A stretch of DNA of 64,000 nt from Xanthomarina arctica (lineage in GTDB: Bacteria > Bacteroidota > Bacteroidia > Flavobacteriales > Flavobacteriaceae), in NCBI RefSeq assembly GCF_014638915.1, contig NZ_BMFQ01000003.1, forward strand, positions 124,001 to 188,000, given 5' to 3'. A model generated the notes under the pieces. It had not been told where the DNA came from and did not search any database. It saw only the letters and a list, made by a program, of their open reading frames with translations. Below, in pieces: positions 1 through 64,000 of this stretch. The translations under genes were made by a program, and so were the position numbers. Within the stretch, counting starts at the first letter, position 1. Each line of letters opens with the position of its first letter.

Positions 1-1
1 C

Positions 2-313
2 AAATGGCACAAGCTGTTTACAGATGGCAGAAATAATTATGTATATGTTATTTATGATGATTTTTATATAGAAGAAGCTATTGAGGCGCTTACTGGTTTT
101 ATAGATACTAATGAAAATATAAATATTAAAGTGTATGTGTTCTCTAATGGCCAATATGCTTATGCAGAAGAGTTTGAGGGGATTGCTGCAAACATAACCT
201 TGGCAGCACTTCCAGATGCTATCTATAAAGCCTACCAAAACGTACTACCAAAAGAAGAAAAAGAGGAAATCCCTACTCTAGATGATGATATAAACCTTGA
301 AACTGCTAACTAA
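2..313 (+). CDS. C-terminal end of a probable type III DNA methyltransferase (partial, 5' end outside window)
   Basis: The reading frame is open from the window edge to the stop at 311-313, so the gene starts upstream; the internal ATG at 131 is not a convincing start. The visible ~103 residues include the stretch KVYVFSNGQYAYAEEFEG followed by a LAALPDAIYKAYQNVLPK-like helix, which resembles the C-terminal tail of site-specific DNA methyltransferases of type III restriction-modification systems. The catalytic motifs are not visible. The next gene starts directly after its stop codon and encodes a Res-type helicase-nuclease, which fits a mod-res pair. Assignment rests on the tail similarity and the neighbour; it could instead be another modification-module protein. 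Confidence 0.6.
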   Translation, partial: KWHKLFTDGRNNYVYVIYDDFYIEEAIEALTGFIDTNENINIKVYVFSNGQYAYAEEFEGIAANITLAALPDAIYKAYQNVLPKEEKEEIPTLDDDINLETAN

Positions 314-2599
314 ATGATACAATTAAAAAACTACCAAGAAGAAGCAGTAACAGGCTTATTAAAAGAAACCTACAGCGCACTTAAATTACCTGGTAAACGT
401 AACCGTATGGTGTTTAAAGCTCCAACAGGTGCTGGTAAAACCGTAACTATGGCAGCCTACTTAAACCAATTGGCTGCAGAAATGCCAGATAAGTTAGAGT
501 TTACCAAACGTAAAGTAGCCTTTATTTGGTTTGCGCCAAACCAACTGCATTTACAATCGTACTTTTCTTTAAAAGACTATTTTAAAGAATTACGTACCAT
601 AAAGCCCATACAGTTTGAAGATATTACAGATGGTAAACTACAACCTAATGAAATACTGTTTGTAAACTGGCAATCGGTAAACAGCGCCAAGAATATTTAT
701 GTACGAGAAAACGAACAAGGCAAAGATTTATTAAAATACATCTACACTGCCATGTTAGACGATACCGAAATTATTTGCATTCTAGATGAAGCACATTATC
801 ATGCCAATGGTAAAAAAGCAAAAGCATTGTTACAACAAATTAGTGCTAAAATTGAATTAGATGTGTCAGCAACACCAATGTTTCAATCAGATTACAGCTA
901 TACCATTAAAAGGCAAGAAGTGGTAGATGCAGAAATGATAAAGAAGAATGTGGTACTAAACCCGTTGTTGGATCATCTTAAGCAAGACGGACGTAGTCTA
1001 AACCATGTATTATTAGATGAAGCCTTAAAAAAACATGCAGAATTAAAACAAGCCTATGAAAAATTGGGTTCTAAAATAAACCCATTATTACTCATCCAAT
1101 TACCAAGTGATAAAAAGTCAGAAAGTGCTTTAGATAAACAATTAATAGATGAGGTGGAAACCTACTTAACGGCTAAAGGGATTACGGTACAAAATAATAA
1201 ATTGGCAGTATGGTTAAGTAACCGTAAAGACAATTTAGATGGGCTGGAAGAGAAAGAATGCATGACCGATGTGTTAATATTTAAGCAAGCCATTGCATTA
1301 GGTTGGGATTGTCCTCGTGCAGCAGTTTTATTAATTTTTAGAGAAATACAACAAGAGAGTTTTGGTATTCAAACCGTAGGGAGAATTTTGCGTATGCCAG
1401 AACAAAAACACTATACCTTACCTATTCTAAATAATGGCTATGTATATACCAATTTAAGTAAGGACATCATTAAAATTGTTCAAGAAGATATTGATTATAT
1501 TGTTCAAAATACAGCAAAACGTATTGAGGAATATCAAGAAATACATTTGGATTCAGCCTTTATAAATACACGCTTAACACGTAACCGTTTAAGTTCAAAA
1601 TTCAGAAAGTGTATGTATGAAGCTGCAGAAGAGTATTTTGGTTTATCAAGAGATTTAGATGTTACCAATCCAGAGAGTGTAGAAGCCTATAACACTAAAA
1701 GGCTTCAAGAAAAATTTATAGAGCTAGATGTCAATCAAATAGAAATTCCAATTCCTAAAAACGTACAATTAGCTACAGAAATTGGGTATACAGAAGTGAC
1801 AGAAAAAGAAACGTTTGCTAAAACACAAAGCGAATTAGATATTTTATTCCGTCAATTTTGTAGAGACAATGTAGGTGGTTATGCTAAAGCAGATTCTGCG
1901 CCTGTATTAGAGTTAGGTTTAAAAATGCTTTTTGAAGAATACCTATTACTAAATGAATTTCAAGCCATAAAAATAATTCTGTTTGAGCAAAACAAATCTA
2001 AATTTATAGAACTTATAGATATAGCCTTAAATAGGCATCAAGTATTATTAGACCAAAAAGCAGCCCAAGCTTCTAAACGTGTAGAGCATAGTGTCTGGGA
2101 TGTGCCTGTGGAGCGTATCTATAATGAACATTATAAATTAAAAGAAGAAGCAGAACAACATGCATTAATACCGTTTTATGAGTCTAATAAGTCCAGCACT
2201 CCCGAAAAGGAATTTGTTTGCTTTTTAGAGCAAAATAAAGCACATGTAGAATGGTGGTATAAAAATGGTGATAAAAACAAAGAAGATTTCGCAGTAACTT
2301 ATGAAGATAGAAATGGTGTGATGCGAGGTTTCTATGTAGATTTTGTTATAAAAACAAAATCTGGTAAAATTGCCTTGTTTGACACAAAGACATTAGATTC
2401 AGATCCCGAATTTGTAAACAAACACAATGCGCTAATAAAGTATATTGAAGAAAAAACAAAAGCAGATAAAACCTTAATTGGAGGTGTTATTGTTCCAAAA
2501 GGCACTAGAGATAATAGGACTTGGAAGTATTGCGACAATCAAATCGAGAAAGCTAATGACACAATAGGCTGGCTGTCATTTGAGCCTTCATTAATATAA
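314..2599 (+). CDS. Res-type DEAD/DEAH helicase with C-terminal nuclease domain (type III restriction subunit)
   Basis: 761 residues. An SF2 helicase core begins at once: a Q-motif-like KNYQEEAV at residues 5-12, Walker A APTGAGKT around 36-43, a DEAH box in CILDEAHYHA near 155-165 and SATP near 190. Helicase domain 2 has the GWDCPRA and QTVGRILRMP motifs near 330-365. Near the C-terminus, FYVDFVIKTKSGKIALFDTK (about 675-694) has the D...DTK pattern of a PD-(D/E)XK nuclease, as in type III Res subunits. Known family role: ATP-dependent translocation and cleavage of unmodified DNA. The ATG directly abuts the stop of the preceding methyltransferase-like gene and only 6 bp separate it from the next gene. 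It is somewhat shorter than many Res proteins. Confidence 0.85.
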   Translation: MIQLKNYQEEAVTGLLKETYSALKLPGKRNRMVFKAPTGAGKTVTMAAYLNQLAAEMPDKLEFTKRKVAFIWFAPNQLHLQSYFSLKDYFKELRTIKPIQFEDITDGKLQPNEILFVNWQSVNSAKNIYVRENEQGKDLLKYIYTAMLDDTEIICILDEAHYHANGKKAKALLQQISAKIELDVSATPMFQSDYSYTIKRQEVVDAEMIKKNVVLNPLLDHLKQDGRSLNHVLLDEALKKHAELKQAYEKLGSKINPLLLIQLPSDKKSESALDKQLIDEVETYLTAKGITVQNNKLAVWLSNRKDNLDGLEEKECMTDVLIFKQAIALGWDCPRAAVLLIFREIQQESFGIQTVGRILRMPEQKHYTLPILNNGYVYTNLSKDIIKIVQEDIDYIVQNTAKRIEEYQEIHLDSAFINTRLTRNRLSSKFRKCMYEAAEEYFGLSRDLDVTNPESVEAYNTKRLQEKFIELDVNQIEIPIPKNVQLATEIGYTEVTEKETFAKTQSELDILFRQFCRDNVGGYAKADSAPVLELGLKMLFEEYLLLNEFQAIKIILFEQNKSKFIELIDIALNRHQVLLDQKAAQASKRVEHSVWDVPVERIYNEHYKLKEEAEQHALIPFYESNKSSTPEKEFVCFLEQNKAHVEWWYKNGDKNKEDFAVTYEDRNGVMRGFYVDFVIKTKSGKIALFDTKTLDSDPEFVNKHNALIKYIEEKTKADKTLIGGVIVPKGTRDNRTWKYCDNQIEKANDTIGWLSFEPSLI

Positions 2600-2605
2600 A
2601 ATACT

Positions 2606-2824
2606 ATGAGCAAAAAAGGACTAGATACATTATTTGTCCATTACGGAATCCGTAAGGAAGATATGCAAGTAATAGAAACATTGTGTTCTCAATACGAAAC
2701 TGATTTTGACTGGTTAAAAGAAGATGTTTTAAAAACCTACCATGAGAAAAAGATAAAAAACGAAGAACTAGAAGAGAAGCACTTGATAAAGCTACTTGAA
2801 AAATCACTTCAAAAACTTAAGTAA
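2606..2824 (+). CDS. Small protein of a DNA-modification/restriction operon
   Basis: 72 residues, highly charged, predicted mostly helical, with a Lys/Glu-rich C-terminal half. No signal peptide or membrane segment. It lies 6 bp after the Res-type gene and 2 bp before the DndD-like gene, so it is almost certainly co-transcribed. Small proteins of this size and place occur next to DndD-like ATPases in Bacteroidota modification operons, and I think it belongs to that 'DNA modification system-associated small protein' group, but that is from memory and neighbourhood. No catalytic residues can be pointed to; an adaptor role is conjecture. Confidence 0.6.
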   Translation: MSKKGLDTLFVHYGIRKEDMQVIETLCSQYETDFDWLKEDVLKTYHEKKIKNEELEEKHLIKLLEKSLQKLK

Positions 2825-2826
2825 AG

Positions 2827-4827
2827 ATGCTGATAAAGAGAATTAAAGCAACAAACTTCAAGACGTATCTTAATCTAGATTTAGATATTACGGCAGAACC
2901 AGACAGACCTATTGTGCTTATTGGAGGGGAAAATGGTGGCGGTAAAACCACATTTTTTGACGCTATATATGGCGCCCTATATGGATTGTCTATTCCAAAT
3001 AAAAAAATCTTTGAAGAGTTAATAAACGCAGGAGCGACCAAGTCTCCAGAGCCTCGTATTGTATTGGAAATACACTTTTCTGGTCGTGTATTAAACCAGG
3101 AACAGAGTTATGTTCTCACACGCACTTATCTGCTTAACCCAGAGAGCAAACCAGTAGAGAGTGTACGCTTAAATATGAATGGTACCATATTTCAATATGG
3201 TTCAGCCACACCTGCAACACAACGTGCAGAGCAAGAAGCTCAGGTAAATAAAATTATAAAAGCAAATCTACCAGAAGAACTTAGTAAGTACTTTCTTTTT
3301 GACGCAATAGAAGCTGGAAACCTTTTAAAAGAAGATAGACTTAATAGAGTTATTAAAGAGAACATTGAAAATGCAATGGGCTTTAAAAAGTACCTCAATA
3401 TTGCAAAAGCAGCAGAATCTTTATCTCTAGATTATACAGCACAAAGTCTAGACTTAGAAAACGAGAAAAAGGAATATCTAGCACTGGTTGAAGAAAAAAA
3501 ACGCCTAGAAAATGTAGAACTCGAAAAATTGACCAAAGATGCGCAACGTGCCTACCAGTATAGCATTACTAACAAAGAGTTATATGATAACCTTAAAAAA
3601 GGTTATAATGAAGAATCTACCATTAATAATAAGATAGATCAACTTAATACAGAATTAAAAAGTACAGCACAAAGAGAATCTCGTTTTCGCGAAAGTGTAA
3701 ATGAATTTACATCCAATATAGAAATGCACGTGTGCTTACCTAAACTAGAGCAAGCCTTTAAGTCTGAAGTCGCTTTAGTTTTAAAAGAACAATCACAAGC
3801 GGCAGAAGATGGGACAGAAAGTATCAGTGAATCTACTATCGAAAACATACTAGTTAAAGGAATTAATTATCTAAGTAATAAAGGCTACCAGCTTAAGGAT
3901 ATTTCCGTGACAGAACTAGCGCATAATGTTCTTAAAGAATTGAAAGCTGAAGCTACAGAAAAGCAATATGACTTTTTTCAAAACAGTGAAATAAAAGCGT
4001 TAGAAAGTCTTGTAAACACAATTTACACTAATCCATATAATAGTCTTAAACAGGATAGTATTGAGTTAGATATAGCTATAGAAAATAGCAGTCGTACTGC
4101 AGAGCTAATAGAAAAATTAAAAGCGCAAATCTCTGGAGATGACTACTCTGTTTTAAGAGCCTATGAGGATAATGAATCTAAAATCAAGCAGCTAGAACAA
4201 GATGAAACGGACTTACTTAAAGAAATCAAAAAAATAGATAGTCGCATCCATCAATTTGACATTCCAACTACTGAAGAGCCAGATCCTAAATTTGAAGCCT
4301 TAAAAAGATTGCAACCTTTATTTGAAGGCATTGCAAACACACTTTTAAAAAGCAAAAAAGATCAAATACAAGCACGTATGAAGGAAGATCTCAATAACAT
4401 ACTTGCAGCATATAAGGATGTAATAAGCAAGGTAGAATTATCAGAAGACCTGAAAAATCTTAATTTTAGAATCTATCATAAAGCAGGTAATGAAATTTAT
4501 TTAAATCAATTGAATACCGCCTCTAAGCAAGTGGTAATACAAGTACTGCTTAAATCATTGCACGAATTTGGAGATTATGATCCTCCAGTAATGATAGATA
4601 CAGTCATGGGACAATTGGACAAAACCAGCAGAATTTCAGTTCTAGAAAGTTATTTTCCTCAATTATCACATCAAACCATATTATTGAGTTCAGATAGCGA
4701 AATAAGACCAGAAACCGATTTAGAGAAAATACGACCATTCATTTCCAAGTCATACACTTTAGTTCGTGATAAGGAGCTTCAGAAAACGAAAGTTGAAAAA
4801 GGTTATTTTAATATTCAAATTGACTAA
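2827..4827 (+). CDS. DndD-like SMC/Rad50-type ATPase
   Basis: 666 residues. The N-terminus has an ABC/SMC ATPase head with Walker A GGENGGGKTTFFDAIYGALYG near residues 34-54, closely like DndD of DNA phosphorothioation systems and like Rad50/RecF. A long coiled-coil centre (about 200-480) is rich in Lys and Glu. The C-terminal head has PPVMIDTVMGQLD (about 580-592), a Walker B/D-loop-like segment. Known DndD proteins are ATPases tied to phosphorothioate modification. No DndC-type sulfur-transfer protein is visible here, though it could lie upstream. The gene starts 2 bp after the small protein gene, and the next ATPase starts 1 bp after its stop. Confidence 0.8.
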   Translation: MLIKRIKATNFKTYLNLDLDITAEPDRPIVLIGGENGGGKTTFFDAIYGALYGLSIPNKKIFEELINAGATKSPEPRIVLEIHFSGRVLNQEQSYVLTRTYLLNPESKPVESVRLNMNGTIFQYGSATPATQRAEQEAQVNKIIKANLPEELSKYFLFDAIEAGNLLKEDRLNRVIKENIENAMGFKKYLNIAKAAESLSLDYTAQSLDLENEKKEYLALVEEKKRLENVELEKLTKDAQRAYQYSITNKELYDNLKKGYNEESTINNKIDQLNTELKSTAQRESRFRESVNEFTSNIEMHVCLPKLEQAFKSEVALVLKEQSQAAEDGTESISESTIENILVKGINYLSNKGYQLKDISVTELAHNVLKELKAEATEKQYDFFQNSEIKALESLVNTIYTNPYNSLKQDSIELDIAIENSSRTAELIEKLKAQISGDDYSVLRAYEDNESKIKQLEQDETDLLKEIKKIDSRIHQFDIPTTEEPDPKFEALKRLQPLFEGIANTLLKSKKDQIQARMKEDLNNILAAYKDVISKVELSEDLKNLNFRIYHKAGNEIYLNQLNTASKQVVIQVLLKSLHEFGDYDPPVMIDTVMGQLDKTSRISVLESYFPQLSHQTILLSSDSEIRPETDLEKIRPFISKSYTLVRDKELQKTKVEKGYFNIQID

Positions 4828-4828
4828 T

Positions 4829-6424
4829 ATGGAACAGATATCACTACAAAATATTCGTCAAAGCGAGGGATTGATAGATCATTTATTACCACTAAAGCAT
4901 AAGCTAGAGCAAAAGGTAAATTTAAAAGAGTACAAATTTGACAATAAGCCTGTTAATGTAAGTAATAACTTATTACAGCGTTTAGTTCTTTCAGCAGGAT
5001 TAAGTCTTCCTGCAGATCGAGATATGAATAAAGTGCACGAAATCATAATGTCCAAATCAGGATTACGCATACACGTGACGACCTTCTCAAAAAACAAACT
5101 ACATAACTTATGGTCCGCCCTTATTAAATTAAGATATGAAAGTAAAGAAGTAAATTGGAATAACGATGCAGCCATTAGTCGCATTATTAACTACGAAATG
5201 CTTACTGGTCTTGAGTATTTAATGCAGGATGATAATTTAGAAAACTGGCTCTCTGTATCAACATCTCAAAGTCGTACAGCTACCTACGGACAAATTCCAT
5301 TTTTAGATTTGCACATTGGTATGTATGAAGATGATATACCGGCAACCCTAAACCTAAATGGTAGAGATATTCCAAATACACAAATTTTAATTGCTGGCGC
5401 TACAGGTTCTGGAAAGTCAAATCTATTGGCAGTACTAATGCAAGAAATGCGCTCCAGAACGGTGGAAACATCTTATCCTGTCAACTTTCTCTTTTTTGAC
5501 TATAAAGGAGAATTTTCAGATCCTGCAAATAAAGCTTGGTTATCACATTTTGAATTGGATGATTCTGCAATTTTAGATCCCATTAAAGCACCATTACCAT
5601 TTACACCATTTAAAAATTTTAGCGGTAAAGTACAAGGGGAAATAAATCTATATGCAACAGAAATGGCTAATGCTTTGTGTGCTATAGATAATACAAGAAT
5701 AAGTGCAAATATGAGTAATCGCTTAACAGAAGCGGTAATCAAAGCTTATAAGAAAACCTCTAGCAAACCAATTACTTTTAAACATATTTTAGAAGCTTAT
5801 GTCGATTTACAAACTGGAAAGGATAAAGATAAGGATGACAGTATTAAATCTGTATTAAAACAACTGATACGAAGTAATATATTCAATACAGTAGATACCA
5901 TAGACCTTATAAATGAATGTTTTATCGTTAAGATGGACAGTTTTCCCAAAGATGGTCCAATCGCTAAAGCAATTGTCTACTTTATCATATCAAAATTGAC
6001 ATCCATCTATGAAACCTTACCTAAACAAGGAACTAATACTGAGTGCGTAGAGATTAGACATTTCAGTATTATTGATGAGGCACATTATATGCTGGAGTTT
6101 GACAATAAACCACTACGTGATTTAATTGCAATAGGCCGGAACAAAGGTTTGAGCATCATATTAGCAACTCAAAATATGGACAGCTTTAAGTCCAAATACT
6201 TTGATTTCTATGCAAATGCTCAGTATCCCTTAATTATGAAACAGCAATCCATTACAGACTCTGTAATTAAAGATCTATTTGGTGTATCTGGAAATGAATT
6301 TAATGAAATAAAAGAAGCCATTTCTGGACTTAAACTAGGAGAGCTCATCATTAAAAATCCTACTGCGTTTGCTTTGGGAATGGGTAAAAAATATAAAAAG
6401 ATACAAACGACGCATTTGATTTAA
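4829..6424 (+). CDS. HerA/FtsK-type ATPase, possible DndE-like N-terminal part
   Basis: 531 residues from the ATG at 4829; a longer frame from 4766 would overlap the previous gene by 62 bp, so the later start is preferred. A ~150-residue N-terminal region contains NLLQRLVLSAGLSLP, which loosely recalls the helical DndE fold; this is uncertain. A HerA/FtsK-like motor follows: Walker A AGATGSGKSN (about 195-204), FFDYKGEF near 230, Walker B HFSIIDEAHYML near 410-421, and LATQNMDS near 447. HerA-type motors translocate dsDNA and often partner a nuclease. As last gene of a contiguous operon with a DndD-like ATPase and a Res helicase, it is probably the motor of the same defence complex. Confidence 0.75.
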   Translation: MEQISLQNIRQSEGLIDHLLPLKHKLEQKVNLKEYKFDNKPVNVSNNLLQRLVLSAGLSLPADRDMNKVHEIIMSKSGLRIHVTTFSKNKLHNLWSALIKLRYESKEVNWNNDAAISRIINYEMLTGLEYLMQDDNLENWLSVSTSQSRTATYGQIPFLDLHIGMYEDDIPATLNLNGRDIPNTQILIAGATGSGKSNLLAVLMQEMRSRTVETSYPVNFLFFDYKGEFSDPANKAWLSHFELDDSAILDPIKAPLPFTPFKNFSGKVQGEINLYATEMANALCAIDNTRISANMSNRLTEAVIKAYKKTSSKPITFKHILEAYVDLQTGKDKDKDDSIKSVLKQLIRSNIFNTVDTIDLINECFIVKMDSFPKDGPIAKAIVYFIISKLTSIYETLPKQGTNTECVEIRHFSIIDEAHYMLEFDNKPLRDLIAIGRNKGLSIILATQNMDSFKSKYFDFYANAQYPLIMKQQSITDSVIKDLFGVSGNEFNEIKEAISGLKLGELIIKNPTAFALGMGKKYKKIQTTHLI

Positions 6425-6742
6425 TAAAAAAAATAAAATGTTTCTAATGGATTTAGCGAAACCCAAAGCTTTACAATATAATTTAAGTATTTAATACAAA
6501 TATATTCTCACGTTATATCTTAAGAAATTGTCTATTCTATGATAGTTGATGAATGCGATGTCAGCAACTTTGTGTTAAAACAAGTCTTCTTTTTATTGGA
6601 AAAAAAGTAGTTTATAGAAAATCATAAACAACAGTATTCATAAGTAGCTTATAAGCCGAATTGACAGACGAGAGTAAAGCCGTATTTGACTATTTACATA
6701 TCACTTAAATAAAAATAAATACAATATGAAACAACATAAATT
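6425..6742. other. Intergenic region between two defence operons
   Basis: A/T-rich and stop-rich in all frames. I see no clear hairpin terminator and no gene. It presumably holds the end of the upstream operon and the promoter of the next, but no promoter motif can be called with confidence. Confidence 0.4.
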
Positions 6743-7078
6743 ATGAAGCCACTTGAAATTTTAATACAACCTAGTTTTAATTCCACAAGAGATTCTATGG
6801 GTTTTTCAGAAGACGAAGATTATAACAGCTATGCAGTAATGTTCCAGCAAGGATACGACATGGATGTTATAGAAGTTGAACCTGGAGAAAAATTCAAAAT
6901 CAAGAAAAACACAAATGGGCAAATAGACTGCACTGAAACCCCATATAAATTTATCAAAAAAAAAGAAGAATGGGAAGATGAGGAGGATATATGGGATGAG
7001 GAGGACCAAGACAGTATAACTTTAGCTCCAGGAAAATATAAGTTTTTGGAAGATGGAATTGCTATTGAGGAAATTTAG
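6743..7078 (+). CDS. Acidic hypothetical protein, first gene of the DUF6361/PLD/helicase operon
   Basis: 111 residues, strongly acidic, with Glu/Asp runs near residues 75-92 (KKKEEWEDEEDIWDEEDQD). No signal peptide and no membrane segment. I do not recognise the family. It ends 29 bp before the DUF6361-type gene on the same strand and so is likely co-transcribed. The acidic composition could suit a DNA-mimic or a regulatory partner, but that is speculation. The reading frame is consistent with coding and has no overlapping rival. Confidence 0.6.
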   Translation: MKPLEILIQPSFNSTRDSMGFSEDEDYNSYAVMFQQGYDMDVIEVEPGEKFKIKKNTNGQIDCTETPYKFIKKKEEWEDEEDIWDEEDQDSITLAPGKYKFLEDGIAIEEI

Positions 7079-7107
7079 AAAAAAAATGTAAATACGAAAA
7101 ATAAATT

Positions 7108-8334
7108 ATGGCAGCAATAGGTTGGATAGATTTTAGTCGAAAAGACAGAAATAGAGTAAGCAGTATTCTTGATTTACTTCGTCCAGAAGGGCAAGTAGAT
7201 GAGTTGGGTATTGGTACCCTTCGAGATGGTTTGGCAAACTCATTATTTCCAGGTATTTCAACAATCCAGACACGGGCTAAATATTTTTTTATTATTCCTT
7301 ATATTTTACAAGATTTCCTTCAACTTCCAGTTACGGATAGAAAAAAGAAAATGCCGACATATTATCTTGAAAATGAAGAATACGAAGTGATGTGGGATTT
7401 AGCAGACAAATACAACCACCAAGAAGGTCACGGTGTAATTGGGATTAGCAAATACCGAGCTAGAAAAGAAAAAATTGCACGTCGTCCATCTGAAATTTAT
7501 TGGAACGGACTAAATGTTATGAAATGCCTTGACTCAAAAGGTCTATCGGCTGCAGCTTTCTTAAACAAAGCAAATAAAAATAATCAAGAAACACTTATAC
7601 ACTATAAAACAGTAGATGGAGAAGGAGATGATAAAGACGCTGGTTTTTATAATTATTTTAACATTAAGGTTCCAATAAATAAAAATTGGAAAACAAATTT
7701 AGATTTAAATCTAACAACTATAGAAGCAGAATTTCTAAGAGACAATATGATTGATATTAAAGATTCTGTTTTGTCATTAGTGGTTAGTAATGAGAATATA
7801 TATTCTGAATTCAATACTACGGATAAATTTATTGATTTTGCTAGAATAAGTTATTCAGAAATTAGTAACGAACAATTAAAAAGTAACGTTATTCTAGCCC
7901 ATGATTTCGCAATTTTAATGCAAGGTGCTCATATTGCTTACAATCAAGAATTACAAAAACAGTTTTGTGAAGCAGATTGCTTTGAAGAGAATTGGAACAA
8001 ATGGTACGACAGTTTTGAACAAAATATGATAAACTATCAAGCATTCAATGTAGAAGATTTATTTGTACATGCTAATACAACTAGGGCATATACTAGAGAT
8101 TTTGTTAGAGATTGGTTTAAATTACTAAAGGCGGAAACCTTAGATCTTCAGAAAAAGGCTGAACTAATAAGAAATCAAGAATGGAGAGCCAAAAATAAAA
8201 AAGCAAGATTGAAATATAATAAGAAAGACAAAATAGAAGAAGGCAAAGCTATCGGCTTAGGATTACTTGATTTTAGATTTAGAAGCGCAAAAATTATTGT
8301 TAAAGATATAAAGGAGGGATTAAAAAATGCTTGA
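7108..8334 (+). CDS. DUF6361-type protein
   Basis: 408 residues. The start MAAIGWIDFSRKDRNRVSSI, followed by LLRPEGQVDELGIGTLRDG and SLFPGISTIQTRAKYFFIIP, fits the DUF6361 family, whose members sit beside PLD-fold and helicase genes in bacterial accessory islands. The biochemical role is not known to me. It is soluble, with no signal peptide and a basic C-terminus (residues 355-385). Its last 8 bp overlap the PLD-like gene, which shows tight translational coupling. The family call is recalled from motif and gene order. Confidence 0.7.
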   Translation: MAAIGWIDFSRKDRNRVSSILDLLRPEGQVDELGIGTLRDGLANSLFPGISTIQTRAKYFFIIPYILQDFLQLPVTDRKKKMPTYYLENEEYEVMWDLADKYNHQEGHGVIGISKYRARKEKIARRPSEIYWNGLNVMKCLDSKGLSAAAFLNKANKNNQETLIHYKTVDGEGDDKDAGFYNYFNIKVPINKNWKTNLDLNLTTIEAEFLRDNMIDIKDSVLSLVVSNENIYSEFNTTDKFIDFARISYSEISNEQLKSNVILAHDFAILMQGAHIAYNQELQKQFCEADCFEENWNKWYDSFEQNMINYQAFNVEDLFVHANTTRAYTRDFVRDWFKLLKAETLDLQKKAELIRNQEWRAKNKKARLKYNKKDKIEEGKAIGLGLLDFRFRSAKIIVKDIKEGLKNA

Positions 8335-10159
8335 TGCAAAAAACAACCGCTTAGATTATGGAGCAGCGCTAAAACCTCCAATGGGATATGATTTAGACTT
8401 TGCTGTAACCACAACATATACTTTAGATTTAGAAGCTATTTTGCTTATTCCTGTTGCCCTATTTTTTTCAGGAGATCTAGATTTTAATCCAAAAGAAATT
8501 AGAGAAGATATGCTGGAAGCTTTAACAAATGTTTCCAAGCATATTGCTGTATTTTGCCAGCGTGGAAAAATTAAAGTGCCTAAACCTTACAATCCATTAA
8601 TGGCATATTGGGAAAAAGGAATTCATCAAATTCAAATGCCTAATTATGACCAATCATTTCATCCTAAAATTTGGATTATTCGATATACTGCAAAAAACAA
8701 AAAAGAACCTATTAAATACCGTTTCATTTCTACAAGTCGTAACCTAACTTTCTCAAGAGACTGGGATATGGCAATAACTACAGATGGTGAAGTAAATAAA
8801 ATTGAAAAGGAAAACAACAAAGGAATTATAGATTTACTTCAGTATTTAAAAAAAACAAGTGGTTTTAATATTCCAGAAGTGTTTTTTAAAGAACTACCCA
8901 AAGTAGCATTTGAGGTACCTGATGGTTTTACAAATATTGACTTCCACCCTATTGGTATAAATAAAACATACAAAAATCCTATTACTACCAAATCAGAAAA
9001 GCAAGATTACCGTTTAGTGGTTTCTCCTTTTTTAGACAAAACAACCTTAAATTATTTTACTGGGTCTACGAAGCAGTGTGCTGTTTTCAGTACAGATTTT
9101 GAATTATCTAGTTTAAAGGAAGCCGATTTAAAAAGTGTAACCAAAAAATTCTGTTTTTCACCGTTTATTGAAGAGGCAGAAAGTATGGATGAATTAAGTG
9201 AACCCGATGAAATTCCAATGAGTCAAAGTTTGCATGCAAAATTATTTATTGATAAAAAAGGAAGTTCAATTTCATGGTACTTAGGTTCTGCTAATGCAAC
9301 AAAACCAGCTTCAGAAAAAAATATAGAATTCATGGTGGAACTTAAAACGGATAGTTCATCAAAGGGTCCGCAACAAATGGTGAGAAAACTAACAACTACA
9401 AGTGATTCTCCAATATGCTTATTTGAACCTTTTGATAGTGAAGAAAGGACCATACTGGAATCTGAAAAAATAAAGGAGCAACAAATTAGAAAAATTATAC
9501 ATACCCTTTCTGATATAATAATAACAGGAAAAGCAATCAAGAATGAATCAGGAAATTATGATTTGGAGATAACAGTCCCTAAAAAAGACTTAAAACTTCC
9601 TGAAGGGATAATTATAAAAATAAAACCTTTACCAGAAAAAAGGAAATCAAGTGTAGCTATTAATGCAATTGAAGAACAAATAATTACAGATTTTAATAAT
9701 TATGAGGAAATCAATTTAAGCCCTTTTTTGATAATCGAAATAGAACTAAATTCAAAAATAGAAAAACGTTTTGTGGTTGACATGAAGATAAATCTCGAGG
9801 AAACACGATTCAATAAGATTTTTTCTACAATCATTAATAATCGTTCTCGTTTTCTAAACTACTTATCATTCCTACTTTCGGAGGAAACACCCGACAAATT
9901 AGAAGATGAATACATAGCTAATAAAAAACGAAAAGGCACTGGAATGGACACTTCCATTGCATTTTTTGATGGTACTCCTATTTATGAAAAGTTAATGATT
10001 ACTTCAAGTAGAAACCCTGAGCGTTTAAAGAAAATAGACCGTCTAATTGAGAGGTTAAAAGGGGAAAAAGAAACGAACGGAACAGAAATAGTGACGATTG
10101 AATTTGAGGAATTATGGCAAGTATTCAAACCTACTAATACTATAGAGAATGGAAGCTAA
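8327..10159 (+). CDS. Phospholipase D-fold (HKD) nuclease-like protein
   Basis: 610 residues. Two PLD-superfamily half-sites are visible: SFHPKIWIIRY near residues 110-120 followed by a TSRNLT segment, and SLHAKLFIDKKGSS near 301-314 followed by LGSANATKPASEKNIEFMVE. The second is a good HxKxxxxD motif with the typical downstream GSAN. The first lacks the usual Asp and may be degenerate. PLD-fold proteins in defence loci include DrmC of DISARM. The last 200 residues are unassigned. The gene overlaps DUF6361 by 8 bp and the helicase by 11 bp, so all three are probably made together. It could be a nuclease or a DNA-binding subunit. Confidence 0.8.
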   Translation: MLDAKNNRLDYGAALKPPMGYDLDFAVTTTYTLDLEAILLIPVALFFSGDLDFNPKEIREDMLEALTNVSKHIAVFCQRGKIKVPKPYNPLMAYWEKGIHQIQMPNYDQSFHPKIWIIRYTAKNKKEPIKYRFISTSRNLTFSRDWDMAITTDGEVNKIEKENNKGIIDLLQYLKKTSGFNIPEVFFKELPKVAFEVPDGFTNIDFHPIGINKTYKNPITTKSEKQDYRLVVSPFLDKTTLNYFTGSTKQCAVFSTDFELSSLKEADLKSVTKKFCFSPFIEEAESMDELSEPDEIPMSQSLHAKLFIDKKGSSISWYLGSANATKPASEKNIEFMVELKTDSSSKGPQQMVRKLTTTSDSPICLFEPFDSEERTILESEKIKEQQIRKIIHTLSDIIITGKAIKNESGNYDLEITVPKKDLKLPEGIIIKIKPLPEKRKSSVAINAIEEQIITDFNNYEEINLSPFLIIEIELNSKIEKRFVVDMKINLEETRFNKIFSTIINNRSRFLNYLSFLLSEETPDKLEDEYIANKKRKGTGMDTSIAFFDGTPIYEKLMITSSRNPERLKKIDRLIERLKGEKETNGTEIVTIEFEELWQVFKPTNTIENGS

Positions 10160-13100
10160 AGAATATATAGAAATAGCATTAGCAGGTCTAAAAGACTTTC
10201 AGTTAGAAACCGTAAACTATACCATAAAACAGTTTTTTGAAAACAATAAAACCAAAATGTTAATCGCAGATGAGGTGGGTTTAGGAAAAACAATTGTTTC
10301 TAGAGGTATTGTAGCTAAAATGTATGAAAAACATCTGCTAAGCAAAAACAAATCGAAGACTTTTAATGTGGTTTACATTTGCTCAAATCAAGCTATAGCG
10401 AAACAAAATATAGAGAAATTAAACATTTTTTATGGTGAAGATGCAGAACAAGTTATAGATTATTCAAGTACTGACGACAGAATAACAGCTTTAGCTTATG
10501 AGCCAAAAGAACAGAAAGGCAAATTCAAGTTCAGAATAAAAGCATTTACTCCAGCCACATCATTTGACCAAAAAACGAACGTTGGACGTTCGGATGAGCG
10601 GGTACTATTATATAGATTACTTCTCAATATAGAAACTCTAAAAGATAAAAAAAACAGTTTAAAATGGTTGCTAAAAGGCAATCGTTTTATGAAGGACACC
10701 AATTGGGATAAAGCTATTAATGATGCTAATTTAATCGAAAGTGGAAAAAAACAAAAACACTCCCATTTAGGTACCTATAGAAATATTCGAAAGGATTTAT
10801 ATTCTAAATACCATAAGGTATTAAAACAAAAAGTGGCAATTTCTGATTTAAAAAGTATCTATAATCATTATGATATCCTACAGGAAAAATCAGTTATTTT
10901 TTTATTAGAAAAAATATGTAGTGAAAGAATTCAGAGAGATAACTATTATACAAAATTCAAACACTTCAAAAGTATCATAAACTATTTGAGAGTAAAATTA
11001 TCGGAGTGTTGTAAAGAATATTTAGAAGCAAATTTATTTATTTTAGATGAGTTTCAACGATATAATAAACTAATCAAAACAAAAGCATCAAATGAGCCAG
11101 GAACAGAATTAGCACGTCAAATCCTCAACAAAGAGGGAGCAAGAGTTCTGATGCTTTCTGCAACTCCTTTCAAACCCTATACCAACGAATTTGATCATTT
11201 AAATGGCGAACACCATCATATAGAATTTGAAAATGTATTGCGTTTTTTACTAAAAGAGGAAAATGAAACTTTTTGGCAGAAGTTTGAAGTAAATAGAAAA
11301 TCATTCTTTCATAATTTAAGACACATCGCATCCTTAAAGGAGAATTTTGATGAAGCAAAAGAGGCAAAAGAAAATCTAGAAAATGTATATCGTTCATGTA
11401 TTGCAAGAACGGAAAGAATGTTGGTTTCTAAAAATAAAGATGCCATGATGAAAAGTAATATTGAGGTTTTAAAAATCAGCAAAGAAGATATAAATGATTT
11501 TGTTCAATTTGATAAAATTGTTCAACATCTTAATGAAACACATAAAAGCAAATTAGCTATTCCAATAGAATATGCAAAATCATGTCCTTATCCACTATCA
11601 TTTCTAACAAATTACCAACATAAAAAAAAATTAGAGGAGCATTACAATCAAGACGAAGTATTACGAAAATTGGTTAATTCGTCGAAAGAAAATTGGTTAG
11701 ATTTTAATTTAATAAAGAACTACAAACCATTATTTAGCACAAGAAATAAAGTTATTCCTAATGCCAAAATAAGATTGTTGTTGGATGAAACAATTGACAA
11801 AGATGGTTGGAAATATTTATGGATTCCACCTAGTCTTCCTTATTATGGATTAAAAGGGGCATTTGAAAATTCAAAAGGCTATACCAAAACATTACTTTTT
11901 TCATCATGGAAAATGGTACCTCGTATGGTAGCAAGCATTGTTTCCTATGAAGCAGAAAGATTATCTGTTGGTAAATTACTTCACCAAACACAGCGAACAG
12001 AGTCCTATTTTGAAAAAAAGAGGTATCCATTTCCATTACTAACGTTCAAAACAATAAAAGAAGATAAATCGCTATCAGGGATGAATAACTTTATGTTAAA
12101 TTACCCATCCATCTATTTAATAGATTTGTTTGATAGTGCGACGAATATTACTAATAAAAAAACACTAAGTGAAATCAAATCAGAGTTAAAAAGTAAATTA
12201 ATTTCTGAATTAAGAAGTCTAAAGATATTTGAAATGGGTCACGAGGATGGTGATTGGCAAAAATGGTCTTGGTATGCGGTATTATTATTAGACAAAAACC
12301 ATAAGGATGTTAATCATTTGGAAAATTGGTTAAACTCAAAGCATATTGATGATATTGCTGTTGATGTTGAGGATGCAGAAAATAAAGAGGATAAGTCAGG
12401 AAAGTTTAAACATTTTGAAGAAGTCAAGAATGTAATTTGTAAAAACCAAATTCCAAAACTTAATAAAATTACTGAATCACAATTTCAAATAGTAGTTGAT
12501 TTTTTAGTAGATTTATGTTTAGGCGCTCCTGCTAATGCAGCATATAGATCATTCGATAAATTGTACGGAGAAACTATAGAAAAAAAATTAGTCGAAAGTT
12601 ATCATATTGCTTCTGGATTTATCTCTTTATTCAATAAACCGGAAAGCATTGCTGTAATCCAATTAAACACAAATCAAAAAGAATATTATAACAGTGTTCT
12701 AGAATATTGTATTGATGGCAATATTCAATCTATGTTGGATGAATATTTTTATATGCTAAAAGACAGTAATAGTGTTAGAGATAGTAGACAGTTATCAGAA
12801 ACAGTAACAGATATATTATCATTAAGATCCAGTCCTTTAGAAATTGGTAATATAAAAGATTTAAAAAGTAAAAAGAAGGATAAAAATAGAATCCGTTCCC
12901 ATTTTGCATTAGATTTCGGCGAACAAAAAATAACTTCCGCTAAAGCAAATAGACAAATCAATATTAGAGAAGCTTTTAACTCTCCATTCAGGCCTTTTGT
13001 CTTAGCATCAACATCAATAGGACAAGAAGGTTTAGATTTTCATTTTTACAGTAAAAAAATTGTCCATTGGAATTTACCTTCAAATCCAATTGATTTTGAA

Positions 13101-13505
13101 CAAAGGGAAGGTAGAATTCATAGATACAAAGGACATGTAATTCGTTTGAATGTAGCCGATAAGTATAAAAATCAGTTAGAAATTAACGATGTAAATTGTT
13201 GGGATAACTTATTTGAAAAAGCGGCTAATTCAGAAAAAATTGATTCAAAATTTCCATGTGATTTAATACCCTCTTGGCATTTAGAAACTGAGGATAGCTT
13301 AAAAATTAATAGAATAGTTCCACTATATCCATTTAGTAAAGACATTGAAAAATACCAAAACATGCTGAGGGTCTTAGCCTTTTACAGGTTTACTTTCGGA
13401 CAACCAAGACAAGATGAATTAATTGAAATTCTAGACGATTCAAACGATACAGCTTTATTAGAAGATTTATTGATTAATTTGAGCCCAATCAGTTATTTGA
13501 AGTAA
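10149..13505 (+). CDS. Large SF2/SNF2-like helicase
   Basis: 1118 residues. Walker A lies in IADEVGLGKTIVSRGI (residues 39-54), motif II in LFILDEFQRYNKL (about 295-307) and motif III in LMLSATPFKPY (about 335-345). The second RecA domain has VLASTSIGQEGLDFHF near 947-962 and NPIDFEQREGRIHRYKGH near 975-993, the SF2 motif V/VI region. About 600 residues separate the two lobes, much more than in a minimal helicase, and probably hold a specificity or interaction domain. In known systems such as DISARM, a helicase of this kind acts with a PLD protein on invading DNA. The start overlaps the PLD gene by 11 bp; the next gene begins 12 bp after the stop. Confidence 0.85.
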   Translation: MEAKEYIEIALAGLKDFQLETVNYTIKQFFENNKTKMLIADEVGLGKTIVSRGIVAKMYEKHLLSKNKSKTFNVVYICSNQAIAKQNIEKLNIFYGEDAEQVIDYSSTDDRITALAYEPKEQKGKFKFRIKAFTPATSFDQKTNVGRSDERVLLYRLLLNIETLKDKKNSLKWLLKGNRFMKDTNWDKAINDANLIESGKKQKHSHLGTYRNIRKDLYSKYHKVLKQKVAISDLKSIYNHYDILQEKSVIFLLEKICSERIQRDNYYTKFKHFKSIINYLRVKLSECCKEYLEANLFILDEFQRYNKLIKTKASNEPGTELARQILNKEGARVLMLSATPFKPYTNEFDHLNGEHHHIEFENVLRFLLKEENETFWQKFEVNRKSFFHNLRHIASLKENFDEAKEAKENLENVYRSCIARTERMLVSKNKDAMMKSNIEVLKISKEDINDFVQFDKIVQHLNETHKSKLAIPIEYAKSCPYPLSFLTNYQHKKKLEEHYNQDEVLRKLVNSSKENWLDFNLIKNYKPLFSTRNKVIPNAKIRLLLDETIDKDGWKYLWIPPSLPYYGLKGAFENSKGYTKTLLFSSWKMVPRMVASIVSYEAERLSVGKLLHQTQRTESYFEKKRYPFPLLTFKTIKEDKSLSGMNNFMLNYPSIYLIDLFDSATNITNKKTLSEIKSELKSKLISELRSLKIFEMGHEDGDWQKWSWYAVLLLDKNHKDVNHLENWLNSKHIDDIAVDVEDAENKEDKSGKFKHFEEVKNVICKNQIPKLNKITESQFQIVVDFLVDLCLGAPANAAYRSFDKLYGETIEKKLVESYHIASGFISLFNKPESIAVIQLNTNQKEYYNSVLEYCIDGNIQSMLDEYFYMLKDSNSVRDSRQLSETVTDILSLRSSPLEIGNIKDLKSKKKDKNRIRSHFALDFGEQKITSAKANRQINIREAFNSPFRPFVLASTSIGQEGLDFHFYSKKIVHWNLPSNPIDFEQREGRIHRYKGHVIRLNVADKYKNQLEINDVNCWDNLFEKAANSEKIDSKFPCDLIPSWHLETEDSLKINRIVPLYPFSKDIEKYQNMLRVLAFYRFTFGQPRQDELIEILDDSNDTALLEDLLINLSPISYLK

Positions 13506-13517
13506 ATAATTTTCAAA

Positions 13518-15020
13518 ATGCAAAAACCCATCCTTTCAAAATCGACGTTTATAAGAGGCTTACAATGCGAAAAATCATTGTACCTCTATAAGCACCACTA
13601 TAATTTAAAGGATGAAACGCCAGCACAATTACAAGCTATTTTTAATCAAGGTAACAATGTAGGCATATTGGCTCAAGAGTTATTCCCTAATGGTGTAGAT
13701 GCATCCCCACCAAACCATTTTAAAATGCAAGAATCTGTTTTTAAAACGCAAGATTTTATTGCAAATGGGGAAACCATTATTTATGAAGCAACTTTTCAAT
13801 TTAATGGTGTTTTAGCAGCTTTAGACATCCTTGTAAAACATGAGGATGGCTGGAAAGCCTATGAGGTTAAAAGTTCAACCAGTGTTTCAGACACCTATGT
13901 AATTGATGCGGCTATACAATTCTACACCATTGTAAATTCTGGCATCGATTTAAAAGACATTTCCATTGTCCATATAAACAACCAGTACGTAAAGAATGGA
14001 GAAATAGATATACAGCAACTATTTACAATAGAATCCGTATACGACAGGGTTCTAGAAGTAATACCAAATATTCCTAATCAAGTTGAAAACTTAAAGCAGG
14101 TTATAAAGCAAGAGTCTATTCCTAATATAGATATTGGTGAGCATTGCAACACCCCTTACTCTTGCGATTTTAAAGGTCATTGTTGGAAACACATTCCAGA
14201 AAACTCCATATTTGATATTTCAAATTTATGGGCAAGCAAAAAATTTCAATTATATGATAAAGGTATTACAACTTTTAATCAGATAGATCTAGACAATAAT
14301 TCTTTAAATGCAAATCAGCAATTACAAGTCACAAGCGAATTAAATAACACAACCTACATAGATAGAGACAAAATCGCCACTTTTATAAAAGACCTCTCCT
14401 ACCCACTTTATTTTCTGGATTTTGAAACCATGGGATCTGCAATTCCTATATATGATAGTACGAGGCCATATCAACAATTTGTATTTCAGTACTCGCTACA
14501 TGTGCAACTTAAAGTAAATGATGAGGTTACACATTTAGAATATTTAGCTGAAACGACAACCAATGAAGATCCTAGAATAGGCTTTGTAAAACAATTAATA
14601 AACGATTGTGGCACTACTGGCGATATTTTAGTCTACAATATTGGCTTTGAAAGAGGAAAACTAAACGATCTAATAGACTTCTTTCCACAACATACCAACG
14701 AATTAAATAATATCATAAATCGTTTAAAAGACTTAATGATACCATTTCAAAAACGTTGGTACTATACTCCAGAGATGAAAGGAAGCTATTCTATAAAATA
14801 TGTGCTCCCTGCATTAGTGCCTGAGTTATCATATCAAGATTTAGAAATCAAAGAAGGTGGTACTGCAAGCACCGTATTTGCACAAATGGCGAGTGGACAG
14901 TTTCCTGGAGATTATGAAAAAACAAGAACAGATTTACTGGAATATTGTAAATTGGATACCTATGCAATGGTAAAGATATATGAGGTGTTAAAAACTATAT
15001 TAAGTACCAAAATTCAATAA
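13518..15020 (+). CDS. DUF2779-type protein: Cas4/RecB-like nuclease plus DEDD-type exonuclease-like domain
   Basis: 500 residues. The N-terminal half has a PD-(D/E)XK pattern (LDILVKHEDGWKAYEVKSS, about 99-117) and cysteines in EHCNTPYSCDFKGHCW (about 212-227), as in Cas4/RecB-type nucleases that hold an Fe-S cluster. An N-terminal Cys (LQCEKS, about residue 17) could complete the set. The C-terminal half has LYFLDFETMG (DxE, near 296-305), YNIGFERGKL near 375 and YCKLDTYAM near 478, which fit the DUF2779 RNase H-like/DEDD fold. It starts 12 bp after the helicase and is probably its operon partner, although DUF2779 proteins also occur alone. Confidence 0.8.
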   Translation: MQKPILSKSTFIRGLQCEKSLYLYKHHYNLKDETPAQLQAIFNQGNNVGILAQELFPNGVDASPPNHFKMQESVFKTQDFIANGETIIYEATFQFNGVLAALDILVKHEDGWKAYEVKSSTSVSDTYVIDAAIQFYTIVNSGIDLKDISIVHINNQYVKNGEIDIQQLFTIESVYDRVLEVIPNIPNQVENLKQVIKQESIPNIDIGEHCNTPYSCDFKGHCWKHIPENSIFDISNLWASKKFQLYDKGITTFNQIDLDNNSLNANQQLQVTSELNNTTYIDRDKIATFIKDLSYPLYFLDFETMGSAIPIYDSTRPYQQFVFQYSLHVQLKVNDEVTHLEYLAETTTNEDPRIGFVKQLINDCGTTGDILVYNIGFERGKLNDLIDFFPQHTNELNNIINRLKDLMIPFQKRWYYTPEMKGSYSIKYVLPALVPELSYQDLEIKEGGTASTVFAQMASGQFPGDYEKTRTDLLEYCKLDTYAMVKIYEVLKTILSTKIQ

Positions 15021-15115
15021 GTAAGCGCCCATTTGAAATCTATCAAATAAAGCGCCATTTTAGTAAAATCACATAATTCTATATTTGTGCTCTTTTAATA
15101 TTAAAATTAATATCT

Positions 15116-15685
15116 CTATCTCTTTACATAAGTTTTATTCCCATTAGAATTAATATAATATCTTCCACCTCGAGGTCCGGTATAAATAGTTCTAGTAGGA
15201 CTTGATGAGTAATTATAGTTCGATCTTTGATTACTTGGTTTATTATATACAGGAGAGCTGTAACTCGGAGATGTATAGTTGGTTTTTATTGGTTTCGCAG
15301 TAGAAGTTGAATAGTAATTTGGAGATTTCACTTGATATATATGGTTTGAATTGTTTTGTGAAACTTGAGATCTTTCCCTTGCAGTTTTTATTTTATGCTG
15401 TTCTACTGTTAACAATTGCATATTTCTCGGGTCATCTGTTCCTCCTTGTGACAAAGGAATAATATGATCAATTTCGTATCCATAAGGTGTGCTGCTATAT
15501 CCTTGTGACTTCAAAAAAGCATTTTTATTAGCTTCACTTCTTACAACTTTAGGCATACCTGTTGTACTATAATATGCGTCATAGATATATTCCGTGCTTC
15601 CTATTGTATAAGTTGATTGTGCATTTAAAAGCGTAATGGCAATTAAAATGCTAACGACTGATAAAATGTATTTAATAATTTTCAT
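15116..15685 (-). CDS. Exported HNH nuclease with C-terminal PBCV-type basic adaptor motif
   Basis: 189 residues. A signal peptide covers about residues 1-22 (MKIIKYILSVVSILIAITLL then NAQS). The HNH core is in YEIDHIIPLSQGGTDDPRN...LLTVEQHKIKTARE (about 48-85), with the Asp-His pair, the Asn and the last His in place. A Ser/Tyr/Pro/Asn-rich linker of ~70 residues leads to GPRGGRYYINSNGNKTYVKR, which resembles the small PBCV basic adaptor domain that packages proteins or binds DNA. A secreted nuclease suggests action outside the cytoplasm, either on incoming DNA or on a rival. It has its own copy of the GGTTAMC-N15-TWTTAA promoter, so it probably belongs to the sigma-factor regulon encoded upstream. 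Confidence 0.8.
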   Translation of the reverse strand: MKIIKYILSVVSILIAITLLNAQSTYTIGSTEYIYDAYYSTTGMPKVVRSEANKNAFLKSQGYSSTPYGYEIDHIIPLSQGGTDDPRNMQLLTVEQHKIKTARERSQVSQNNSNHIYQVKSPNYYSTSTAKPIKTNYTSPSYSSPVYNKPSNQRSNYNYSSSPTRTIYTGPRGGRYYINSNGNKTYVKR

Positions 15686-15719
15686 TTGAAAATAATTTAA
15701 AAGTTAAACTGATTTATTA

Positions 15720-15748
15720 CTTAAAAGCATTATTATAAAAAGTTAACC
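15720..15748 (-). promoter_or_regulatory. Candidate ECF promoter (GGTTAAC-N15-TTTTAAG) for the HNH gene
   Basis: On the minus strand GGTTAAC (15742-15748) is followed after exactly 15 bp by TTTTAAG (15720-15726), 34 bp before the ATG. The downstream stretch TAAGTAATAAATCAG also matches the vWA gene promoter at 16868-16896. It is the most divergent of seven such sites in the window. Confidence 0.65.
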
Positions 15749-16120
15749 GAGTGAAATTTTTTAAAAATTTGCTGTGACTTATAAAAAACATTTGCCTACA
15801 CAATTTATAAGCTATGGCTTAGTCTGTCCTCACTTGGAAAATCCTACGGATTTCGAAACGCCAGTTTTTATTTGGATTGATTCGCGTTTTAACATTCAAT
15901 TAAAGCATCAAAAAATGCAATCAAATTTTATAACTCTAAAAGATTAAATTTATCTTTAGAATTTAAAACACCAAACGACTTGCACCAAAATACCGCTTAA
16001 AATCATTAAATAACTTGTAGCCATATTTTAGGACGTGACACACCTACTCTTTTCAATTTCCGGCTACACTGTTTCAAATCTTATGTTTAGAGATTTATTG
16101 TTTTTAATAAGTAAAGTTTA
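15749..16120. other. Intergenic region without a recognisable gene
   Basis: About 370 bp between the HNH promoter and the end of the vWA gene. It contains decayed text such as TTGGAAAATCCTACGGATTT near 15834, which recalls the GGAAAATCC hairpin arms in the cassette-like repeats near 61530 and 62340. No ORF of note, and no clear terminator for the vWA gene. Confidence 0.35.
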
Positions 16121-16831
16121 CTAATTGCCAAAAAATTTCTGCCAAAATGAAGGCCTCGCTTCTGCTGGAGTACTTACATTTTTAGTATTGTTTTCTGAGT
16201 TTTCATTTTCGTAGAAGTCAAATCCTACTTTTTCCTTCATTTTAATTTTTTCACTATATCTTAAACGCGCCATTTTTTCCTTCTCAAACATCATTCTCAT
16301 GTCTGCTTCATTTTTATTAAAATTCATGGTGTTGTTAATTGAAATGGAGGAGGCCATCTTTTCTACGTCATGATCAGTTCCGATATATGTAAACGTCCAG
16401 CGGTTTAGTTTAAGCGCTTCAATCATGCTCTTGATATCACGTCCAGAATATTCTTTTGACGAGTTTTCTTCCCCATCTGTTAAAATAGTCACAAGTACAT
16501 TGTAGTCTGTGCCTCTTTCAACTTTCTGTCTTAACTTATTAATTCCAAAACCTATGGCGTCAAACAATGGTGTAGATGCATTAGGATGGTAATTTGAATC
16601 GTCAATTTGTTCAAGCTTATTAACTGGATCCACAAAGTGTACAAGTTTTTGACGAATACCATTAAAGGTTACTAATGAAATAAAATGCTCTTGCTCTGGA
16701 TGCTCTTTTTCAATGCCTTTTGCGGTCTGTACTATTTCGTTAAACCCCTGGATAGCTGTTTGCTTAATTGAATGCATAGAGCCGCTTTCATCCAAGATGA
16801 TAAGGTTGTGTATTTGATGCCTTTTGTTCAT
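16121..16831 (-). CDS. Cytoplasmic von Willebrand factor A (vWA/TerY-like) protein
   Basis: 236 residues. The vWA MIDAS motif is DESGSM (residues 14-19), with a Thr in NASTPLFDAI near 84-93 and an Asp in VTILTDGEENSS near 108-119. No signal peptide. The C-terminus is charged and ends PSFWQKFFGN. Such proteins bind a divalent metal and a protein partner; TerY-like vWA proteins occur in stress and defence modules with kinases or phosphatases, none of which is adjacent here. It has a copy of the shared GGTTACC-N15-TATTAAG promoter and is probably an effector or adaptor of the ECF regulon. Confidence 0.85.
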   Translation of the reverse strand: MNKRHQIHNLIILDESGSMHSIKQTAIQGFNEIVQTAKGIEKEHPEQEHFISLVTFNGIRQKLVHFVDPVNKLEQIDDSNYHPNASTPLFDAIGFGINKLRQKVERGTDYNVLVTILTDGEENSSKEYSGRDIKSMIEALKLNRWTFTYIGTDHDVEKMASSISINNTMNFNKNEADMRMMFEKEKMARLRYSEKIKMKEKVGFDFYENENSENNTKNVSTPAEARPSFWQKFFGN

Positions 16832-16867
16832 TGTAATTGTTTATTTAATTGTTAAGCTGATTTATTA

Positions 16868-16896
16868 CTTAATAGCGTTTATATAAAAAGGTAACC
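16868..16896 (-). promoter_or_regulatory. Candidate ECF promoter (GGTTACC-N15-TATTAAG) for the vWA gene
   Basis: GGTTACC at 16890-16896 and TATTAAG at 16868-16874 on the minus strand, spacer exactly 15 bp. It lies 37 bp before the start codon of the vWA gene. Matches the six other sites in element and spacing. Confidence 0.75.
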
Positions 16897-16909
16897 CAGA
16901 AAAATTGAT

Positions 16910-16948
16910 AATTTAAAAAAATAAAACCCCAGCGCTGACTAGGGTTTG
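16910..16948 (-). terminator. Intrinsic terminator of the DYxGN repeat protein gene
   Basis: On the minus strand AAACCCTAG pairs with TGGGGTTT across a short loop (16924-16947) and is followed by a T-rich tract. It lies 30-70 bp after the stop of the gene at 16977-17489 and just before the vWA gene promoter, so it separates the two units. Confidence 0.7.
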
Positions 16949-16976
16949 ATATGCTTAGGATATAAAAATTTAATCT

Positions 16977-17489
16977 TTAATCCCATGGATTAGAAGTTGT
17001 GGTCGTATTATAATTCCCAAAATAATCAAAAGATCCAGTTGAAGTTCCTGTCTGTTGCCCTGAACTATTAGTATAAATCGTATTTACATTATTAAAGTAA
17101 TCAACTGAGGAACTACTTTGCCCTGCAGAACTTCCATTACTATTGTAATAGTTCACATTATAATTATCAAAATAATCTGTTGATCCAGATGATGATCCTA
17201 TGGTCGATCCAGTTGAATTATACGAAGTGGTATTTGTGTTCCCATAGTAATCTACTTTGGAAGTTGAAGTACCAATTACAGATCCTGAATTACCATAGTA
17301 AGTGGTGTTATCGTTACCAATATAGTCAGTAGAGGTAGTGCTTTTTGCTACCGTACTGCCATAACTATTTGAATAAGTAGTGTTCGTGTTTCCAAAATAA
17401 TCAACGCTAGTGGTCGAGCTTAATGTTTGTCCTAAACATGTTGAAAGATTGAAAATTAAGATTGCTGTTACTGAAAAAATTGTTTTCAT
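16977..17489 (-). CDS. Exported protein of six DYxGN-type tandem repeats
   Basis: 170 residues. A signal peptide covers about 1-20 (MKTIFSVTAILIFNLSTCLG). The rest is six repeats of ~23 residues with the pattern DY(F/I/Y)(G/D/N)N-x-N-T-x-Y followed by a Ser/Gly/Thr stretch; the cores are DYFGN, DYIGN, DYYGN, DYFDN, DYFNN and DYFGN. Such Asn/Tyr/Gly/Ser-rich repeats often form extracellular beta-structures or fibres. I do not recognise the family. It has its own GGTTACC-N15-TATTAAT promoter and a good terminator, so it is a single-gene unit of the ECF regulon. A role as a surface or matrix protein is inference. Confidence 0.75.
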   Translation of the reverse strand: MKTIFSVTAILIFNLSTCLGQTLSSTTSVDYFGNTNTTYSNSYGSTVAKSTTSTDYIGNDNTTYYGNSGSVIGTSTSKVDYYGNTNTTSYNSTGSTIGSSSGSTDYFDNYNVNYYNSNGSSAGQSSSSVDYFNNVNTIYTNSSGQQTGTSTGSFDYFGNYNTTTTSNPWD

Positions 17490-17528
17490 AATAATGAATT
17501 TTAAAGTGTTATTTATTTGTTTATATTC

Positions 17529-17557
17529 ATTAATAAGGTTTCAAATAAAAGGTAACC
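17529..17557 (-). promoter_or_regulatory. Candidate ECF promoter (GGTTACC-N15-TATTAAT) for the repeat protein
   Basis: GGTTACC at 17551-17557 and TATTAAT at 17529-17535 on the minus strand, spacer 15 bp, 40 bp upstream of the ATG. It lies back to back with the plus-strand promoter at 17640-17668, so the two genes are divergently transcribed. Confidence 0.75.
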
Positions 17558-17639
17558 CTTCAAATTCCATTTTTTTTTAATAAATGTCTTAATAACATAT
17601 ATTTTACAATTAAATTACATAACATAAAAATAATTTTAG

Positions 17640-17668
17640 GGTTACCAATTTGATGTTTTGATATAAAT
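17640..17668 (+). promoter_or_regulatory. Candidate ECF promoter (GGTTACC-N15-TATAAAT) for the DUF4258-like gene
   Basis: GGTTACC at 17640-17646 and TATAAAT at 17662-17668, spacer 15 bp, ATG 24 bp downstream at 17692. The spacer text TTTGATGTTTTG also occurs in the minus-strand promoter at 37776-37804, offset by one base. Confidence 0.7.
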
Positions 17669-17691
17669 GATAAAGTTAAAAATACAATATC

Positions 17692-18072
17692 ATGAAAAAT
17701 CAAAACAACGAATTACAAATCTCTTGGGAAGTTACCAGTGCAAAATTAAATAAATCTGAAACCCTAAACTTTACGCATTCTCAGCATTCTATCAAGAGAG
17801 CAAATCAAAGAAACATAGACCCTTATAATATAACTCTAGCTATTGACTATGGGATAGCATTTTTTAAACAAGGGTTAATTTTTTATGTGTTAGGTGAAAA
17901 CAATTTGCCAAATCATATGGCTCATAACTTAAGAAGAAAATACTCAAACCTCATTGTAGTAATAGCAGGGGACTCTAACACCATCCTAACGTGTTATAAA
18001 TCAAAAAACCCCTTTAAACACATAAAGAAAAAACAAAAAAACATTAGTACCAAAATAATTTATGCAGCCTAA
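17692..18072 (+). CDS. DUF4258-like small protein
   Basis: 126 residues. The central part FTHSQHSIKRANQRNIDPYNITLAIDYG (about 26-53) has the pattern of the DUF4258 fold (SxHAxxRxxxRxI...), a RelE/BrnT-related group often found in toxin-like settings. No signal peptide; the C-terminus is Lys-rich. No antitoxin partner is visible next to it. It is the only plus-strand gene on this side of the sigma operon and has its own GGTTACC-N15 promoter, so it is probably in the ECF regulon. The function is unknown. Confidence 0.65.
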   Translation: MKNQNNELQISWEVTSAKLNKSETLNFTHSQHSIKRANQRNIDPYNITLAIDYGIAFFKQGLIFYVLGENNLPNHMAHNLRRKYSNLIVVIAGDSNTILTCYKSKNPFKHIKKKQKNISTKIIYAA

Positions 18073-18111
18073 TTAAATTGATACAAGTCGAATATTAATT
18101 TTTGTTATTAG

Positions 18112-21100
18112 CTACTCAATTAAAATAAATGGTGCCCAATAGAATGGTTCTGGAAATTCATCCTTAAGTTTTAATTTCGCTAAACGAAAGGCTTCATACT
18201 TTGGAATACCTTTCTCAATCCAATTGGTATAAAATGATGTCATTAACTTTTGAGTAGTGTCATCATTAACACTCCAGAAACTCATGATAACACTTTTAGC
18301 TCCTGCAAGCATAAACGAACGTTGTAATCCATAAATACCTTCACCTGTGACACTATCCCCTTTTCCTGTTTCACAGGCACTTAAAACTACAAGTTCAGTA
18401 TCCTTTAAATTTAAACTTTTGGCTTCTTGCGCAGTTAAAATACCATTATTAGATAACTCAATAATATTACCATAAATAGTATTCTGAGCTCCTGCAAACA
18501 ATAATCCTGATTTTAACAAGCTATTATCTTGAACATAATTAGATGATATCCCAAAAAGTTTATTATTAGTTGATTTTAAGCTTTCATCATTAATAAAGTA
18601 GCCGTGTGTAGCTAGATGCAAAATCCTAGGAGATGCAATTTCTTTTATATTATCCTCTGTAGCAGTCTTTAAATGATAAAGTTTTGTCTCCCAATTATCA
18701 GCTTCTAAAATGGTTGATATAGTTTGTATTTCTCTTTCTGTACCTGGCAAATAGGATATTGTTCTAGAAGAATTATAGGATCTCAAAAGTATAGAAATAG
18801 ATGTATCTAAAACTACATCATCTGAATTAGGAATATTAAAATTCTCTAACTCATAATCTGGGTTTCCTACTAATATCGCTGTTAAATTTTCAGTGTTCTT
18901 ATTTATTTCATTTCTATGAAAGAGACTTCTAGCACTTAGTATAGGTTTAATATAGAGGTAATCTATTACGTATTGGTTTTTTTCAGTATTAAAAAACGCC
19001 TCTGTATTAATCGAATTATAAGCGCCATCAGCAACTAAATAAAGGGTTTCAATACCTTCCAATTCCTTTTCAATAGGCTTAAAGAATAAGTTATAACTAG
19101 ATATATCTTTTTTATATTTTAGTTCTCCAACACTATAATTTTGATATGTTTTTAAATAATCCTTTTCCAAGGCACTTGTACTGTCTATAATCACAAATTT
19201 CGGAGTACCATGCTTCTTCACAATAAATGCACCATAATAAATGGAATCCGTAAATTTATTAAGAATATTAAGCTTATCCTTTGTAGCACTTCTAGATTGT
19301 TTATTAATCCTTATAATTTCTACATAAGCTTCCTTATCCTTAAGCTCTTTAGTTAACTTTTCTAAAGAAGGCGTTTCAAGCTTGCTATTCTCACTTGAAA
19401 GAGACTTTTCTAACTCACGATTATTATATTGAAGTTCTTCAATTTCAGCTGAAAATTCTTCACCTTCTTCAAAATATGTGTTTAATAAAGCCGTATTTTC
19501 TTTTAGTTGTTGATAATTTGAGATGGCTTTTTGGTTTTGAATTTCAGATTGTTTGCTGTTATATAATAGTAAAGATTTAAAATAAAATCTTAGATTAAGG
19601 TACTCCTCCAAAAAAGTTGGCTCAGAATTAAGTAACAGATGTGTGTTGAGAAATTCAAACTCATCCGTAAAATCGATATATAATATCTCTCTTTCAGTAT
19701 CACTTAATAAATGAAAGTAAGCATCATTTTTAGAAACAATCTGGTTTATGCCATTTAACAGAAGAATTCTAGCTTGATCATCTTTCCCTGTATTAAATTT
19801 AAGTAGGTATATTATTTTTAAAACCTTAGCTATATCCCCATTAACCTGATAAAAAGCCTCCAATTGTTCGATTGTTTTTTCAACATTATTATCAATAAAA
19901 TAGTTACATAAAATAAGATTCATTTTCTTTCCTTTAGATAATTCCTCTCCATAAATCAAAGAGCTTTTTTCATAAGCAATTTTAGCATTTATAAAGTCAT
20001 CTTGATAAAAATAATAATGACCTAAAGCATCAAAATAATCCCCTTCAGCTAAAGACATAAGATTATTCTGGCTCTCCAAAAATAGACGTGTCTCTTCAAG
20101 ATAACTCCAGCTATTAGCATAGTCAGCTTGTAACAATGCATTATTTGCTAATCCTAATAGACAGGAATAATATAAAAAAGAATTGGTGACCTGTTCTTGC
20201 TTACTATAAATCTCATAGGCTTTTGTATAATAGCGCTCGGCATCAATAAAGTTATTTTTTGAATTAGCTTCCTGTCCTAAAAGTCCCCATATTTGAGCTG
20301 CTATTTCAGTCTCATCCAAATGATGTTCGTATATTAATTGTAATGCTTCGGTACCAATTGCAGTAGATCTATTGTCTTTTCCAAGAACATTTAAACTTAA
20401 TGGTAATATTAAATACGGAAGAATCTGTGGGTTTTCACTCCCAAATAATGATCTGGAAAGTTCAACAGTTTTATAGGCAGTTTCTTGAGCATTTGGTAAT
20501 CCAAGCATAGTCTCAACAATAGCTTTAAATTTATAAAACATTAGTTTAAATTCATCTTCAGCCCGATCAATGTTTCTATTACTTAGTTGTAAAGTTTTTA
20601 AAAAATCTTGTGTAAACAAAGAATACTCAGCCAACATCAAGTCAAGAAAAATAATATTGTCTTCAGTTAATTGATTTCTATGTGATTCTAATATACTGAT
20701 TTGGCCTTCTATAGTTTTTTGGTCATATAAAATACTACGTTCAAAAAGAGTGATTGAAAGCGCATAAATTAAAAGTAAATCATCGTAATTTTGTTCAACT
20801 ATTAACCTTTCTTCATAGATGCTAAATTGTGTCTCAAAAGCATTATAATCTCCCGTTTTAATAAGCATATCCAATTCGTCATAGTAATCAACCTCCTCAA
20901 TATTAGGAAAATGTTCTTCTTTTAATCGTTTATATTTAACTTCATTAATATTATCACCTATTTCGTGATAAGAGCTAATTAAAAGTGTATACATTAATTC
21001 TTGCTCAGATATTTTTTTTAGTTGATACTTCTGGTTGGTTTCTAATGCCTCCTCACCAAACTTAATTACATTAATATAATTTTCATTCTCATAATAATAC

Positions 21101-21795
21101 ATTGTCAATTCAACTTTAATTTTAAGAAGTAGTGAGCTATCGTTTATTTGTTTCTCCTTGTAATTATTTAAAAAAGTTAATAATACATCTTCTTCCTTGG
21201 CAATTTGACCTGAATATCCATAAGCCTTGGCAAATTTAAAATCAAAAACTTTAAATGCTTGTGATTTATTTAATTCTATATAAGTTAGAGCATATTGTTT
21301 TGATAAGTCCAAATTATCATTTATATAATGTAGATAAGCTAAATAATATACACTCATATTAAAATTAGGATTAATATCAAGATTAAACTCCCTATTTAAG
21401 GAATAACAGGTTTCTAAATGTTTAATAGCTAGTGTATCATTCTGATTGTAAAAATAATTTAAGCCAATAAAATAATGTAATTTCATTAACTTGATTGGGT
21501 TGTTTGAAACTTCTTTATTTCTTAGATCTAAAGATTCTTGAAAATAATCTAGGGAGGATTCGTTTTTAAAATAATACACCAAACCTTTTCTGTATAGGAA
21601 GTCTGCATAAATAGTATCTTTCTTGAAATTTACACTAGCTAAATCTTTTTCAGCAAGATTTAAGAATTCAGTTGCTTTTAGATAATTGCTTTTTCTAATA
21701 TTAGAAAGTATGGAATCAGAATATGTTACCCAATCTTGACTAAAAGATATTGAACAATAAAATAATAATATCAATAAATAATATTTTGATTTCAT
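18112..21795 (-). CDS. Exported TPR-CHAT (caspase-like) protease, copy 4
   Basis: 1227 residues, the largest of four. Signal peptide about 1-19 (MKSKYYLLILLFYCSISFS). A long helical TPR-type region (30-770) and a coiled-coil linker (about 780-850) precede the CHAT domain. The catalytic dyad is His in ILHLATHGYF (about 1062) and Cys in VVLSACETGKGD (about 1140). CHAT domains belong to the caspase/separase clan and cleave protein substrates once their TPR part is triggered. Its CHAT domain is clearly diverged from the other three, which are nearly alike. It starts 12 bp after the preceding CHAT gene, so it is the last gene of the sigma operon. The signal peptide implies action in the periplasm or outside. 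Confidence 0.9.
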   Translation of the reverse strand: MKSKYYLLILLFYCSISFSQDWVTYSDSILSNIRKSNYLKATEFLNLAEKDLASVNFKKDTIYADFLYRKGLVYYFKNESSLDYFQESLDLRNKEVSNNPIKLMKLHYFIGLNYFYNQNDTLAIKHLETCYSLNREFNLDINPNFNMSVYYLAYLHYINDNLDLSKQYALTYIELNKSQAFKVFDFKFAKAYGYSGQIAKEEDVLLTFLNNYKEKQINDSSLLLKIKVELTMYYYENENYINVIKFGEEALETNQKYQLKKISEQELMYTLLISSYHEIGDNINEVKYKRLKEEHFPNIEEVDYYDELDMLIKTGDYNAFETQFSIYEERLIVEQNYDDLLLIYALSITLFERSILYDQKTIEGQISILESHRNQLTEDNIIFLDLMLAEYSLFTQDFLKTLQLSNRNIDRAEDEFKLMFYKFKAIVETMLGLPNAQETAYKTVELSRSLFGSENPQILPYLILPLSLNVLGKDNRSTAIGTEALQLIYEHHLDETEIAAQIWGLLGQEANSKNNFIDAERYYTKAYEIYSKQEQVTNSFLYYSCLLGLANNALLQADYANSWSYLEETRLFLESQNNLMSLAEGDYFDALGHYYFYQDDFINAKIAYEKSSLIYGEELSKGKKMNLILCNYFIDNNVEKTIEQLEAFYQVNGDIAKVLKIIYLLKFNTGKDDQARILLLNGINQIVSKNDAYFHLLSDTEREILYIDFTDEFEFLNTHLLLNSEPTFLEEYLNLRFYFKSLLLYNSKQSEIQNQKAISNYQQLKENTALLNTYFEEGEEFSAEIEELQYNNRELEKSLSSENSKLETPSLEKLTKELKDKEAYVEIIRINKQSRSATKDKLNILNKFTDSIYYGAFIVKKHGTPKFVIIDSTSALEKDYLKTYQNYSVGELKYKKDISSYNLFFKPIEKELEGIETLYLVADGAYNSINTEAFFNTEKNQYVIDYLYIKPILSARSLFHRNEINKNTENLTAILVGNPDYELENFNIPNSDDVVLDTSISILLRSYNSSRTISYLPGTEREIQTISTILEADNWETKLYHLKTATEDNIKEIASPRILHLATHGYFINDESLKSTNNKLFGISSNYVQDNSLLKSGLLFAGAQNTIYGNIIELSNNGILTAQEAKSLNLKDTELVVLSACETGKGDSVTGEGIYGLQRSFMLAGAKSVIMSFWSVNDDTTQKLMTSFYTNWIEKGIPKYEAFRLAKLKLKDEFPEPFYWAPFILIE

Positions 21796-21807
21796 TTTAA
21801 TTTTTTT

Positions 21808-24801
21808 TTACTCCAACAAAACAAATCCAGCCCAATAATACGGAGAATATTTCAATTTCATTTCTGCTTGAGCCATTCGTAAAGCTTCATGAATACTTTC
21901 TCCTTGAAAACAATATCCGTAAAATAATTCAAATAATTCGGCTGTTTGTTCATCAGGCACCTTCCACAAGCTCATAATTATATTTTTCACGCCTGCTATT
22001 TTAAAAGCACGTTGCAACCCAAAAACACCTTCACTACCATTAATATCTCCTAACCCAGTTTCACAGGCACTCAATACAACCAATTGGCAGGCACTCAAAT
22101 CCAAGTTAGAGATTTCTTTTGCTGTTAATATACCATCGTCAATTACTGAACTTTTAATAGGTTTTCCCCAATAAGTATTAACGCCAGCAAATATTAGCCC
22201 AGAACGTAACATAGGATCTTCAGAAGCTTTATAATAAGAAGCTTTTGTAATATTTAGATTGTTGTCTTCAAGTATTTTAGGGTTTTCGAAAAAATAGCCA
22301 TGAGTCGCCAAATGCAATACATAAGGAGTTGTTTTTCCATCTAATTGTAGGATACTTGATTTAGTTGCTTGAGTACCATTAATAATTCGAGTTGCATAGC
22401 CATTAGCGTCACTCTGTTTTTTTATAATGCTAACTTCTTTCTCAGTTCCGGCCAAATAGCCCCATGTATTAATACCACTTCTGCTTACTAATTCCATAAA
22501 ATCATCTTCTACTTCAGAATTAACAATGTTGTTCTCCTCTGTGGAAATAGCACTTTGCTTATCATAGTCTATATCACCGTATAAAAGGAATTCTAAATCC
22601 TGTTGTTGTTTAAATACAGTTGAATCATAATTTATCAAGCTAGATGAAGAGCCTAATAGATGTACTTTAAATGCTTCACCCAATGTTTTGTTTCCAGAAA
22701 ATGGCAATGCAGCAAAATCTATTTGATGTCCCAACCCTGAAGGAACAATATAAATGGTAGTAATTTCTTCTAACTCTTTAGATAATGGTTTTAAAAACAA
22801 ATCACTAATAGCTTCATCAGTATATTGTTTGTCAATATGTAAGCTCTCTTTTTGAGAATTATTTCTTGTCAATAAAAATATCAACTCTTTCTCTTCAAAA
22901 AGTGAAATAAATTTAGGTGCTATATAATTTTTACCAATTGCAAAAGCTGAGTAAACAAGACTGTCTGGGATTTTATTCGTATCATAATAAGTAAAGTCTA
23001 CAAGATTAATGATTAATTCATTTGATTTTAGGTTACTGCTAAATTCATCCCATCTAATGGAAAAAGTGTTTTTTGATTTAGAAAATTCATTCGATTGTTG
23101 AACTAAATATTTCTCTATATTTTCAGTATCTTGAATTAGATCATCATAAAACAGTGGTCTATTAGCTTTTGGAATTTCATTCAGAATTGAAATTTGTTTT
23201 TTATAGTCTATAAATCTTTCATATTCTGACTTTAATAGAATGTTATCACTATTTTTTATTGAATTTTTAACTCTATTTTGATTATGTAAGAGTAAGTTCT
23301 TCATCATTAATTCTTCTTCAAAAGAACTTATTCTAATTAAATCAAATTCATTAGGATTTCGATAAATAAAAGACAAAGGATATATTCTTTCATGCAGATA
23401 CTTCTCAAGATATTCCTTTATTTCATAGTTAGTTTGATAACTAATAATCTCATTAATTTTATTTAAAAACAAATCTGAAACCATCATTAAATATTCATAT
23501 TCTTTTTGTGAATTCTTAAGACAATTATAAGTAATTGCAAGCCCTAAAAGTTTCAATCTAAATGACTCTCCTACTCCGTTATTTAAACTTTCAATTGATT
23601 TCAATCCATAGGCTTCAGCTTCATTGCACCTATCCAAATTTTGATATAGCGCCCCCAAATTGAAATATAAAATAGATTTATCCGCTAATGGATCTAATGT
23701 TTCTTTAACTTCTAATGACTTTTTTAAGTAAAATTCTGCATCATTATTTTTATTTATAGTAAGATAAAAAACCCCTAAGTTTGCAGAGACTAAAGCATAA
23801 TAATTGTTTAATTCCCCAAAATTTTCTTTAATAATATTAATTGCTTTTAAAAAGTTTAATTCAGCCAATTCATATTTTTTTAATTCTTGATAAATTGTAG
23901 CCAAAGAATTATACGAAATTGCAACTTCTAAAGAGCTCTCTCCAAAATACTCAATATAAGAATCCAATAATTGAATATTTGTTTTTTCTGCCTCAATTAA
24001 TTCACCTTGTCTAACATATAAATTAACTAACTGCATCTTCGCATTTAGATAATCAATACTATTTTCTCCGTATACAGATTTATATATATTAATTTTTTTT
24101 ATACAAAATTCTTCAGCAAGATTATACTTATCATTAGACAAATAAAAGAGGGAAACATTTTCAATAGCCACTAAATATTCATCACTTTGATTTCCTTTAT
24201 ATTTTAAAGACTCACTAACCCATGAAAGGGCTTGTTCTTCTATAGTTTCGAAATCCTTTGTTAATAAATATAAATTATGCAATGCATTTAAAGAATCAAA
24301 ATATTCCTTCGAATAAATAGTATTTAATTTTATGGCTTTGTAGTATTGTTTTTCAGCATTTTCAAAATTTACTAATTCAACAAATGAATCACCAATAAAT
24401 TTGTGTCTTAATATTTTCTCGTTTTCAAACATGTAATCCTTACCTAATTCAAGTGATTTTGAAAAATAAGTGATTGCATTTTTAAAATCATTCAATTGGA
24501 AATAGGAAGCCCCAATTAAGGTATAGTTAATTTCCGTCTGCTCTTGATTAATTAAATTCTCACCTATTTCGATAGCTTTCAGGAGAAATTTAATTGAGTT
24601 TTCATAGTCATTTTCCTGAAATAATTGATTTCCTTTTTCAATTAAGCTTTGATAGTCACCAGATTTAGAAACAAATTTTAGAACTTTATCATAATCTCTA
24701 TTCTGAAAATATATTTCTGTAGAGTCAATATTACTTTGCGCCGTAATCTTTACTCCAAAAAGAGTGCAAAAAAAAACAAATGATATAAAAGTATTTTTCA
24801 T
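21808..24801 (-). CDS. Exported TPR-CHAT protease, copy 3
   Basis: 997 residues from the ATG at 24801, chosen because MKNTFISFVFFCTLFGVKITAQ is a good signal peptide and the longer frame from 24840 would overlap the previous gene. About ten TPR-like repeats follow (30-470), then a linker and the CHAT domain with His in LHLATHGYF (about 832) and Cys in LVVLSACETGLGD (about 912). The last ~300 residues are almost the same as in the next two CHAT proteins, while the TPR part is different. It lies 11 bp after copy 2 in the same operon. Confidence 0.9.
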   Translation of the reverse strand: MKNTFISFVFFCTLFGVKITAQSNIDSTEIYFQNRDYDKVLKFVSKSGDYQSLIEKGNQLFQENDYENSIKFLLKAIEIGENLINQEQTEINYTLIGASYFQLNDFKNAITYFSKSLELGKDYMFENEKILRHKFIGDSFVELVNFENAEKQYYKAIKLNTIYSKEYFDSLNALHNLYLLTKDFETIEEQALSWVSESLKYKGNQSDEYLVAIENVSLFYLSNDKYNLAEEFCIKKINIYKSVYGENSIDYLNAKMQLVNLYVRQGELIEAEKTNIQLLDSYIEYFGESSLEVAISYNSLATIYQELKKYELAELNFLKAINIIKENFGELNNYYALVSANLGVFYLTINKNNDAEFYLKKSLEVKETLDPLADKSILYFNLGALYQNLDRCNEAEAYGLKSIESLNNGVGESFRLKLLGLAITYNCLKNSQKEYEYLMMVSDLFLNKINEIISYQTNYEIKEYLEKYLHERIYPLSFIYRNPNEFDLIRISSFEEELMMKNLLLHNQNRVKNSIKNSDNILLKSEYERFIDYKKQISILNEIPKANRPLFYDDLIQDTENIEKYLVQQSNEFSKSKNTFSIRWDEFSSNLKSNELIINLVDFTYYDTNKIPDSLVYSAFAIGKNYIAPKFISLFEEKELIFLLTRNNSQKESLHIDKQYTDEAISDLFLKPLSKELEEITTIYIVPSGLGHQIDFAALPFSGNKTLGEAFKVHLLGSSSSLINYDSTVFKQQQDLEFLLYGDIDYDKQSAISTEENNIVNSEVEDDFMELVSRSGINTWGYLAGTEKEVSIIKKQSDANGYATRIINGTQATKSSILQLDGKTTPYVLHLATHGYFFENPKILEDNNLNITKASYYKASEDPMLRSGLIFAGVNTYWGKPIKSSVIDDGILTAKEISNLDLSACQLVVLSACETGLGDINGSEGVFGLQRAFKIAGVKNIIMSLWKVPDEQTAELFELFYGYCFQGESIHEALRMAQAEMKLKYSPYYWAGFVLLE

Positions 24802-24812
24802 TATAAAAAATT

Positions 24813-27602
24813 TTATTCCAACAATACAAACCCAGCCCAATAATACGGAGAATATTTCAATTTCATTTCTGCTTGAGCCATTCGCAAAGCTTCATGAATA
24901 CTTTCTCCTTGAAAACAATATCCGTAAAATAATTCAAATAATTCGGCTGTTTGTTCATCAGGCACCTTCCACAAGCTCATAATAATATTTTTCACTCCTG
25001 CCATTTTAAAAGCACGTTGCAACCCAAAAACACCTTCACTACCATTAATATCTCCTAACCCCGTTTCACAAGCACTTAATACAACCAATTGGCAGCTACT
25101 CAAATCCAAGTTAGAGATCTCTTTTGCTGTTAACACCCCATCATCAATTACAGAACTTTCAATAGGTTCTCCCCAATAAGTATTAACGCCAGCAAATATT
25201 AGCCCAGAACGTAGCATAGGGTCTTCAGAAGCTTTATAATAGGAAGATTTTGTTGTTTCCAGATTGTTGTCTTCAAGTATTTTAGGGTTTTCGAAAAAGT
25301 AGCCATGAGTCGCCAAATGCAATACATAAGGAGTTGTTTTTCCATCTAATTGTAGGATACTTGATTTAGTTGCTTGAGTACCATTTATAATTCGAGTTGC
25401 ATAGCCATTAGCGTCACTCTGTTTTTTTATAATGCTAACTTCTTTCTCAGTTCCGGCCAAATACCCCCAAGTATTAATACCACTTCTGCTTACTAATTCC
25501 ATAAAATCATCCGCTACTTCAGAATTAACAATATCGTTCTCCTCTGCGGAAATAGCACTTTGTTTGTCATAGTCAATATCACCGTATAAAAGAAGTTCTA
25601 AATCCTTTTGCAGTTTAAATACAGTTGATTCATAATTTATCAAGCTAGATGAAGAGCCTAATAGATGTACTTTAAATGCTTCCCCCAATGTTTTGTTTCC
25701 AGAAAATGGCAATGCTGCAAAATCTATTTGATGTCCCAACCCTGAAGGAACAATATAAATGGTAGTAATTCTTTCTAACTCTTTAGATAAAGGAGCTATA
25801 AATAGATCACTTATAGCTTGTCCTGTATATAGCTTATTTATGGAAGCTTCATGCACATTTGTTTGATTCAATAGTGAATCTAACTGTTGTTGCTCAAAAA
25901 GAGGAATATACTTCGGTGAATTATAATTTTTTCCTATGATAAAGGCACTATACTTAATACTATCAGTCCATTTTTTATCATAATAATTAAAGGCTACTAA
26001 GTCTATAATTAATTCATTTGATTTAAGCTTCTCTTGCACCTGATTAAAGTTAATTGAAAGAACATTTTCTGATGTTTCAAATTCAGAAGAGTTCCTACTC
26101 AAATATTTTTCTAACTTTTCAGTGTCTATATCAAGTTGTTCATATACTTGAGACCTGTCAGAAAGTGGAAGTTTCTCCCATTGTGCCAATTGCTTTTTTT
26201 GTTTAATAAATTGAGAATAGCTATTAATAAGAACGGTGTCTTTTGTTTTCAAAATATTATTCTTAATGCGCTGTTGATTGCGTAAGGATAAATTTTTAAT
26301 TAGTATTTCGTTTTGATAACTAGAAAGTTTTAAGCTATCCGACAAAGGATAGTCTCTCATAAATGATAATGTGGAGTAATGCGGGTTTAAGTTTATTTTC
26401 TTAAAAAGCGCGAGTTCGTCTTGAGATAAAAAAGTAAGAACTTCTAAATAATTTTCATGATCCACTAGAGCACTATTTTGTAAATAAAAGGAAGCCTTTT
26501 CATATTGTTTCATTTCAATATATAAAAGTGCAAGGTTATTAACAGTACTTTTATAATATTTACCATCTAACTGATTATTATCTTCTAAAATTGTCAGTGT
26601 TTTAAGGTACGTAATCTCGGCTTTTTCAATCTGGTTCGTTTCAATATAAAGTAAACCTAAATTACCAAGGGTTATAGCATAGTTTAAACTACTCGCACCA
26701 TAAATGTTTTTTTTTACTTTGAGTGCAGCTAATAAAATGGGTAGAGCTTCCTCATAATGTTTCTCTTCAAAATATAATTGACCTAAATTATTAAGTGCAG
26801 TTGTGTAGATCTCTGAAAAATCACCCACTTCTTCACATTTTTTAATAACATGAACATAGCACTTTTCGGCTTCAACCTTATTTCCTAAATTATCCAAACA
26901 CATAGCATAATTATTTAATAATAACAGGTAGTTTGGGTGTTCGGTTGGTATTAAAGGAAAAGCCTCAACAAAAGAATCGTATGCCTTTTGATACTGCCCG
27001 ATATTTAAATAAAAACTACCTAAATTATTTAATGCTAACCCATATTCGTAACCATTATCATTAGATAATAATTTATGGATCCCAATAATTTCTAAATAAG
27101 ATTTCTCTGCCTGGCCAAGCTCTCCTATATCAAAATAAATTTCTGCTAAATTTCCAAGTATGGCAGTATAACCTAAATTATTTTTTCCATATTCTTCTTC
27201 CTGAATGGTTAATGCTTCTAAAAATAATTTTTCTGCTTTTTCAAATTCCCCTTTTTTGTAATACAACAAAGCTAAATTACTAGTTGGCTGTATAACAACA
27301 ACCCGATGTATTTGTGTGAAATCTTGAGCTTTTTGTAGAGTAAATTCTAGCTGTTTTTCTGCCTTATTAAGTTGTTCGAGTTCTAAATAACCAAGACCAT
27401 TAAACGCTAAATAACCTAAATAATAAAGTGAATCCATTTGAGTATTTAACTCATGGCTTGCAATCAGTTTATCACTCAAATCAATTACTTTTTGATATTG
27501 CCCTTTGAAATAGTATAGATTAAGGCTCTCAATACCGTTCTGGCAAAAAACAGGTGTTTGCCAAATAAATAAAAAAATGAGAAGTAGTTTCCTTATAGTC
27601 AT
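24813..27602 (-). CDS. Exported TPR-CHAT protease, copy 2
   Basis: 929 residues from the ATG at 27602; MTIRKLLLIFLFIWQTPVFC is a clear signal peptide, whereas the longer frame from 27671 adds an unlikely N-terminus overlapping the upstream gene. Eight or nine TPRs with the NNLGxLY pattern (about 80-400), a linker, then CHAT with His near 764 (LHLATHGYF) and Cys near 845 (VVLSACETGLGD). Its linker and CHAT domain are very close to copy 1 (RNQQRIKNNILKTKDT and LSDR-QLDIDTEKLEKYLSR occur in both). The gap to copy 1 is 52 bp. Confidence 0.9.
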   Translation of the reverse strand: MTIRKLLLIFLFIWQTPVFCQNGIESLNLYYFKGQYQKVIDLSDKLIASHELNTQMDSLYYLGYLAFNGLGYLELEQLNKAEKQLEFTLQKAQDFTQIHRVVVIQPTSNLALLYYKKGEFEKAEKLFLEALTIQEEEYGKNNLGYTAILGNLAEIYFDIGELGQAEKSYLEIIGIHKLLSNDNGYEYGLALNNLGSFYLNIGQYQKAYDSFVEAFPLIPTEHPNYLLLLNNYAMCLDNLGNKVEAEKCYVHVIKKCEEVGDFSEIYTTALNNLGQLYFEEKHYEEALPILLAALKVKKNIYGASSLNYAITLGNLGLLYIETNQIEKAEITYLKTLTILEDNNQLDGKYYKSTVNNLALLYIEMKQYEKASFYLQNSALVDHENYLEVLTFLSQDELALFKKINLNPHYSTLSFMRDYPLSDSLKLSSYQNEILIKNLSLRNQQRIKNNILKTKDTVLINSYSQFIKQKKQLAQWEKLPLSDRSQVYEQLDIDTEKLEKYLSRNSSEFETSENVLSINFNQVQEKLKSNELIIDLVAFNYYDKKWTDSIKYSAFIIGKNYNSPKYIPLFEQQQLDSLLNQTNVHEASINKLYTGQAISDLFIAPLSKELERITTIYIVPSGLGHQIDFAALPFSGNKTLGEAFKVHLLGSSSSLINYESTVFKLQKDLELLLYGDIDYDKQSAISAEENDIVNSEVADDFMELVSRSGINTWGYLAGTEKEVSIIKKQSDANGYATRIINGTQATKSSILQLDGKTTPYVLHLATHGYFFENPKILEDNNLETTKSSYYKASEDPMLRSGLIFAGVNTYWGEPIESSVIDDGVLTAKEISNLDLSSCQLVVLSACETGLGDINGSEGVFGLQRAFKMAGVKNIIMSLWKVPDEQTAELFELFYGYCFQGESIHEALRMAQAEMKLKYSPYYWAGFVLLE

Positions 27603-27654
27603 ATAATAAATGGTAATTAGCGTTTCAAGAATTGAGAAAAAGTAATAACATTCC

Positions 27655-30600
27655 CTACTCCAACAAAACAAATCCAGCCCAATAATACGGAGAATACTTT
27701 TTCTTCATATCCCCTTGAGCCATTCGTAAGGATTCATGAACACTTTCTCCTTGAAAGCAATATCCGTAAAATAATTCAAATAATTCGGCTGTTTGAGCAT
27801 CAGGAACTTTCCACAAACTCATAATAATATTTTTCACACCTGCCATTTTAAAAGCACGTTGTAACCCAAAAACGCCTTCACTACCATTAATATCCCCCAA
27901 ACCTGTTTCACAAGCACTTAATACAACCAATTGGCAGGAACTCAAATCCAAATTAGAGATTTCTTTTGCTGTTAATATCCCATCATCAATTACAGAACTT
28001 TTAATAGGCTCTCCCCAATAAGTATTAACACCAGAAAACACTAAACCAGATCGTAACATTGAGTCTTCCGAAGCCTTATAATAGGAAGGCTTTGTCTTCT
28101 CAAGATTGTTATCTTCAAGTATTGTAGGGTTTTCAAAAAAGTAGCCATGAGTTGCCAAATGCAATACAAAAGGCGTTGTTTTCCCATCTAATTGTAAAAT
28201 ACTTGATTTAGTTGCTTGTGTACCATTTATAATTCGAGCTGCATAACCATTGGCGTTACTCTGCTTTTTTATTGTCGTAACTTCTTTTGCCGTTCCTGGT
28301 AAATAGCTCCATGTATTAATACCACTTCTACTTACTAATTCCATAAAATCATCCTCTACTTCAGTAATAACAATATCGTTTCCAACTGAGGAAATAGCAC
28401 TTTGTTTATCATAGTCAATATCACCGTATAAAAGGAGTTCTAGATTCTGTTGTTGTTTAAATACAATTGAATCATAATTTATCAAGCTAGATGAAGAGCC
28501 TAATAAATGTACTTTAAATACTTCACCCAATGTTTTATTTTCCGAAAATGGCAATGCAGCAAAATCTATTTGATGCCCTAACCCTGAAGGAACAATAAAA
28601 ATAGTAGTAATTCCTTCTAACTCTTTAGATAAAGAAGCTATAAATAGATCACTTATAGCTAGCCCTGTATATAGTTTATTTATAGAGGCTTCAGGGGCAC
28701 CAGTTTGATTCAATAATGAATCTAACTGGTGTTGCTCAAAAAGAGGAATATACTTCGGGGATATATAATTTTTCCCTATTATAAAGGCACTATACATAAT
28801 ACTATCAGTCCATTTTGTATCATAATAATTATAGGCTACTAAATCTATGATTATTTCATTTGATTTAAGCTTCTCTTGTACCTGACTAAAGTTTATTGAA
28901 AGAGCATTTTCTGATGTTGCAAAATCAGAAGAGTTTCTACTCAAATATTTTTCTAATTTTTCTGTATCTATATCAAGTTGTTCATATGCTTGAGGCCTAT
29001 CAGAAAGTGGAAGTTTATCCCATTGTGTTAATTGCTTTTTCTGATTTATAAATTGAGTATAGCTATTAACAAGAATGGTGTCTTTTGTTTTTAAAATATT
29101 ATTCTTAATGCGTTGCTGATTACGCAAGGATAAGCTTTTTACTAAAGTTTCAATTTCATAACTATTAGTAGTAATACCTCCGCTCAAATTAGTTTTTTTT
29201 TGAATATATGATAGTGGAAAAAATCTAAAAGCTTCAAAAGATTTATAATAATTTGTTTGTTCTTTCACGGATAAAAAATTTATTGAACGTAAGAACCTTT
29301 GTCTTAAAGGAATTGATATTTGCAGTATTAATTCTTCTACCATAAAATCATCATTCATTTCGTCATATAAAATAATGCTATTATAAAGGGAGTGTAGATA
29401 CCTATCATTATAAACTCCATATGAGTTTTGAATAAGTTTTAACGCTTTCAAAGCATAAAATTTAGATTTATCATAATTGTTAATATTTAGATAGAAAACA
29501 GCTAAATTGTTATACGTAGAGATAAATTCGGGGTGGTTCTCATTTAGCACCTTTGTTTTAATCTCCAATGAAGATAAATACAATTCTTCAGCTTTAATAG
29601 AGTCGCCTTTTAACTCTTGACATGAAGCTAATTGATGAATAGCGTCAGCATAATTTAAATTTTCTGTTCCAAGATTATCAATTATAATATCTACATTATT
29701 TTTTGCAAAAAATTCCGCTTCAATATATTTTCCTTGTTTTAAATATAAAACAGCGAGATTATTTAAAACAAGGGCGCAGTCTATGTGATTATTCCCTAAA
29801 ATTTTAATTTTAATTGCAAGAGACTGCATTAAATAATCTTGTGCTTTTGTATAATTTTTTATTTGAATATAAAACATCCCTAAATTATTAAGTGAAGTCG
29901 AATAATCTAGATTTTCGGTTCCAAGAATATTTTTTCTAATATTTAATGACTTAATATAATATTCTTCTGCATTCATAAAATCACCTTTATCTTTATAATG
30001 TAGCCCTACATTACTAAGTGAAATTGCATATCGTAAATCTTGATCTCCAAATATTTGTCTTCTTGTATTTAATCCTTCCAGATGAAATACTTCTGCTTTA
30101 TCAAATTCTCCAATTTCATCATATAAAACAGCCAAATTATTTAAAGACATTAAATAATCTATATTGTTTTCACCCAATAATTCTTTCCTTTTTTTAGTTA
30201 ATTCCTGCAATATGCGTTCTGCTTTTTTATAATCTCCTTTTAATCGGTATAACTCAGCCAAATTATTCTCCGAATTCATAAAATCTGGATGATTCTCTCC
30301 TAGAATTATTTTTCTAATATTATAAGATTTTAAATAATAAATCTCAGATAATTCATACTTTCCAGTAATCTTATATAAATAACCCAGGTTATTTAAGGTA
30401 GTTAAATATTCTGGGTTTTCTTTATCATCGTGAAGTTCATAAAAAGATAAATTGTTTTTGAAAATTATTTCAGCTTCAGAAAATTTATATTGGTCAATAT
30501 AATTACTTGCAAGATTTCCATAAGCAATTCTATACTTAGAATGGTTTTCACCAAGAATATCTTTAAAAATTTCGATGGATTGTTTATGATATTCTTCTGC

Positions 30601-31056
30601 TAATTTAAAATCTCCTAAGTTGTTATATACCTTACCTAGGTTCGTTTGAATTGTAGCATAATCTAAATTATTTGGCTTGGATACAGACAGAGCTTCAATA
30701 AATATTTTTTCTGCTTTATTATAATTTCCCAAAGAACTATAACAATTAGCTAAATTATTTAGTAAGGTGAGATAGTCTTCTTGGTTTTCAGTATAAAATG
30801 CTTTTTGAATTTCTATTGATTTAAGGTGCAAATCAATAGCTTTTTCATAATTTCCTTCTCTTTGATAAATAATCCCCAAACTTTTTAAAGAAGTTGCGTA
30901 TTCATAACTATTGTTTCCAAATTTTATTTTTATGGTATCAGCAAAAAGCAGAGCTTTATTAAAATCCTTTTTATCATGATAATAAAAAATACTGTCATTA
31001 AATTTTTGCCCAAATAATGGAGAAGTAATAAAAAACATAAAAACTATTATTTTCAT
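27655..31056 (-). CDS. Exported TPR-CHAT protease, copy 1
   Basis: 1133 residues from the ATG at 31056, which overlaps the M48 gene stop as ATGA and gives a good signal peptide (MKIIVFMFFITSPLFG). It carries about twelve kinesin-light-chain-type TPRs of ~42 residues (30-560) with repeated NNLAxLY and ILGENH text, the most regular TPR array of the four. The CHAT domain has His near 968 and Cys near 1049 in LHLATHGYF and VVLSACETGLGD. KLC-type TPRs usually bind peptides or proteins, so this part could be the sensor. Translational coupling to the M48 peptidase suggests joint action. Confidence 0.9.
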   Translation of the reverse strand: MKIIVFMFFITSPLFGQKFNDSIFYYHDKKDFNKALLFADTIKIKFGNNSYEYATSLKSLGIIYQREGNYEKAIDLHLKSIEIQKAFYTENQEDYLTLLNNLANCYSSLGNYNKAEKIFIEALSVSKPNNLDYATIQTNLGKVYNNLGDFKLAEEYHKQSIEIFKDILGENHSKYRIAYGNLASNYIDQYKFSEAEIIFKNNLSFYELHDDKENPEYLTTLNNLGYLYKITGKYELSEIYYLKSYNIRKIILGENHPDFMNSENNLAELYRLKGDYKKAERILQELTKKRKELLGENNIDYLMSLNNLAVLYDEIGEFDKAEVFHLEGLNTRRQIFGDQDLRYAISLSNVGLHYKDKGDFMNAEEYYIKSLNIRKNILGTENLDYSTSLNNLGMFYIQIKNYTKAQDYLMQSLAIKIKILGNNHIDCALVLNNLAVLYLKQGKYIEAEFFAKNNVDIIIDNLGTENLNYADAIHQLASCQELKGDSIKAEELYLSSLEIKTKVLNENHPEFISTYNNLAVFYLNINNYDKSKFYALKALKLIQNSYGVYNDRYLHSLYNSIILYDEMNDDFMVEELILQISIPLRQRFLRSINFLSVKEQTNYYKSFEAFRFFPLSYIQKKTNLSGGITTNSYEIETLVKSLSLRNQQRIKNNILKTKDTILVNSYTQFINQKKQLTQWDKLPLSDRPQAYEQLDIDTEKLEKYLSRNSSDFATSENALSINFSQVQEKLKSNEIIIDLVAYNYYDTKWTDSIMYSAFIIGKNYISPKYIPLFEQHQLDSLLNQTGAPEASINKLYTGLAISDLFIASLSKELEGITTIFIVPSGLGHQIDFAALPFSENKTLGEVFKVHLLGSSSSLINYDSIVFKQQQNLELLLYGDIDYDKQSAISSVGNDIVITEVEDDFMELVSRSGINTWSYLPGTAKEVTTIKKQSNANGYAARIINGTQATKSSILQLDGKTTPFVLHLATHGYFFENPTILEDNNLEKTKPSYYKASEDSMLRSGLVFSGVNTYWGEPIKSSVIDDGILTAKEISNLDLSSCQLVVLSACETGLGDINGSEGVFGLQRAFKMAGVKNIIMSLWKVPDAQTAELFELFYGYCFQGESVHESLRMAQGDMKKKYSPYYWAGFVLLE

Positions 31057-32195
31057 AGCTTTAAATTTTTCCATATTTCCAAAGCCTTTTCTTCCATCTC
31101 CAGATTATAATAAGCAATCGCCAAAATCCGTTGAGCAGCTCTACTATTTTGTTGTTCTTTTGGAAGTTCATTTATTTTCCCTATCGCAGCCATGGAATTA
31201 CCCAAAAGTTCAAAAACACAGGCAAGGTTAATATAGCTTTGAGTATAAGTATCATCCAGGCTAATAGCTTTTTCAAAATCCTTTTGAGCTCGTTTCAATA
31301 AATCTTCCATTAATTGATAACTAGCCTCATCTAAACTGCGTTCTTGCGATGGTTGTTTCAAACGACTATTAGTATCGATCCCTAAAGGATATGAAAAACG
31401 TTCTGGATTTTTATAGGCTTCTCTACTTAATGGTTTATACTTTAAAGCTTTTAATGTTCTGCTCACCCCAAGATTATTATAATTCTCTCTGGATGGAAAA
31501 TAGCTATTTAGAGTTTCAAAATTTGAAATAGCTTGATCATAATCTCCTTTATTATTGGCTGCAATACCTTCTAAAAAAAGCATATAGAGTTCATTAATTT
31601 TTTGCTGGGCCTGTAAATTTATAGCCTTACGCTCTTTTTTAGTTGGATACCCATTGTCACTGTCTACTAATTCATAATAATTATAGATAGCATCCAACAA
31701 CTCAGGATATACATCAAATGGTTTATATCCAGCCATACAAGAATAAAACAATCCCTTGTGATCTGCCTCTGTCTCAATAGCCAGCTTTTCATTTTTAGAA
31801 AGAGCCTTCAATTTATTGCTAAACTCGTTATCCTTTTTTCTAACAGCAAAAGCAAAATCTGTACAAAAGGTATGATCATTATAGTAATGTGCCAATTCAT
31901 GAGCAATAATAATGGATAGTGCGCTATCACTATCTGCTCCAAAACGATTACAAATTATTAATAAATTTTTATCGACACTAATTGTTGGGACAGGTGTGGC
32001 AAAGTATATGGCAGGTGTTCTTCGCTCTTTTGTGGAAGTAATTTTAAGGTTAGGTGCTGTTTTAGAATTTCCATATGCCGCTACTAATTTATTAAACACC
32101 ACAGTTATTTGCTCCTTTTCATTCAAACCTGTTTGAGCAAATGATATATTAAAAACTAAAAATGATAATATAAAATACAATAACGATTTAGTCAT
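31053..32195 (-). CDS. Exported M48-type metallopeptidase with C-terminal TPR-like helices
   Basis: 380 residues from the ATG at 32195. The signal peptide is MTKSLLYFILSFLVFNISFA, and this start overlaps the stop of the upstream gene by 8 bp. The zinc motif is HELAHYYNDH (near residue 100), with a downstream ETEADHKG (about 143-150) supplying the third ligand, as in M48 (HtpX/Ste24/Oma1/BepA-like) peptidases. The second half has TPR-like helices (IAANNKGDYDQAISNFETL and DFEKAISLDDTYTQSYINLA), the BepA-type arrangement. It sits between the membrane protein and the CHAT array; its target could be the CHAT proteins or the membrane protein. Confidence 0.9.
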   Translation of the reverse strand: MTKSLLYFILSFLVFNISFAQTGLNEKEQITVVFNKLVAAYGNSKTAPNLKITSTKERRTPAIYFATPVPTISVDKNLLIICNRFGADSDSALSIIIAHELAHYYNDHTFCTDFAFAVRKKDNEFSNKLKALSKNEKLAIETEADHKGLFYSCMAGYKPFDVYPELLDAIYNYYELVDSDNGYPTKKERKAINLQAQQKINELYMLFLEGIAANNKGDYDQAISNFETLNSYFPSRENYNNLGVSRTLKALKYKPLSREAYKNPERFSYPLGIDTNSRLKQPSQERSLDEASYQLMEDLLKRAQKDFEKAISLDDTYTQSYINLACVFELLGNSMAAIGKINELPKEQQNSRAAQRILAIAYYNLEMEEKALEIWKNLKL

Positions 32196-33339
32196 TTTCA
32201 AAAATAATTTTTTCCAATTGTTCAACTATGGTATCATCATTTTCAACAACCAATTTCACTGGAGAATTAGTATTTATAACATGATAAAATGAATCATCAA
32301 TCTTCAAGTAAAAACCTGCATCATTGAAATGAATAAAATGAAATTTCTGATTTGTATTTTCTAAATTGAGAGTCAATTGATTTTCATCAAAAACATAGGT
32401 GTTTTCTAACAACTTTAAGCTATCTAATTCATTTTTATAAAACGAATCATTTTCATAAGTATCTTCATTTAATATGTCTTTTATAGAAACAATCCTTTTA
32501 GTATAATCATTAAAAATCAGTTCAACTTGCTGATCTTTCTCATTTGAAATGTAGCCCATTCCTTGATTTTCAATAATAGAAACAGTTTGAGTTGTAGTTT
32601 CAACATTAGCTAAAACATGATCAATATTATCGGTACGATCAAAAGATTTGAAATAAAATATACCAGCCATAATTAACACACTAGCAGCAACAGCATATTT
32701 AATCCACGATAATGAAATTACGCGTGAATTTCGAGAATTCTCTTCGGTGTCAAGCTCTAATGTTTTGGAACTACCCAACATTTTTTTCTGATATATCTTG
32801 GACTCTAATTCATGCATGGGCTCTTCTACCTTAACTTCTTTAAGTTCTGCATCCCAAGCACTAAACTGCTCCTTTAAATCAGTCCGAGCCTTTTTTTTTA
32901 AAGCAGTTTCAAGTGTAGATTCTGCAATCACAAAAGCTGCTCGTTGACCCATTTCATCTAAATCTTGAATGATACGTTGACGCTCAGTTTTGGTAATTAC
33001 AGCTTTTAACTGCTGCAATGCAATTATTTTATTATCTAAAATAGAATCCTCTTTACCTAATAACCCAATAATTGATTTATTATTTTTCCCTAAAACAAAA
33101 TCTTCTGCAAGATCAGTCATAAAAGCATCATATAAATTGTCTAATTGACTTATTACATGCTCAGGATTTTTTAACTTCATACGGTATAGTTCCTGATATA
33201 AAGGTTTAGGATCCGATATATACATTAAAAAGCCTTTATATATGGCTTCCCATTCTATTGACTTATCAGAAATTAATAATCCTTGCTCCTGGAAAACTGG
33301 CTCTAATCTATTTTTTATATGTAATATTATTGATGTCAT
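32188..33339 (-). CDS. Single-pass membrane protein, possible anti-sigma factor
   Basis: 383 residues. No N-terminal signal peptide; one membrane segment near residues 211-229 (WIKYAVAASVLIMAGIFYF). The N-terminal ~210 residues are charged and helical and presumably cytoplasmic; the C-terminal ~150 would be periplasmic. That is the layout of an anti-sigma factor, but I see no FecR or zinc anti-sigma motif. The gene begins 1 bp after the sigma-factor stop, the usual place of an anti-sigma partner, and is followed by two kinds of exported peptidase that could cleave its periplasmic part. The anti-sigma role is inferred from topology and order. Confidence 0.65.
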   Translation of the reverse strand: MTSIILHIKNRLEPVFQEQGLLISDKSIEWEAIYKGFLMYISDPKPLYQELYRMKLKNPEHVISQLDNLYDAFMTDLAEDFVLGKNNKSIIGLLGKEDSILDNKIIALQQLKAVITKTERQRIIQDLDEMGQRAAFVIAESTLETALKKKARTDLKEQFSAWDAELKEVKVEEPMHELESKIYQKKMLGSSKTLELDTEENSRNSRVISLSWIKYAVAASVLIMAGIFYFKSFDRTDNIDHVLANVETTTQTVSIIENQGMGYISNEKDQQVELIFNDYTKRIVSIKDILNEDTYENDSFYKNELDSLKLLENTYVFDENQLTLNLENTNQKFHFIHFNDAGFYLKIDDSFYHVINTNSPVKLVVENDDTIVEQLEKIIFEND

Positions 33340-33340
33340 G

Positions 33341-33952
33341 CTATGTATTCATTTCATTAAAAGCAAGTTTCTCTAAACGCTTTTGGCATTTTGCTTTTTG
33401 ATTTTTTGTATTAGAAGGATTAGTATATCCAAAGTGATCTGTTAATTCTGCCATGGACTTCCTATGATACCAAAATAAAGTGAGTAATTCATAACATTTC
33501 CCTCCACTATTTTTTAATTTCTGTAATGCAGCCTCTAATGCTGTAAACTGTGCTTCTTTGTCATTACCCAAATCTTCCAAATCATCTTGAATCTGTGGGT
33601 CGTATTGTTCATTTATTGAATCAACATCAAAGCTTTCATAGGCTTCAAAATTCAATTGTTTCCCTACAGCTTTAAACTTATTTAATACTTGGTATCGGCA
33701 CACGGAATTTAAATATGTTTGTAAAGAACATGTTAAAATAAAATCCCCTTTTACAATTTTTTCATATAAAATCAGCATCACATCCTGATAAATATCTCCT
33801 AATTCTTCTTCTTTGATTTTACTTCCAACAATCAATCTTCTCATAAATAATATACAGTACTCTTTATGTGTTTTATAAATATAACCTAGGTAATCTTGGT
33901 CTTCTTTCACTAACTCAACGAGTTCCTGGTCTGATAACGTTGTAATATTCAT
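33341..33952 (-). CDS. ECF-type RNA polymerase sigma factor
   Basis: 203 residues. Region 2 is visible in LSDQELVELVKEDQDYLGYIY...EELGDIYQDVMLILYEKI (about 6-68) and LQTYLNSVCRYQVLNKFKA (about 76-94). Region 4 is in the C-terminal third (LQKLKNSGGKCYELLTLFWYH, then MAELTDHFGYTNPSNTKNQKAKCQKRL, a helix-turn-helix). An acidic stretch of ~40 residues links the two. First gene of a seven-gene minus-strand operon of ~15.8 kb. Its own upstream region lacks the GGTTACC-N15-TATTAA motif found before seven nearby transcription units, so it may direct those promoters without direct autoregulation. Confidence 0.85.
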   Translation of the reverse strand: MNITTLSDQELVELVKEDQDYLGYIYKTHKEYCILFMRRLIVGSKIKEEELGDIYQDVMLILYEKIVKGDFILTCSLQTYLNSVCRYQVLNKFKAVGKQLNFEAYESFDVDSINEQYDPQIQDDLEDLGNDKEAQFTALEAALQKLKNSGGKCYELLTLFWYHRKSMAELTDHFGYTNPSNTKNQKAKCQKRLEKLAFNEMNT

Positions 33953-34063
33953 ACTGCTAATTCACTTTAATTTAAGATAAACATTTCATGATAGTTTATG
34001 TCCTAAAAATAGATAAATAAGATGAAATAGCATAACAAATAGGCAATTACTAATCTTTAAGGG

Positions 34064-35002
34064 TTATACATATATTGAACTGGCTTTTAACTTATTTTCA
34101 ATCTGATTTTCTTTACAAGAATGACAACATTCCAAACCAAAATGTTCTAATGTAACAGTGTCAATACTATGTAATGTGCTTCTGTATGTCCATTTAAAAT
34201 AATCAATAAGTGCACTCATAAGTTCTTTCTTAATGCGTTTGGATATGACAAACATTTTTTTAACTCTGTCCATTCCATAATTGGTAATAAATTCTGGTGT
34301 AAATAATTCTGAAATTTTATTTGCAATTTCTGTATCGCTCCTTTGTAATAAATAATCAAATTTTGATAATGTTCTGGTTACTTTACACTGAAAATGAAAA
34401 GCGTAGTCATTTTTTAAATCTTCTATATTTTCCAAAAATGTATGATAATTAAATTTTGAGTCCTCCCTCTCTATCGATGAATTAGGTATCTCTTCAATCA
34501 AATTGTACTTTTCATTTAATCTAGCTACACCATATTTCATAGGAAATATATTATTGTATCTAAAAACAACAACACTTACATCCAATATTCCTTCTGAATA
34601 TTGTTCAGCATAACCCTCCTTTTTAAACCAGCTTCTGTAATCCTCTATAGCAACATCACCTAGGTCTCTAATTTCTTGTGGAATATTAAAATTTAAAAAA
34701 TCTTTTTTTAAAAAAGAACAAGCAGAAGACAAATGATATTTAAGTTTTCTTTTGGTTTCAAAAACATACTTTTTCTCATCTTTTTGCTTTGGCACATAAC
34801 TCAAATAATGTTCCATTTGTTCTTTGTTATTTTCAAACAATAATTTAAAATTAAATAAGTATTTCAATTCAACACTATTAAATATATAGTAAAGCTTTTG
34901 ATCATTTAATATATGCTTCATAAAGAGTTGCTGACTCACTTTTGTTTTTAAATCTATTTTTCTACTTAATTTACTATAAGTATGTTTTGTTAAATAGGCC
35001 AT
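34064..35002 (-). CDS. Hypothetical 312-residue protein of the ECF regulon
   Basis: No signal peptide or membrane segment. The protein is helical and basic, with many Lys/Tyr/Phe, and ends with a CCHSCK cluster near residues 293-298 that could bind a metal. I do not recognise the family. It is transcribed from its own GGTTACC-N15-TATTAAT promoter, 27 bp before the ATG, and ends about 110 bp before the sigma-factor gene on the same strand. Read-through into the sigma operon would give indirect positive feedback; I see no clear terminator in between. Confidence 0.65.
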   Translation of the reverse strand: MAYLTKHTYSKLSRKIDLKTKVSQQLFMKHILNDQKLYYIFNSVELKYLFNFKLLFENNKEQMEHYLSYVPKQKDEKKYVFETKRKLKYHLSSACSFLKKDFLNFNIPQEIRDLGDVAIEDYRSWFKKEGYAEQYSEGILDVSVVVFRYNNIFPMKYGVARLNEKYNLIEEIPNSSIEREDSKFNYHTFLENIEDLKNDYAFHFQCKVTRTLSKFDYLLQRSDTEIANKISELFTPEFITNYGMDRVKKMFVISKRIKKELMSALIDYFKWTYRSTLHSIDTVTLEHFGLECCHSCKENQIENKLKASSIYV

Positions 35003-35028
35003 AATTAGATGTGTTTTATTATTTATTT

Positions 35029-35057
35029 ATTAATAACACATACTAGAAAAGGTAACC
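35029..35057 (-). promoter_or_regulatory. Candidate ECF promoter (GGTTACC-N15-TATTAAT) for the 312-residue protein
   Basis: GGTTACC at 35051-35057 and TATTAAT at 35029-35035 on the minus strand, spacer exactly 15 bp, ATG at 35002. Same elements as at 16868, 17529 and 37776. Confidence 0.75.
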
Positions 35058-35073
35058 CAGATATCTAAAAAAA

Positions 35074-35538
35074 TTAATTTGAATCAGCATCCATATAACC
35101 GACATAAATATTTTTTTCTGAATAATCATTAAATATCGTAGTCTTAATCAAGGTGGAATTACCATTTGTTTCTTTTTCTATTGCAATTTTTGAAACACTC
35201 CTTACGGAATTAGTATTCTTTATATAATCCCAATTGAAAGATAAAATGTTTGTAGTAGAGTTTTCAAGATCTAAATCGTTCATTATTTTAATATCTGACA
35301 TGATACCATAAGTCAAAACTTTAGATTTTGCGTATACTTTCGCAAAATAAAAATCTTGACTTCCCTCAATAATATAAATTGAAAAACGAATAGGGTTATC
35401 CACTAATGCTTCACTGATTTCTTTACAGTTTGAAATAACTTTAGTTACGATGTACTGCTCTAAAATAATAAGGTCATCTTGTGCAAAAAGGGAATTGCAA
35501 CCAATTAATAAAAATAATAGAATAGTCTCTAGTTTCAT
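35074..35538 (-). CDS. Small exported hypothetical protein
   Basis: 154 residues with a signal peptide (MKLETILLFLLIGCNSLFAQ). The Cys in LIGCNS could be a lipobox Cys, but the spacing also allows ordinary cleavage after LFA. The mature part is mixed alpha/beta with no motif I recognise. It is the last of three minus-strand genes starting at 37760, with a 70-bp gap upstream and no promoter motif of its own, so it is probably expressed with the membrane and vWA-like proteins before it. Confidence 0.6.
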   Translation of the reverse strand: MKLETILLFLLIGCNSLFAQDDLIILEQYIVTKVISNCKEISEALVDNPIRFSIYIIEGSQDFYFAKVYAKSKVLTYGIMSDIKIMNDLDLENSTTNILSFNWDYIKNTNSVRSVSKIAIEKETNGNSTLIKTTIFNDYSEKNIYVGYMDADSN

Positions 35539-35608
35539 TTGTACTGAAAGCTTTTGTTATCGTAATTTTTGTTTAAGTAAAAATGTCTTAAAAAGAATAT
35601 AATAGAAT

Positions 35609-36469
35609 TTAAAGCTGTTCTAAAAGCTGTGAGCTCATTTGACGCGCTGAACTATTTAAAATAAAGTGATAATCTGTAGCACCAGACTCTTTTAACCACT
35701 TTTCCCAGATATAAGTAATCTTTTTAGTCTGTAAGATGTCCAAAGAGTTTTTACTTTCAATACCTGATACAATCCAATTTACATGACTGCTTAAAGTTAT
35801 TGGAATTAGACCATAATCTTTTTCATTAGCTATGGATGCCCAATCAATCCCTTTTAGTTTCTTTATAAATTGTGTTGATGTGAATCTGTTTTCAGCCTTT
35901 AAAACATGATCTTTTTTCTCAAAATCAAAATACCCATCTGTTATAATTAGTGCTACATTATTATAACCAATTTTTTCAAAGCTATTACCTATATTTAACA
36001 AATAACTCCAGATATCGACACCAAAATAGTCTCGATTTGTTTCACCATATTTACTCGCTTTCAATAACTCCTTTAAAGTGCTTGGTAAAGTCGATGCAAA
36101 ATTACTTATGACCGTATTTTTATCTTTTACAGCAACTTCATCTAAATATATTTGCAACTTATTTTCATAATAATTTACATTTAAAGGACTCCCATTTTGT
36201 GGTATGATTTTTACTGAGAAGCGATCTTTTGAAGTTAATATTAACCCACGTCGTGCTTGTGTTTCAAAGACTTTAAACATTTCCTCAATTAATAGCATAT
36301 CCTTTTCCAATTGATGATCTTGCATTACCCGATCACTTAAATCAAGAATTATAGTATAATTAAGGGGTGTTCTTTTCCCTTGCTCAATAGCATGAACAAT
36401 AGAGTTACTTAATAAAAATATTATTAAAAATATTTTTGTAACCGCGAAATTTGAGTGTGTAGTTTTCAT
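35609..36469 (-). CDS. Exported vWA-like protein
   Basis: 286 residues. A hydrophobic N-terminal export signal (about 8-28, KIFLIIFLLSNSIVHA) is followed by YTIILDLSDRVMQDHQLEKDM, where DLSDR stands in the place of a vWA MIDAS DxSxS motif but is not canonical. NVALIITDGYFDFE (about 167-180) fits the last MIDAS Asp. The fold is likely vWA, with altered metal binding. It follows the four-TM protein gene by 28 bp and probably forms a periplasmic partner of it. Confidence 0.65.
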   Translation of the reverse strand: MKTTHSNFAVTKIFLIIFLLSNSIVHAIEQGKRTPLNYTIILDLSDRVMQDHQLEKDMLLIEEMFKVFETQARRGLILTSKDRFSVKIIPQNGSPLNVNYYENKLQIYLDEVAVKDKNTVISNFASTLPSTLKELLKASKYGETNRDYFGVDIWSYLLNIGNSFEKIGYNNVALIITDGYFDFEKKDHVLKAENRFTSTQFIKKLKGIDWASIANEKDYGLIPITLSSHVNWIVSGIESKNSLDILQTKKITYIWEKWLKESGATDYHFILNSSARQMSSQLLEQL

Positions 36470-36497
36470 AATAATAAATATTAATATTTAAGTGGTT

Positions 36498-37760
36498 TTA
36501 ATTAAATGATGGGGTTGTTTTAAAATGTGTGTTCATAAAAGTTTCATAAGCAATAGTGCATGCTTCTTTTTTTTCATTCAATTCTGTTGTTCCGTTTAAG
36601 AACTGTAACCAACCCATATAAAAACTGGTTAAGCTTTGTGAAAGTAAGTCGGGATTTAACATCGCTCGATCTAGATCTCTTTTTAGATGCTCAATTTGTG
36701 ATTTTAAAATGGTTATTTGTGATTCCAATTCAATCACTTTTGTTTCTAAAGTATTAATGTGTTGTCTTTCCTCTCTAATAGCTTTCTTTAAACCTTTTAT
36801 TAATAGTTCAGCAGAAATATGTGCGTTTTTCTTATCCTTTTCTTTAATCATTAACTCAAACATATATCCCCAGACTAGGTAAGCCAAAAACCCAAAAGCA
36901 AGTACAAGGTAGAAATTGATACTAGTTAAAAAATTCCAATCTTCTTCAGCGATACCAGCCATGACTTTTAAATCATGGATGCCTTTATCTATTTTATATG
37001 CCAATAATGCATCAACAACTAAAGATCCTAATATAGCCAATCCGGATTTCAATTTTCTATATTTGCCTTCCATGGTATGTGGAATCATACCTATAGCAAA
37101 GAATAAAAAAGCACCTAAATAAACAATTATCAAAGAATATGATGGTGTAAAAATCCCCTTGATGTCAAAAATAGAATCTAGATACAAAGCGATATCATCT
37201 CCTGCTAATTCTATTAAAGCACTCGCATTTCTGAAAAAAGAAGCATATATAGCAGATGCATAAAATAAGATCAGGTAAACGGATAGCAACACAACTAATG
37301 TCATATATGTGTAATGTTTGATAGCTTGATACCCAGTATTAATTTTATTTGCCTCTAAGTCTAGTTTCGTTTGTTGAATTTCAGAATCATAGTCTTTAAT
37401 CTTTTCTTTAGAAGAAGGAATTTCTACGGATTCGATATTTCTTTTGTTACCTTCAACCCCTTCCTTTTCATCTTGCTTTAATTCGATTTTCTCAACAATC
37501 TGTTGCTTTCTAGTTTGATGTTCATTCTCATTATAAGTCTCATCAACAACATATCCATCTTTAATACAACTTAAATGTGTTTTTAAGGAAGTAGCATCAC
37601 CATTATTTAATCCAGCTTTCTGTAAAGCGTAATTCTGAAAGTTTTTTACACGCTCTACTTTAGTTAATGTATTTATAGAGTTTAATGTGTCTTCTAATTG
37701 GACAGCCGCTTTTTGATTTTGAGGTTTCATACGATTTTGTATTGATTTTAAAAGTTTCAT
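36498..37760 (-). CDS. Four-TM membrane protein with coiled-coil ends
   Basis: 420 residues from the ATG at 37760. A longer frame with a TTG start at 37787 would place coding sequence within the promoter spacer (GGTTACC at 37798-37804, -10 at 37776-37782), so the ATG is preferred. The N-terminal ~150 residues are charged and helical. Membrane segments lie near YMTLVVLLSVYLILFYASAI, SLIIVYLGAFLFFAIGMI, LAILGSLVVDALLAY and FYLVLAFGFLAYLVWGYMF (about 155-310). A coiled coil follows (about 325-370). Family unknown; it could be the membrane anchor or channel of the regulon. Confidence 0.7.
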   Translation of the reverse strand: MKLLKSIQNRMKPQNQKAAVQLEDTLNSINTLTKVERVKNFQNYALQKAGLNNGDATSLKTHLSCIKDGYVVDETYNENEHQTRKQQIVEKIELKQDEKEGVEGNKRNIESVEIPSSKEKIKDYDSEIQQTKLDLEANKINTGYQAIKHYTYMTLVVLLSVYLILFYASAIYASFFRNASALIELAGDDIALYLDSIFDIKGIFTPSYSLIIVYLGAFLFFAIGMIPHTMEGKYRKLKSGLAILGSLVVDALLAYKIDKGIHDLKVMAGIAEEDWNFLTSINFYLVLAFGFLAYLVWGYMFELMIKEKDKKNAHISAELLIKGLKKAIREERQHINTLETKVIELESQITILKSQIEHLKRDLDRAMLNPDLLSQSLTSFYMGWLQFLNGTTELNEKKEACTIAYETFMNTHFKTTPSFN

Positions 37761-37775
37761 AAGGTTTGTTTTATT

Positions 37776-37804
37776 CTTAATAACCAAAACATCAAATGGT
37801 AACC
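37776..37804 (-). promoter_or_regulatory. Candidate ECF promoter (GGTTACC-N15-TATTAAG) for the membrane/vWA operon
   Basis: GGTTACC at 37798-37804 and TATTAAG at 37776-37782 on the minus strand, spacer 15 bp. A start point a few bases downstream would leave a leader of only ~10 nt before the ATG at 37760. Confidence 0.75.
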
Positions 37805-37886
37805 TACATTATCAAAAAAAAATAATTTTATAAATAAATAGTTCAAAATAAAAATGATTCTATTTATTTATTTGTGCTGATATCTA

Positions 37887-37915
37887 GGTTACTTTTTTAT
37901 GAGTATGCTATTAAT
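37887..37915 (+). promoter_or_regulatory. Candidate ECF promoter (GGTTACT-N15-TATTAAT) for the Cys-rich protein
   Basis: GGTTACT at 37887-37893 and TATTAAT at 37909-37915, spacer 15 bp. Its spacer (TTTTTATGAGTATGC) resembles that of the vWA gene promoter (TTTTTATATAAACGC). Diverges from the minus-strand promoter at 37776-37804. The likely ATG is 124 bp further on, so the leader is long. Confidence 0.7.
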
Positions 37916-38039
37916 AGGAAATTGGATTTAAACAAAACCATTTAAACAACTAAAATTCAAATTGTTAATAGGTCTTAAACCTCTAACTAATAACCAAACT
38001 CAAATAATTATTAAAATAAATATATTCTGCTATCCTATC

Positions 38040-39029
38040 ATGTCTATAAAAAAACAACAAATCATTCAAGCCATAAAAAACTTTGATATCCAAAAGTTAG
38101 AACAACTTTTAGATGACAATCGCTCATACATGGACGTAACCAAGGAATTGTTCTTAAAAAACTTAAAACAACAGTTTGACTATAAAAAGGAATACCAAAT
38201 ATTTAGTTTTAAGGAGATCATTCCTGGCACATGCCAAACCTGTCATAAAGGGTGTATTGCTTATACATTTAAAACAGAAGACAATTGTGTTTTAAATCTG
38301 TTTTTTGAAGAAACTAATGGAGAGGTAACAGATATCTATTTATGTAATAATTTAAAACATGATAAAAAAATCAAACCTAAGTATTCTATGTATTTTTTCT
38401 TTTATGAAGATGAAAAAGTAAATTTTACACCTTCAATTGAATTTCTTATTAAAAAACAAAAAATTGAAGATGCATTAACTGACTTTAAAAATTTTAATGG
38501 TAAAACCGTTTTAATAGAAGACATTCATTATTGGGGCCAAAAACATCGCGAGCTATTGGAAAGCTTGAGTGTTCTTCCATTTATGTTGGACTATAAACAA
38601 TTCAAACCATTTCAAGACTTCTCTCTCGATATAAAAAATGTTATAGAATTAGTAGAGAAACACGAATTTGCCAAACAAGCAATATCAGAATTGAATACAG
38701 TTGAAAACGAAAAAGAATTAGTGTACTGGCTATTTACTTATGAGTGGACCCATTTAAGCAATTATGGTTATGAACGGTTAAAAGGTTGGAAAAAAAGTAG
38801 TTTCATTACTTTCGAAAATACAACTTCAATAGTTATTGATTGCTCTAGTTGTAATGAATCTCTAAAATTTAGCTATCTGTATAATAAACACACATATAAT
38901 TTAATAGAAAAATACAAACCTACTCCAGACCATTTCACAAATGCAAAAAAAGGCATAGAGTATTCATTAGAAAGTTATTTACGCACACATGGCATGTATC
39001 TAGATATTTTACCTGAAGAAAAGAATTAG
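38040..39029 (+). CDS. Hypothetical 329-residue protein with an N-terminal CxxC cluster
   Basis: The ATG at 38040 (MSIKKQQIIQAI) is preferred over the TTG at 37962, which only adds residues unlike the rest. The N-terminal ~150 residues look like an ankyrin/DUF-type helical start followed by a beta region with GTCQTCHKGC (near 62-71), a likely zinc-binding cluster; CSSC occurs near 260. No signal peptide. Family unknown. It is preceded by an ECF-type promoter. A decayed copy of its last 41 codons occurs at 47697-47822, with the same small reverse ORF downstream, showing that the unit has been duplicated. Confidence 0.65.
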   Translation: MSIKKQQIIQAIKNFDIQKLEQLLDDNRSYMDVTKELFLKNLKQQFDYKKEYQIFSFKEIIPGTCQTCHKGCIAYTFKTEDNCVLNLFFEETNGEVTDIYLCNNLKHDKKIKPKYSMYFFFYEDEKVNFTPSIEFLIKKQKIEDALTDFKNFNGKTVLIEDIHYWGQKHRELLESLSVLPFMLDYKQFKPFQDFSLDIKNVIELVEKHEFAKQAISELNTVENEKELVYWLFTYEWTHLSNYGYERLKGWKKSSFITFENTTSIVIDCSSCNESLKFSYLYNKHTYNLIEKYKPTPDHFTNAKKGIEYSLESYLRTHGMYLDILPEEKN

Positions 39030-39034
39030 AATTC

Positions 39035-39181
39035 CTAAACAAAAAAAATAAAGCTTTTTTTTCTGTAAAAAAAGTCCAAAACAGAGGGTAAGCATTCCAT
39101 CAATTTACTAAAGTTTTCATGGTCTTCTTTAGTAAAAATTTCATCTACTTTTCTTACTCTACAGTATTGCTTATTCTCCAT
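39035..39181 (-). CDS. 48-residue protein of the MENKQYCRVRKV family (copy A)
   Basis: An intact short frame from the ATG at 39181 to a stop at 39035, too short for usual ORF cut-offs. The start MENKQYCRVRKVDE is conserved in copies at 47828-47998 and 60412-60570, and FSKLMECLPSVL aligns with FIKLMDCIPALL of copy C. Conservation of the protein text among three copies whose C-termini differ supports coding. It converges on the gene ending at 39029. Function unknown. A GGTTAAC at 39213-39220 lies 15 bp before ATAAAT, so this gene might also be read by the local sigma factor, but that is weak. Confidence 0.55.
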   Translation of the reverse strand: MENKQYCRVRKVDEIFTKEDHENFSKLMECLPSVLDFFYRKKSFIFFV

Positions 39182-39360
39182 TTTACTTATATTCATTTAT
39201 TATCTCCACTTTATGGTTAACCGTAAAATTATAATTTAAAATTCCACTAATTTCAAAAACATAAATACTATTGTTTAAAATACGTATTACTACTTATATG
39301 GGGTTTCATTTAAAGCTTTTATATTAGTAATCTAAATATTACTAACAAGTAAAAACATAA
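39128..39360. repeat. Repeat unit copy A (start of small ORF plus its upstream region)
   Basis: About 230 bp shared with copies B (about 47930-48165) and C (about 60515-60745). Common text includes CTACAGTATTGCTTATTCTC, GGTTAACCGTAAAATTATAA, AAAATACGTATTACTACTTA and TATTAGTAATCTAA. Each copy carries the 5' part of a small minus-strand ORF and ends shortly before a plus-strand gene. The palindrome GGTTAACC lies in its middle. Confidence 0.8.
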
Positions 39361-39373
39361 CTTAATTTATTTA

Positions 39374-42300
39374 ATGAGTAAGAAAATAGGACGAAATGAA
39401 AAATGCCCTTGTGGAAGTGGTGAAAAGCACAAGAAATGTTGTTTAAATTCTGGAGGCTCGGCACTTAGCAAGACTGATACTAATAACTTACAACCACCTT
39501 CTATTTTTAATCGATACAACACTGTAGATTTGATTAAAAAATGTGCAGCTCTTTCTTTAATTCCAGAGAACCACGGTAAATGTATAAGAATAGAAGAGCT
39601 AACAAGAAAATCAGCTCTAAATTTCAATACAAATAGTGCAACTATTTCACATGCTGAATTTCAGTCTTATATAAACACTAATTACAGTAGTAATTATTTA
39701 GAAGATGTTCCTGTAAATCTTTTTACAGACCTTGTTACTTTTTATGGTGGCGATTATCTAATATTCCCAGGAATAACAGAAACTGGGAGCTACACATTGT
39801 ATAGCTTATTATCAGCCATTTATAATTGGCCTGATTCTGGAATCCACAATCATGTTAAGAATAACTCTATGCATGCTTCATTATTAATTTTAAACCTATC
39901 AAATGCCATTGCAAAAAGATTAGGCTACAAAAGATATACTGCAGGAAATATTACTGAAGATGCAATATTCGTTCCTGCTGAAGATGAATTAGGAGTATTA
40001 CAAGAAGCATTAACATTTAGCCAAGAAGAAATTCAAGAAATACTAACCAAAAATGAGATTGCTCCAGAAGCATTAGAAGCATTTTTACTAGACATTAATG
40101 AACCAAACTTACAGAATGAGCACATACAAGAGAGCCCTTTATTAAATAGACCTATTTTATTTCATTACGGAAATTATATTGTTATTTCTCCAACCACATT
40201 AAGTTATGCTTTAACCAATTTTATTATTTCTCAAGCAGATTTATTTCAAAACAAAGCACGAGTGAGTAATGCCTATCACAGTATGATTTGGAACAATACT
40301 CAACTACATCTTAGTCAACTTGGATTCAATGCAATAGAAACACCTACTATACCAGATGGAGTAAGGGATAAAATTTATCGCTTTGATAATGACAAACTAG
40401 CTTATGTGCAATATTCAACTGATAACAGCAGAAGTCATCAAGACAGAAAACAAGGTATTATAAATGATGTGCTTTCTAAACCAGAATTTGCAGAGCATCA
40501 ATTTTTGGATATTACTTTAGTATCTTCTATGGGAGAAGACAGCTTTTTTAGTTTCAGTAAAACCGACAACTCTAAGAGTATTGGAATGCCTATCCATGAT
40601 TTTGATACTTTAATTAAGTTAAAAGATTATTCTGCAATAGACCTATGGAATTACAGTATAGCCCATGAAAAGCAATTTTCAGAAAGCACACCAGTAATGG
40701 CTTCGTTTTTGGATGTTTTTAAAATATTTAAAGAGAATGATGATTCATTTTACATCTCTGATGAGAATACAGATATGCAGCTGTATGTAGAGCCAGGTTA
40801 TGCTACTGATTTATATCAAAAAGCGAAGCTATTATCAGATGAGCATTCTGCACTAAGGTTTTTTAATAATAGTGATAGATTAATTTATGCTCCTGTTGTT
40901 AGAAAAGAAGTTTCCTCTCCTGTATACTATTGTCCATCAGACTTAGGTGTAAAACTAGAATTGTTAGTTGATGGCTTTTTTCAATCTATTTGGGTATCTC
41001 CAACTAAAAGTAGTGACGCTATTCCTAGTTCTGCAAGAGGACTATATTACGAAGTAACAGATGCTATAGCGTATTGGTTATGGCAATGTCAACATCTAAT
41101 AAAAAATGATTTAGAATCGTTAGGAGATACTCCTATCTCTGTAACTTTTAACTTAAATCCAGAAGAATCCTTTAACCCTATTGAAAGAAATTTTGAAAGA
41201 GACCCATCTTTTTCTGACCATTTTAATATAACTGTTATAAATAATAATTCTTTTAATATTTCAATCCCAGAATCAATAATACCCTATTTATATGGAGCAG
41301 ACAATGAAGGAGAACGAATTTTATTAAAACATCTTTTATTAGGTTTTAATGAATTATTAACTCTTCAACAAAAACCAATTATTCAAAATGATAGGATTTT
41401 TTCTATAATAAATGAAGTTGCACCTTTAGGAGTAAAAAAGAAAGTCTTTATACTAGACACTAGTGATAACCTCCTACTTGATCCATCTAATCTTGAGAAA
41501 CACAGATACATTCAAAGTTATAATGTAAATGTTGTATTAGATAATATCGTTCCAGAATTAGGAGCCTTATGTCCTCCTACAGGTAATATTATCGAAAAAG
41601 AAGATAAGACTAAACTAACAAGAGATATTGTTATGCGAGTTTTATTACCGAAATTAAGCAGCACTATCAATCAATACCAACATAAACCACTCCTTAAAAA
41701 ATTAATTGGATTGAATGAAAGTTTAATTCGAAAAAGAGAAGACTTAAGATTAAAAACTCCGACACGGATAGCTTGTTTCGTTTCTGTTGAAAAACAAACG
41801 GTCGACCTACAAGAAGAGCTTTCAAAATTAGACCTAACAACTATAGCTGTTAGATGTCTAATAGAACATATAGCTGCAGAACCTTGCACAGGAAATAAAA
41901 TAGTAAGCACTACAGCTATTGATGAATTAATAGCTATTATGAATCAAATTACTACTTGGGGATCTCTTGGAGATCAAATAGAATACGATCTTTTTGATGT
42001 TCAGCTCAGTATTTTACCTTCTAGAAGAGTAGGAACTATAAAAACATTATCTAGTGAAATTTTTGATCCATATTACGCTTCAAAATCCAAAGAAAAAGTG
42101 CAAGGTGCTATTGATACTTTTAATCAATGCTTTCCTAAACATCTTGAGTTAGATACTAACAATCCTCCTGAATATCTTGAAAACGCATTCTTGTCAGAAT
42201 TTGGGTTAACCTTTACACGTATTTGTGAGTTTATAAATGACCTCGGCATTATTGCTTATCAACAATCAACACCGTTTGCTGCTATTTTAAAAAGCCAGTT

Positions 42301-43114
42301 ATTTCAAGAAATTAACGCTCACGATCACACATACACAGAAGACGAATTCAATTTAGGATTGGATTATCTATGTTTATTTAACAGAGGGAAAGTCTATAAA
42401 ATTCCAGAGGGATTCGATAATATTGATATTTCTCCTTGGAGATTTAACAGGCGTTTATCCTTATTAAGAAAACCATTAGTCGCTGTTTCAAATCCAGACA
42501 ACCCAGAAGATCCAATTATTCATTGGGGCTTTAGACATTTACTATCGAGTAGAACGCACCTTTTTGACCAATGTATGACCAATAGGTTGAGAGTTATTGA
42601 AAAAGGAGCTATTCAAAAAGCATTAGGAAAGTTAACTCAAATCAATGGAACGAATTTGGTGAAGTCTGTATTAGACGAATTAAAAAACGATCAATTGATA
42701 ATTGACTCAGAAGTTTTCATAAACACAAAATCGGAACTCAAAGCAGATAAAGATAAAGGTGATATTGACGTTTTGGTTATAGATCAATCTTCAAAAACTA
42801 TATATAGCCTCGAATGCAAAAGTATGGCTCCTAGTAGAAACATTAAGGAAATGGTGGAAGAAGTTAATAAACTATTTGGAAGTGATTCAAAAAAAGGATG
42901 GATAGACAAACATGTTGGCAGAGACGAATGGTTAAAAAATAATCTAGACCAACTGGGAACGAAATATAAATTAGATTTATCTAAATACACCGTAAAATCT
43001 TTCTTTGTAACTCAAGAAGATATGCTTACACCCTATTTAAAAACAAGAACATTAAAATTACCTTTTGTTTCTTTGCCTAATCTAAAAGAAAAAGGTTTGG
43101 AAATACTAAAATAA
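39374..43114 (+). CDS. 1246-residue SEC-C zinc-motif protein with C-terminal PD-(D/E)XK-like nuclease domain
   Basis: The N-terminus is a SEC-C motif, KIGRNEKCPCGSGEKHKKCC (residues 4-23), which binds zinc. About 1070 residues without a recognised domain follow. Near the C-terminus, KGDIDVLVIDQSSKTIYSLECKSM (about 1127-1150) has the D...E-x-K pattern of a PD-(D/E)XK nuclease, with an upstream Glu/Asp region (INTKSELKADKD). The protein ends LPFVSLPNLKEKGLEIL. No signal peptide or membrane segment. It is a single-gene unit between repeat copy A and a cassette-like repeat, beside a Gabija-type pair, so a nuclease-based defence role is plausible. Family as a whole not recognised. Confidence 0.7.
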   Translation: MSKKIGRNEKCPCGSGEKHKKCCLNSGGSALSKTDTNNLQPPSIFNRYNTVDLIKKCAALSLIPENHGKCIRIEELTRKSALNFNTNSATISHAEFQSYINTNYSSNYLEDVPVNLFTDLVTFYGGDYLIFPGITETGSYTLYSLLSAIYNWPDSGIHNHVKNNSMHASLLILNLSNAIAKRLGYKRYTAGNITEDAIFVPAEDELGVLQEALTFSQEEIQEILTKNEIAPEALEAFLLDINEPNLQNEHIQESPLLNRPILFHYGNYIVISPTTLSYALTNFIISQADLFQNKARVSNAYHSMIWNNTQLHLSQLGFNAIETPTIPDGVRDKIYRFDNDKLAYVQYSTDNSRSHQDRKQGIINDVLSKPEFAEHQFLDITLVSSMGEDSFFSFSKTDNSKSIGMPIHDFDTLIKLKDYSAIDLWNYSIAHEKQFSESTPVMASFLDVFKIFKENDDSFYISDENTDMQLYVEPGYATDLYQKAKLLSDEHSALRFFNNSDRLIYAPVVRKEVSSPVYYCPSDLGVKLELLVDGFFQSIWVSPTKSSDAIPSSARGLYYEVTDAIAYWLWQCQHLIKNDLESLGDTPISVTFNLNPEESFNPIERNFERDPSFSDHFNITVINNNSFNISIPESIIPYLYGADNEGERILLKHLLLGFNELLTLQQKPIIQNDRIFSIINEVAPLGVKKKVFILDTSDNLLLDPSNLEKHRYIQSYNVNVVLDNIVPELGALCPPTGNIIEKEDKTKLTRDIVMRVLLPKLSSTINQYQHKPLLKKLIGLNESLIRKREDLRLKTPTRIACFVSVEKQTVDLQEELSKLDLTTIAVRCLIEHIAAEPCTGNKIVSTTAIDELIAIMNQITTWGSLGDQIEYDLFDVQLSILPSRRVGTIKTLSSEIFDPYYASKSKEKVQGAIDTFNQCFPKHLELDTNNPPEYLENAFLSEFGLTFTRICEFINDLGIIAYQQSTPFAAILKSQLFQEINAHDHTYTEDEFNLGLDYLCLFNRGKVYKIPEGFDNIDISPWRFNRRLSLLRKPLVAVSNPDNPEDPIIHWGFRHLLSSRTHLFDQCMTNRLRVIEKGAIQKALGKLTQINGTNLVKSVLDELKNDQLIIDSEVFINTKSELKADKDKGDIDVLVIDQSSKTIYSLECKSMAPSRNIKEMVEEVNKLFGSDSKKGWIDKHVGRDEWLKNNLDQLGTKYKLDLSKYTVKSFFVTQEDMLTPYLKTRTLKLPFVSLPNLKEKGLEILK

Positions 43115-43118
43115 ACCT

Positions 43119-43317
43119 GTTGCTAACAATGTATTAAAAACATAGGTTTTTGTGTTAACTCCGAATATCTGTGTTTATTAGCAAAATCCACTAAAAATAA
43201 AATTTGGCATTTAACAAAATATAAAAGCAAAATATTTATATTTAGCTAAGTGCCAAACCGAAACGACAGTGATCACCAACCACCTTATGTTCCTCATAAT
43301 AAACGTTATGCGTAATT
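43119..43317. repeat. Cassette-like intergenic repeat R1
   Basis: Starts GTTGCTAACAATGTATTA right after the stop of the 1246-residue protein and ends with ACGTTATGCGTAATT. The ends are imperfect inverted repeats of each other. Inside, AAGCAAAATATTTATATTTA (43227-43246) is shared with R2 at 47304-47323. The end text ACGTTATGC is close to the GTTRRRY-type core of integron attC sites. Confidence 0.6.
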
Positions 43318-43353
43318 AAAAAAGAAATCTGGTACACTAAAAAAATTAACTAA

Positions 43354-45354
43354 ATGAATAGTCCTTACATATCAAAAATAACAATAAACAATTATAAAAA
43401 CTTTAAAGATGTTGAAGTTAACTTAAACCATAAACAAGTTGTTATTGGCGAGAATAATGTCGGAAAATCAAACTTCATTAAAGCAATTCAACTAATCCTT
43501 GATAGAAGTTATTCTGATTTCGATAGAGTTTTGGATTCAAGTTATTTCCATGACAGCATAGAAGATCCTGAAAAAAATGGAGTAGAAATTAAAATACAAA
43601 TTGAAATAAAAAATTATGAAAAAAATAGACATCTTGTTTCTCAATTGTCTGATGCTGTAATTTCTACAGACCCTCCAATACTAAGGATAACTTATAAGTA
43701 TTACCCATTAAGGAATGAAGATAATGAAATAAGTAAGTATACTTATCTTATTTACAAAGGATATAACGAGAATAACCTCTTCACAAATGAAGATCGAAAT
43801 TTTTTAAATATTCATGTAATTGGTGCTTTAAGAGATGTAGAGCGTGAATTAAATGCTAAAAAACGTTCGCCTCTTTATAAATTAGTTCAAGAGTACGGTA
43901 TTGCTACTGAAGATTTAGAAAAGATTTCAACTTCAATTCACTCTGCTGCTGAAGAAATATTAAAACTTGATGAAATAAATGATATTAAAAAAATTATTCA
44001 AAATAAATTTGAGACATTAACAGGTTTACAACACGATAATCAGCTCAATTTATCAATTTATGATACTGAAATAGAAAGACTTTTATATACCATTCAATTA
44101 TATATGGGAGTAAAAAATAGACCTGTTTCAGAATTGAGCTTAGGGTTAGCAAATATTTTATTTATTTCTATGATTATGTTGCTTCTTAAAGATAAAACTA
44201 TTCCTAGAATAATAAAGACTGCCGATTTTGAGAAATATAAAGCAAAAGACCCTTTATTCTTGATTAATAATTATTATAATCTTAGTGAAAGTGGAAGTAA
44301 TTATTTGATAATAGAAGAATTACTTGACGAAGAAGAATTATATACTTTTTTTAACAAACACAATAGTAGACCACACACTGTTACTATTTTGGCTATCGAA
44401 GAGCCAGAAGCCCACTTACATCCTATTCTGCAACGATTGATATATAGAGAAATATTACATAAAAGTGAAACATCAGTTGTTTTCACTACACATTCACCTT
44501 ATATAACCTCGGTCGCACCAATTGATTCTATAGTTTATGGCAAATACTCTAACAATCAAACTAAACTTTATTCTACAGTAGGTTTAAATATTGACTCTAA
44601 TGATAAAATCGACATAGAAAGATATTTAGATGCGAAAAGAGGCGAAATATACTTTGGTAAAGGTGTTATTTTGGTTGAGGGGATTACAGAAGAATACATG
44701 GTACCCGAAGTAGCTAATTTATTAGGTACCAATCTAGATGACTATGGTATTGTGGTATGTAATATACATTCAACAAACTTTAAACCCTACGTTCAGATTC
44801 TGCAAGCTTTAAATATACCATGGTGTTTGATAACAGATGGGGATTGCTATAAAAATATAGCATCCATAAATGGTGATGGTCAACAAGAAACAAAAAAGAA
44901 ATTTCATGAAATAGTAGTAGAGACTGATTCAATAGGTTTCAGAGGAACTGAATTAATATCAAAAATATTAACAGACTTAAATATATGTACTTCAGTTGAT
45001 TTAGAAATAGAAGAAGGTTCTGACTTACAATCAAAATTATCAGAGTATAACTGCTTTGTAGGTTATTATACAAATGAAGTTGACACAATGACTAAATCTA
45101 ATACATCAGACTTAGAGGTGTTTAAAAAAGTATATTCAGAGTTGCGCCCTGGTGGTGCAAAACAACAACAAAACTTTGATAATGAATTAGATTCTGAAAA
45201 TTATTGGAAGGCTCTTAAGAAAATTGATGATAATATAAGTAAAGGACGTTTCGCCCAACGTTTTGCTTCAAATATAAAATTAGAGATGGTTCCTCTATAT
45301 ATTCAATCGGCTATTACATTTATTATAGATAGCGTAAAGGACAACCATGAATAA
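43354..45354 (+). CDS. gajA: OLD-family ATP-dependent endonuclease, GajA-like
   Basis: 666 residues. ABC ATPase head with Walker A GENNVGKSNFIKAI (about 31-44), Walker B LAIEEPEAHLHP (about 346-357) and VFTTHSPYITS (about 375-385). A TOPRIM nuclease domain follows: GVILVEGITEEYMVPE (about 436-451) and CLITDGDCY (about 489-497). This order is that of class 2 OLD nucleases such as GajA, which nicks DNA when nucleotide levels fall. The stop overlaps the UvrD-type helicase gene by 8 bp, the gene pair that defines Gabija. It is slightly longer than typical GajA. The symbol is used by architecture and context. Confidence 0.8.
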   Translation: MNSPYISKITINNYKNFKDVEVNLNHKQVVIGENNVGKSNFIKAIQLILDRSYSDFDRVLDSSYFHDSIEDPEKNGVEIKIQIEIKNYEKNRHLVSQLSDAVISTDPPILRITYKYYPLRNEDNEISKYTYLIYKGYNENNLFTNEDRNFLNIHVIGALRDVERELNAKKRSPLYKLVQEYGIATEDLEKISTSIHSAAEEILKLDEINDIKKIIQNKFETLTGLQHDNQLNLSIYDTEIERLLYTIQLYMGVKNRPVSELSLGLANILFISMIMLLLKDKTIPRIIKTADFEKYKAKDPLFLINNYYNLSESGSNYLIIEELLDEEELYTFFNKHNSRPHTVTILAIEEPEAHLHPILQRLIYREILHKSETSVVFTTHSPYITSVAPIDSIVYGKYSNNQTKLYSTVGLNIDSNDKIDIERYLDAKRGEIYFGKGVILVEGITEEYMVPEVANLLGTNLDDYGIVVCNIHSTNFKPYVQILQALNIPWCLITDGDCYKNIASINGDGQQETKKKFHEIVVETDSIGFRGTELISKILTDLNICTSVDLEIEEGSDLQSKLSEYNCFVGYYTNEVDTMTKSNTSDLEVFKKVYSELRPGGAKQQQNFDNELDSENYWKALKKIDDNISKGRFAQRFASNIKLEMVPLYIQSAITFIIDSVKDNHE

Positions 45355-47188
45355 AAAATTCTTCGAAGACTTATCTTTAATAAAAAATGACCCTAATCAA
45401 AAAAAAGCATTTGATTCAAAAGGGAATACAGTTGTTATAGCTGGTCCTGGTAGTGGTAAAACAAGGGTATTGACTCTAAAAGCTGTAAAATTATGTAAAA
45501 CAGATATCGTTGCACCTTCAGGTTTAGCCTGCATTAGTTACAGTCGAGAAACTGTTAGAGAGTTAAAAAAAAGATTATCAGAATATAATTATAAACCTAA
45601 AAAAAGCGATTTTATCGGAACAATGCATGGTTTTAGTATAATTAACATCTTAGAACCTTTTGCCAAACTTTACCCTCAATATAACATTCCTATTCCTTTA
45701 AAAATAGCTTCCAAAGAAATAGAAGAAAAAATATTTATTAGTGTTTTATCAGAACTGAATATTACAGATAATTCATTAAATATTACAGACTTAAATAGAC
45801 AACGGTCGCTTTCTATAGCAGGTAACAGTAAAGTTCAATTAGAACTATTTGACCTTGAATCACAAGCAGAAGTTATCTATAATAGAAAATTAAATGAAGT
45901 TGGATGTGTAGATTTTATTAGTATAATAAATTTTGCAACTCAAATGATCACTGAACAAGAATATGTTAAAAACACATTAGAAGCTAAGTTTTCATGGTTA
46001 TTAATTGATGAATATCAAGACCTAGGAAAACCTTTACATGAAATGGTACTTGAATTACAAAGCCAAACTTCAATAAAGGTATTTGCTGTCGGTGATATGA
46101 ATCAATCAATTTATGGTTTTAGTGGTGCTTATCCTGATTTTTTGAATGAACTAAATGGTATTTCTAATTTTGAATCAATTACCCTTACTTCAAACTATAG
46201 AAGTAATCAAGGAATTATCAATGGTTCATTAGACTCTCTCCAATTACCTCCACCTCGATTAAATTACCTAGCTAAACAACGCCTCGGTGAGACTGCTGAT
46301 TTCAAATTCATTACATGCGAATCCGACATGGATGAACAGTATGAAGTTGTTGTTAATAAAATAATTCCAAAACTAATTGCTAAAGGAGTAACTCTAAATG
46401 AAATAGGAATTATTGTAGGTTCAGGAAGAGAAGTAGCAGGTATGGCCTATATTTTAAAAGAATATAGAATACCTTTTTATATTGCTAAATGGGGTTTTAC
46501 CAATTCAGATATAGTTCAATGGCTACAAGATTGTGCGCAATGGTGTGTGAATTCAAAAGAACAATCTTTTGATGTCATTTTTAGTTTTTGGAAAAGATTA
46601 CTTAGCATTCACAATGATTCTCTATTATTATCTGAGCAAATAATTGTGAGAAGTAAGCTATATGAAGTATTAAATGAAAGTAGATCCATAACCATACTGG
46701 GTGACTGGCTAACATACATATATGAAAAATTATTTTTAAATGAGATACTACTAGAATCGGAAAGCTACCCTGAAGAAATAAGCAATCTTGAATTATTACT
46801 TAAAGAAGCCACTTTAACCAATTTAAAAGGAGTAAAATTAACAAGGTTTGCAACTTTAGGCACACCTGATAATGAGATTACAGTTACTACTCGGCACAGT
46901 GCTAAAGGCTTAGAATTTGAAGTTGTTATATTATTAGGTTTAGAAGAAGGCCGATTCCCTTTTTATAATATCAAAGAAGGATCTAAAGAAATGGAAGAAG
47001 CCCATCGGTTATGTTATGTCTGCGTAAGTAGAGCTAAACGAGAATGCATTATGCTTAGAAGTAAAAAACACACTATTGCTACCAAACGCGGTACTTGGAC
47101 TAAAGATTATTCAGCATCTCGATTTTGGAATATATTGACTGAAAACTTTGGAAATACTTTAAATATTATTGACTCAAAGAATTATTAG
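45347..47188 (+). CDS. gajB: UvrD/PcrA-type SF1 helicase, GajB-like
   Basis: 613 residues. Walker A VIAGPGSGKTRVL (about 30-42), motif II LLIDEYQDLGKP (about 218-229), motif III VGDMNQSIYGFSGA (about 246-259), YRSN near 284, motif V TTRHSAKGLEFEVVIL (about 513-528) and motif VI LCYVCVSRAKR (about 560-570). These are complete SF1A helicase motifs. In Gabija, GajB joins the GajA nuclease and senses DNA ends or unwinding products. It overlaps the GajA-like gene by 8 bp and no other gene is in the unit. Confidence 0.85.
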   Translation: MNKKFFEDLSLIKNDPNQKKAFDSKGNTVVIAGPGSGKTRVLTLKAVKLCKTDIVAPSGLACISYSRETVRELKKRLSEYNYKPKKSDFIGTMHGFSIINILEPFAKLYPQYNIPIPLKIASKEIEEKIFISVLSELNITDNSLNITDLNRQRSLSIAGNSKVQLELFDLESQAEVIYNRKLNEVGCVDFISIINFATQMITEQEYVKNTLEAKFSWLLIDEYQDLGKPLHEMVLELQSQTSIKVFAVGDMNQSIYGFSGAYPDFLNELNGISNFESITLTSNYRSNQGIINGSLDSLQLPPPRLNYLAKQRLGETADFKFITCESDMDEQYEVVVNKIIPKLIAKGVTLNEIGIIVGSGREVAGMAYILKEYRIPFYIAKWGFTNSDIVQWLQDCAQWCVNSKEQSFDVIFSFWKRLLSIHNDSLLLSEQIIVRSKLYEVLNESRSITILGDWLTYIYEKLFLNEILLESESYPEEISNLELLLKEATLTNLKGVKLTRFATLGTPDNEITVTTRHSAKGLEFEVVILLGLEEGRFPFYNIKEGSKEMEEAHRLCYVCVSRAKRECIMLRSKKHTIATKRGTWTKDYSASRFWNILTENFGNTLNIIDSKNY

Positions 47189-47391
47189 AGCGCATAAAAA
47201 TGTATAAAAAACGTAAGGCGTTTATGCTAAACCGAAAGGTCTGTAATTATTAATTAAGTCTGCTAAATATAAAATTTAGCGTTTATAGAAAGAAAAGATA
47301 AAAGCAAAATATTTATATTTAGCAAAGTGATAAAACTAAACGATAGTGCTTATCTACTACCCTACGTTCCTTTTACTAAACGTTTGTACAG
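47189..47391. repeat. Cassette-like intergenic repeat R2
   Basis: Begins directly after the helicase stop with GCGCATAAAAATGTATAAAA and ends at ACGTTTGTACAG. It shares a ~35-bp core with R1 (AAGCAAAATATTTATATTTA then GC(T/A)AAGTG) and the same overall length of ~200 bp, so the Gabija-like pair lies between two related repeats. Confidence 0.6.
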
Positions 47392-47424
47392 AAGTGTGAT
47401 AAAAAACCTCATACAAGTCTTTAA

Positions 47425-47550
47425 ATGAAAAAAATAAGTAAAATAAATATAGATGATTTAAAAACACCTGTAACTTCAATTAATAAAGGTATGAAATTAT
47501 TAAGTATTGTACTTTTATACGTTTTTCTAATATCAGTCCTTCCTCAATAA
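47425..47550 (+). CDS. Possible 41-residue membrane peptide
   Basis: ATG at 47425, stop at 47548-47550, starting MKKISKINIDDLKTPVTSIN and ending in a hydrophobic segment (MKLLSIVLLYVFLISVLPQ). Its position, 34 bp after repeat R2, is the same as that of other unit genes relative to their repeat. It might be a small membrane toxin-like peptide, or a remnant of a longer gene. No homologue is recognised and the evidence is thin. Confidence 0.3.
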   Translation: MKKISKINIDDLKTPVTSINKGMKLLSIVLLYVFLISVLPQ

Positions 47551-47696
47551 GAAAATCGAAGATTCAACATAGCTAATCTCATCATCCAGTTTAAAAAACA
47601 TAATCAATCAATTTGTAGCTCATTAAGTCCAACTATTAAATTTAGGAAGGCAGGTAATATCAATTCAGTAAAAATTAAAATGACTTAATAACGCAA

Positions 47697-47822
47697 TACA
47701 GACCTACTCATAAACATTTCAAAAAAGATAAAAAAGGAATCCAATATTTATTCGAAAACTATCTAAGCATACACGACATGTGTTTAGATATTTTACGAGT
47801 TATAAATAAGATTCCTAAATAA
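47697..47822 (+). pseudogene. Decayed 3' end of a copy of the 38040-39029 gene
   Basis: The frame reads YRPTHKHFKKDKKGIQYLFE and goes on to NYLSIHDMCLDIL before a stop. The gene at 38040 ends YKPTPDHFTNAKKGIEYSLE then SYLRTHGMYLDIL at the same spacing. The upstream part of the copy is missing. It is followed, as in the intact locus, by the reverse small ORF and the repeat unit. Confidence 0.8.
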
Positions 47823-47827
47823 ACAAA

Positions 47828-47998
47828 TTAAAGATTCTTATTCTTTTTAGTATCTCCATAGTTCGTTGTTAGCATCTCCAAAGCAACTGGTATACAATCC
47901 ATCAGTTTCAAGAAATGGTCAAGACCTTATCCACCAAAATAAGGTTTCTCCAAAAACTCATCTACTTTTCTTACTCTACAGTATTGCTTATTCTCCAT
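47828..47998 (-). pseudogene. MENKQYCRVRKV-family small ORF, copy B, with an in-frame stop
   Basis: Begins MENKQYCRVRKVDEFLEKPY, then an in-frame TAA at 47927-47929 (codon 24). After it the same frame continues GLDHFLKLMDCIPVALEML, which aligns with LENFIKLMDCIPALLNL of copy C. A single nonsense codon thus breaks an otherwise conserved 56-residue frame. Confidence 0.65.
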
Positions 47999-48193
47999 TT
48001 TACTTATATTTATTTATTACTCCTTCTTTATGGTTAACCGTAAAATTATAATTTAAAATTCCACTAAATCTAAAAATATAGATATTTGCTTAAAATACGT
48101 ATTACTACTTATAAGCGGTTTCATTTATAGCTTATATATTAGTAATCTAAAATTAATAACAAGTAGGTATGGACAATCGTCTATATCTACTTG
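47930..48193. repeat. Repeat unit copy B with terminal inverted repeat
   Basis: Same ~230-bp unit as at 39128-39360 and 60515-60764. It ends in an inverted repeat (48160-48193) whose arms read CAAGTAGGTATGGAC and, on the other side, GTCTATATCTACTTG. Copy C ends in the same kind of palindrome; copy A is cut short at that point. Confidence 0.8.
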
Positions 48194-48217
48194 TTGTACA
48201 ACATTTGAAGAAAATTA

Positions 48218-49084
48218 ATGAATAAACCCATAAACCATCATTTTGTATCACAAGTACACATTAAAAAATTCTTTAATTATAAAGAAAGTAGAATATATGT
48301 TTACGATAAAATCATGGATAATTTTTATTATAAAAAAACAACCAAATCGTTATTTAGTGAGAAAAATTTAAATACAAAAATAGACAAAGGGTTAAAGGAC
48401 TTTGAATCATTAGAAAATGATTTGAATCAGTATTTTGAAAAGGATTTCTCAACTCATTATATAACTATAAAAAAATTTATTAAAAGCCCCAATTACTCTA
48501 AAGCAGTAAACAACTCACTAATGTATTTTGCTAAATATGGAGCAATTGGAGAAATAAGAAATCCAAGACATAAACAGTCAGTAGAAGATACTATATTTAA
48601 AGCATTTACAGAATTGTCCAAAAATGGAACTGAAGAATTAAAAAAAGAGATTCTTGAAGTGTTTTCTTATAAAAAAGAAATTAAATATATAAACTCGGTT
48701 CAGTACTCAAAATTTGCTGATAAAATTATTAACCTAATGGGAGATATAATTTTTAGAATAGAAATTCCGCTTGAAAAAGAAGATTATTTTCTTTTACCTG
48801 ATTTTTGTTCTGCTAATGTCCGAGAAAAGATAAATACATATTTTAATCCAGATATTAAGGAGATCGCATACATTGGCCTCCCCTTGAGTAGTAAAATCTA
48901 CATTCATTTTTATTATTCGAAAATTAAAAACATAAAGTTAAAATCAAATATTGTATTAATCGACAGTGCAAAAGTATTTGAGTTAAACAAAAATAATTTT
49001 AATTATTGCGAAAGTAAAGTTGCATGTCAAAGTGATTATTATTTGAATAAATTTATAAAAAACGTTGTACAGCACTGTATATAA
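48218..49084 (+). CDS. DUF4238-type protein
   Basis: 288 residues. The start NKPINHHFVSQVHIKKFFNY has the (H)HFVPQxYLKxF pattern of DUF4238 proteins, followed by VYDKIMDNFYYKKTTKSLFSEKNL and a conserved-looking FAKYGAIGEIRNPRH. Soluble, no signal peptide. DUF4238 proteins are single-gene accessory loci of unknown function, often found in defence islands. The gene begins 24 bp after the end of repeat unit B, and its stop lies inside cassette-like repeat R3. Confidence 0.75.
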   Translation: MNKPINHHFVSQVHIKKFFNYKESRIYVYDKIMDNFYYKKTTKSLFSEKNLNTKIDKGLKDFESLENDLNQYFEKDFSTHYITIKKFIKSPNYSKAVNNSLMYFAKYGAIGEIRNPRHKQSVEDTIFKAFTELSKNGTEELKKEILEVFSYKKEIKYINSVQYSKFADKIINLMGDIIFRIEIPLEKEDYFLLPDFCSANVREKINTYFNPDIKEIAYIGLPLSSKIYIHFYYSKIKNIKLKSNIVLIDSAKVFELNKNNFNYCESKVACQSDYYLNKFIKNVVQHCI

Positions 49085-49151
49085 AAAATGCGTAGTTTAG
49101 TGTTAAACCAAAGGAAAGTGCGTACTCACTTTCATATAAAAAACCGTTAGG
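49063..49151. repeat. Cassette-like intergenic repeat R3
   Basis: Starts ACGTTGTACAGCAC, overlapping the last codons of the DUF4238 gene, and ends CCGTTAGGT, which fits the attC-type GTTRRRY core. Inside are short palindromes (TTTAGTGTTAAACC and GTGCGTACTCAC). The next gene, a Crp/Fnr regulator, follows by 16 bp. Confidence 0.55.
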
Positions 49152-49167
49152 TAAAGCTAAGAAAAAC

Positions 49168-49752
49168 ATGAATAATAAACCCTTATTAGACTATATCAAC
49201 AAGTATGTCAACCTAACAATAGAAGAAGAAACATTACTACTTTCAAAAATTGTTAATAGAAATTATCTAAAAAACCAATATATAGTTCAACAAGGAGAAA
49301 TCTGTAAAAGTGCCAATTTCATCATTTCTGGATGTACTAAAACATTTCATATGGATTTAGAAGGTCAAGAACATATAGTAATGTTTTCTATTGAAGATTG
49401 GTGGACATCAGATTTAGGTAGTTTTATTACTCAAACTCCCGCTGACTTTAATGTACAATGTATAGAAAACACACAACTAATTCAATTTACCTTCGATAAT
49501 CTAGAAGCCTTATATAAAGAAATCCCAAAACTAGAACGCCTTTTCAGAAAGATTGTAGAACGTGCTTTTGTGGCTTCACAAAAAAGAATTATAAGAAATT
49601 TTAGTCTTACGGCAAAAGAAAGATACCAAATTTTCAAGAATACATACCCAAAAATAGAGCAACGAGTACCACAATATATGATTGCTTCATATTTAGGTGT
49701 CACTAAAGAGTTTTTAAGCAAAATTAAAAGCCAAATTACACAGAATCAATAG
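49168..49752 (+). CDS. Crp/Fnr-family transcriptional regulator
   Basis: 194 residues. A cyclic-nucleotide-binding-type beta-roll (about 15-115) includes GEICKSANFIISGCTKTFHM and VMFSIEDWWTSD. The C-terminal region has a helix-turn-helix, MIASYLGVTKEFLSKIKSQI (about 171-190). The sensing pocket lacks the Cys set of Fnr and the cAMP-binding Arg/Ser pattern is not clear, as is usual in Bacteroidota Crp-like proteins. It lies before an NTF2-like gene and yceI on the same strand, and may control them. Confidence 0.9.
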   Translation: MNNKPLLDYINKYVNLTIEEETLLLSKIVNRNYLKNQYIVQQGEICKSANFIISGCTKTFHMDLEGQEHIVMFSIEDWWTSDLGSFITQTPADFNVQCIENTQLIQFTFDNLEALYKEIPKLERLFRKIVERAFVASQKRIIRNFSLTAKERYQIFKNTYPKIEQRVPQYMIASYLGVTKEFLSKIKSQITQNQ

Positions 49753-49846
49753 ATGTTAATCTAGTTTAACATCATTTAATAATCTACTTCATTTTCCACA
49801 GTTACTTTGTTTTGGATATTTGTACCATAATATTTAAAACAAAAAA

Positions 49847-50200
49847 ATGAATACATTATTTGAAAAAATTAGTATAATCAACGACATGATTCTTGAAGGA
49901 AAAGCTTTAGAAGCTTTTGACCAATTCTATCATGACGATGTTGTAATGCAAGAAAACGATAACCCTATTGTTGAAGGGAAAATTGCGAATAGAAAACGTG
50001 AAGAAGATTTCTTTGGAGCAATAACAGAATTTAGAGGTGCTCAACCTTTAAAAGTAACTATTGGTGAAAGCACAACAATGGTAGAATGGCATTTTGATTA
50101 CACTCATAAAGATTGGGGAGTAAAAAACTACACACAAGTTGCAGTTCAAGACTGGAAAGAGGGAAAAATAATTAAAGAAAAATTTTATTACGGAGCGTAA
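49847..50200 (+). CDS. SnoaL/NTF2-like protein
   Basis: 117 residues. MNTLFEKISIINDMILEGKALEAFDQFYHDDVVMQENDNPIVEGK is the typical opening of a SnoaL-like NTF2-fold protein, a cone-shaped pocket used for small-molecule binding or isomerisation. The substrate is unknown. It lies 94 bp after the Crp/Fnr gene and 32 bp before yceI. Another NTF2-like domain is fused to the quinone reductase at 56884-57828. Confidence 0.8.
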   Translation: MNTLFEKISIINDMILEGKALEAFDQFYHDDVVMQENDNPIVEGKIANRKREEDFFGAITEFRGAQPLKVTIGESTTMVEWHFDYTHKDWGVKNYTQVAVQDWKEGKIIKEKFYYGA

Positions 50201-50232
50201 TTTAAAATATTGACAACTTAAAAATAATAAAA

Positions 50233-50811
50233 ATGAAACATTCAATAAAAAAAATATCAACTCTTGTCATTATTGCTTTTATGACATTTTCTTTTACATC
50301 AATAGCACAAAACAAAGAACAAATTAAAACCGAAAATAGTAATGTAATCTGGAAAGGTTATAAAGTCACAGGTTCTCACCAAGGAACAATTGACATTAAA
50401 TCTGGGTATTTAGACTTTAAAGATGGGAACTTAGTTGGTGGAGAATTCACAATCGATATGTCCTCTATTTCCAATACAGATTTGGAAGGTGAATATAAAG
50501 GAAAATTAGAAGGTCATTTAAAATCTGATGATTTCTTTGGAGTTGAAAAGTTTCCAACAGCATCATTAGTTTTTACTAAAGTAACATCTACAGGTAAAAA
50601 CTCATATGAAGTAACAGGAAAAATAACGATTAAAGCCAAAACAGAAACTATCAAATTTAATCTTTCAGTTTATGGCAATAAAGCCAGTGCTTCATTAAAA
50701 ATAGACAGATCAAAATTTGATGTGAGATATGGTTCTACAAGTTTCTTTGATGACCTAAAAGACAAGGCTATTTATGATGATTTTGACTTAGTTGTAGATT
50801 TAGAATTTTAG
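50233..50811 (+). CDS. YceI-family exported lipid-binding-type protein
   Basis: 192 residues with signal peptide (MKHSIKKISTLVIIAFMTFSFTSIA). The mature part is the YceI lipocalin-like barrel: NVIWKGYKVTGSHQGTIDIK, GGEFTIDMSSI, GHLKSDDFFGVEKFPTASLVF and KIDRSKFDVRYGSTSFFDDLKD. YceI proteins bind isoprenoid-type lipids in the periplasm. It probably shares a transcript with the NTF2-like gene 32 bp upstream. Confidence 0.93.
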   Translation: MKHSIKKISTLVIIAFMTFSFTSIAQNKEQIKTENSNVIWKGYKVTGSHQGTIDIKSGYLDFKDGNLVGGEFTIDMSSISNTDLEGEYKGKLEGHLKSDDFFGVEKFPTASLVFTKVTSTGKNSYEVTGKITIKAKTETIKFNLSVYGNKASASLKIDRSKFDVRYGSTSFFDDLKDKAIYDDFDLVVDLEF

Positions 50812-51503
50812 TGAAATCCCTATATTACCATAAAGACTCAATAAATTGTGGTTTAGAAAGCCAATGCCTAACTAAAGAAGTATTTAGAAAATAGCAGGAT
50901 TAGCGTAAGCCATTTGGTTTGCGCTTTTTTGTTATCTTTTGTTTTAGGAAATGCATAGTAATTTAATCTGTAGCCATATTTCATAACAAGGCAAGTAAAA
51001 AAACTAACTCCGAATTTAATAACTGAAAGCTAAAAATCAACATTTCATGGTTTTAATTATGAATACATGATTGAACTTTATAAAAATAATATTGCCAAAA
51101 TAACTTATCTGCTGGTTTCAGAAATTTTAGGCGAACTTGCAAAAGAAAACAAACAAGAAATAACCTACAAATCAGGCAATTAATTTCGTTAAAATAATGT
51201 TCTTTCGCATTGCCTATGCAAAAATAGATTTTTAGTATTAATTAAAAATCTTTAATTTTCAAATTTACTTTTTCTGACTACAAACCTTTTCTCTATGCTA
51301 AAAATCTATAAAGAAACACCTGAAAAAAGGTGAAATGTATTAGAGCATCAGCAGAATTATTTATAAAAGGTAGGAATAAAATAGAAAATGTAACATCAAT
51401 CCCTTAAAGAAAATAATCTGAAATCGGAACCTATCATTCAAGTTATCGATTAGCCCACTAGTTTTTATCTCAGAACAAATAATATAAATTATATTTCTTC
51501 CAT
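50812..51503. other. Long non-coding stretch with a possible gene remnant
   Basis: No solid gene. A 38-codon frame at 51067-51183 (MIELYKNNIAKITYLLVSEI start) may be the relic of a larger gene. TGTAGCCATATTTCATAA near 50970 recalls text near 16016 and could belong to a dispersed intergenic repeat. The region lies between yceI and the terminator of the T9SS protein. Confidence 0.4.
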
Positions 51504-51540
51504 GAAAAAACCCCCAAATAGTAATTAACTTCTTGGGGGC
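51504..51540 (-). terminator. Intrinsic terminator of the T9SS-secreted protein gene
   Basis: On the minus strand GCCCCCAA pairs with TTTGGGGG (51511-51540), followed by TTTTTT. It lies 30 bp after the stop of the gene at 51570-53822. Confidence 0.85.
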
Positions 51541-51569
51541 AATAAAAAAAGTTTTGCTCTTGTATAAAA

Positions 51570-53822
51570 TTATTTCTTTAGAATTTTATACATTCCTTTT
51601 CTGCCATTAATTGTAACCTGGACCATATAGGCACCCGCAGAAAGTGTAGAAAGGTCTATTTGACCATGTGTTGCATTTATTGAGTTTTCAATTAATTTTT
51701 GTCCCAAAAGATTATATACATCCACATTTTCAATATTTTGGAATGATTTAAGATTCAAAATATCTGTTGCGGGATTCGGATATAGCGTAAATCCCTCAAA
51801 TACATCTTCATTAATGCCCAAAGTATAATCAGCCTCAATAATGACATCCGAGACAGCTAAAGAATTTGATACAAAAATGTAATATGCTTGACCTGCAACT
51901 ACTGGAATAGAAGCTGTTGAACGTTCGGAACACGCGTAGTTGGAAGGGTCCGCCGCATAAAGGTCTGTTTCAATTGAATTTTCATTAGGAGCAGTATAAA
52001 AGATCACCCACCTTGATCCTAAAGGATTAGCAATCGTGGCTGTAACAACCCCATCATAAGCCGCTACAAAATTATACCAGACTGCTATTCTATTAATAGG
52101 ACAGCCACCGGGAAGGGCATTCTCCAACGTTGCACTAGGAAGTTCTACAGCTGGATCTGTGTATGGAAAACCAATTTCATCTACATCGATAGAATTTACA
52201 ATCATATCATTTGCAGGCGGGTCCTGTACAAGTATACAATCTGCAGTTAAGGTATATGCCCCTGCATCAGTAGCTTTAAATCCCTCAACAGCAATATAAT
52301 ATGTAGTTAGGCCATCTGATGTAAAAGTAACCCTAGACCGAACTCCGCAGCTATTAGTATTTTGAGCCACAATATTTCCATCGCATGCATCATACACAAT
52401 CAATCTTGTATCAAAGTCATAACTAGAATCACAGAGTGCAATTGTCACAAATTCAAGCTGTCCGTTTCCGGTATATGTATACCATGAATCTTGAGACCCA
52501 TAAACTTGTCCTCCTTGATTTGTATTGTCTATTGTAGTTCCATTTATAACTTCACCACAAGAAATGGGCGTAGCAGTAGAACAAAAGTCATTCCCGTAAT
52601 CCGGTTGAATACAAAAATTTATTTCAAATTGTAATACTTGACCAGTATTATTTGTCACATTATCACATACTTTTAAATTCCAGTCTCCAGTAATGTTCTG
52701 TCCTGTTAGCTGAGTTTCGAAATCGCCACCCATTGGTTGATAGGGTCCACTACCAAAAGGAGCTGTTGCGGTTAGAATATCCACACCTCCATCTTGAAAA
52801 GTAGTTCCATTAAATCCGTTAGCAACGTTTCCACCAACGCCCTCCACCAAAAGAATTTCAGTTCCGTCTGGAGACACTAAATAGAGTGCCAAATCACTCG
52901 TTATGGAATGAGTCATTTCTATAAAAACACTCTCAATTATCGCATCGGTTCCAATAGCTGCTACATCAGTTACACTTATAGGAATGAGATTAGGAGCATT
53001 GGTACAATCCAATGTTAAAGTTTCCGAACCATCAATATCAAACGGAAGCCCTGATGCTGTATAAGGAGTATTTACGCAGTCCCCTGTTGGGGTACAATCA
53101 CCATCAAAAGTATAAACAAGATCACTTTCTAATTGAGTAAACCAAAATATACCTTGATCATAGGAAACCGCCCAGGGCATCCCAGCTCTATTTTCTGTGG
53201 TAGCTTCAATATAAGCATCACCTGAAGAAGCTGTAGCAAGAATACCTACCCAATACGTTGTAGTAATACCTGGTTTGCCCACTAACAATACTGGATTTAA
53301 ATCAAAAACAACTTGTATTACATCAAAACCTTCTACAATTCCTGTAAACGTTTGCGAAACAGGATTTACAGCAAGCTGGTTGCTTATTATTACACTGTCA
53401 GTCGGAACTCCTATACCATTACCGAATATAATTATATCTGCAGAAGTAATATTTTGATTAGGATCTACTAAAAAGTTAAAAGTTATAGTATTCAAAGTAA
53501 AATCAATATTAGCTGGAACTGTAATATCCGTCGCCGCTAACTGCCAAGGAGCTGATACTAGAAAACCTAATTCAAAAAAGTCTGAAGGATTTTCCTCACT
53601 ACAATTATCTCTTAAGTTACCTGTATAACTTTGGTTTGTTAATAAATTTGCTTTACTAGGTATTAAACTATTGGCAATTGAAACAGGATTTGTTTGTTGG
53701 CTAGGTGAAACTAATGAATGTGTTTGGATAGAAATAGGCAAGTTTGAACTTAATTTTGAGTCTTCTTGACTATATCCAATAGCACATAATAAGTAAATAA
53801 TTAAAATGGAAAAATTTTTCAT
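51570..53822 (-). CDS. Secreted protein with P-domain and type IX secretion C-terminal sorting domain
   Basis: 750 residues. Signal peptide at 1-18 (MKNFSILIIYLLCAIGYS). The central region carries a proprotein-convertase P-domain-like fold: ESVFIEMTHSITSDLALYLV, LVSPDGTEILLVEG and ITGDWNLKVCDNVTNNTGQV (about 285-405). One or two beta-sandwich modules follow (DSWYTYTGNGQLEFVTIALC, AAYDGVVTATI). The C-terminus (FTLYPNPATDILNLKSF through AGAYMVQVTINGRKGMYKIL) is a type A T9SS sorting domain, so the protein is exported across the outer membrane. No catalytic domain is recognised; it may be an adhesin or carrier. Confidence 0.85.
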   Translation of the reverse strand: MKNFSILIIYLLCAIGYSQEDSKLSSNLPISIQTHSLVSPSQQTNPVSIANSLIPSKANLLTNQSYTGNLRDNCSEENPSDFFELGFLVSAPWQLAATDITVPANIDFTLNTITFNFLVDPNQNITSADIIIFGNGIGVPTDSVIISNQLAVNPVSQTFTGIVEGFDVIQVVFDLNPVLLVGKPGITTTYWVGILATASSGDAYIEATTENRAGMPWAVSYDQGIFWFTQLESDLVYTFDGDCTPTGDCVNTPYTASGLPFDIDGSETLTLDCTNAPNLIPISVTDVAAIGTDAIIESVFIEMTHSITSDLALYLVSPDGTEILLVEGVGGNVANGFNGTTFQDGGVDILTATAPFGSGPYQPMGGDFETQLTGQNITGDWNLKVCDNVTNNTGQVLQFEINFCIQPDYGNDFCSTATPISCGEVINGTTIDNTNQGGQVYGSQDSWYTYTGNGQLEFVTIALCDSSYDFDTRLIVYDACDGNIVAQNTNSCGVRSRVTFTSDGLTTYYIAVEGFKATDAGAYTLTADCILVQDPPANDMIVNSIDVDEIGFPYTDPAVELPSATLENALPGGCPINRIAVWYNFVAAYDGVVTATIANPLGSRWVIFYTAPNENSIETDLYAADPSNYACSERSTASIPVVAGQAYYIFVSNSLAVSDVIIEADYTLGINEDVFEGFTLYPNPATDILNLKSFQNIENVDVYNLLGQKLIENSINATHGQIDLSTLSAGAYMVQVTINGRKGMYKILKK

Positions 53823-53935
53823 ATAGATTAATATTTTTGGATTGTTACATTTCCAATATTAAATAGAATGAGTAATAAAACAACATTTTAAAATATAAAT
53901 AGAGTGACACTAACAATAAAAAGCATGACATTTTC

Positions 53936-55567
53936 TTAAATTGTTGTAATATAGCCGTATAACTGACTGCCTTCCAATAAGTTCATCTTAATTGCAATGC
54001 GCTCTTTTCTTTTGCGCGTTGCTTGAATTGTGATATTAAATAGAGTAGAAATTTCTTTTCCAGAGAGGTTCATGTACATATAACATAAAAAACGTATGTC
54101 ATTTGCATTAAGAGTAGGATGCATTTCCTTAATAGACTTTAAAAAGTGGGAGTTTATTTCTTCAAAATGGGATAAAAATTCATCATTACTTTCCTCTTTA
54201 GATAAAATATTTTTTAAAAGTTCTATTTGTTTAGCCAAAAAAATATTTTTGCTTAATTCAGAGTTCTGGCTTAATGACTTTACAAAATTTTTAATATTTT
54301 CATTTCTCTGTCCTAATTGGAGAACGTTTGCTACAAGTTTTCTGTTCTTTCTTTCCAACTCAAGTTTATGATTATTTCTTTCTAAAAGAGAAAGAATTTC
54401 TTTTTCTTTCATTTGCTGCTCTAAAAGTAAGTTATCATTCTCTTTATTTTTAAGTTCTAAAGCAATAATTTCCTGAGAATTTACACTAATGATTCTTTTT
54501 TGTCTATACTTTATATAATTACTCCTTAATAACCAGCCTAATAAAGTAAATATCAATAATGAAAAGCCAATTAAATAATACTTTATTAATTTTTCATTAT
54601 TTAATTGATCTTGACTAACAAGAAGTTGTTTTTGACTATCCTTTATTTCAAACTTAATTTTACTGTTTTCATACACTACTCTATCTTTCAAAACACTTAT
54701 GGAGTCTTTAACCAACATGACAGAATCTTTATATTTTATTGATTTTTCGAAGTCTTTCATTGCAAAATACACCTCTGAAAAGCGATCGTAAATATGTATA
54801 TTGTTTTTATAACTTAAGCTTTCTTCTTTTGCTTGTTTAGTAGAATTAAGTGCCTTTTCGATATGGTTTTGATGCTCATAAATTTTTGAAAGAAGCAATA
54901 AAACAGCAATTTTAGAATTGTTTAATTCTGTAGATTCTAATTTTCCATTTAACCTATTTATAATCTTTTCTGATGCGTCAAATTCATTTTTATCCAACAG
55001 ATTTTCAGCTTCAATAATAGATGTATATATAACTGTTTCTAAATTTTTAGGAGCCATTATTTTAGCTATGTCAATATATTTTGATGCTAACTCGAGTTTG
55101 TTTGTTTCATTATACAGTCCGGCTAAATTTGTAGCAGACACCGCAATTTCAAAACTGTCTTTTACTTTTACAAATATGTCAAATGCTTTTTTTTGATATA
55201 TTTCAGCTTCGTTGTATTTTTTTTCATCTCGGTACAAAACAGCAATATTATTAAGGACTATACTTTCCTGTTTGGTATCCATTACTTTTAAAGCAATAGT
55301 ATAAGCTTGTAAATAATTATCTAAAGCCTCACCATAATCAAGCATCTCATAATAATTAACCCCAATTCCATTAGTGGCATTGAAAAGTTCTTTTTGCCAA
55401 TTGTTCTTTTTTGCTAATGTTTGCGCTTCTGTTAATAATTCAAGAGATTTTAAATAATTCTTATTTATATGGGCTTCAAGTCCTCTTTTAATAAGACCAT
55501 CACAATAATGGATAGTATCATTCTCAAAGGACTGAATTAACAGTAGAAAAATTAAAACATATTTCAT
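53936..55567 (-). CDS. TPR sensor/regulator with TM segment and LuxR-like HTH
   Basis: 543 residues. Short N-terminal hydrophobic segment (MKYVLIFLLLIQSF), then TPRs (about 20-290) with NGIGVNYYEMLDYGEALDNY and NNIAVLYRDEKKYNEAE. A membrane segment near 330-350 (YYLIGFSLLIFTLLGWLL) is followed by a coiled coil and a C-terminal helix-turn-helix (LNANDIRFLCYMYMNLSGKE, then ISTLFNITIQATRKRKERI). This periplasmic-TPR/cytoplasmic-HTH layout is common in Bacteroidota one-component regulators. It lies 113 bp upstream of the T9SS protein on the same strand and may control it. Confidence 0.85.
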   Translation of the reverse strand: MKYVLIFLLLIQSFENDTIHYCDGLIKRGLEAHINKNYLKSLELLTEAQTLAKKNNWQKELFNATNGIGVNYYEMLDYGEALDNYLQAYTIALKVMDTKQESIVLNNIAVLYRDEKKYNEAEIYQKKAFDIFVKVKDSFEIAVSATNLAGLYNETNKLELASKYIDIAKIMAPKNLETVIYTSIIEAENLLDKNEFDASEKIINRLNGKLESTELNNSKIAVLLLLSKIYEHQNHIEKALNSTKQAKEESLSYKNNIHIYDRFSEVYFAMKDFEKSIKYKDSVMLVKDSISVLKDRVVYENSKIKFEIKDSQKQLLVSQDQLNNEKLIKYYLIGFSLLIFTLLGWLLRSNYIKYRQKRIISVNSQEIIALELKNKENDNLLLEQQMKEKEILSLLERNNHKLELERKNRKLVANVLQLGQRNENIKNFVKSLSQNSELSKNIFLAKQIELLKNILSKEESNDEFLSHFEEINSHFLKSIKEMHPTLNANDIRFLCYMYMNLSGKEISTLFNITIQATRKRKERIAIKMNLLEGSQLYGYITTI

Positions 55568-56057
55568 TAAAAATCACTATATATTAATTAACAAATGTAA
55601 ATAAAGAAGAGTTAAAACCAACGTTATATATTACTTAAAATGAATAGTTTAATAATATAGAAGAAAACAAATTTAAGAATTCTATATTATGATTTTATAA
55701 CATGATATTTGTTAATATTTTTACTTTTCAAACTAACATATACGTATCTCTTAAATGCCTTTTATAATAAACTATAATTTGGAATAAATATATTTTCAAT
55801 ATTGGTTAACAAAAGGTAATAATGATAGAATTTAATGTAACTAGACTTCGTTAAATAAATATTAGTTAAACCGTTTGAAGTTTTTGCTTATTCTAAGTCA
55901 TAATCACTAACTACTATTTTAGCATTTGTTTTTGGATTGCACTAAATTGTATGTCCCAAATTACAATGTGCTTTAAGTATAACTTTTTGTCTTAGTGTCG
56001 TTATATAAATAAAACTTATCTCCTTCTTTATAATTGGATTTTGTTTTATAAACCTTA
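55568..56057. other. A/T-rich intergenic region without a gene
   Basis: No frame with coding character. A GGTTAAC at 55804-55810 is not followed by a TATTAA-like element at the right distance, so it is not scored as an ECF promoter. It presumably holds the promoter of the TPR/HTH gene. Confidence 0.4.
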
Positions 56058-56393
56058 TTAAGTATTGTTGAAGAAATAGTATTTTTTTATTCTTTTACTT
56101 TCTCTAATTATTGACGTAAAGCCTGTGTAATTAAATAATTCACCCGGGCTTGAAAAACGTTCAAATCCACCTGTTAAAACCACTAACATAATGGCTGTTT
56201 TCTCGCAAATACCTCGTATGGTTTTTAAACTCGTTAACAAATCTTGATGCACTTGTTTTTCAAAGTTTAAAAGTTTTTCTTCTAAGATTCCAATCTCTTT
56301 TTGTATTTGCTTTAAACTTAGTTTTAAAGAGGTTCCAACTGATTTACCTGGGTTGCCCAAAACAACTTCTACATAAAATTTATCTTTTATCAT
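56058..56393 (-). pseudogene. IS110-family transposase remnant
   Basis: About 110 residues corresponding to the C-terminal transposase_20-type part: LTSLKTIRGICEKTAIMLVV then LTGGFERFSSPGELFNYTGFTSIIRESKR, the pattern of IS110/IS116/IS902 transposases (IPGIGxxTA...RFxxxxxLxxYAGLxP). The N-terminal RuvC-like catalytic half is absent, and the sequence goes out of register after IIRES. No IS ends were identified. Confidence 0.8.
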
Positions 56394-56426
56394 GATCGTG
56401 TATTTTGTAAACCTGCCTGCCGGCAT

Positions 56427-56883
56427 GCCAGGAAATGTTCGAAATCTGTATAGAAAATAGAGGGGATTTACAATGTTGACGAGATCTATAGTCTCTGCGT
56501 ATATATTAACCTTATTCCTCTCTTTTGTGCTTTCTTACTTATATGCCTTAATTTAGTGTTTTTATTAAAATACTAAATTAGGCCTTATTTAAAAAATAAC
56601 AGCAAAGAGCTAAACTTAAAGTTTTGTTCCTTACTGTTATTTTTGTTTTAAAACTAAAATTGGTACGTAAAAATCTAGATATACCAGGTGTGCTTTAAAA
56701 ATAAAAACTCCTTAAAAGCACTAGTTACCGGTTAAGTATCCCCACTTCATACCACTTCTAATTATCCATTATAAAGTGAGTTACCTAGTTGCAGTTTTTA
56801 TAAACGGTAAAGAGAAACTTCACAATAAGAAGTCTGTAAACTTAGAAATTCGTGATGGTTCTATCCCTAATTTCTATTGTTCT
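56427..56883. other. Intergenic region with hairpins and coding-like debris
   Basis: A hairpin with TAATTTAGT and ACTAAATTA arms lies at 56551-56579 and could end transcription. CCTGCCTGCCGGCATGCCAGG at 56413-56433 is a near palindrome of the kind dispersed in Bacteroidota genomes. The plus frame at about 56774-56880 reads VSYLVAVFINGKEKLHNKK onwards without a start, probably gene debris. Confidence 0.35.
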
Positions 56884-57828
56884 TTATTGTATTTCATTGA
56901 CGTAATATTGTGAAATTATCGGTCGATTAGTAGTCATATCCCAAGCTAATTGCCATTTTTCCTTAAGTAACATATCAAGTTTGTTTTCTTTTGTTTGAGC
57001 AACAAATCTTACGTCAAAAGTGATTTCAAAATAGTTGGTTGAAGTTTCTATTATTTCAATATTAGAAAGATGATGAGCTATCAATCCTATAAAATTATTT
57101 TTAGCTTCTGTATACCAATTATTAAATCCATCGTGTCCAATAAATTCATCATTAAAAGGCATTTTCATTTTCAAATCAGGCGATACGTATTGTAAGAAAA
57201 AAGTGTTTTCATCTAATTGATCAAAATGCTCAAACCATTTTTTAATAAAAGGTTCAATTTTATCTGCATTTCCATGGCGTAGAGTTTCAATAAAATCAAT
57301 GACTTGACTGGCATGATTTTTTGCATTCTCTTTGACTTCACTTTTAGAATTGAATATTCCCTCTACATATGCATTTCTGTTGGAAAAAATTGCCCCGTGA
57401 TAAATCATTTCCGTCATATAGGCTGTCTGTTGAATCGGTTTCACAAATTCATCAAGAGCAAATCTATTATATCCTAAAGGGGTATAAGATTCTATTGGAC
57501 CACCTAAAGTAACCGACAATAGAAAGTGTTTTCCTTTAAGTTTGTCACCTCCTACTCCATGAGCAAAACCAAAGCTCAATACTTTATCCATCCATTGTTT
57601 AAGGCTGGCAGGCGAGCTGTACCAGTAAAAAGGATATTGAAAAATAATAATGTCAGCAGATAGCAGGGCATTCTGCTCTGCTTCTATATCAATATTAAAG
57701 TTTGGATACAATTTATCTAAATGCCTAACTTCAATATTATCAGTGTCTTTTTGAAGATGTTTTATAATATTTTTATTCGCTATGGATTGTTCCAAATCTG
57801 GATGTGATAATATAATAAGTGTTTTCAT
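56884..57828 (-). CDS. Flavodoxin-fold NAD(P)H quinone reductase fused to an NTF2-like domain
   Basis: 314 residues from the ATG at 57828. The longer frame from 57867 would start within the palindromic operator, so it is rejected. The N-terminal ~190 residues are the Flavodoxin_2 fold (MKTLIILSHPDLEQSIANK, FQYPFYWYSSPASLKQWMDK, LSVTLGGPIESYTPLGYNRF), as in KefF/MdaB/NQO-type FMN enzymes that reduce quinones with NAD(P)H. The C-terminal ~115 residues (IEPFIKKWFEHFDQLDENTF to KEKWQLAWDMTTNRPIISQYYV) resemble a SnoaL/NTF2 domain; this fusion is unusual. The MarR regulator lies 60 bp upstream and both genes carry the same operator, so regulation by MarR is likely. Confidence 0.85.
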   Translation of the reverse strand: MKTLIILSHPDLEQSIANKNIIKHLQKDTDNIEVRHLDKLYPNFNIDIEAEQNALLSADIIIFQYPFYWYSSPASLKQWMDKVLSFGFAHGVGGDKLKGKHFLLSVTLGGPIESYTPLGYNRFALDEFVKPIQQTAYMTEMIYHGAIFSNRNAYVEGIFNSKSEVKENAKNHASQVIDFIETLRHGNADKIEPFIKKWFEHFDQLDENTFFLQYVSPDLKMKMPFNDEFIGHDGFNNWYTEAKNNFIGLIAHHLSNIEIIETSTNYFEITFDVRFVAQTKENKLDMLLKEKWQLAWDMTTNRPIISQYYVNEIQ

Positions 57829-57851
57829 TTTGTTTAATTTATTTTTAAATA

Positions 57852-57870
57852 TTGCTTGTACATACATGTA
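57852..57870. promoter_or_regulatory. Probable MarR operator before the quinone reductase
   Basis: The near-palindrome TTGCTTGTACATACATGTA lies 24 bp before the ATG. Its TGCTTGTACAT core is repeated before the marR gene at 58331. Two such sites in one gene pair point to autoregulation plus control of the reductase. Confidence 0.65.
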
Positions 57871-57888
57871 TTAAATTTTAAAAAAAAG

Positions 57889-58311
57889 CTAAAATTTCTT
57901 ATTAGCTAAATTTATTGCGCTTTTCAAGGTATTGACATAGTCTTCACCTAAAACATTAGTGTAATCAACACCAAGTTGCTCCCAACAAGTCTTTACTTTA
58001 GGAATAAAATCCGTAAGTTCATCTGTAGTGGTTAAAAAGATATTTCTACCCTCTTGCCTTCTATTGATAAGGTTTCTAATTATCAATTTATCAGCCAAAC
58101 GGGTGATTGTTGAAGCGCTTAATCCAATTAAATTAGCGGCATCTCCTGTTGTAATCTCTTTTTTATCATGAATAATCATCAATAGAAAGGCATAAGATGG
58201 TGTTAAACCTAAAGGAGCAAAATTGATTTCCGCTAGCGTATTTATTTCGCGAAATAATAGTCCTGTGGAGAAATATAAGCAACTTTCAAAAAGGTCTTTG
58301 ATATCTTTCAT
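57889..58311 (-). CDS. MarR-family transcriptional regulator
   Basis: 140 residues from the ATG at 58311; the longer start at 58341 would lie within the operator. The winged-helix core is LTPSYAFLLMIIHDKKEITT then GDAANLIGLSASTITRLADK and LINRRQEGRNIFLTTT (about 40-105). MarR proteins repress their own operon and are released by phenols, quinones or oxidants. The target is probably the flavodoxin-fold reductase 60 bp downstream. Confidence 0.88.
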   Translation of the reverse strand: MKDIKDLFESCLYFSTGLLFREINTLAEINFAPLGLTPSYAFLLMIIHDKKEITTGDAANLIGLSASTITRLADKLIIRNLINRRQEGRNIFLTTTDELTDFIPKVKTCWEQLGVDYTNVLGEDYVNTLKSAINLANKKF

Positions 58312-58330
58312 GTTGCAAATATAATAAAAA

Positions 58331-58346
58331 TGCTTGTACATGCAAG
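58331..58346. promoter_or_regulatory. Probable MarR operator before marR
   Basis: TGCTTGTACATGCAAG is a near-perfect palindrome (CTTG at both ends around TACATG), 20 bp before the ATG at 58311, and shares TGCTTGTACAT with the site at 57852-57870. Confidence 0.65.
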
Positions 58347-58474
58347 TTTTTTTGCATTTTGTATGTCGTCAAATAAAATTGAACTTTTATGTTTAAAAAA
58401 TAAGATAGACTTTGTCTAATTTATGTTAAAATTTTTAAACTGTTTTTTACTTGCTTCTAAAGTTTTGTTTTTTG

Positions 58475-58606
58475 TCATTTGCGCTGTTTTAATTTCCTTT
58501 GTGCTTTGCCATAATATACTTCAGCTGGCGTTACATTTTCTAAAGATTCATGATAACGTTCATAATTATAATAACGAACAAACTCATTAAGTTTTTCTTC
58601 AATCAT
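58475..58606 (-). pseudogene. IS3-type integrase/transposase C-terminal remnant
   Basis: 43 codons ending at a TGA. The text NEFVRYYNYERYHESLENVT then PAEVYYG is the C-terminal signature of IS3-family/rve integrases (YNxxRPHxxLxxxTPxEVY). The rest of the transposase is missing. It lies between marR and the Fic gene and marks an old insertion or recombination point. Confidence 0.8.
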
Positions 58607-58718
58607 ACACATTTACATATAGCCAATTTTCATGTTTTATTCAAAATTGTAACTATTTTTCACGAGAAGTAAGGGTTTTTCACATTATATTTGTAAACAA
58701 AATTCATACAAAAACAAC

Positions 58719-60257
58719 ATGAGTAATTATTTTTCACAACATGTAACTACTTTTCATGATATAGATACACCAGAACCAGGAGCCTTGGTTGGATATGCTC
58801 TATTGTTAGAGTTCTTAATGCAGGAAACAAAAAAATCAGCTCCTCTACCAAGAAGATTAGCCATCATAACAAACAAACATCAGAGATATGATACGGATAC
58901 ATGGCAGGTATTTACCAAGCGCCATAAACCAAATGATGATATTATAAGCCATATCATATTTGCCCTTAAATACGAAGGCATTAACCTATATATTTTAAAA
59001 CAAGTGTTCCTCAATTTAGAGGTGGAAACAATAAAAGAATACATATTAACAGAACCAACTGGGCAATATGCAAGACGCATATGGTTTTTATATGAGTGGT
59101 TGTTAGAAAAAACGATAGATATACAAGATCTAAAAACTAGCTCATATGTGGAGATTGTAAATACAAAACTACAGTATCCAGGGCCAACAGTAAATTCAAC
59201 AAGACATCGTGTAAAAAACAACTTACCTGGTACACTTGATTTTTGCCCAATGATCCATAGAACAGATAAAATTGAAGCCTATCAAAAAAAAGATTTTTCT
59301 AATAAAATGGTCTTTGATCTAAATGGAAAAGACAAAGATTTAATTAGAAGAACAGCAGCCTTTTTATTATTAAAAGATTCAAAAGCATCTTTTGCAATTG
59401 AAGGAGAAAAACCTGAAAACTTAAGAGCAAGAAATTGGGGTAAAGCTATTGGTCAAGCAGGAAAAAAAGAATTATCCATTCAAGAGTTAGAGCGCTTACA
59501 ACACATTGTAATTGGTAATAACAAACTCAAACAAATGGGGCTAAGAACGGAAGAAGGTTTTATTGGCGAACATGATCGGGATACCTTTGTACCTATTCCA
59601 GATCACATTTCTGCTAAAGCAAAAGACTTGCCAGTTCTTATCAACGGACTAATGGAAACAAATAAGTTACTAAACCAAAGTCAATACGACCCTGTGTTAA
59701 TGGCTACAAGTATAGCTTTTGGATTTGTATTCATTCATCCTTTTTCTGATGGTAATGGACGTTTACACAGGTATCTAATGCATCATATCTTGATAAGAAA
59801 AAACTATACAAGCAGAGACATGATTTTTCCAATATCTGCTGCTATTTTAAATAACATCAGCAAGTATCAAGACGTTTTAGAGGCATTTTCTGAACCTAGA
59901 TTAGAATTAATTGATTGGGTACCAACAGCAGATCATAATGTTGAAATTTTAAACGAAACCATAGACTTATATCGTTACGCCGACTTAACCATTCAAGCAG
60001 AGTTTTTATATGCATGTGTTGAAGAAACGATAGAGGAAATAATACCTAATGAAATAAAGTTTCTTGAGCAAAATGATAAAATGATAGAGTTTATCAATGC
60101 CGAAGTAACACTTCCAGATACAAACATAGATTTATTAATTAAATTCTTAATCCAAAATAAGGGTAAACTATCTAAAGCAAAAAAAGATAAATTCTTTAGT
60201 GAGATCCCAGAAAATGTCATAATTAAAATTGAAAATAAGTTTTCTCAAGTATTTTAA
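58719..60257 (+). CDS. Fic-family protein (AMP transferase type) with N-terminal inhibitory motif
   Basis: 512 residues. The catalytic Fic motif is HPFSDGNGRLHR (about 339-350), matching HPFxxGNGRxxR fully. An inhibitory (S/T)xxxE(G/N) helix is visible as SFAIEG (about 224-229), so it is a class II, self-inhibited Fic. The flap region FVPIPDHI precedes the motif by ~50 residues. Fic enzymes transfer AMP from ATP to Tyr/Thr/Ser of a target. The N-terminal ~200 residues (IITNKHQRYDTDTWQVFTKR) and C-terminal helices are larger than in minimal Fic proteins. It is a single-gene unit between an IS remnant and repeat copy C. Confidence 0.9.
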   Translation: MSNYFSQHVTTFHDIDTPEPGALVGYALLLEFLMQETKKSAPLPRRLAIITNKHQRYDTDTWQVFTKRHKPNDDIISHIIFALKYEGINLYILKQVFLNLEVETIKEYILTEPTGQYARRIWFLYEWLLEKTIDIQDLKTSSYVEIVNTKLQYPGPTVNSTRHRVKNNLPGTLDFCPMIHRTDKIEAYQKKDFSNKMVFDLNGKDKDLIRRTAAFLLLKDSKASFAIEGEKPENLRARNWGKAIGQAGKKELSIQELERLQHIVIGNNKLKQMGLRTEEGFIGEHDRDTFVPIPDHISAKAKDLPVLINGLMETNKLLNQSQYDPVLMATSIAFGFVFIHPFSDGNGRLHRYLMHHILIRKNYTSRDMIFPISAAILNNISKYQDVLEAFSEPRLELIDWVPTADHNVEILNETIDLYRYADLTIQAEFLYACVEETIEEIIPNEIKFLEQNDKMIEFINAEVTLPDTNIDLLIKFLIQNKGKLSKAKKDKFFSEIPENVIIKIENKFSQVF

Positions 60258-60353
60258 ACCATGATTACTTTATAGTTCATTAAGTCCAACTATAAAATGC
60301 AGGAAGGCAGGTGATAAGGTGTTCGTCAGTCGTTCCATTTTGTTCTATAAACA

Positions 60354-60372
60354 ATCCCTGCGCAAGCAGGGA
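60354..60372. repeat. Short REP-like hairpin
   Basis: ATCCCTGCGCAAGCAGGGAT is a perfect 8-bp stem with a 4-base loop and lacks a T-tract. It sits between two copies of a ~30-bp motif (GTCCAACTAT followed by GGAGGGCAGGT-like text at 60283-60311 and 60431-60461), also present at 47624-47654. Confidence 0.55.
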
Positions 60373-60411
60373 TCTCTTCAATAAATATCACACGTACAAA
60401 AAGCATTTTAA

Positions 60412-60570
60412 TTACTCCATTACTAGTTCCTGTGGTCCAACTATTAAATTCAGGAGGGCAGGTATACAATCCATCAGTTTAATGAAATTTTCAAGCTCTC
60501 CTTCATCATAAAGTGGTTTCTCCAAAAATTCATTTACTTTTCTTACTCTACAGTATTGCTTATTCTCCAT
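60412..60570 (-). CDS. 52-residue protein of the MENKQYCRVRKV family (copy C)
   Basis: Starts MENKQYCRVRKVNEFLEKPL at 60570; an earlier in-frame ATG at 60594 gives eight residues not shared as protein with copy A, so the later start is chosen. FIKLMDCIPALLNL is conserved in copies A and B. The last residues run into a dispersed ~30-bp repeat, so the C-terminus may be truncated. Function unknown. It diverges from the lipoprotein gene at 60795. Confidence 0.5.
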   Translation of the reverse strand: MENKQYCRVRKVNEFLEKPLYDEGELENFIKLMDCIPALLNLIVGPQELVME

Positions 60571-60764
60571 TTTGCTTATATTTATTATTTCCACTTTATG
60601 GTTAACCGTAAAATTATAATTTAAAATCTCACTAAATTCACACCCATAGATACTATTGTTTAAAATACGTATTACTACTTATATGTGATTTCGTTTAAAG
60701 CTTTTATATTAGTAATCTAAATATTACTAGCAAGTGGATATAGACAATTATCTATATCTATTTG
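60515..60764. repeat. Repeat unit copy C with terminal inverted repeat
   Basis: Same unit as copies A and B, including GGTTAACCGTAAAATTATAA, AAAATACGTATTACTACTTA and TATTAGTAATCTAAATATTA. It ends in a palindrome at 60731-60764 (arms CAAGTGGATATAGA and TCTATATCTATTTG), followed by TTGGCA. The lipoprotein gene begins 30 bp later. Confidence 0.8.
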
Positions 60765-60794
60765 TTGGCAATAATTAAAAAAAAACAATAAACA

Positions 60795-61457
60795 ATGAAT
60801 AAACTATTTAGATTAATTTTAATTTTGACTTTAAGTACAACATACTTATTAAGCTGTAAATCTCCGAATAAAAATAAAACAGAAATAGAAATAGGTTCAG
60901 AAGAACTAACAGAAAGAAGAAATTTAGAGAGTTTATTGATTTTTAAATCGCAAGAAGAGTTAGAAGAAGTTTTTGGAAAAGAAAACGTAAAAAAAGAATT
61001 ATCTTCTGATAATAGTTTAGGAAGTGGAGAGAACTATTCTAAATTGTTTCCTAACACTGATAATGAAATATCTTTCTTTTGGAAAAACACAGAAAGTTTA
61101 GAAAATTTGGATTTCATTAAAATTTCAGAAAATAATAATCTTTGGTCTACAAATAGTGGTTTAAGAATTGGGATGAGTATAAATGAGATTGAAAAAATAA
61201 ATCAAAATCCATTCGTATTCGATGCATTTGAAAAAGAAATATTTAAGGGCAATATTGAATGGCAAAATGGAACTTTAGAAAAAAGTAATATTATTGCAAG
61301 AATATCACCTCCAAAGTTTGAGGATGGAAGAGTTTCATCTGCTTTAGAAAAAAAGGCTTTTGAACTTGAATTTAGCTCTTCTAAAAAATACAAATCTTCA
61401 TCAAGGGCACAAAGTTATGATATGTATTTATCTGAAATAATTTTGAGGAAAGAATAA
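60795..61457 (+). CDS. Lipoprotein of unknown function
   Basis: 220 residues. The N-terminus NKLFRLILILTLSTTYLLSC is a lipoprotein signal with the modified Cys at about residue 21 (LLSC). The mature part is Glu/Ser/Lys-rich with the segment GLRIGMSINEIEKINQNPFVFD (about 121-142), recalling short SmpA/BamE- or DUF-type beta modules with a GMSxxEI turn. It is a single-gene unit between repeat copy C and cassette-like repeat R4. Confidence 0.7.
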   Translation: MNKLFRLILILTLSTTYLLSCKSPNKNKTEIEIGSEELTERRNLESLLIFKSQEELEEVFGKENVKKELSSDNSLGSGENYSKLFPNTDNEISFFWKNTESLENLDFIKISENNNLWSTNSGLRIGMSINEIEKINQNPFVFDAFEKEIFKGNIEWQNGTLEKSNIIARISPPKFEDGRVSSALEKKAFELEFSSSKKYKSSSRAQSYDMYLSEIILRKE

Positions 61458-61460
61458 CTA

Positions 61461-61600
61461 TTGCCAACAATGTATAAAAATAATTGCGGTTTAGTACTGA
61501 ACCAGAGTTAGTTGCGTGTTTGTTACGTCTGATTTTCCTTCGGAAAATCCTCGCATACAAACCCGCAACTATTCTTATACGTCAACGTTGTAGCACATTA
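61461..61600. repeat. Cassette-like intergenic repeat R4 (best-preserved copy)
   Basis: About 140 bp that folds on itself: TTGCCAACAATGTATAAAAA at the left end matches, reversed, TTATACGTCAACGTTGTAGC at the right. Second arms are AATTGCGG/CCGCAACTATT and GTTGCGTGTTTGT/ACAAACCCGCAAC. The centre is a GATTTTCCTTCGGAAAATC hairpin. It starts 3 bp after one gene's stop and ends 30 bp before the next start. Confidence 0.7.
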
Positions 61601-61629
61601 AAAAAACACTCGTAATCAAATCAAAATCA

Positions 61630-62307
61630 TTGGAATTACCGACTAAATATTTAGAATTAAAAAGAGAAGTGGAAACATATTATGACGAATTCCAATCTGA
61701 CGAAAAGATAAAATCTAAAACTGACAAATATTATAAAGGAATACAGATTATGTTCTCACCATTAATTATTCGTCCGAAAGTTATGTTTATCGGAATAAAT
61801 CCTGGTGCTGGTTTTTTCAACACTAATAATAGGCACGTTAAACGATTTAGTCCTTTAGAAAATTCGGAATATTTAAAAGGCGAATATCGATTAGCTCAAC
61901 AGACCAAAAAATTATTTGAAAAAGCAAGTTTGACAATTGACGATTTAAAAAATTCCGTGAAATCGAATTGTTTCTTTTTTGCTACGAAAAATGAAAAAGA
62001 ACTTCTTCAATTTTTAAGTCATTTAAAACCAACTAAAGTATATAACAAATCGGAAAAATGGATAAATGAATTAGTTTCAATAATTCAACCTGAAATAATA
62101 ATCTGCGAAGGAAAAAGTGCTTTTGAAAGGTTTACTAGAGGAAAAGATTGTGAATTTAAAATTGAGAAAAATGTTTTATATGCAAAATGGAATAACATCG
62201 ATATAATAGGCTACAAAAGGAATTTCAGCAATATAATAGATTTAAAAAAAGTAGCTGAAAAATTAGAAATAATTAATAAAAATATAGTGCTTCAACACCG
62301 TATATAA
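61630..62307 (+). CDS. Uracil-DNA glycosylase-fold protein
   Basis: 225 residues with a TTG start at 61630; no ATG exists between the in-frame stop at 61591 and that point, and the repeat boundary lies just upstream. PKVMFIGINPGAGFFN (about 54-69) is the UDG-superfamily motif A (GINPG), and IQPEIIICEGKSAFERF (about 155-171) fits the second conserved strand before the leucine-loop region. The product could remove uracil or another damaged base, or be an inactive member. Soluble. A single-gene unit between repeats R4 and R5. Confidence 0.7.
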   Translation: MELPTKYLELKREVETYYDEFQSDEKIKSKTDKYYKGIQIMFSPLIIRPKVMFIGINPGAGFFNTNNRHVKRFSPLENSEYLKGEYRLAQQTKKLFEKASLTIDDLKNSVKSNCFFFATKNEKELLQFLSHLKPTKVYNKSEKWINELVSIIQPEIIICEGKSAFERFTRGKDCEFKIEKNVLYAKWNNIDIIGYKRNFSNIIDLKKVAEKLEIINKNIVLQHRI

Positions 62308-62410
62308 TTTATTACTAGTTCTTGCCTGCTTACGAAAACCCTCGCGGATTTTCTATTCAGTTTTTATTTGCCAAAATAGTTGCTTAACCACGTTGTATTC
62401 ATTGCGAAAC
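62287..62410. repeat. Cassette-like intergenic repeat R5 (degenerate)
   Basis: Starts TGCTTCAACACCGTATATAA within the last codons of the UDG-fold gene and ends near CCACGTTGTATTCATTGCG. It keeps CTCGCGGATTTTC and ATAGTTGC elements like those in R4 but the arms pair less well. Confidence 0.45.
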
Positions 62411-62527
62411 GCAATACTGTACTGCATAAAGATTAACTAAATAAAATAGAAAAACGATTATTTTGTTATGAGATTATTAAGTGGGAACGAATAAAAAAAT
62501 AACCTTTAACCAACTTTTTATAATAAA

Positions 62528-63004
62528 ATGAAAAATATGGAAATAATCAATCAAACATATGGAGAAAACCCACAAAAGGCAGAATGGTGGAGGCGATTAA
62601 TTGGATTCAGCATAGATATAATAGGATATTTCATACTGCTTTGGATTGTGTATTACTTAATTGAATTATTATCGATAGGCTATTTAATAGAAGACGCAAG
62701 TATAGTATTTAGATATATTTATTTTTATTTTTTTTATATATTTTATTATGTTCTTTTTGAGAGTCTCACAAATCGTACATTGGGAAAAATCATAACGGGA
62801 ACAATTGTAATTAATAGTCTAACATTTAAAAAGCCTTCTTTAGGTCAAATTTTTGGTAGATCATTCTCGAGACTAATACCTTTTGATTTTATATCTTTTA
62901 TTTCAAGTAAACCTAGAGGTTGGCACGACTCAATACCAAATACAATGGTTACTACCATTAAATCAAAACATGAGTTTAAAACAATAAATAAAATAGACCT
63001 GTAA
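62528..63004 (+). CDS. RDD-family membrane protein
   Basis: 158 residues. AEWWRRLIGFSIDIIGYFIL (about 18-37) has the RDD signature (Arg, then an Asp within the first membrane helix), and three hydrophobic segments follow (IVYYLIELLSIG, YIYFYFFYIFYYVLF and a third near the conserved NRTLGKIITGTIVIN). RDD proteins are small inner-membrane proteins, some involved in ion or small-molecule transport. The stop directly abuts the next gene. Confidence 0.85.
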   Translation: MKNMEIINQTYGENPQKAEWWRRLIGFSIDIIGYFILLWIVYYLIELLSIGYLIEDASIVFRYIYFYFFYIFYYVLFESLTNRTLGKIITGTIVINSLTFKKPSLGQIFGRSFSRLIPFDFISFISSKPRGWHDSIPNTMVTTIKSKHEFKTINKIDL

Positions 63005-63496
63005 ATGGTAAAAAAAAAAATGAACAAACAACAGACTAAAATTTTATTAACTAAAATTTTACCTCGATTTTTAATCATCGGAATTATTGCAATCGCAGCG
63101 ATTGTTTTAATCGGTATAAAAATTTGGGATAGTACCATCGACCATGAAAAGGGTAATGCTTTAATTTCTAATGTAGGTGCTAAACTTAATTATCTTGATA
63201 AATTAAATGAAGGCGTTCCACCAACAATATCTTTTTCAGGATATTATGATACACTTTTTTTAACACTTTCTTTAGAGTCAGAAGCAAAAGAAACACAGAC
63301 ACCTTATAATGTTATTAAAAGACAATTTAAGAATGGAGGGACTCTAAATTGTACGAAAGTCTACTATAACTGGTATTCAACAGAATCACCTATTTTTCTT
63401 GAGAATGCTAGAAATAAAGGCTACAAGAATTTTCAAGCTAAAGTTTTATATAAAGATGGAACCATAGAAGATTCAGAAATAATCGAGCTAGATTAA
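63005..63496 (+). CDS. Membrane-anchored hypothetical protein
   Basis: 163 residues. A Lys-rich N-terminus is followed by one membrane helix (FLIIGIIAIAAIVLIGIKIW, about 23-42); the remainder is probably periplasmic, with TISFSGYYDTLFLTLSLESE. Family not recognised. Its ATG follows the RDD stop without a gap, so the two are coupled. Confidence 0.65.
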   Translation: MVKKKMNKQQTKILLTKILPRFLIIGIIAIAAIVLIGIKIWDSTIDHEKGNALISNVGAKLNYLDKLNEGVPPTISFSGYYDTLFLTLSLESEAKETQTPYNVIKRQFKNGGTLNCTKVYYNWYSTESPIFLENARNKGYKNFQAKVLYKDGTIEDSEIIELD

Positions 63497-63498
63497 GT

Positions 63499-64000
63499 AT
63501 GAAAAATATTTTAACACCCTTAATCTTAACTTTTTTCTTAATAAGTTGTACAAGTAATTTACAAAAGTATGAAATACAAAATGCAATTGAAATATCAGTT
63601 TCAACTGAATTAGAATTAAGAGGAGAAGGCTCTGCATACAATGTAATTATGGATGACATTAGAGATGATTATAATCCAAAACATATTATAGACATAGGTA
63701 AATCCAAACTTATCTTCCAGCCTAAAGGTACAGATGCTTTTAAAGAATCTGCGATGGATGATGTTACTAGAATATTAATAACACATTTTGAAATTGAATC
63801 TAACACTTTTCCGAAATGGAATTTTCAGCTTAATAAACAAGAACTGAATGAGGCAAATGAGTATTTTGAAAAAGAAACAACTAAAGAACTAAAAACCTTG
63901 CCTTTTGAAAATGATATTATTGAATGGAGTCCATTCAAAATGGGGAATGTTAATGGATTAAGTTACATTAAAGGAAGTTATATAAGTTCGACAGAAGGAG
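63499..64000 (+). CDS. Lipoprotein, truncated by the window end
   Basis: Starts MKNILTPLILTFFLISCTSN, a lipoprotein signal with the Cys at residue 17. The frame stays open to the end of the window (about 167 residues visible). No domain recognised; text such as PKHIIDIGKSKLIFQPKGTD suggests a mixed alpha/beta fold. It begins 2 bp after the preceding stop and so continues the RDD operon. Confidence 0.7.
   Translation, partial: MKNILTPLILTFFLISCTSNLQKYEIQNAIEISVSTELELRGEGSAYNVIMDDIRDDYNPKHIIDIGKSKLIFQPKGTDAFKESAMDDVTRILITHFEIESNTFPKWNFQLNKQELNEANEYFEKETTKELKTLPFENDIIEWSPFKMGNVNGLSYIKGSYISSTEG

Follow-up and report, generated by a model that had tools for sequence, protein, structure and literature searches.

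The window analyzed here, a stretch of 64,000 nucleotides from Xanthomarina arctica, carries seven genes on its minus strand (18112-33952), in the order sigma factor, single-transmembrane (TM) protein, M48-like peptidase, CHAT_a, CHAT_b, CHAT_c and CHAT_d. The first gene (33341..33952, 203 aa) encodes an ECF-type sigma factor and is followed, after a gap of 1 bp, by the gene of an anti-sigma-like single-TM protein (32188..33339, 383 aa). The latter overlaps by 8 bp the gene of a presumably exported M48-like metallopeptidase with C-terminal TPRs (31053..32195, 380 aa), which in turn overlaps CHAT_a by 4 bp. The four putatively exported TPR-CHAT proteases are CHAT_a (27655..31056, 1133 aa), which has many TPRs, CHAT_b (24813..27602, 929 aa), CHAT_c (21808..24801, 997 aa) and CHAT_d (18112..21795, 1227 aa), and the gaps between them are 52, 11 and 12 bp, respectively. 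These coordinates use the likelier ATG starts; the TTG starts of the M48-like gene, CHAT_b and CHAT_c in the list of open reading frames are upstream extensions. A preliminary description of this DNA had proposed a seven-gene operon at this place. With all seven genes on the same strand, overlaps of 4-8 bp and gaps of 1-52 bp, the genes do form a genuine operon.

All 36 members of the sigma family matched TIGR02937 at E 0.001 or better. When compared to PDB sequences, profiles of the close subfamilies (one of the sigma factor, one of the TM protein) gave no relevant match, whereas the wider profile of 36 sigma factors, the window's included, matched solved ECF sigma factors, the best PDB entry being 5wuq (SigW, E 1.1e-11). 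Based on these profiles, the family of the window protein can be assigned to the ECF sigma factors, although the window protein alone stays under the curated cut-off (TIGR02937: 38.3 bits, E 1e-9, cut-off 42.9) and is weak in Pfam region 2 (14.1 bits, cut-off 24). A sigma-70 promoter scan of the window gave nothing above shuffles. Upstream of the sigma gene, the best gapped word pair was present in 5 of 11 loci versus 3-4 in shuffles, which is unconvincing as a promoter motif, and four of these five loci are closely related sequences. No relative of the sigma factor was confirmed in the viral contigs searched, and phage records searched for M48 contained none.

For the 383-aa protein, hydropathy and a low-confidence model predict a helical N-terminal part to about residue 190, a TM helix at about 211-231 and then an alpha/beta part that would be periplasmic. 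The AlphaFold model is poor (pLDDT 55; blocks of the first 110 residues, 63-85), and Foldseek found nothing for it at E 0.001 or better. Known anti-sigma domains were not found in the protein by Pfam or fold search. It has no match to a FecR domain at E 0.1, and a FecI/FecR-type system was rejected. The candidate role comes from the position of the gene after that of the sigma factor and from hhalign, by which the family of the TM protein aligns with 33 short anti-sigma-like TPR proteins (probability 97.4%, E 1.4e-11); the short proteins are the partners of sister sigma factors within the same sigma family. In a scan with small-database E-values, the window protein scored 13.6 bits against the profile of the short proteins, the lowest of 14 TM proteins. 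An anti-sigma role, implied by the earlier proposal that cleavage of this protein releases the sigma factor, is backed by homology to the short anti-sigma-like partners but not by a fold match, and we regard the protein as a putative anti-sigma factor and candidate sigma binder.

The preliminary description made its reading depend on a gene order kept beyond this genome, and the order is kept: in 11 of 11 related loci, the sigma gene is directly followed by that of a relative of the TM protein. In all but one of them an M48-like peptidase, a CHAT or both come next; the exception is L022, where an exported TPR-caspase of the C14 type occupies the CHAT position. A CHAT domain is present downstream in seven of these loci, and three reach the end of the contig. 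The gene-neighborhood search that had been called for also revealed a wider form of the arrangement in other families of the class Bacteroidia. The M48-like peptidase, counted earlier as part of the set, is present in the window operon but is not constant across related loci. It is absent between the TM protein and CHAT in all five loci with membrane-anchored CHAT, and in the caspase locus it does not lie between the TM protein and the caspase and adjoins on the other strand. The window copy scores 18.2 bits against PF01435, just below the cut-off of 20.3. Each of the seven sequences in an alignment that includes it reaches E 0.05 or better against PF01435, and none departs from the HExxH and ETxAD motifs (HELAH and ETEAD in the window protein); motifs and profile together place it in peptidase family M48. 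The periplasmic domain of the anti-sigma candidate and the type of protease co-vary, as TPR-type proteins occur with a 3-TM CHAT and without M48 (5/5 loci) and non-TPR-type proteins with M48 (eight loci) or a caspase (one), making 9/9.

Linkage of CHAT to this sigma family was then counted over larger samples. In 60 genomes, our own included, 27 of the 44 CHAT genes have a sigma-family match at most 8 kb away versus 0.48 expected, and a chance neighborhood is rejected. Adding the window operon's three distal CHATs, as well as three whose weaker sigma factors were found locally, brings the number to 33, and nine CHATs have no sigma factor found nearby. Around high-ranking sigma matches, CHAT is within three genes in 48 of 58 scored regions, where the 60 sampled regions are mostly the best of the listed matches and not a random draw, and two (L090 and L106) were dropped with no sigma ORF called. 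The remaining ten comprise one at a contig end, one with CHAT four genes off and eight with neither, among which L074, L079, L107 and L109 carry large fused TM proteins. When the regions around top-scoring CHATs were taken as the starting point (40 regions), the sigma pair was found at 11 of 20 elsewhere in the class Bacteroidia (13 genomes); in other classes of the phylum, a clear pair was found at 0 of 20, with a single weak one (18 and 17 bits).

Several class 2/3 loci adjoin defense and mobility genes (the flanking proteins of the relatives were chosen by eye as likely genes of this kind, so that the number is not a rate). Since unrelated genes travel jointly in such places, the genes could be old neighbors without a common function, kept by descent or by joint transfer of islands. 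We consider this very improbable, as the linkage occurs in convergent, co-directional and divergent layouts, the CHATs do not form one clade and a caspase can take their place. A single clade for all 81 linked CHATs was rejected (p 3.5e-52) in a quick tree made after a first tree had been seen, a result with which one gain followed by later losses is compatible. The CHAT tree took in 118 rows; an earlier version had lost 32 of the 118 to a length filter. Overall, the sigma factor, its putative membrane-bound lock and the exported caspase/separase-like proteases stay together in many Bacteroidota, and this suggests that genes are activated by cutting the lock outside the inner membrane.

The four window CHATs score 186.7-194.3 bits against PF12770 in one scan, all over the cut-off (194.3 for CHAT_b and 192 for CHAT_c), a second scan gave 183.5 bits for CHAT_a and 189.3 for CHAT_d, and by this profile all four can be assigned to the CHAT peptidase family. 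The His-Cys dyad is intact as had been described, with the motifs ATHGYF and SACETG present in each of the four. Among 59 linked CHATs, the Cys is kept in all and the His in 57; the two missing His (L072 and L102) are positions that the alignment does not cover. The best-studied CHAT proteases are cytoplasmic defense enzymes. Export of the window's CHATs and M48-like peptidase, also claimed previously, is likely: by eye, the five N-termini resemble Sec signal peptides, and although a 19-residue hydropathy scan flags none of them, all four CHATs are picked up when the scan is loosened to 11 residues. In 45 of the 59 linked CHATs, a C-terminal TM is followed by 2-7 K/R. From hydropathy and charges, the membrane layout would vary by subtype, with the CHAT domain predicted to be periplasmic in each.

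Variable TPRs, proposed earlier as sensors, on a constant protease domain are borne out for three of the four copies: their catalytic domains are nearly identical, while their TPR arms have diverged. CHAT_d belongs to another CHAT lineage and is separate in the CHAT tree. The model of CHAT_b (residues 2-929, pLDDT 77) aligns with Csx29 over 598 residues (Z 24.8, rmsd 9.9), the best-scoring fold match spanning TPR and CHAT; TPR-only proteins reach Z 26.7 on the TPR part. An Asp behind the catalytic Cys (W-x-x-x-D) was found in 56 of the 59 linked CHATs by pattern and in the other three by eye, and a juxtamembrane stretch conserved in the short anti-sigma-like proteins has an Arg in 27 of 33. 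Together these features allow the guess that the short proteins are perhaps cut after Arg, in the manner of separase. It stays a guess because PMC9729208 reports that the pocket in question is not the same in CRISPR TPR-CHAT as in separase, and because the window protein lacks the juxtamembrane stretch.

The preliminary statement that no described system has this set was too strong, since the Csx29/Csx30/sigma module and DdvA, which has a CHAT domain of its own, come close. In type III-E CRISPR, the TPR-CHAT protein Csx29 cleaves Csx30, an inhibitor of an ECF sigma factor (excerpts of PMC10028731), and the CASP module comprises Csx29, Csx30 and CASP-sigma/RpoE (excerpts of PMC10028731 and PMC9729208). 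This module and the window operon have in common a TPR-CHAT protease, an ECF sigma factor and a sigma inhibitor, the last as a candidate here. The window operon differs in having proteases with signal peptides or TMs, an inhibitor candidate with a TM, an M48-like peptidase and several copies of CHAT. Type III-E identity is ruled out by the genome, where RAMPs (PF03787) had no match (4 of 14 control genomes match), and by the window, where no CRISPR-like direct repeats (at least 22 bases long and within 150 bases) were found. Cas7-11 had no match among the 20 of 39 window ORFs that were scanned with PADLOC.

The DdvS/DdvA pair has a role in CRISPR control. DdvS is an ECF sigma factor of Myxococcus xanthus and DdvA its anti-sigma factor (excerpts of PMC4374960). 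In the comparison of the CHAT-domain profile to PDB, the best match was DdvA (E 3e-6, residues 833-974), with CRISPR TPR-CHAT chains following from 0.015. The entries in question (8rot/8rw5) are titled transmembrane anti-sigma factor DdvA, and we take them by name to be the Myxococcus xanthus protein. DdvA was also the top Foldseek match by E-value (4.6e-14), with a TM-score of only 0.25-0.26. Both systems have an ECF sigma factor and a TM anti-sigma factor tied to a CHAT domain. In DdvA, however, CHAT lies within the anti-sigma chain, whereas here it is a separate, putatively exported protein, present in several copies and replaceable by a caspase. A DdvA-type anti-sigma factor was not found: both the window and the 48 linked regions encode CHAT and the anti-sigma candidate in two different genes.

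The fusion in DdvA also means that CHAT need not be a separate site-1 protease. As the fused CHAT of DdvA might, it could dock on the anti-sigma factor by TPR contacts, being a partner that is non-proteolytic or acts on itself, and in the widespread subtype TPRs are indeed present on both the anti-sigma candidate and the protease. We find this quite unlikely, since the retention of Cys (59/59) and His (57/59) and the caspase stand-in argue that protease activity is needed. Regulated proteolysis of an anti-sigma factor is known from RseA/DegS/RseP (excerpts of PMC10028731). The proposed cut of a TM anti-sigma factor outside and then inside the membrane would resemble that system; unlike DegS, the site-1 candidate here is a clan CD cysteine protease (CHAT or caspase). 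The genome encodes one M50 peptidase, which lies elsewhere than in the operon. Excerpts of the open-licence PMC literature on CHAT domains with sigma or anti-sigma factors (including PMC10907252 and PMC9862357) held no description of this operon. Two CHAT proteins in a T6SS region of Bacteroides fragilis, one of them apparently transmembrane, were proposed to be immunity proteins (excerpts of PMC11854122).

The best reading, to which we give a probability of roughly 50%, is a split, envelope-facing switch made of CHAT proteases and an anti-sigma factor, for which we infer the sigma binding, the signal, the cleavage, the order of steps and the topology. The single-TM protein would hold the ECF sigma factor with the part that lies in the cytoplasm. 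In the periplasm, the divergent TPR arms of the TPR-CHAT proteases would bind an envelope signal, by which the separase-like protease domain may be unlocked. The active protease would then cut the anti-sigma factor on its periplasmic side, directly or via the M48-like peptidase, and general proteases, such as the M50 family member, would complete the release of the sigma factor. Alternatively, the proteases may be the output: the sigma factor would be freed otherwise and would drive production of exported CHAT and M48 proteases, whose targets would be invading proteins or further proteins of the envelope (in stress clean-up, defense or cell death). The window proteases do sit downstream in the gene cluster of the sigma factor, an M48-like peptidase and four CHATs exceed the needs of one site-1 cut, and the locus is in a defense island. 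However, CHAT and the sigma/anti-sigma genes are on opposite strands in 43 of the 48 linked regions, and CHAT is therefore not simply in the operon of the sigma factor. Furthermore, the examples of Csx29 and DdvA connect CHAT with the anti-sigma factor itself, and the anti-sigma periplasmic domain varies together with the protease type. Proteases as output are possible, at well below even odds.

If the switch reading is true, a widespread class of exported CHAT proteins tied to sigma and anti-sigma factors would give the Csx29-sigma pathway and DdvA a common setting, and transmembrane signaling would gain a site-1 protease of a new kind. A further and speculative extension, which we think unlikely, is that the class 2/3 loci, including the window's, are a defense-type envelope alarm. 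Receptors of the TPR-CHAT or caspase type, exported and combining diversified TPR arms with a homogenized protease domain, would detect phage or another attack on the outside of the cell and would start a response by cutting the membrane anti-sigma factor. The Csx29-Csx30-sigma pathway of CRISPR III-E would have branched off from this older CHAT/anti-sigma logic as a cytoplasmic, RNA-guided form. The system is directly testable, as it offers a conserved catalytic Cys, one adjoining candidate substrate and named isolates that carry the locus (Bizionia argentinensis JUB59, Galbibacter orientalis DSM 19592, Flavobacterium taihuense NAS39 and Gelidibacter gilvus IC158).

Two possible companions are encoded near the operon, both on the minus strand. 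One is a 286-aa protein with a signal-peptide-like start (35609..36469), a close homologue of which is upstream of the sigma gene in 5 of the 11 loci (L012, L013, L020, L021 and L022; L015 and L017 have too little upstream DNA). Matches to it occur in 30 of 395 genomes, close ones only in our own and in G286 (55%, 2.4 kb from its sigma gene), with about 24-30% in the other 28. The second is a 429-aa TM/coiled-coil protein (36498..37787), whose homologue is beside that of the 286-aa protein in the same five loci.

The seven-gene operon of the preliminary description was borne out as one tight minus-strand cluster (18112-33952), which consists of an ECF-type sigma factor, a 383-aa protein with one transmembrane helix (TM), an exported M48-like peptidase and four exported TPR-CHAT proteins, CHAT_a to CHAT_d; export was called from signal peptides recognised by eye. 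With corrected starts, the sigma and TM-protein genes are 1 bp apart, the TM-protein and M48 genes overlap by 8 bp (stop/start), the M48 gene overlaps that of CHAT_a by 4 bp, and the successive CHAT genes are 52, 11 and 12 bp apart. The four CHAT proteins score 186.7-194.3 bits against PF12770. CHAT_a, CHAT_b and CHAT_c share 87-94% pairwise identity over the last 340 residues and 25-32% in the portion ahead of the last 500 residues, and the protease part of CHAT_d is 38-40% identical to theirs. Judged from these sequences, the array has the pattern that one would expect for receptors with varied sensors and a common output domain, perhaps gene-converted.

The preliminary description had taken conservation of gene order beyond this genome as a test of its reading, and the order is conserved. 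We scanned genome contigs with the window sigma and obtained 11 close loci, which belong to Flavobacteriaceae isolates and to MAGs whose titles name Flavobacterium, Flavobacteriia, Flavobacteriaceae or Bacteroidetes. In 11/11 of these loci a relative of the TM protein directly follows the sigma gene, and in seven a CHAT domain lies downstream of it. The contig end falls before the CHAT domain of a CHAT-protein relative at L012 and L017, and within the M48 gene at L019. At L022 the CHAT position, after the same sigma and TM protein, is taken by an exported 1155-aa protein (L022:11801-15268) that combines TPRs with a C14 caspase domain (126.8 bits); the next gene after this TPR-caspase, on the opposite strand, is M48-like (27% identity). 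Two loci (L016:14282-15169 and L018:12973-13905) encode free-standing proteins of 295-310 aa that match some 295 residues of CHAT_d and gave no CHAT match.

The sigma family extends well beyond this form. All six CHAT genes of the window's own genome are near a sigma of this family: four in the operon, one by a sigma of 190 aa and a TM/TPR protein of 239 aa, and the sixth at a distance of 6 kb from a weaker, third sigma. At a threshold of 1e-12 the sigma profile has matches in 108 of 397 genomes of the bacterial family. Among the 60 regions sampled around the matches listed, a sigma was called in 58, and 48 of these 58 have a CHAT within three genes of it. The layout is convergent in 43 of the 48, with the sigma, a protein mostly of about 240 aa (TM near residue 85, TPRs behind) and then the CHAT on the opposite strand. 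In 60 genomes, a sigma match lies no more than 8 kb from 27 of 44 CHAT genes (0.48 expected), and a CHAT no more than 8 kb from 25 of 36 sigma matches. The linked total is 33/44 when the window operon's distal CHATs, and three near locally found weaker sigmas, are included; of the remainder, two more are at contig ends and nine are unlinked. Outside the family but within the class, sigma and anti-sigma matches were found in 11/20 CHAT regions and an anti-sigma match only in one further region; in other classes of the phylum, 0/20 CHAT regions had a clear sigma/anti-sigma pair. In Aureibacter tunicatorum, the sigma, a 239-aa anti-sigma-like protein and a CHAT are also consecutive on a plasmid of 15.4 kb (L173, NZ_AP025312.1); near the two other plasmid matches of the sigma no CHAT is annotated. 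Proteins of 404-908 aa follow a same-family sigma, with no CHAT partner, at L079:6480-8609, L107:5842-7968, L074:6546-9272 and L109:6744-7958; they have one TM and an N-terminus that is anti-sigma-like by eye, and two have a weak TonB_C match. A third locus in the own genome (L112, C1:308000-322000) has a sigma and an anti-sigma-like gene divergent from exported genes, together with a CHAT with a C-terminal TM, a 152-aa aspartyl-protease-like protein and a response-regulator-like gene (the latter two by eye). L125 and L129 repeat this layout, as does L128 minus the last gene.

The family of the window TM protein was matched to the short TM/TPR partners by hhalign (probability 97.4%, E 1.4e-11), the aligned parts being the TM with the helix that precedes it and, for some members, also the TPRs. 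Taken by itself, the window protein is the weakest member, at 13.6 bits against the short family. Because only about residues 1-110 of its AlphaFold model are helical and of fair quality, and a search with that model found no solved relative, its candidacy as the anti-sigma rests on homology, place and topology.

Three protease layouts were found: a signal peptide alone (window); a signal peptide and a C-terminal TM with 2-7 K/R behind (C-terminal TM in 45/59, both in 39/59); and three N-terminal TMs (5 loci). Each predicts that the CHAT domain lies beyond the inner membrane, on the side to which the C-terminal part of the anti-sigma is predicted to face. Within the close subfamily, the type of protease varies together with the anti-sigma's periplasmic part: TPR-type anti-sigmas (36-84 bits against the short family) go with a three-TM CHAT and no M48 (5/5 loci), and non-TPR ones (14-26 bits) with M48 (8) or caspase (1) (9/9 loci). 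The best explanation is a predicted periplasm-facing CHAT-protease/anti-sigma switch, to which we give a probability of about 0.5; its main rival, in which the proteases would instead be the output, we consider rather unlikely. The window type and the widespread type are separate in the CHAT tree, as are CHAT_d and CHAT_a-c, and a clade test rejected a single clade for all 81 linked CHATs. Therefore, one sigma/anti-sigma family gained several clan CD protease kinds as partners, or there were repeated losses of the link.

Known proteins come close to the predicted switch. CHAT_b matches the fold of Csx29 (598 residues, Z 24.8, rmsd 9.9) and of yeast separase (691 residues, Z 21.8, rmsd 16.1), and TPR-only proteins match its TPR part with Z up to 26.7. 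A profile of the CHAT domain has its best match among solved structures in 8rot (E 3e-6; CRISPR TPR-CHAT chains follow from 0.015), which is titled transmembrane anti-sigma factor DdvA, is named CHAT domain-containing protein and has ATHG and ACEG in the alignment. A passage of PMC4374960 reports that inactivation of the anti-sigma DdvA of M. xanthus leads to active ECF sigma DdvS, and an excerpt of PMC10028731 that Csx29 cleaves Csx30, an ECF sigma inhibitor. In DdvA the CHAT is fused to the anti-sigma, whereas the window has a split, exported, multi-copy form; Csx29 and Csx30 are a cleavage pair. Since one group has the two fused and another has them as protease and substrate, a CHAT/anti-sigma partnership is, by analogy, likely in window-type loci. 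The earlier claim that no such system is described is thus too broad as worded, and narrows to the split, exported, multi-copy form, of which the portions of open-licence literature searched gave no description.

The window is a defence island, with Dnd/Pbe-like genes (DndD/DndH-like, 2827-6424), ZacABC (7108-13505), an Upx-like gene (39374-43114) and a Gabija GajA/GajB pair (43354-47188). Flanking proteins chosen by eye were scanned at class 2/3 relatives, the kind to which the window locus belongs, giving a type I restriction system with a relaxase (L021), McrBC (L054), an AlbA/Schlafen protein (L013, with a relaxase, and L014), a serine recombinase (L022) and, within the operon, a DUF1016 nuclease (L016). 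This setting makes a defence role of the window type worth testing and does not count as evidence for it. Upstream of the operon (35609-37787) lie genes for a 286-aa protein with a signal-peptide-like start and a 429-aa TM/coiled-coil protein, and homologues of the pair are upstream of the sigma in 5/11 close loci. The 286-aa protein has matches in 30 of 395 genomes of the family, and its close form occurs among them only in the own genome and one other (G286), where it lies 2.4 kb from the sigma.
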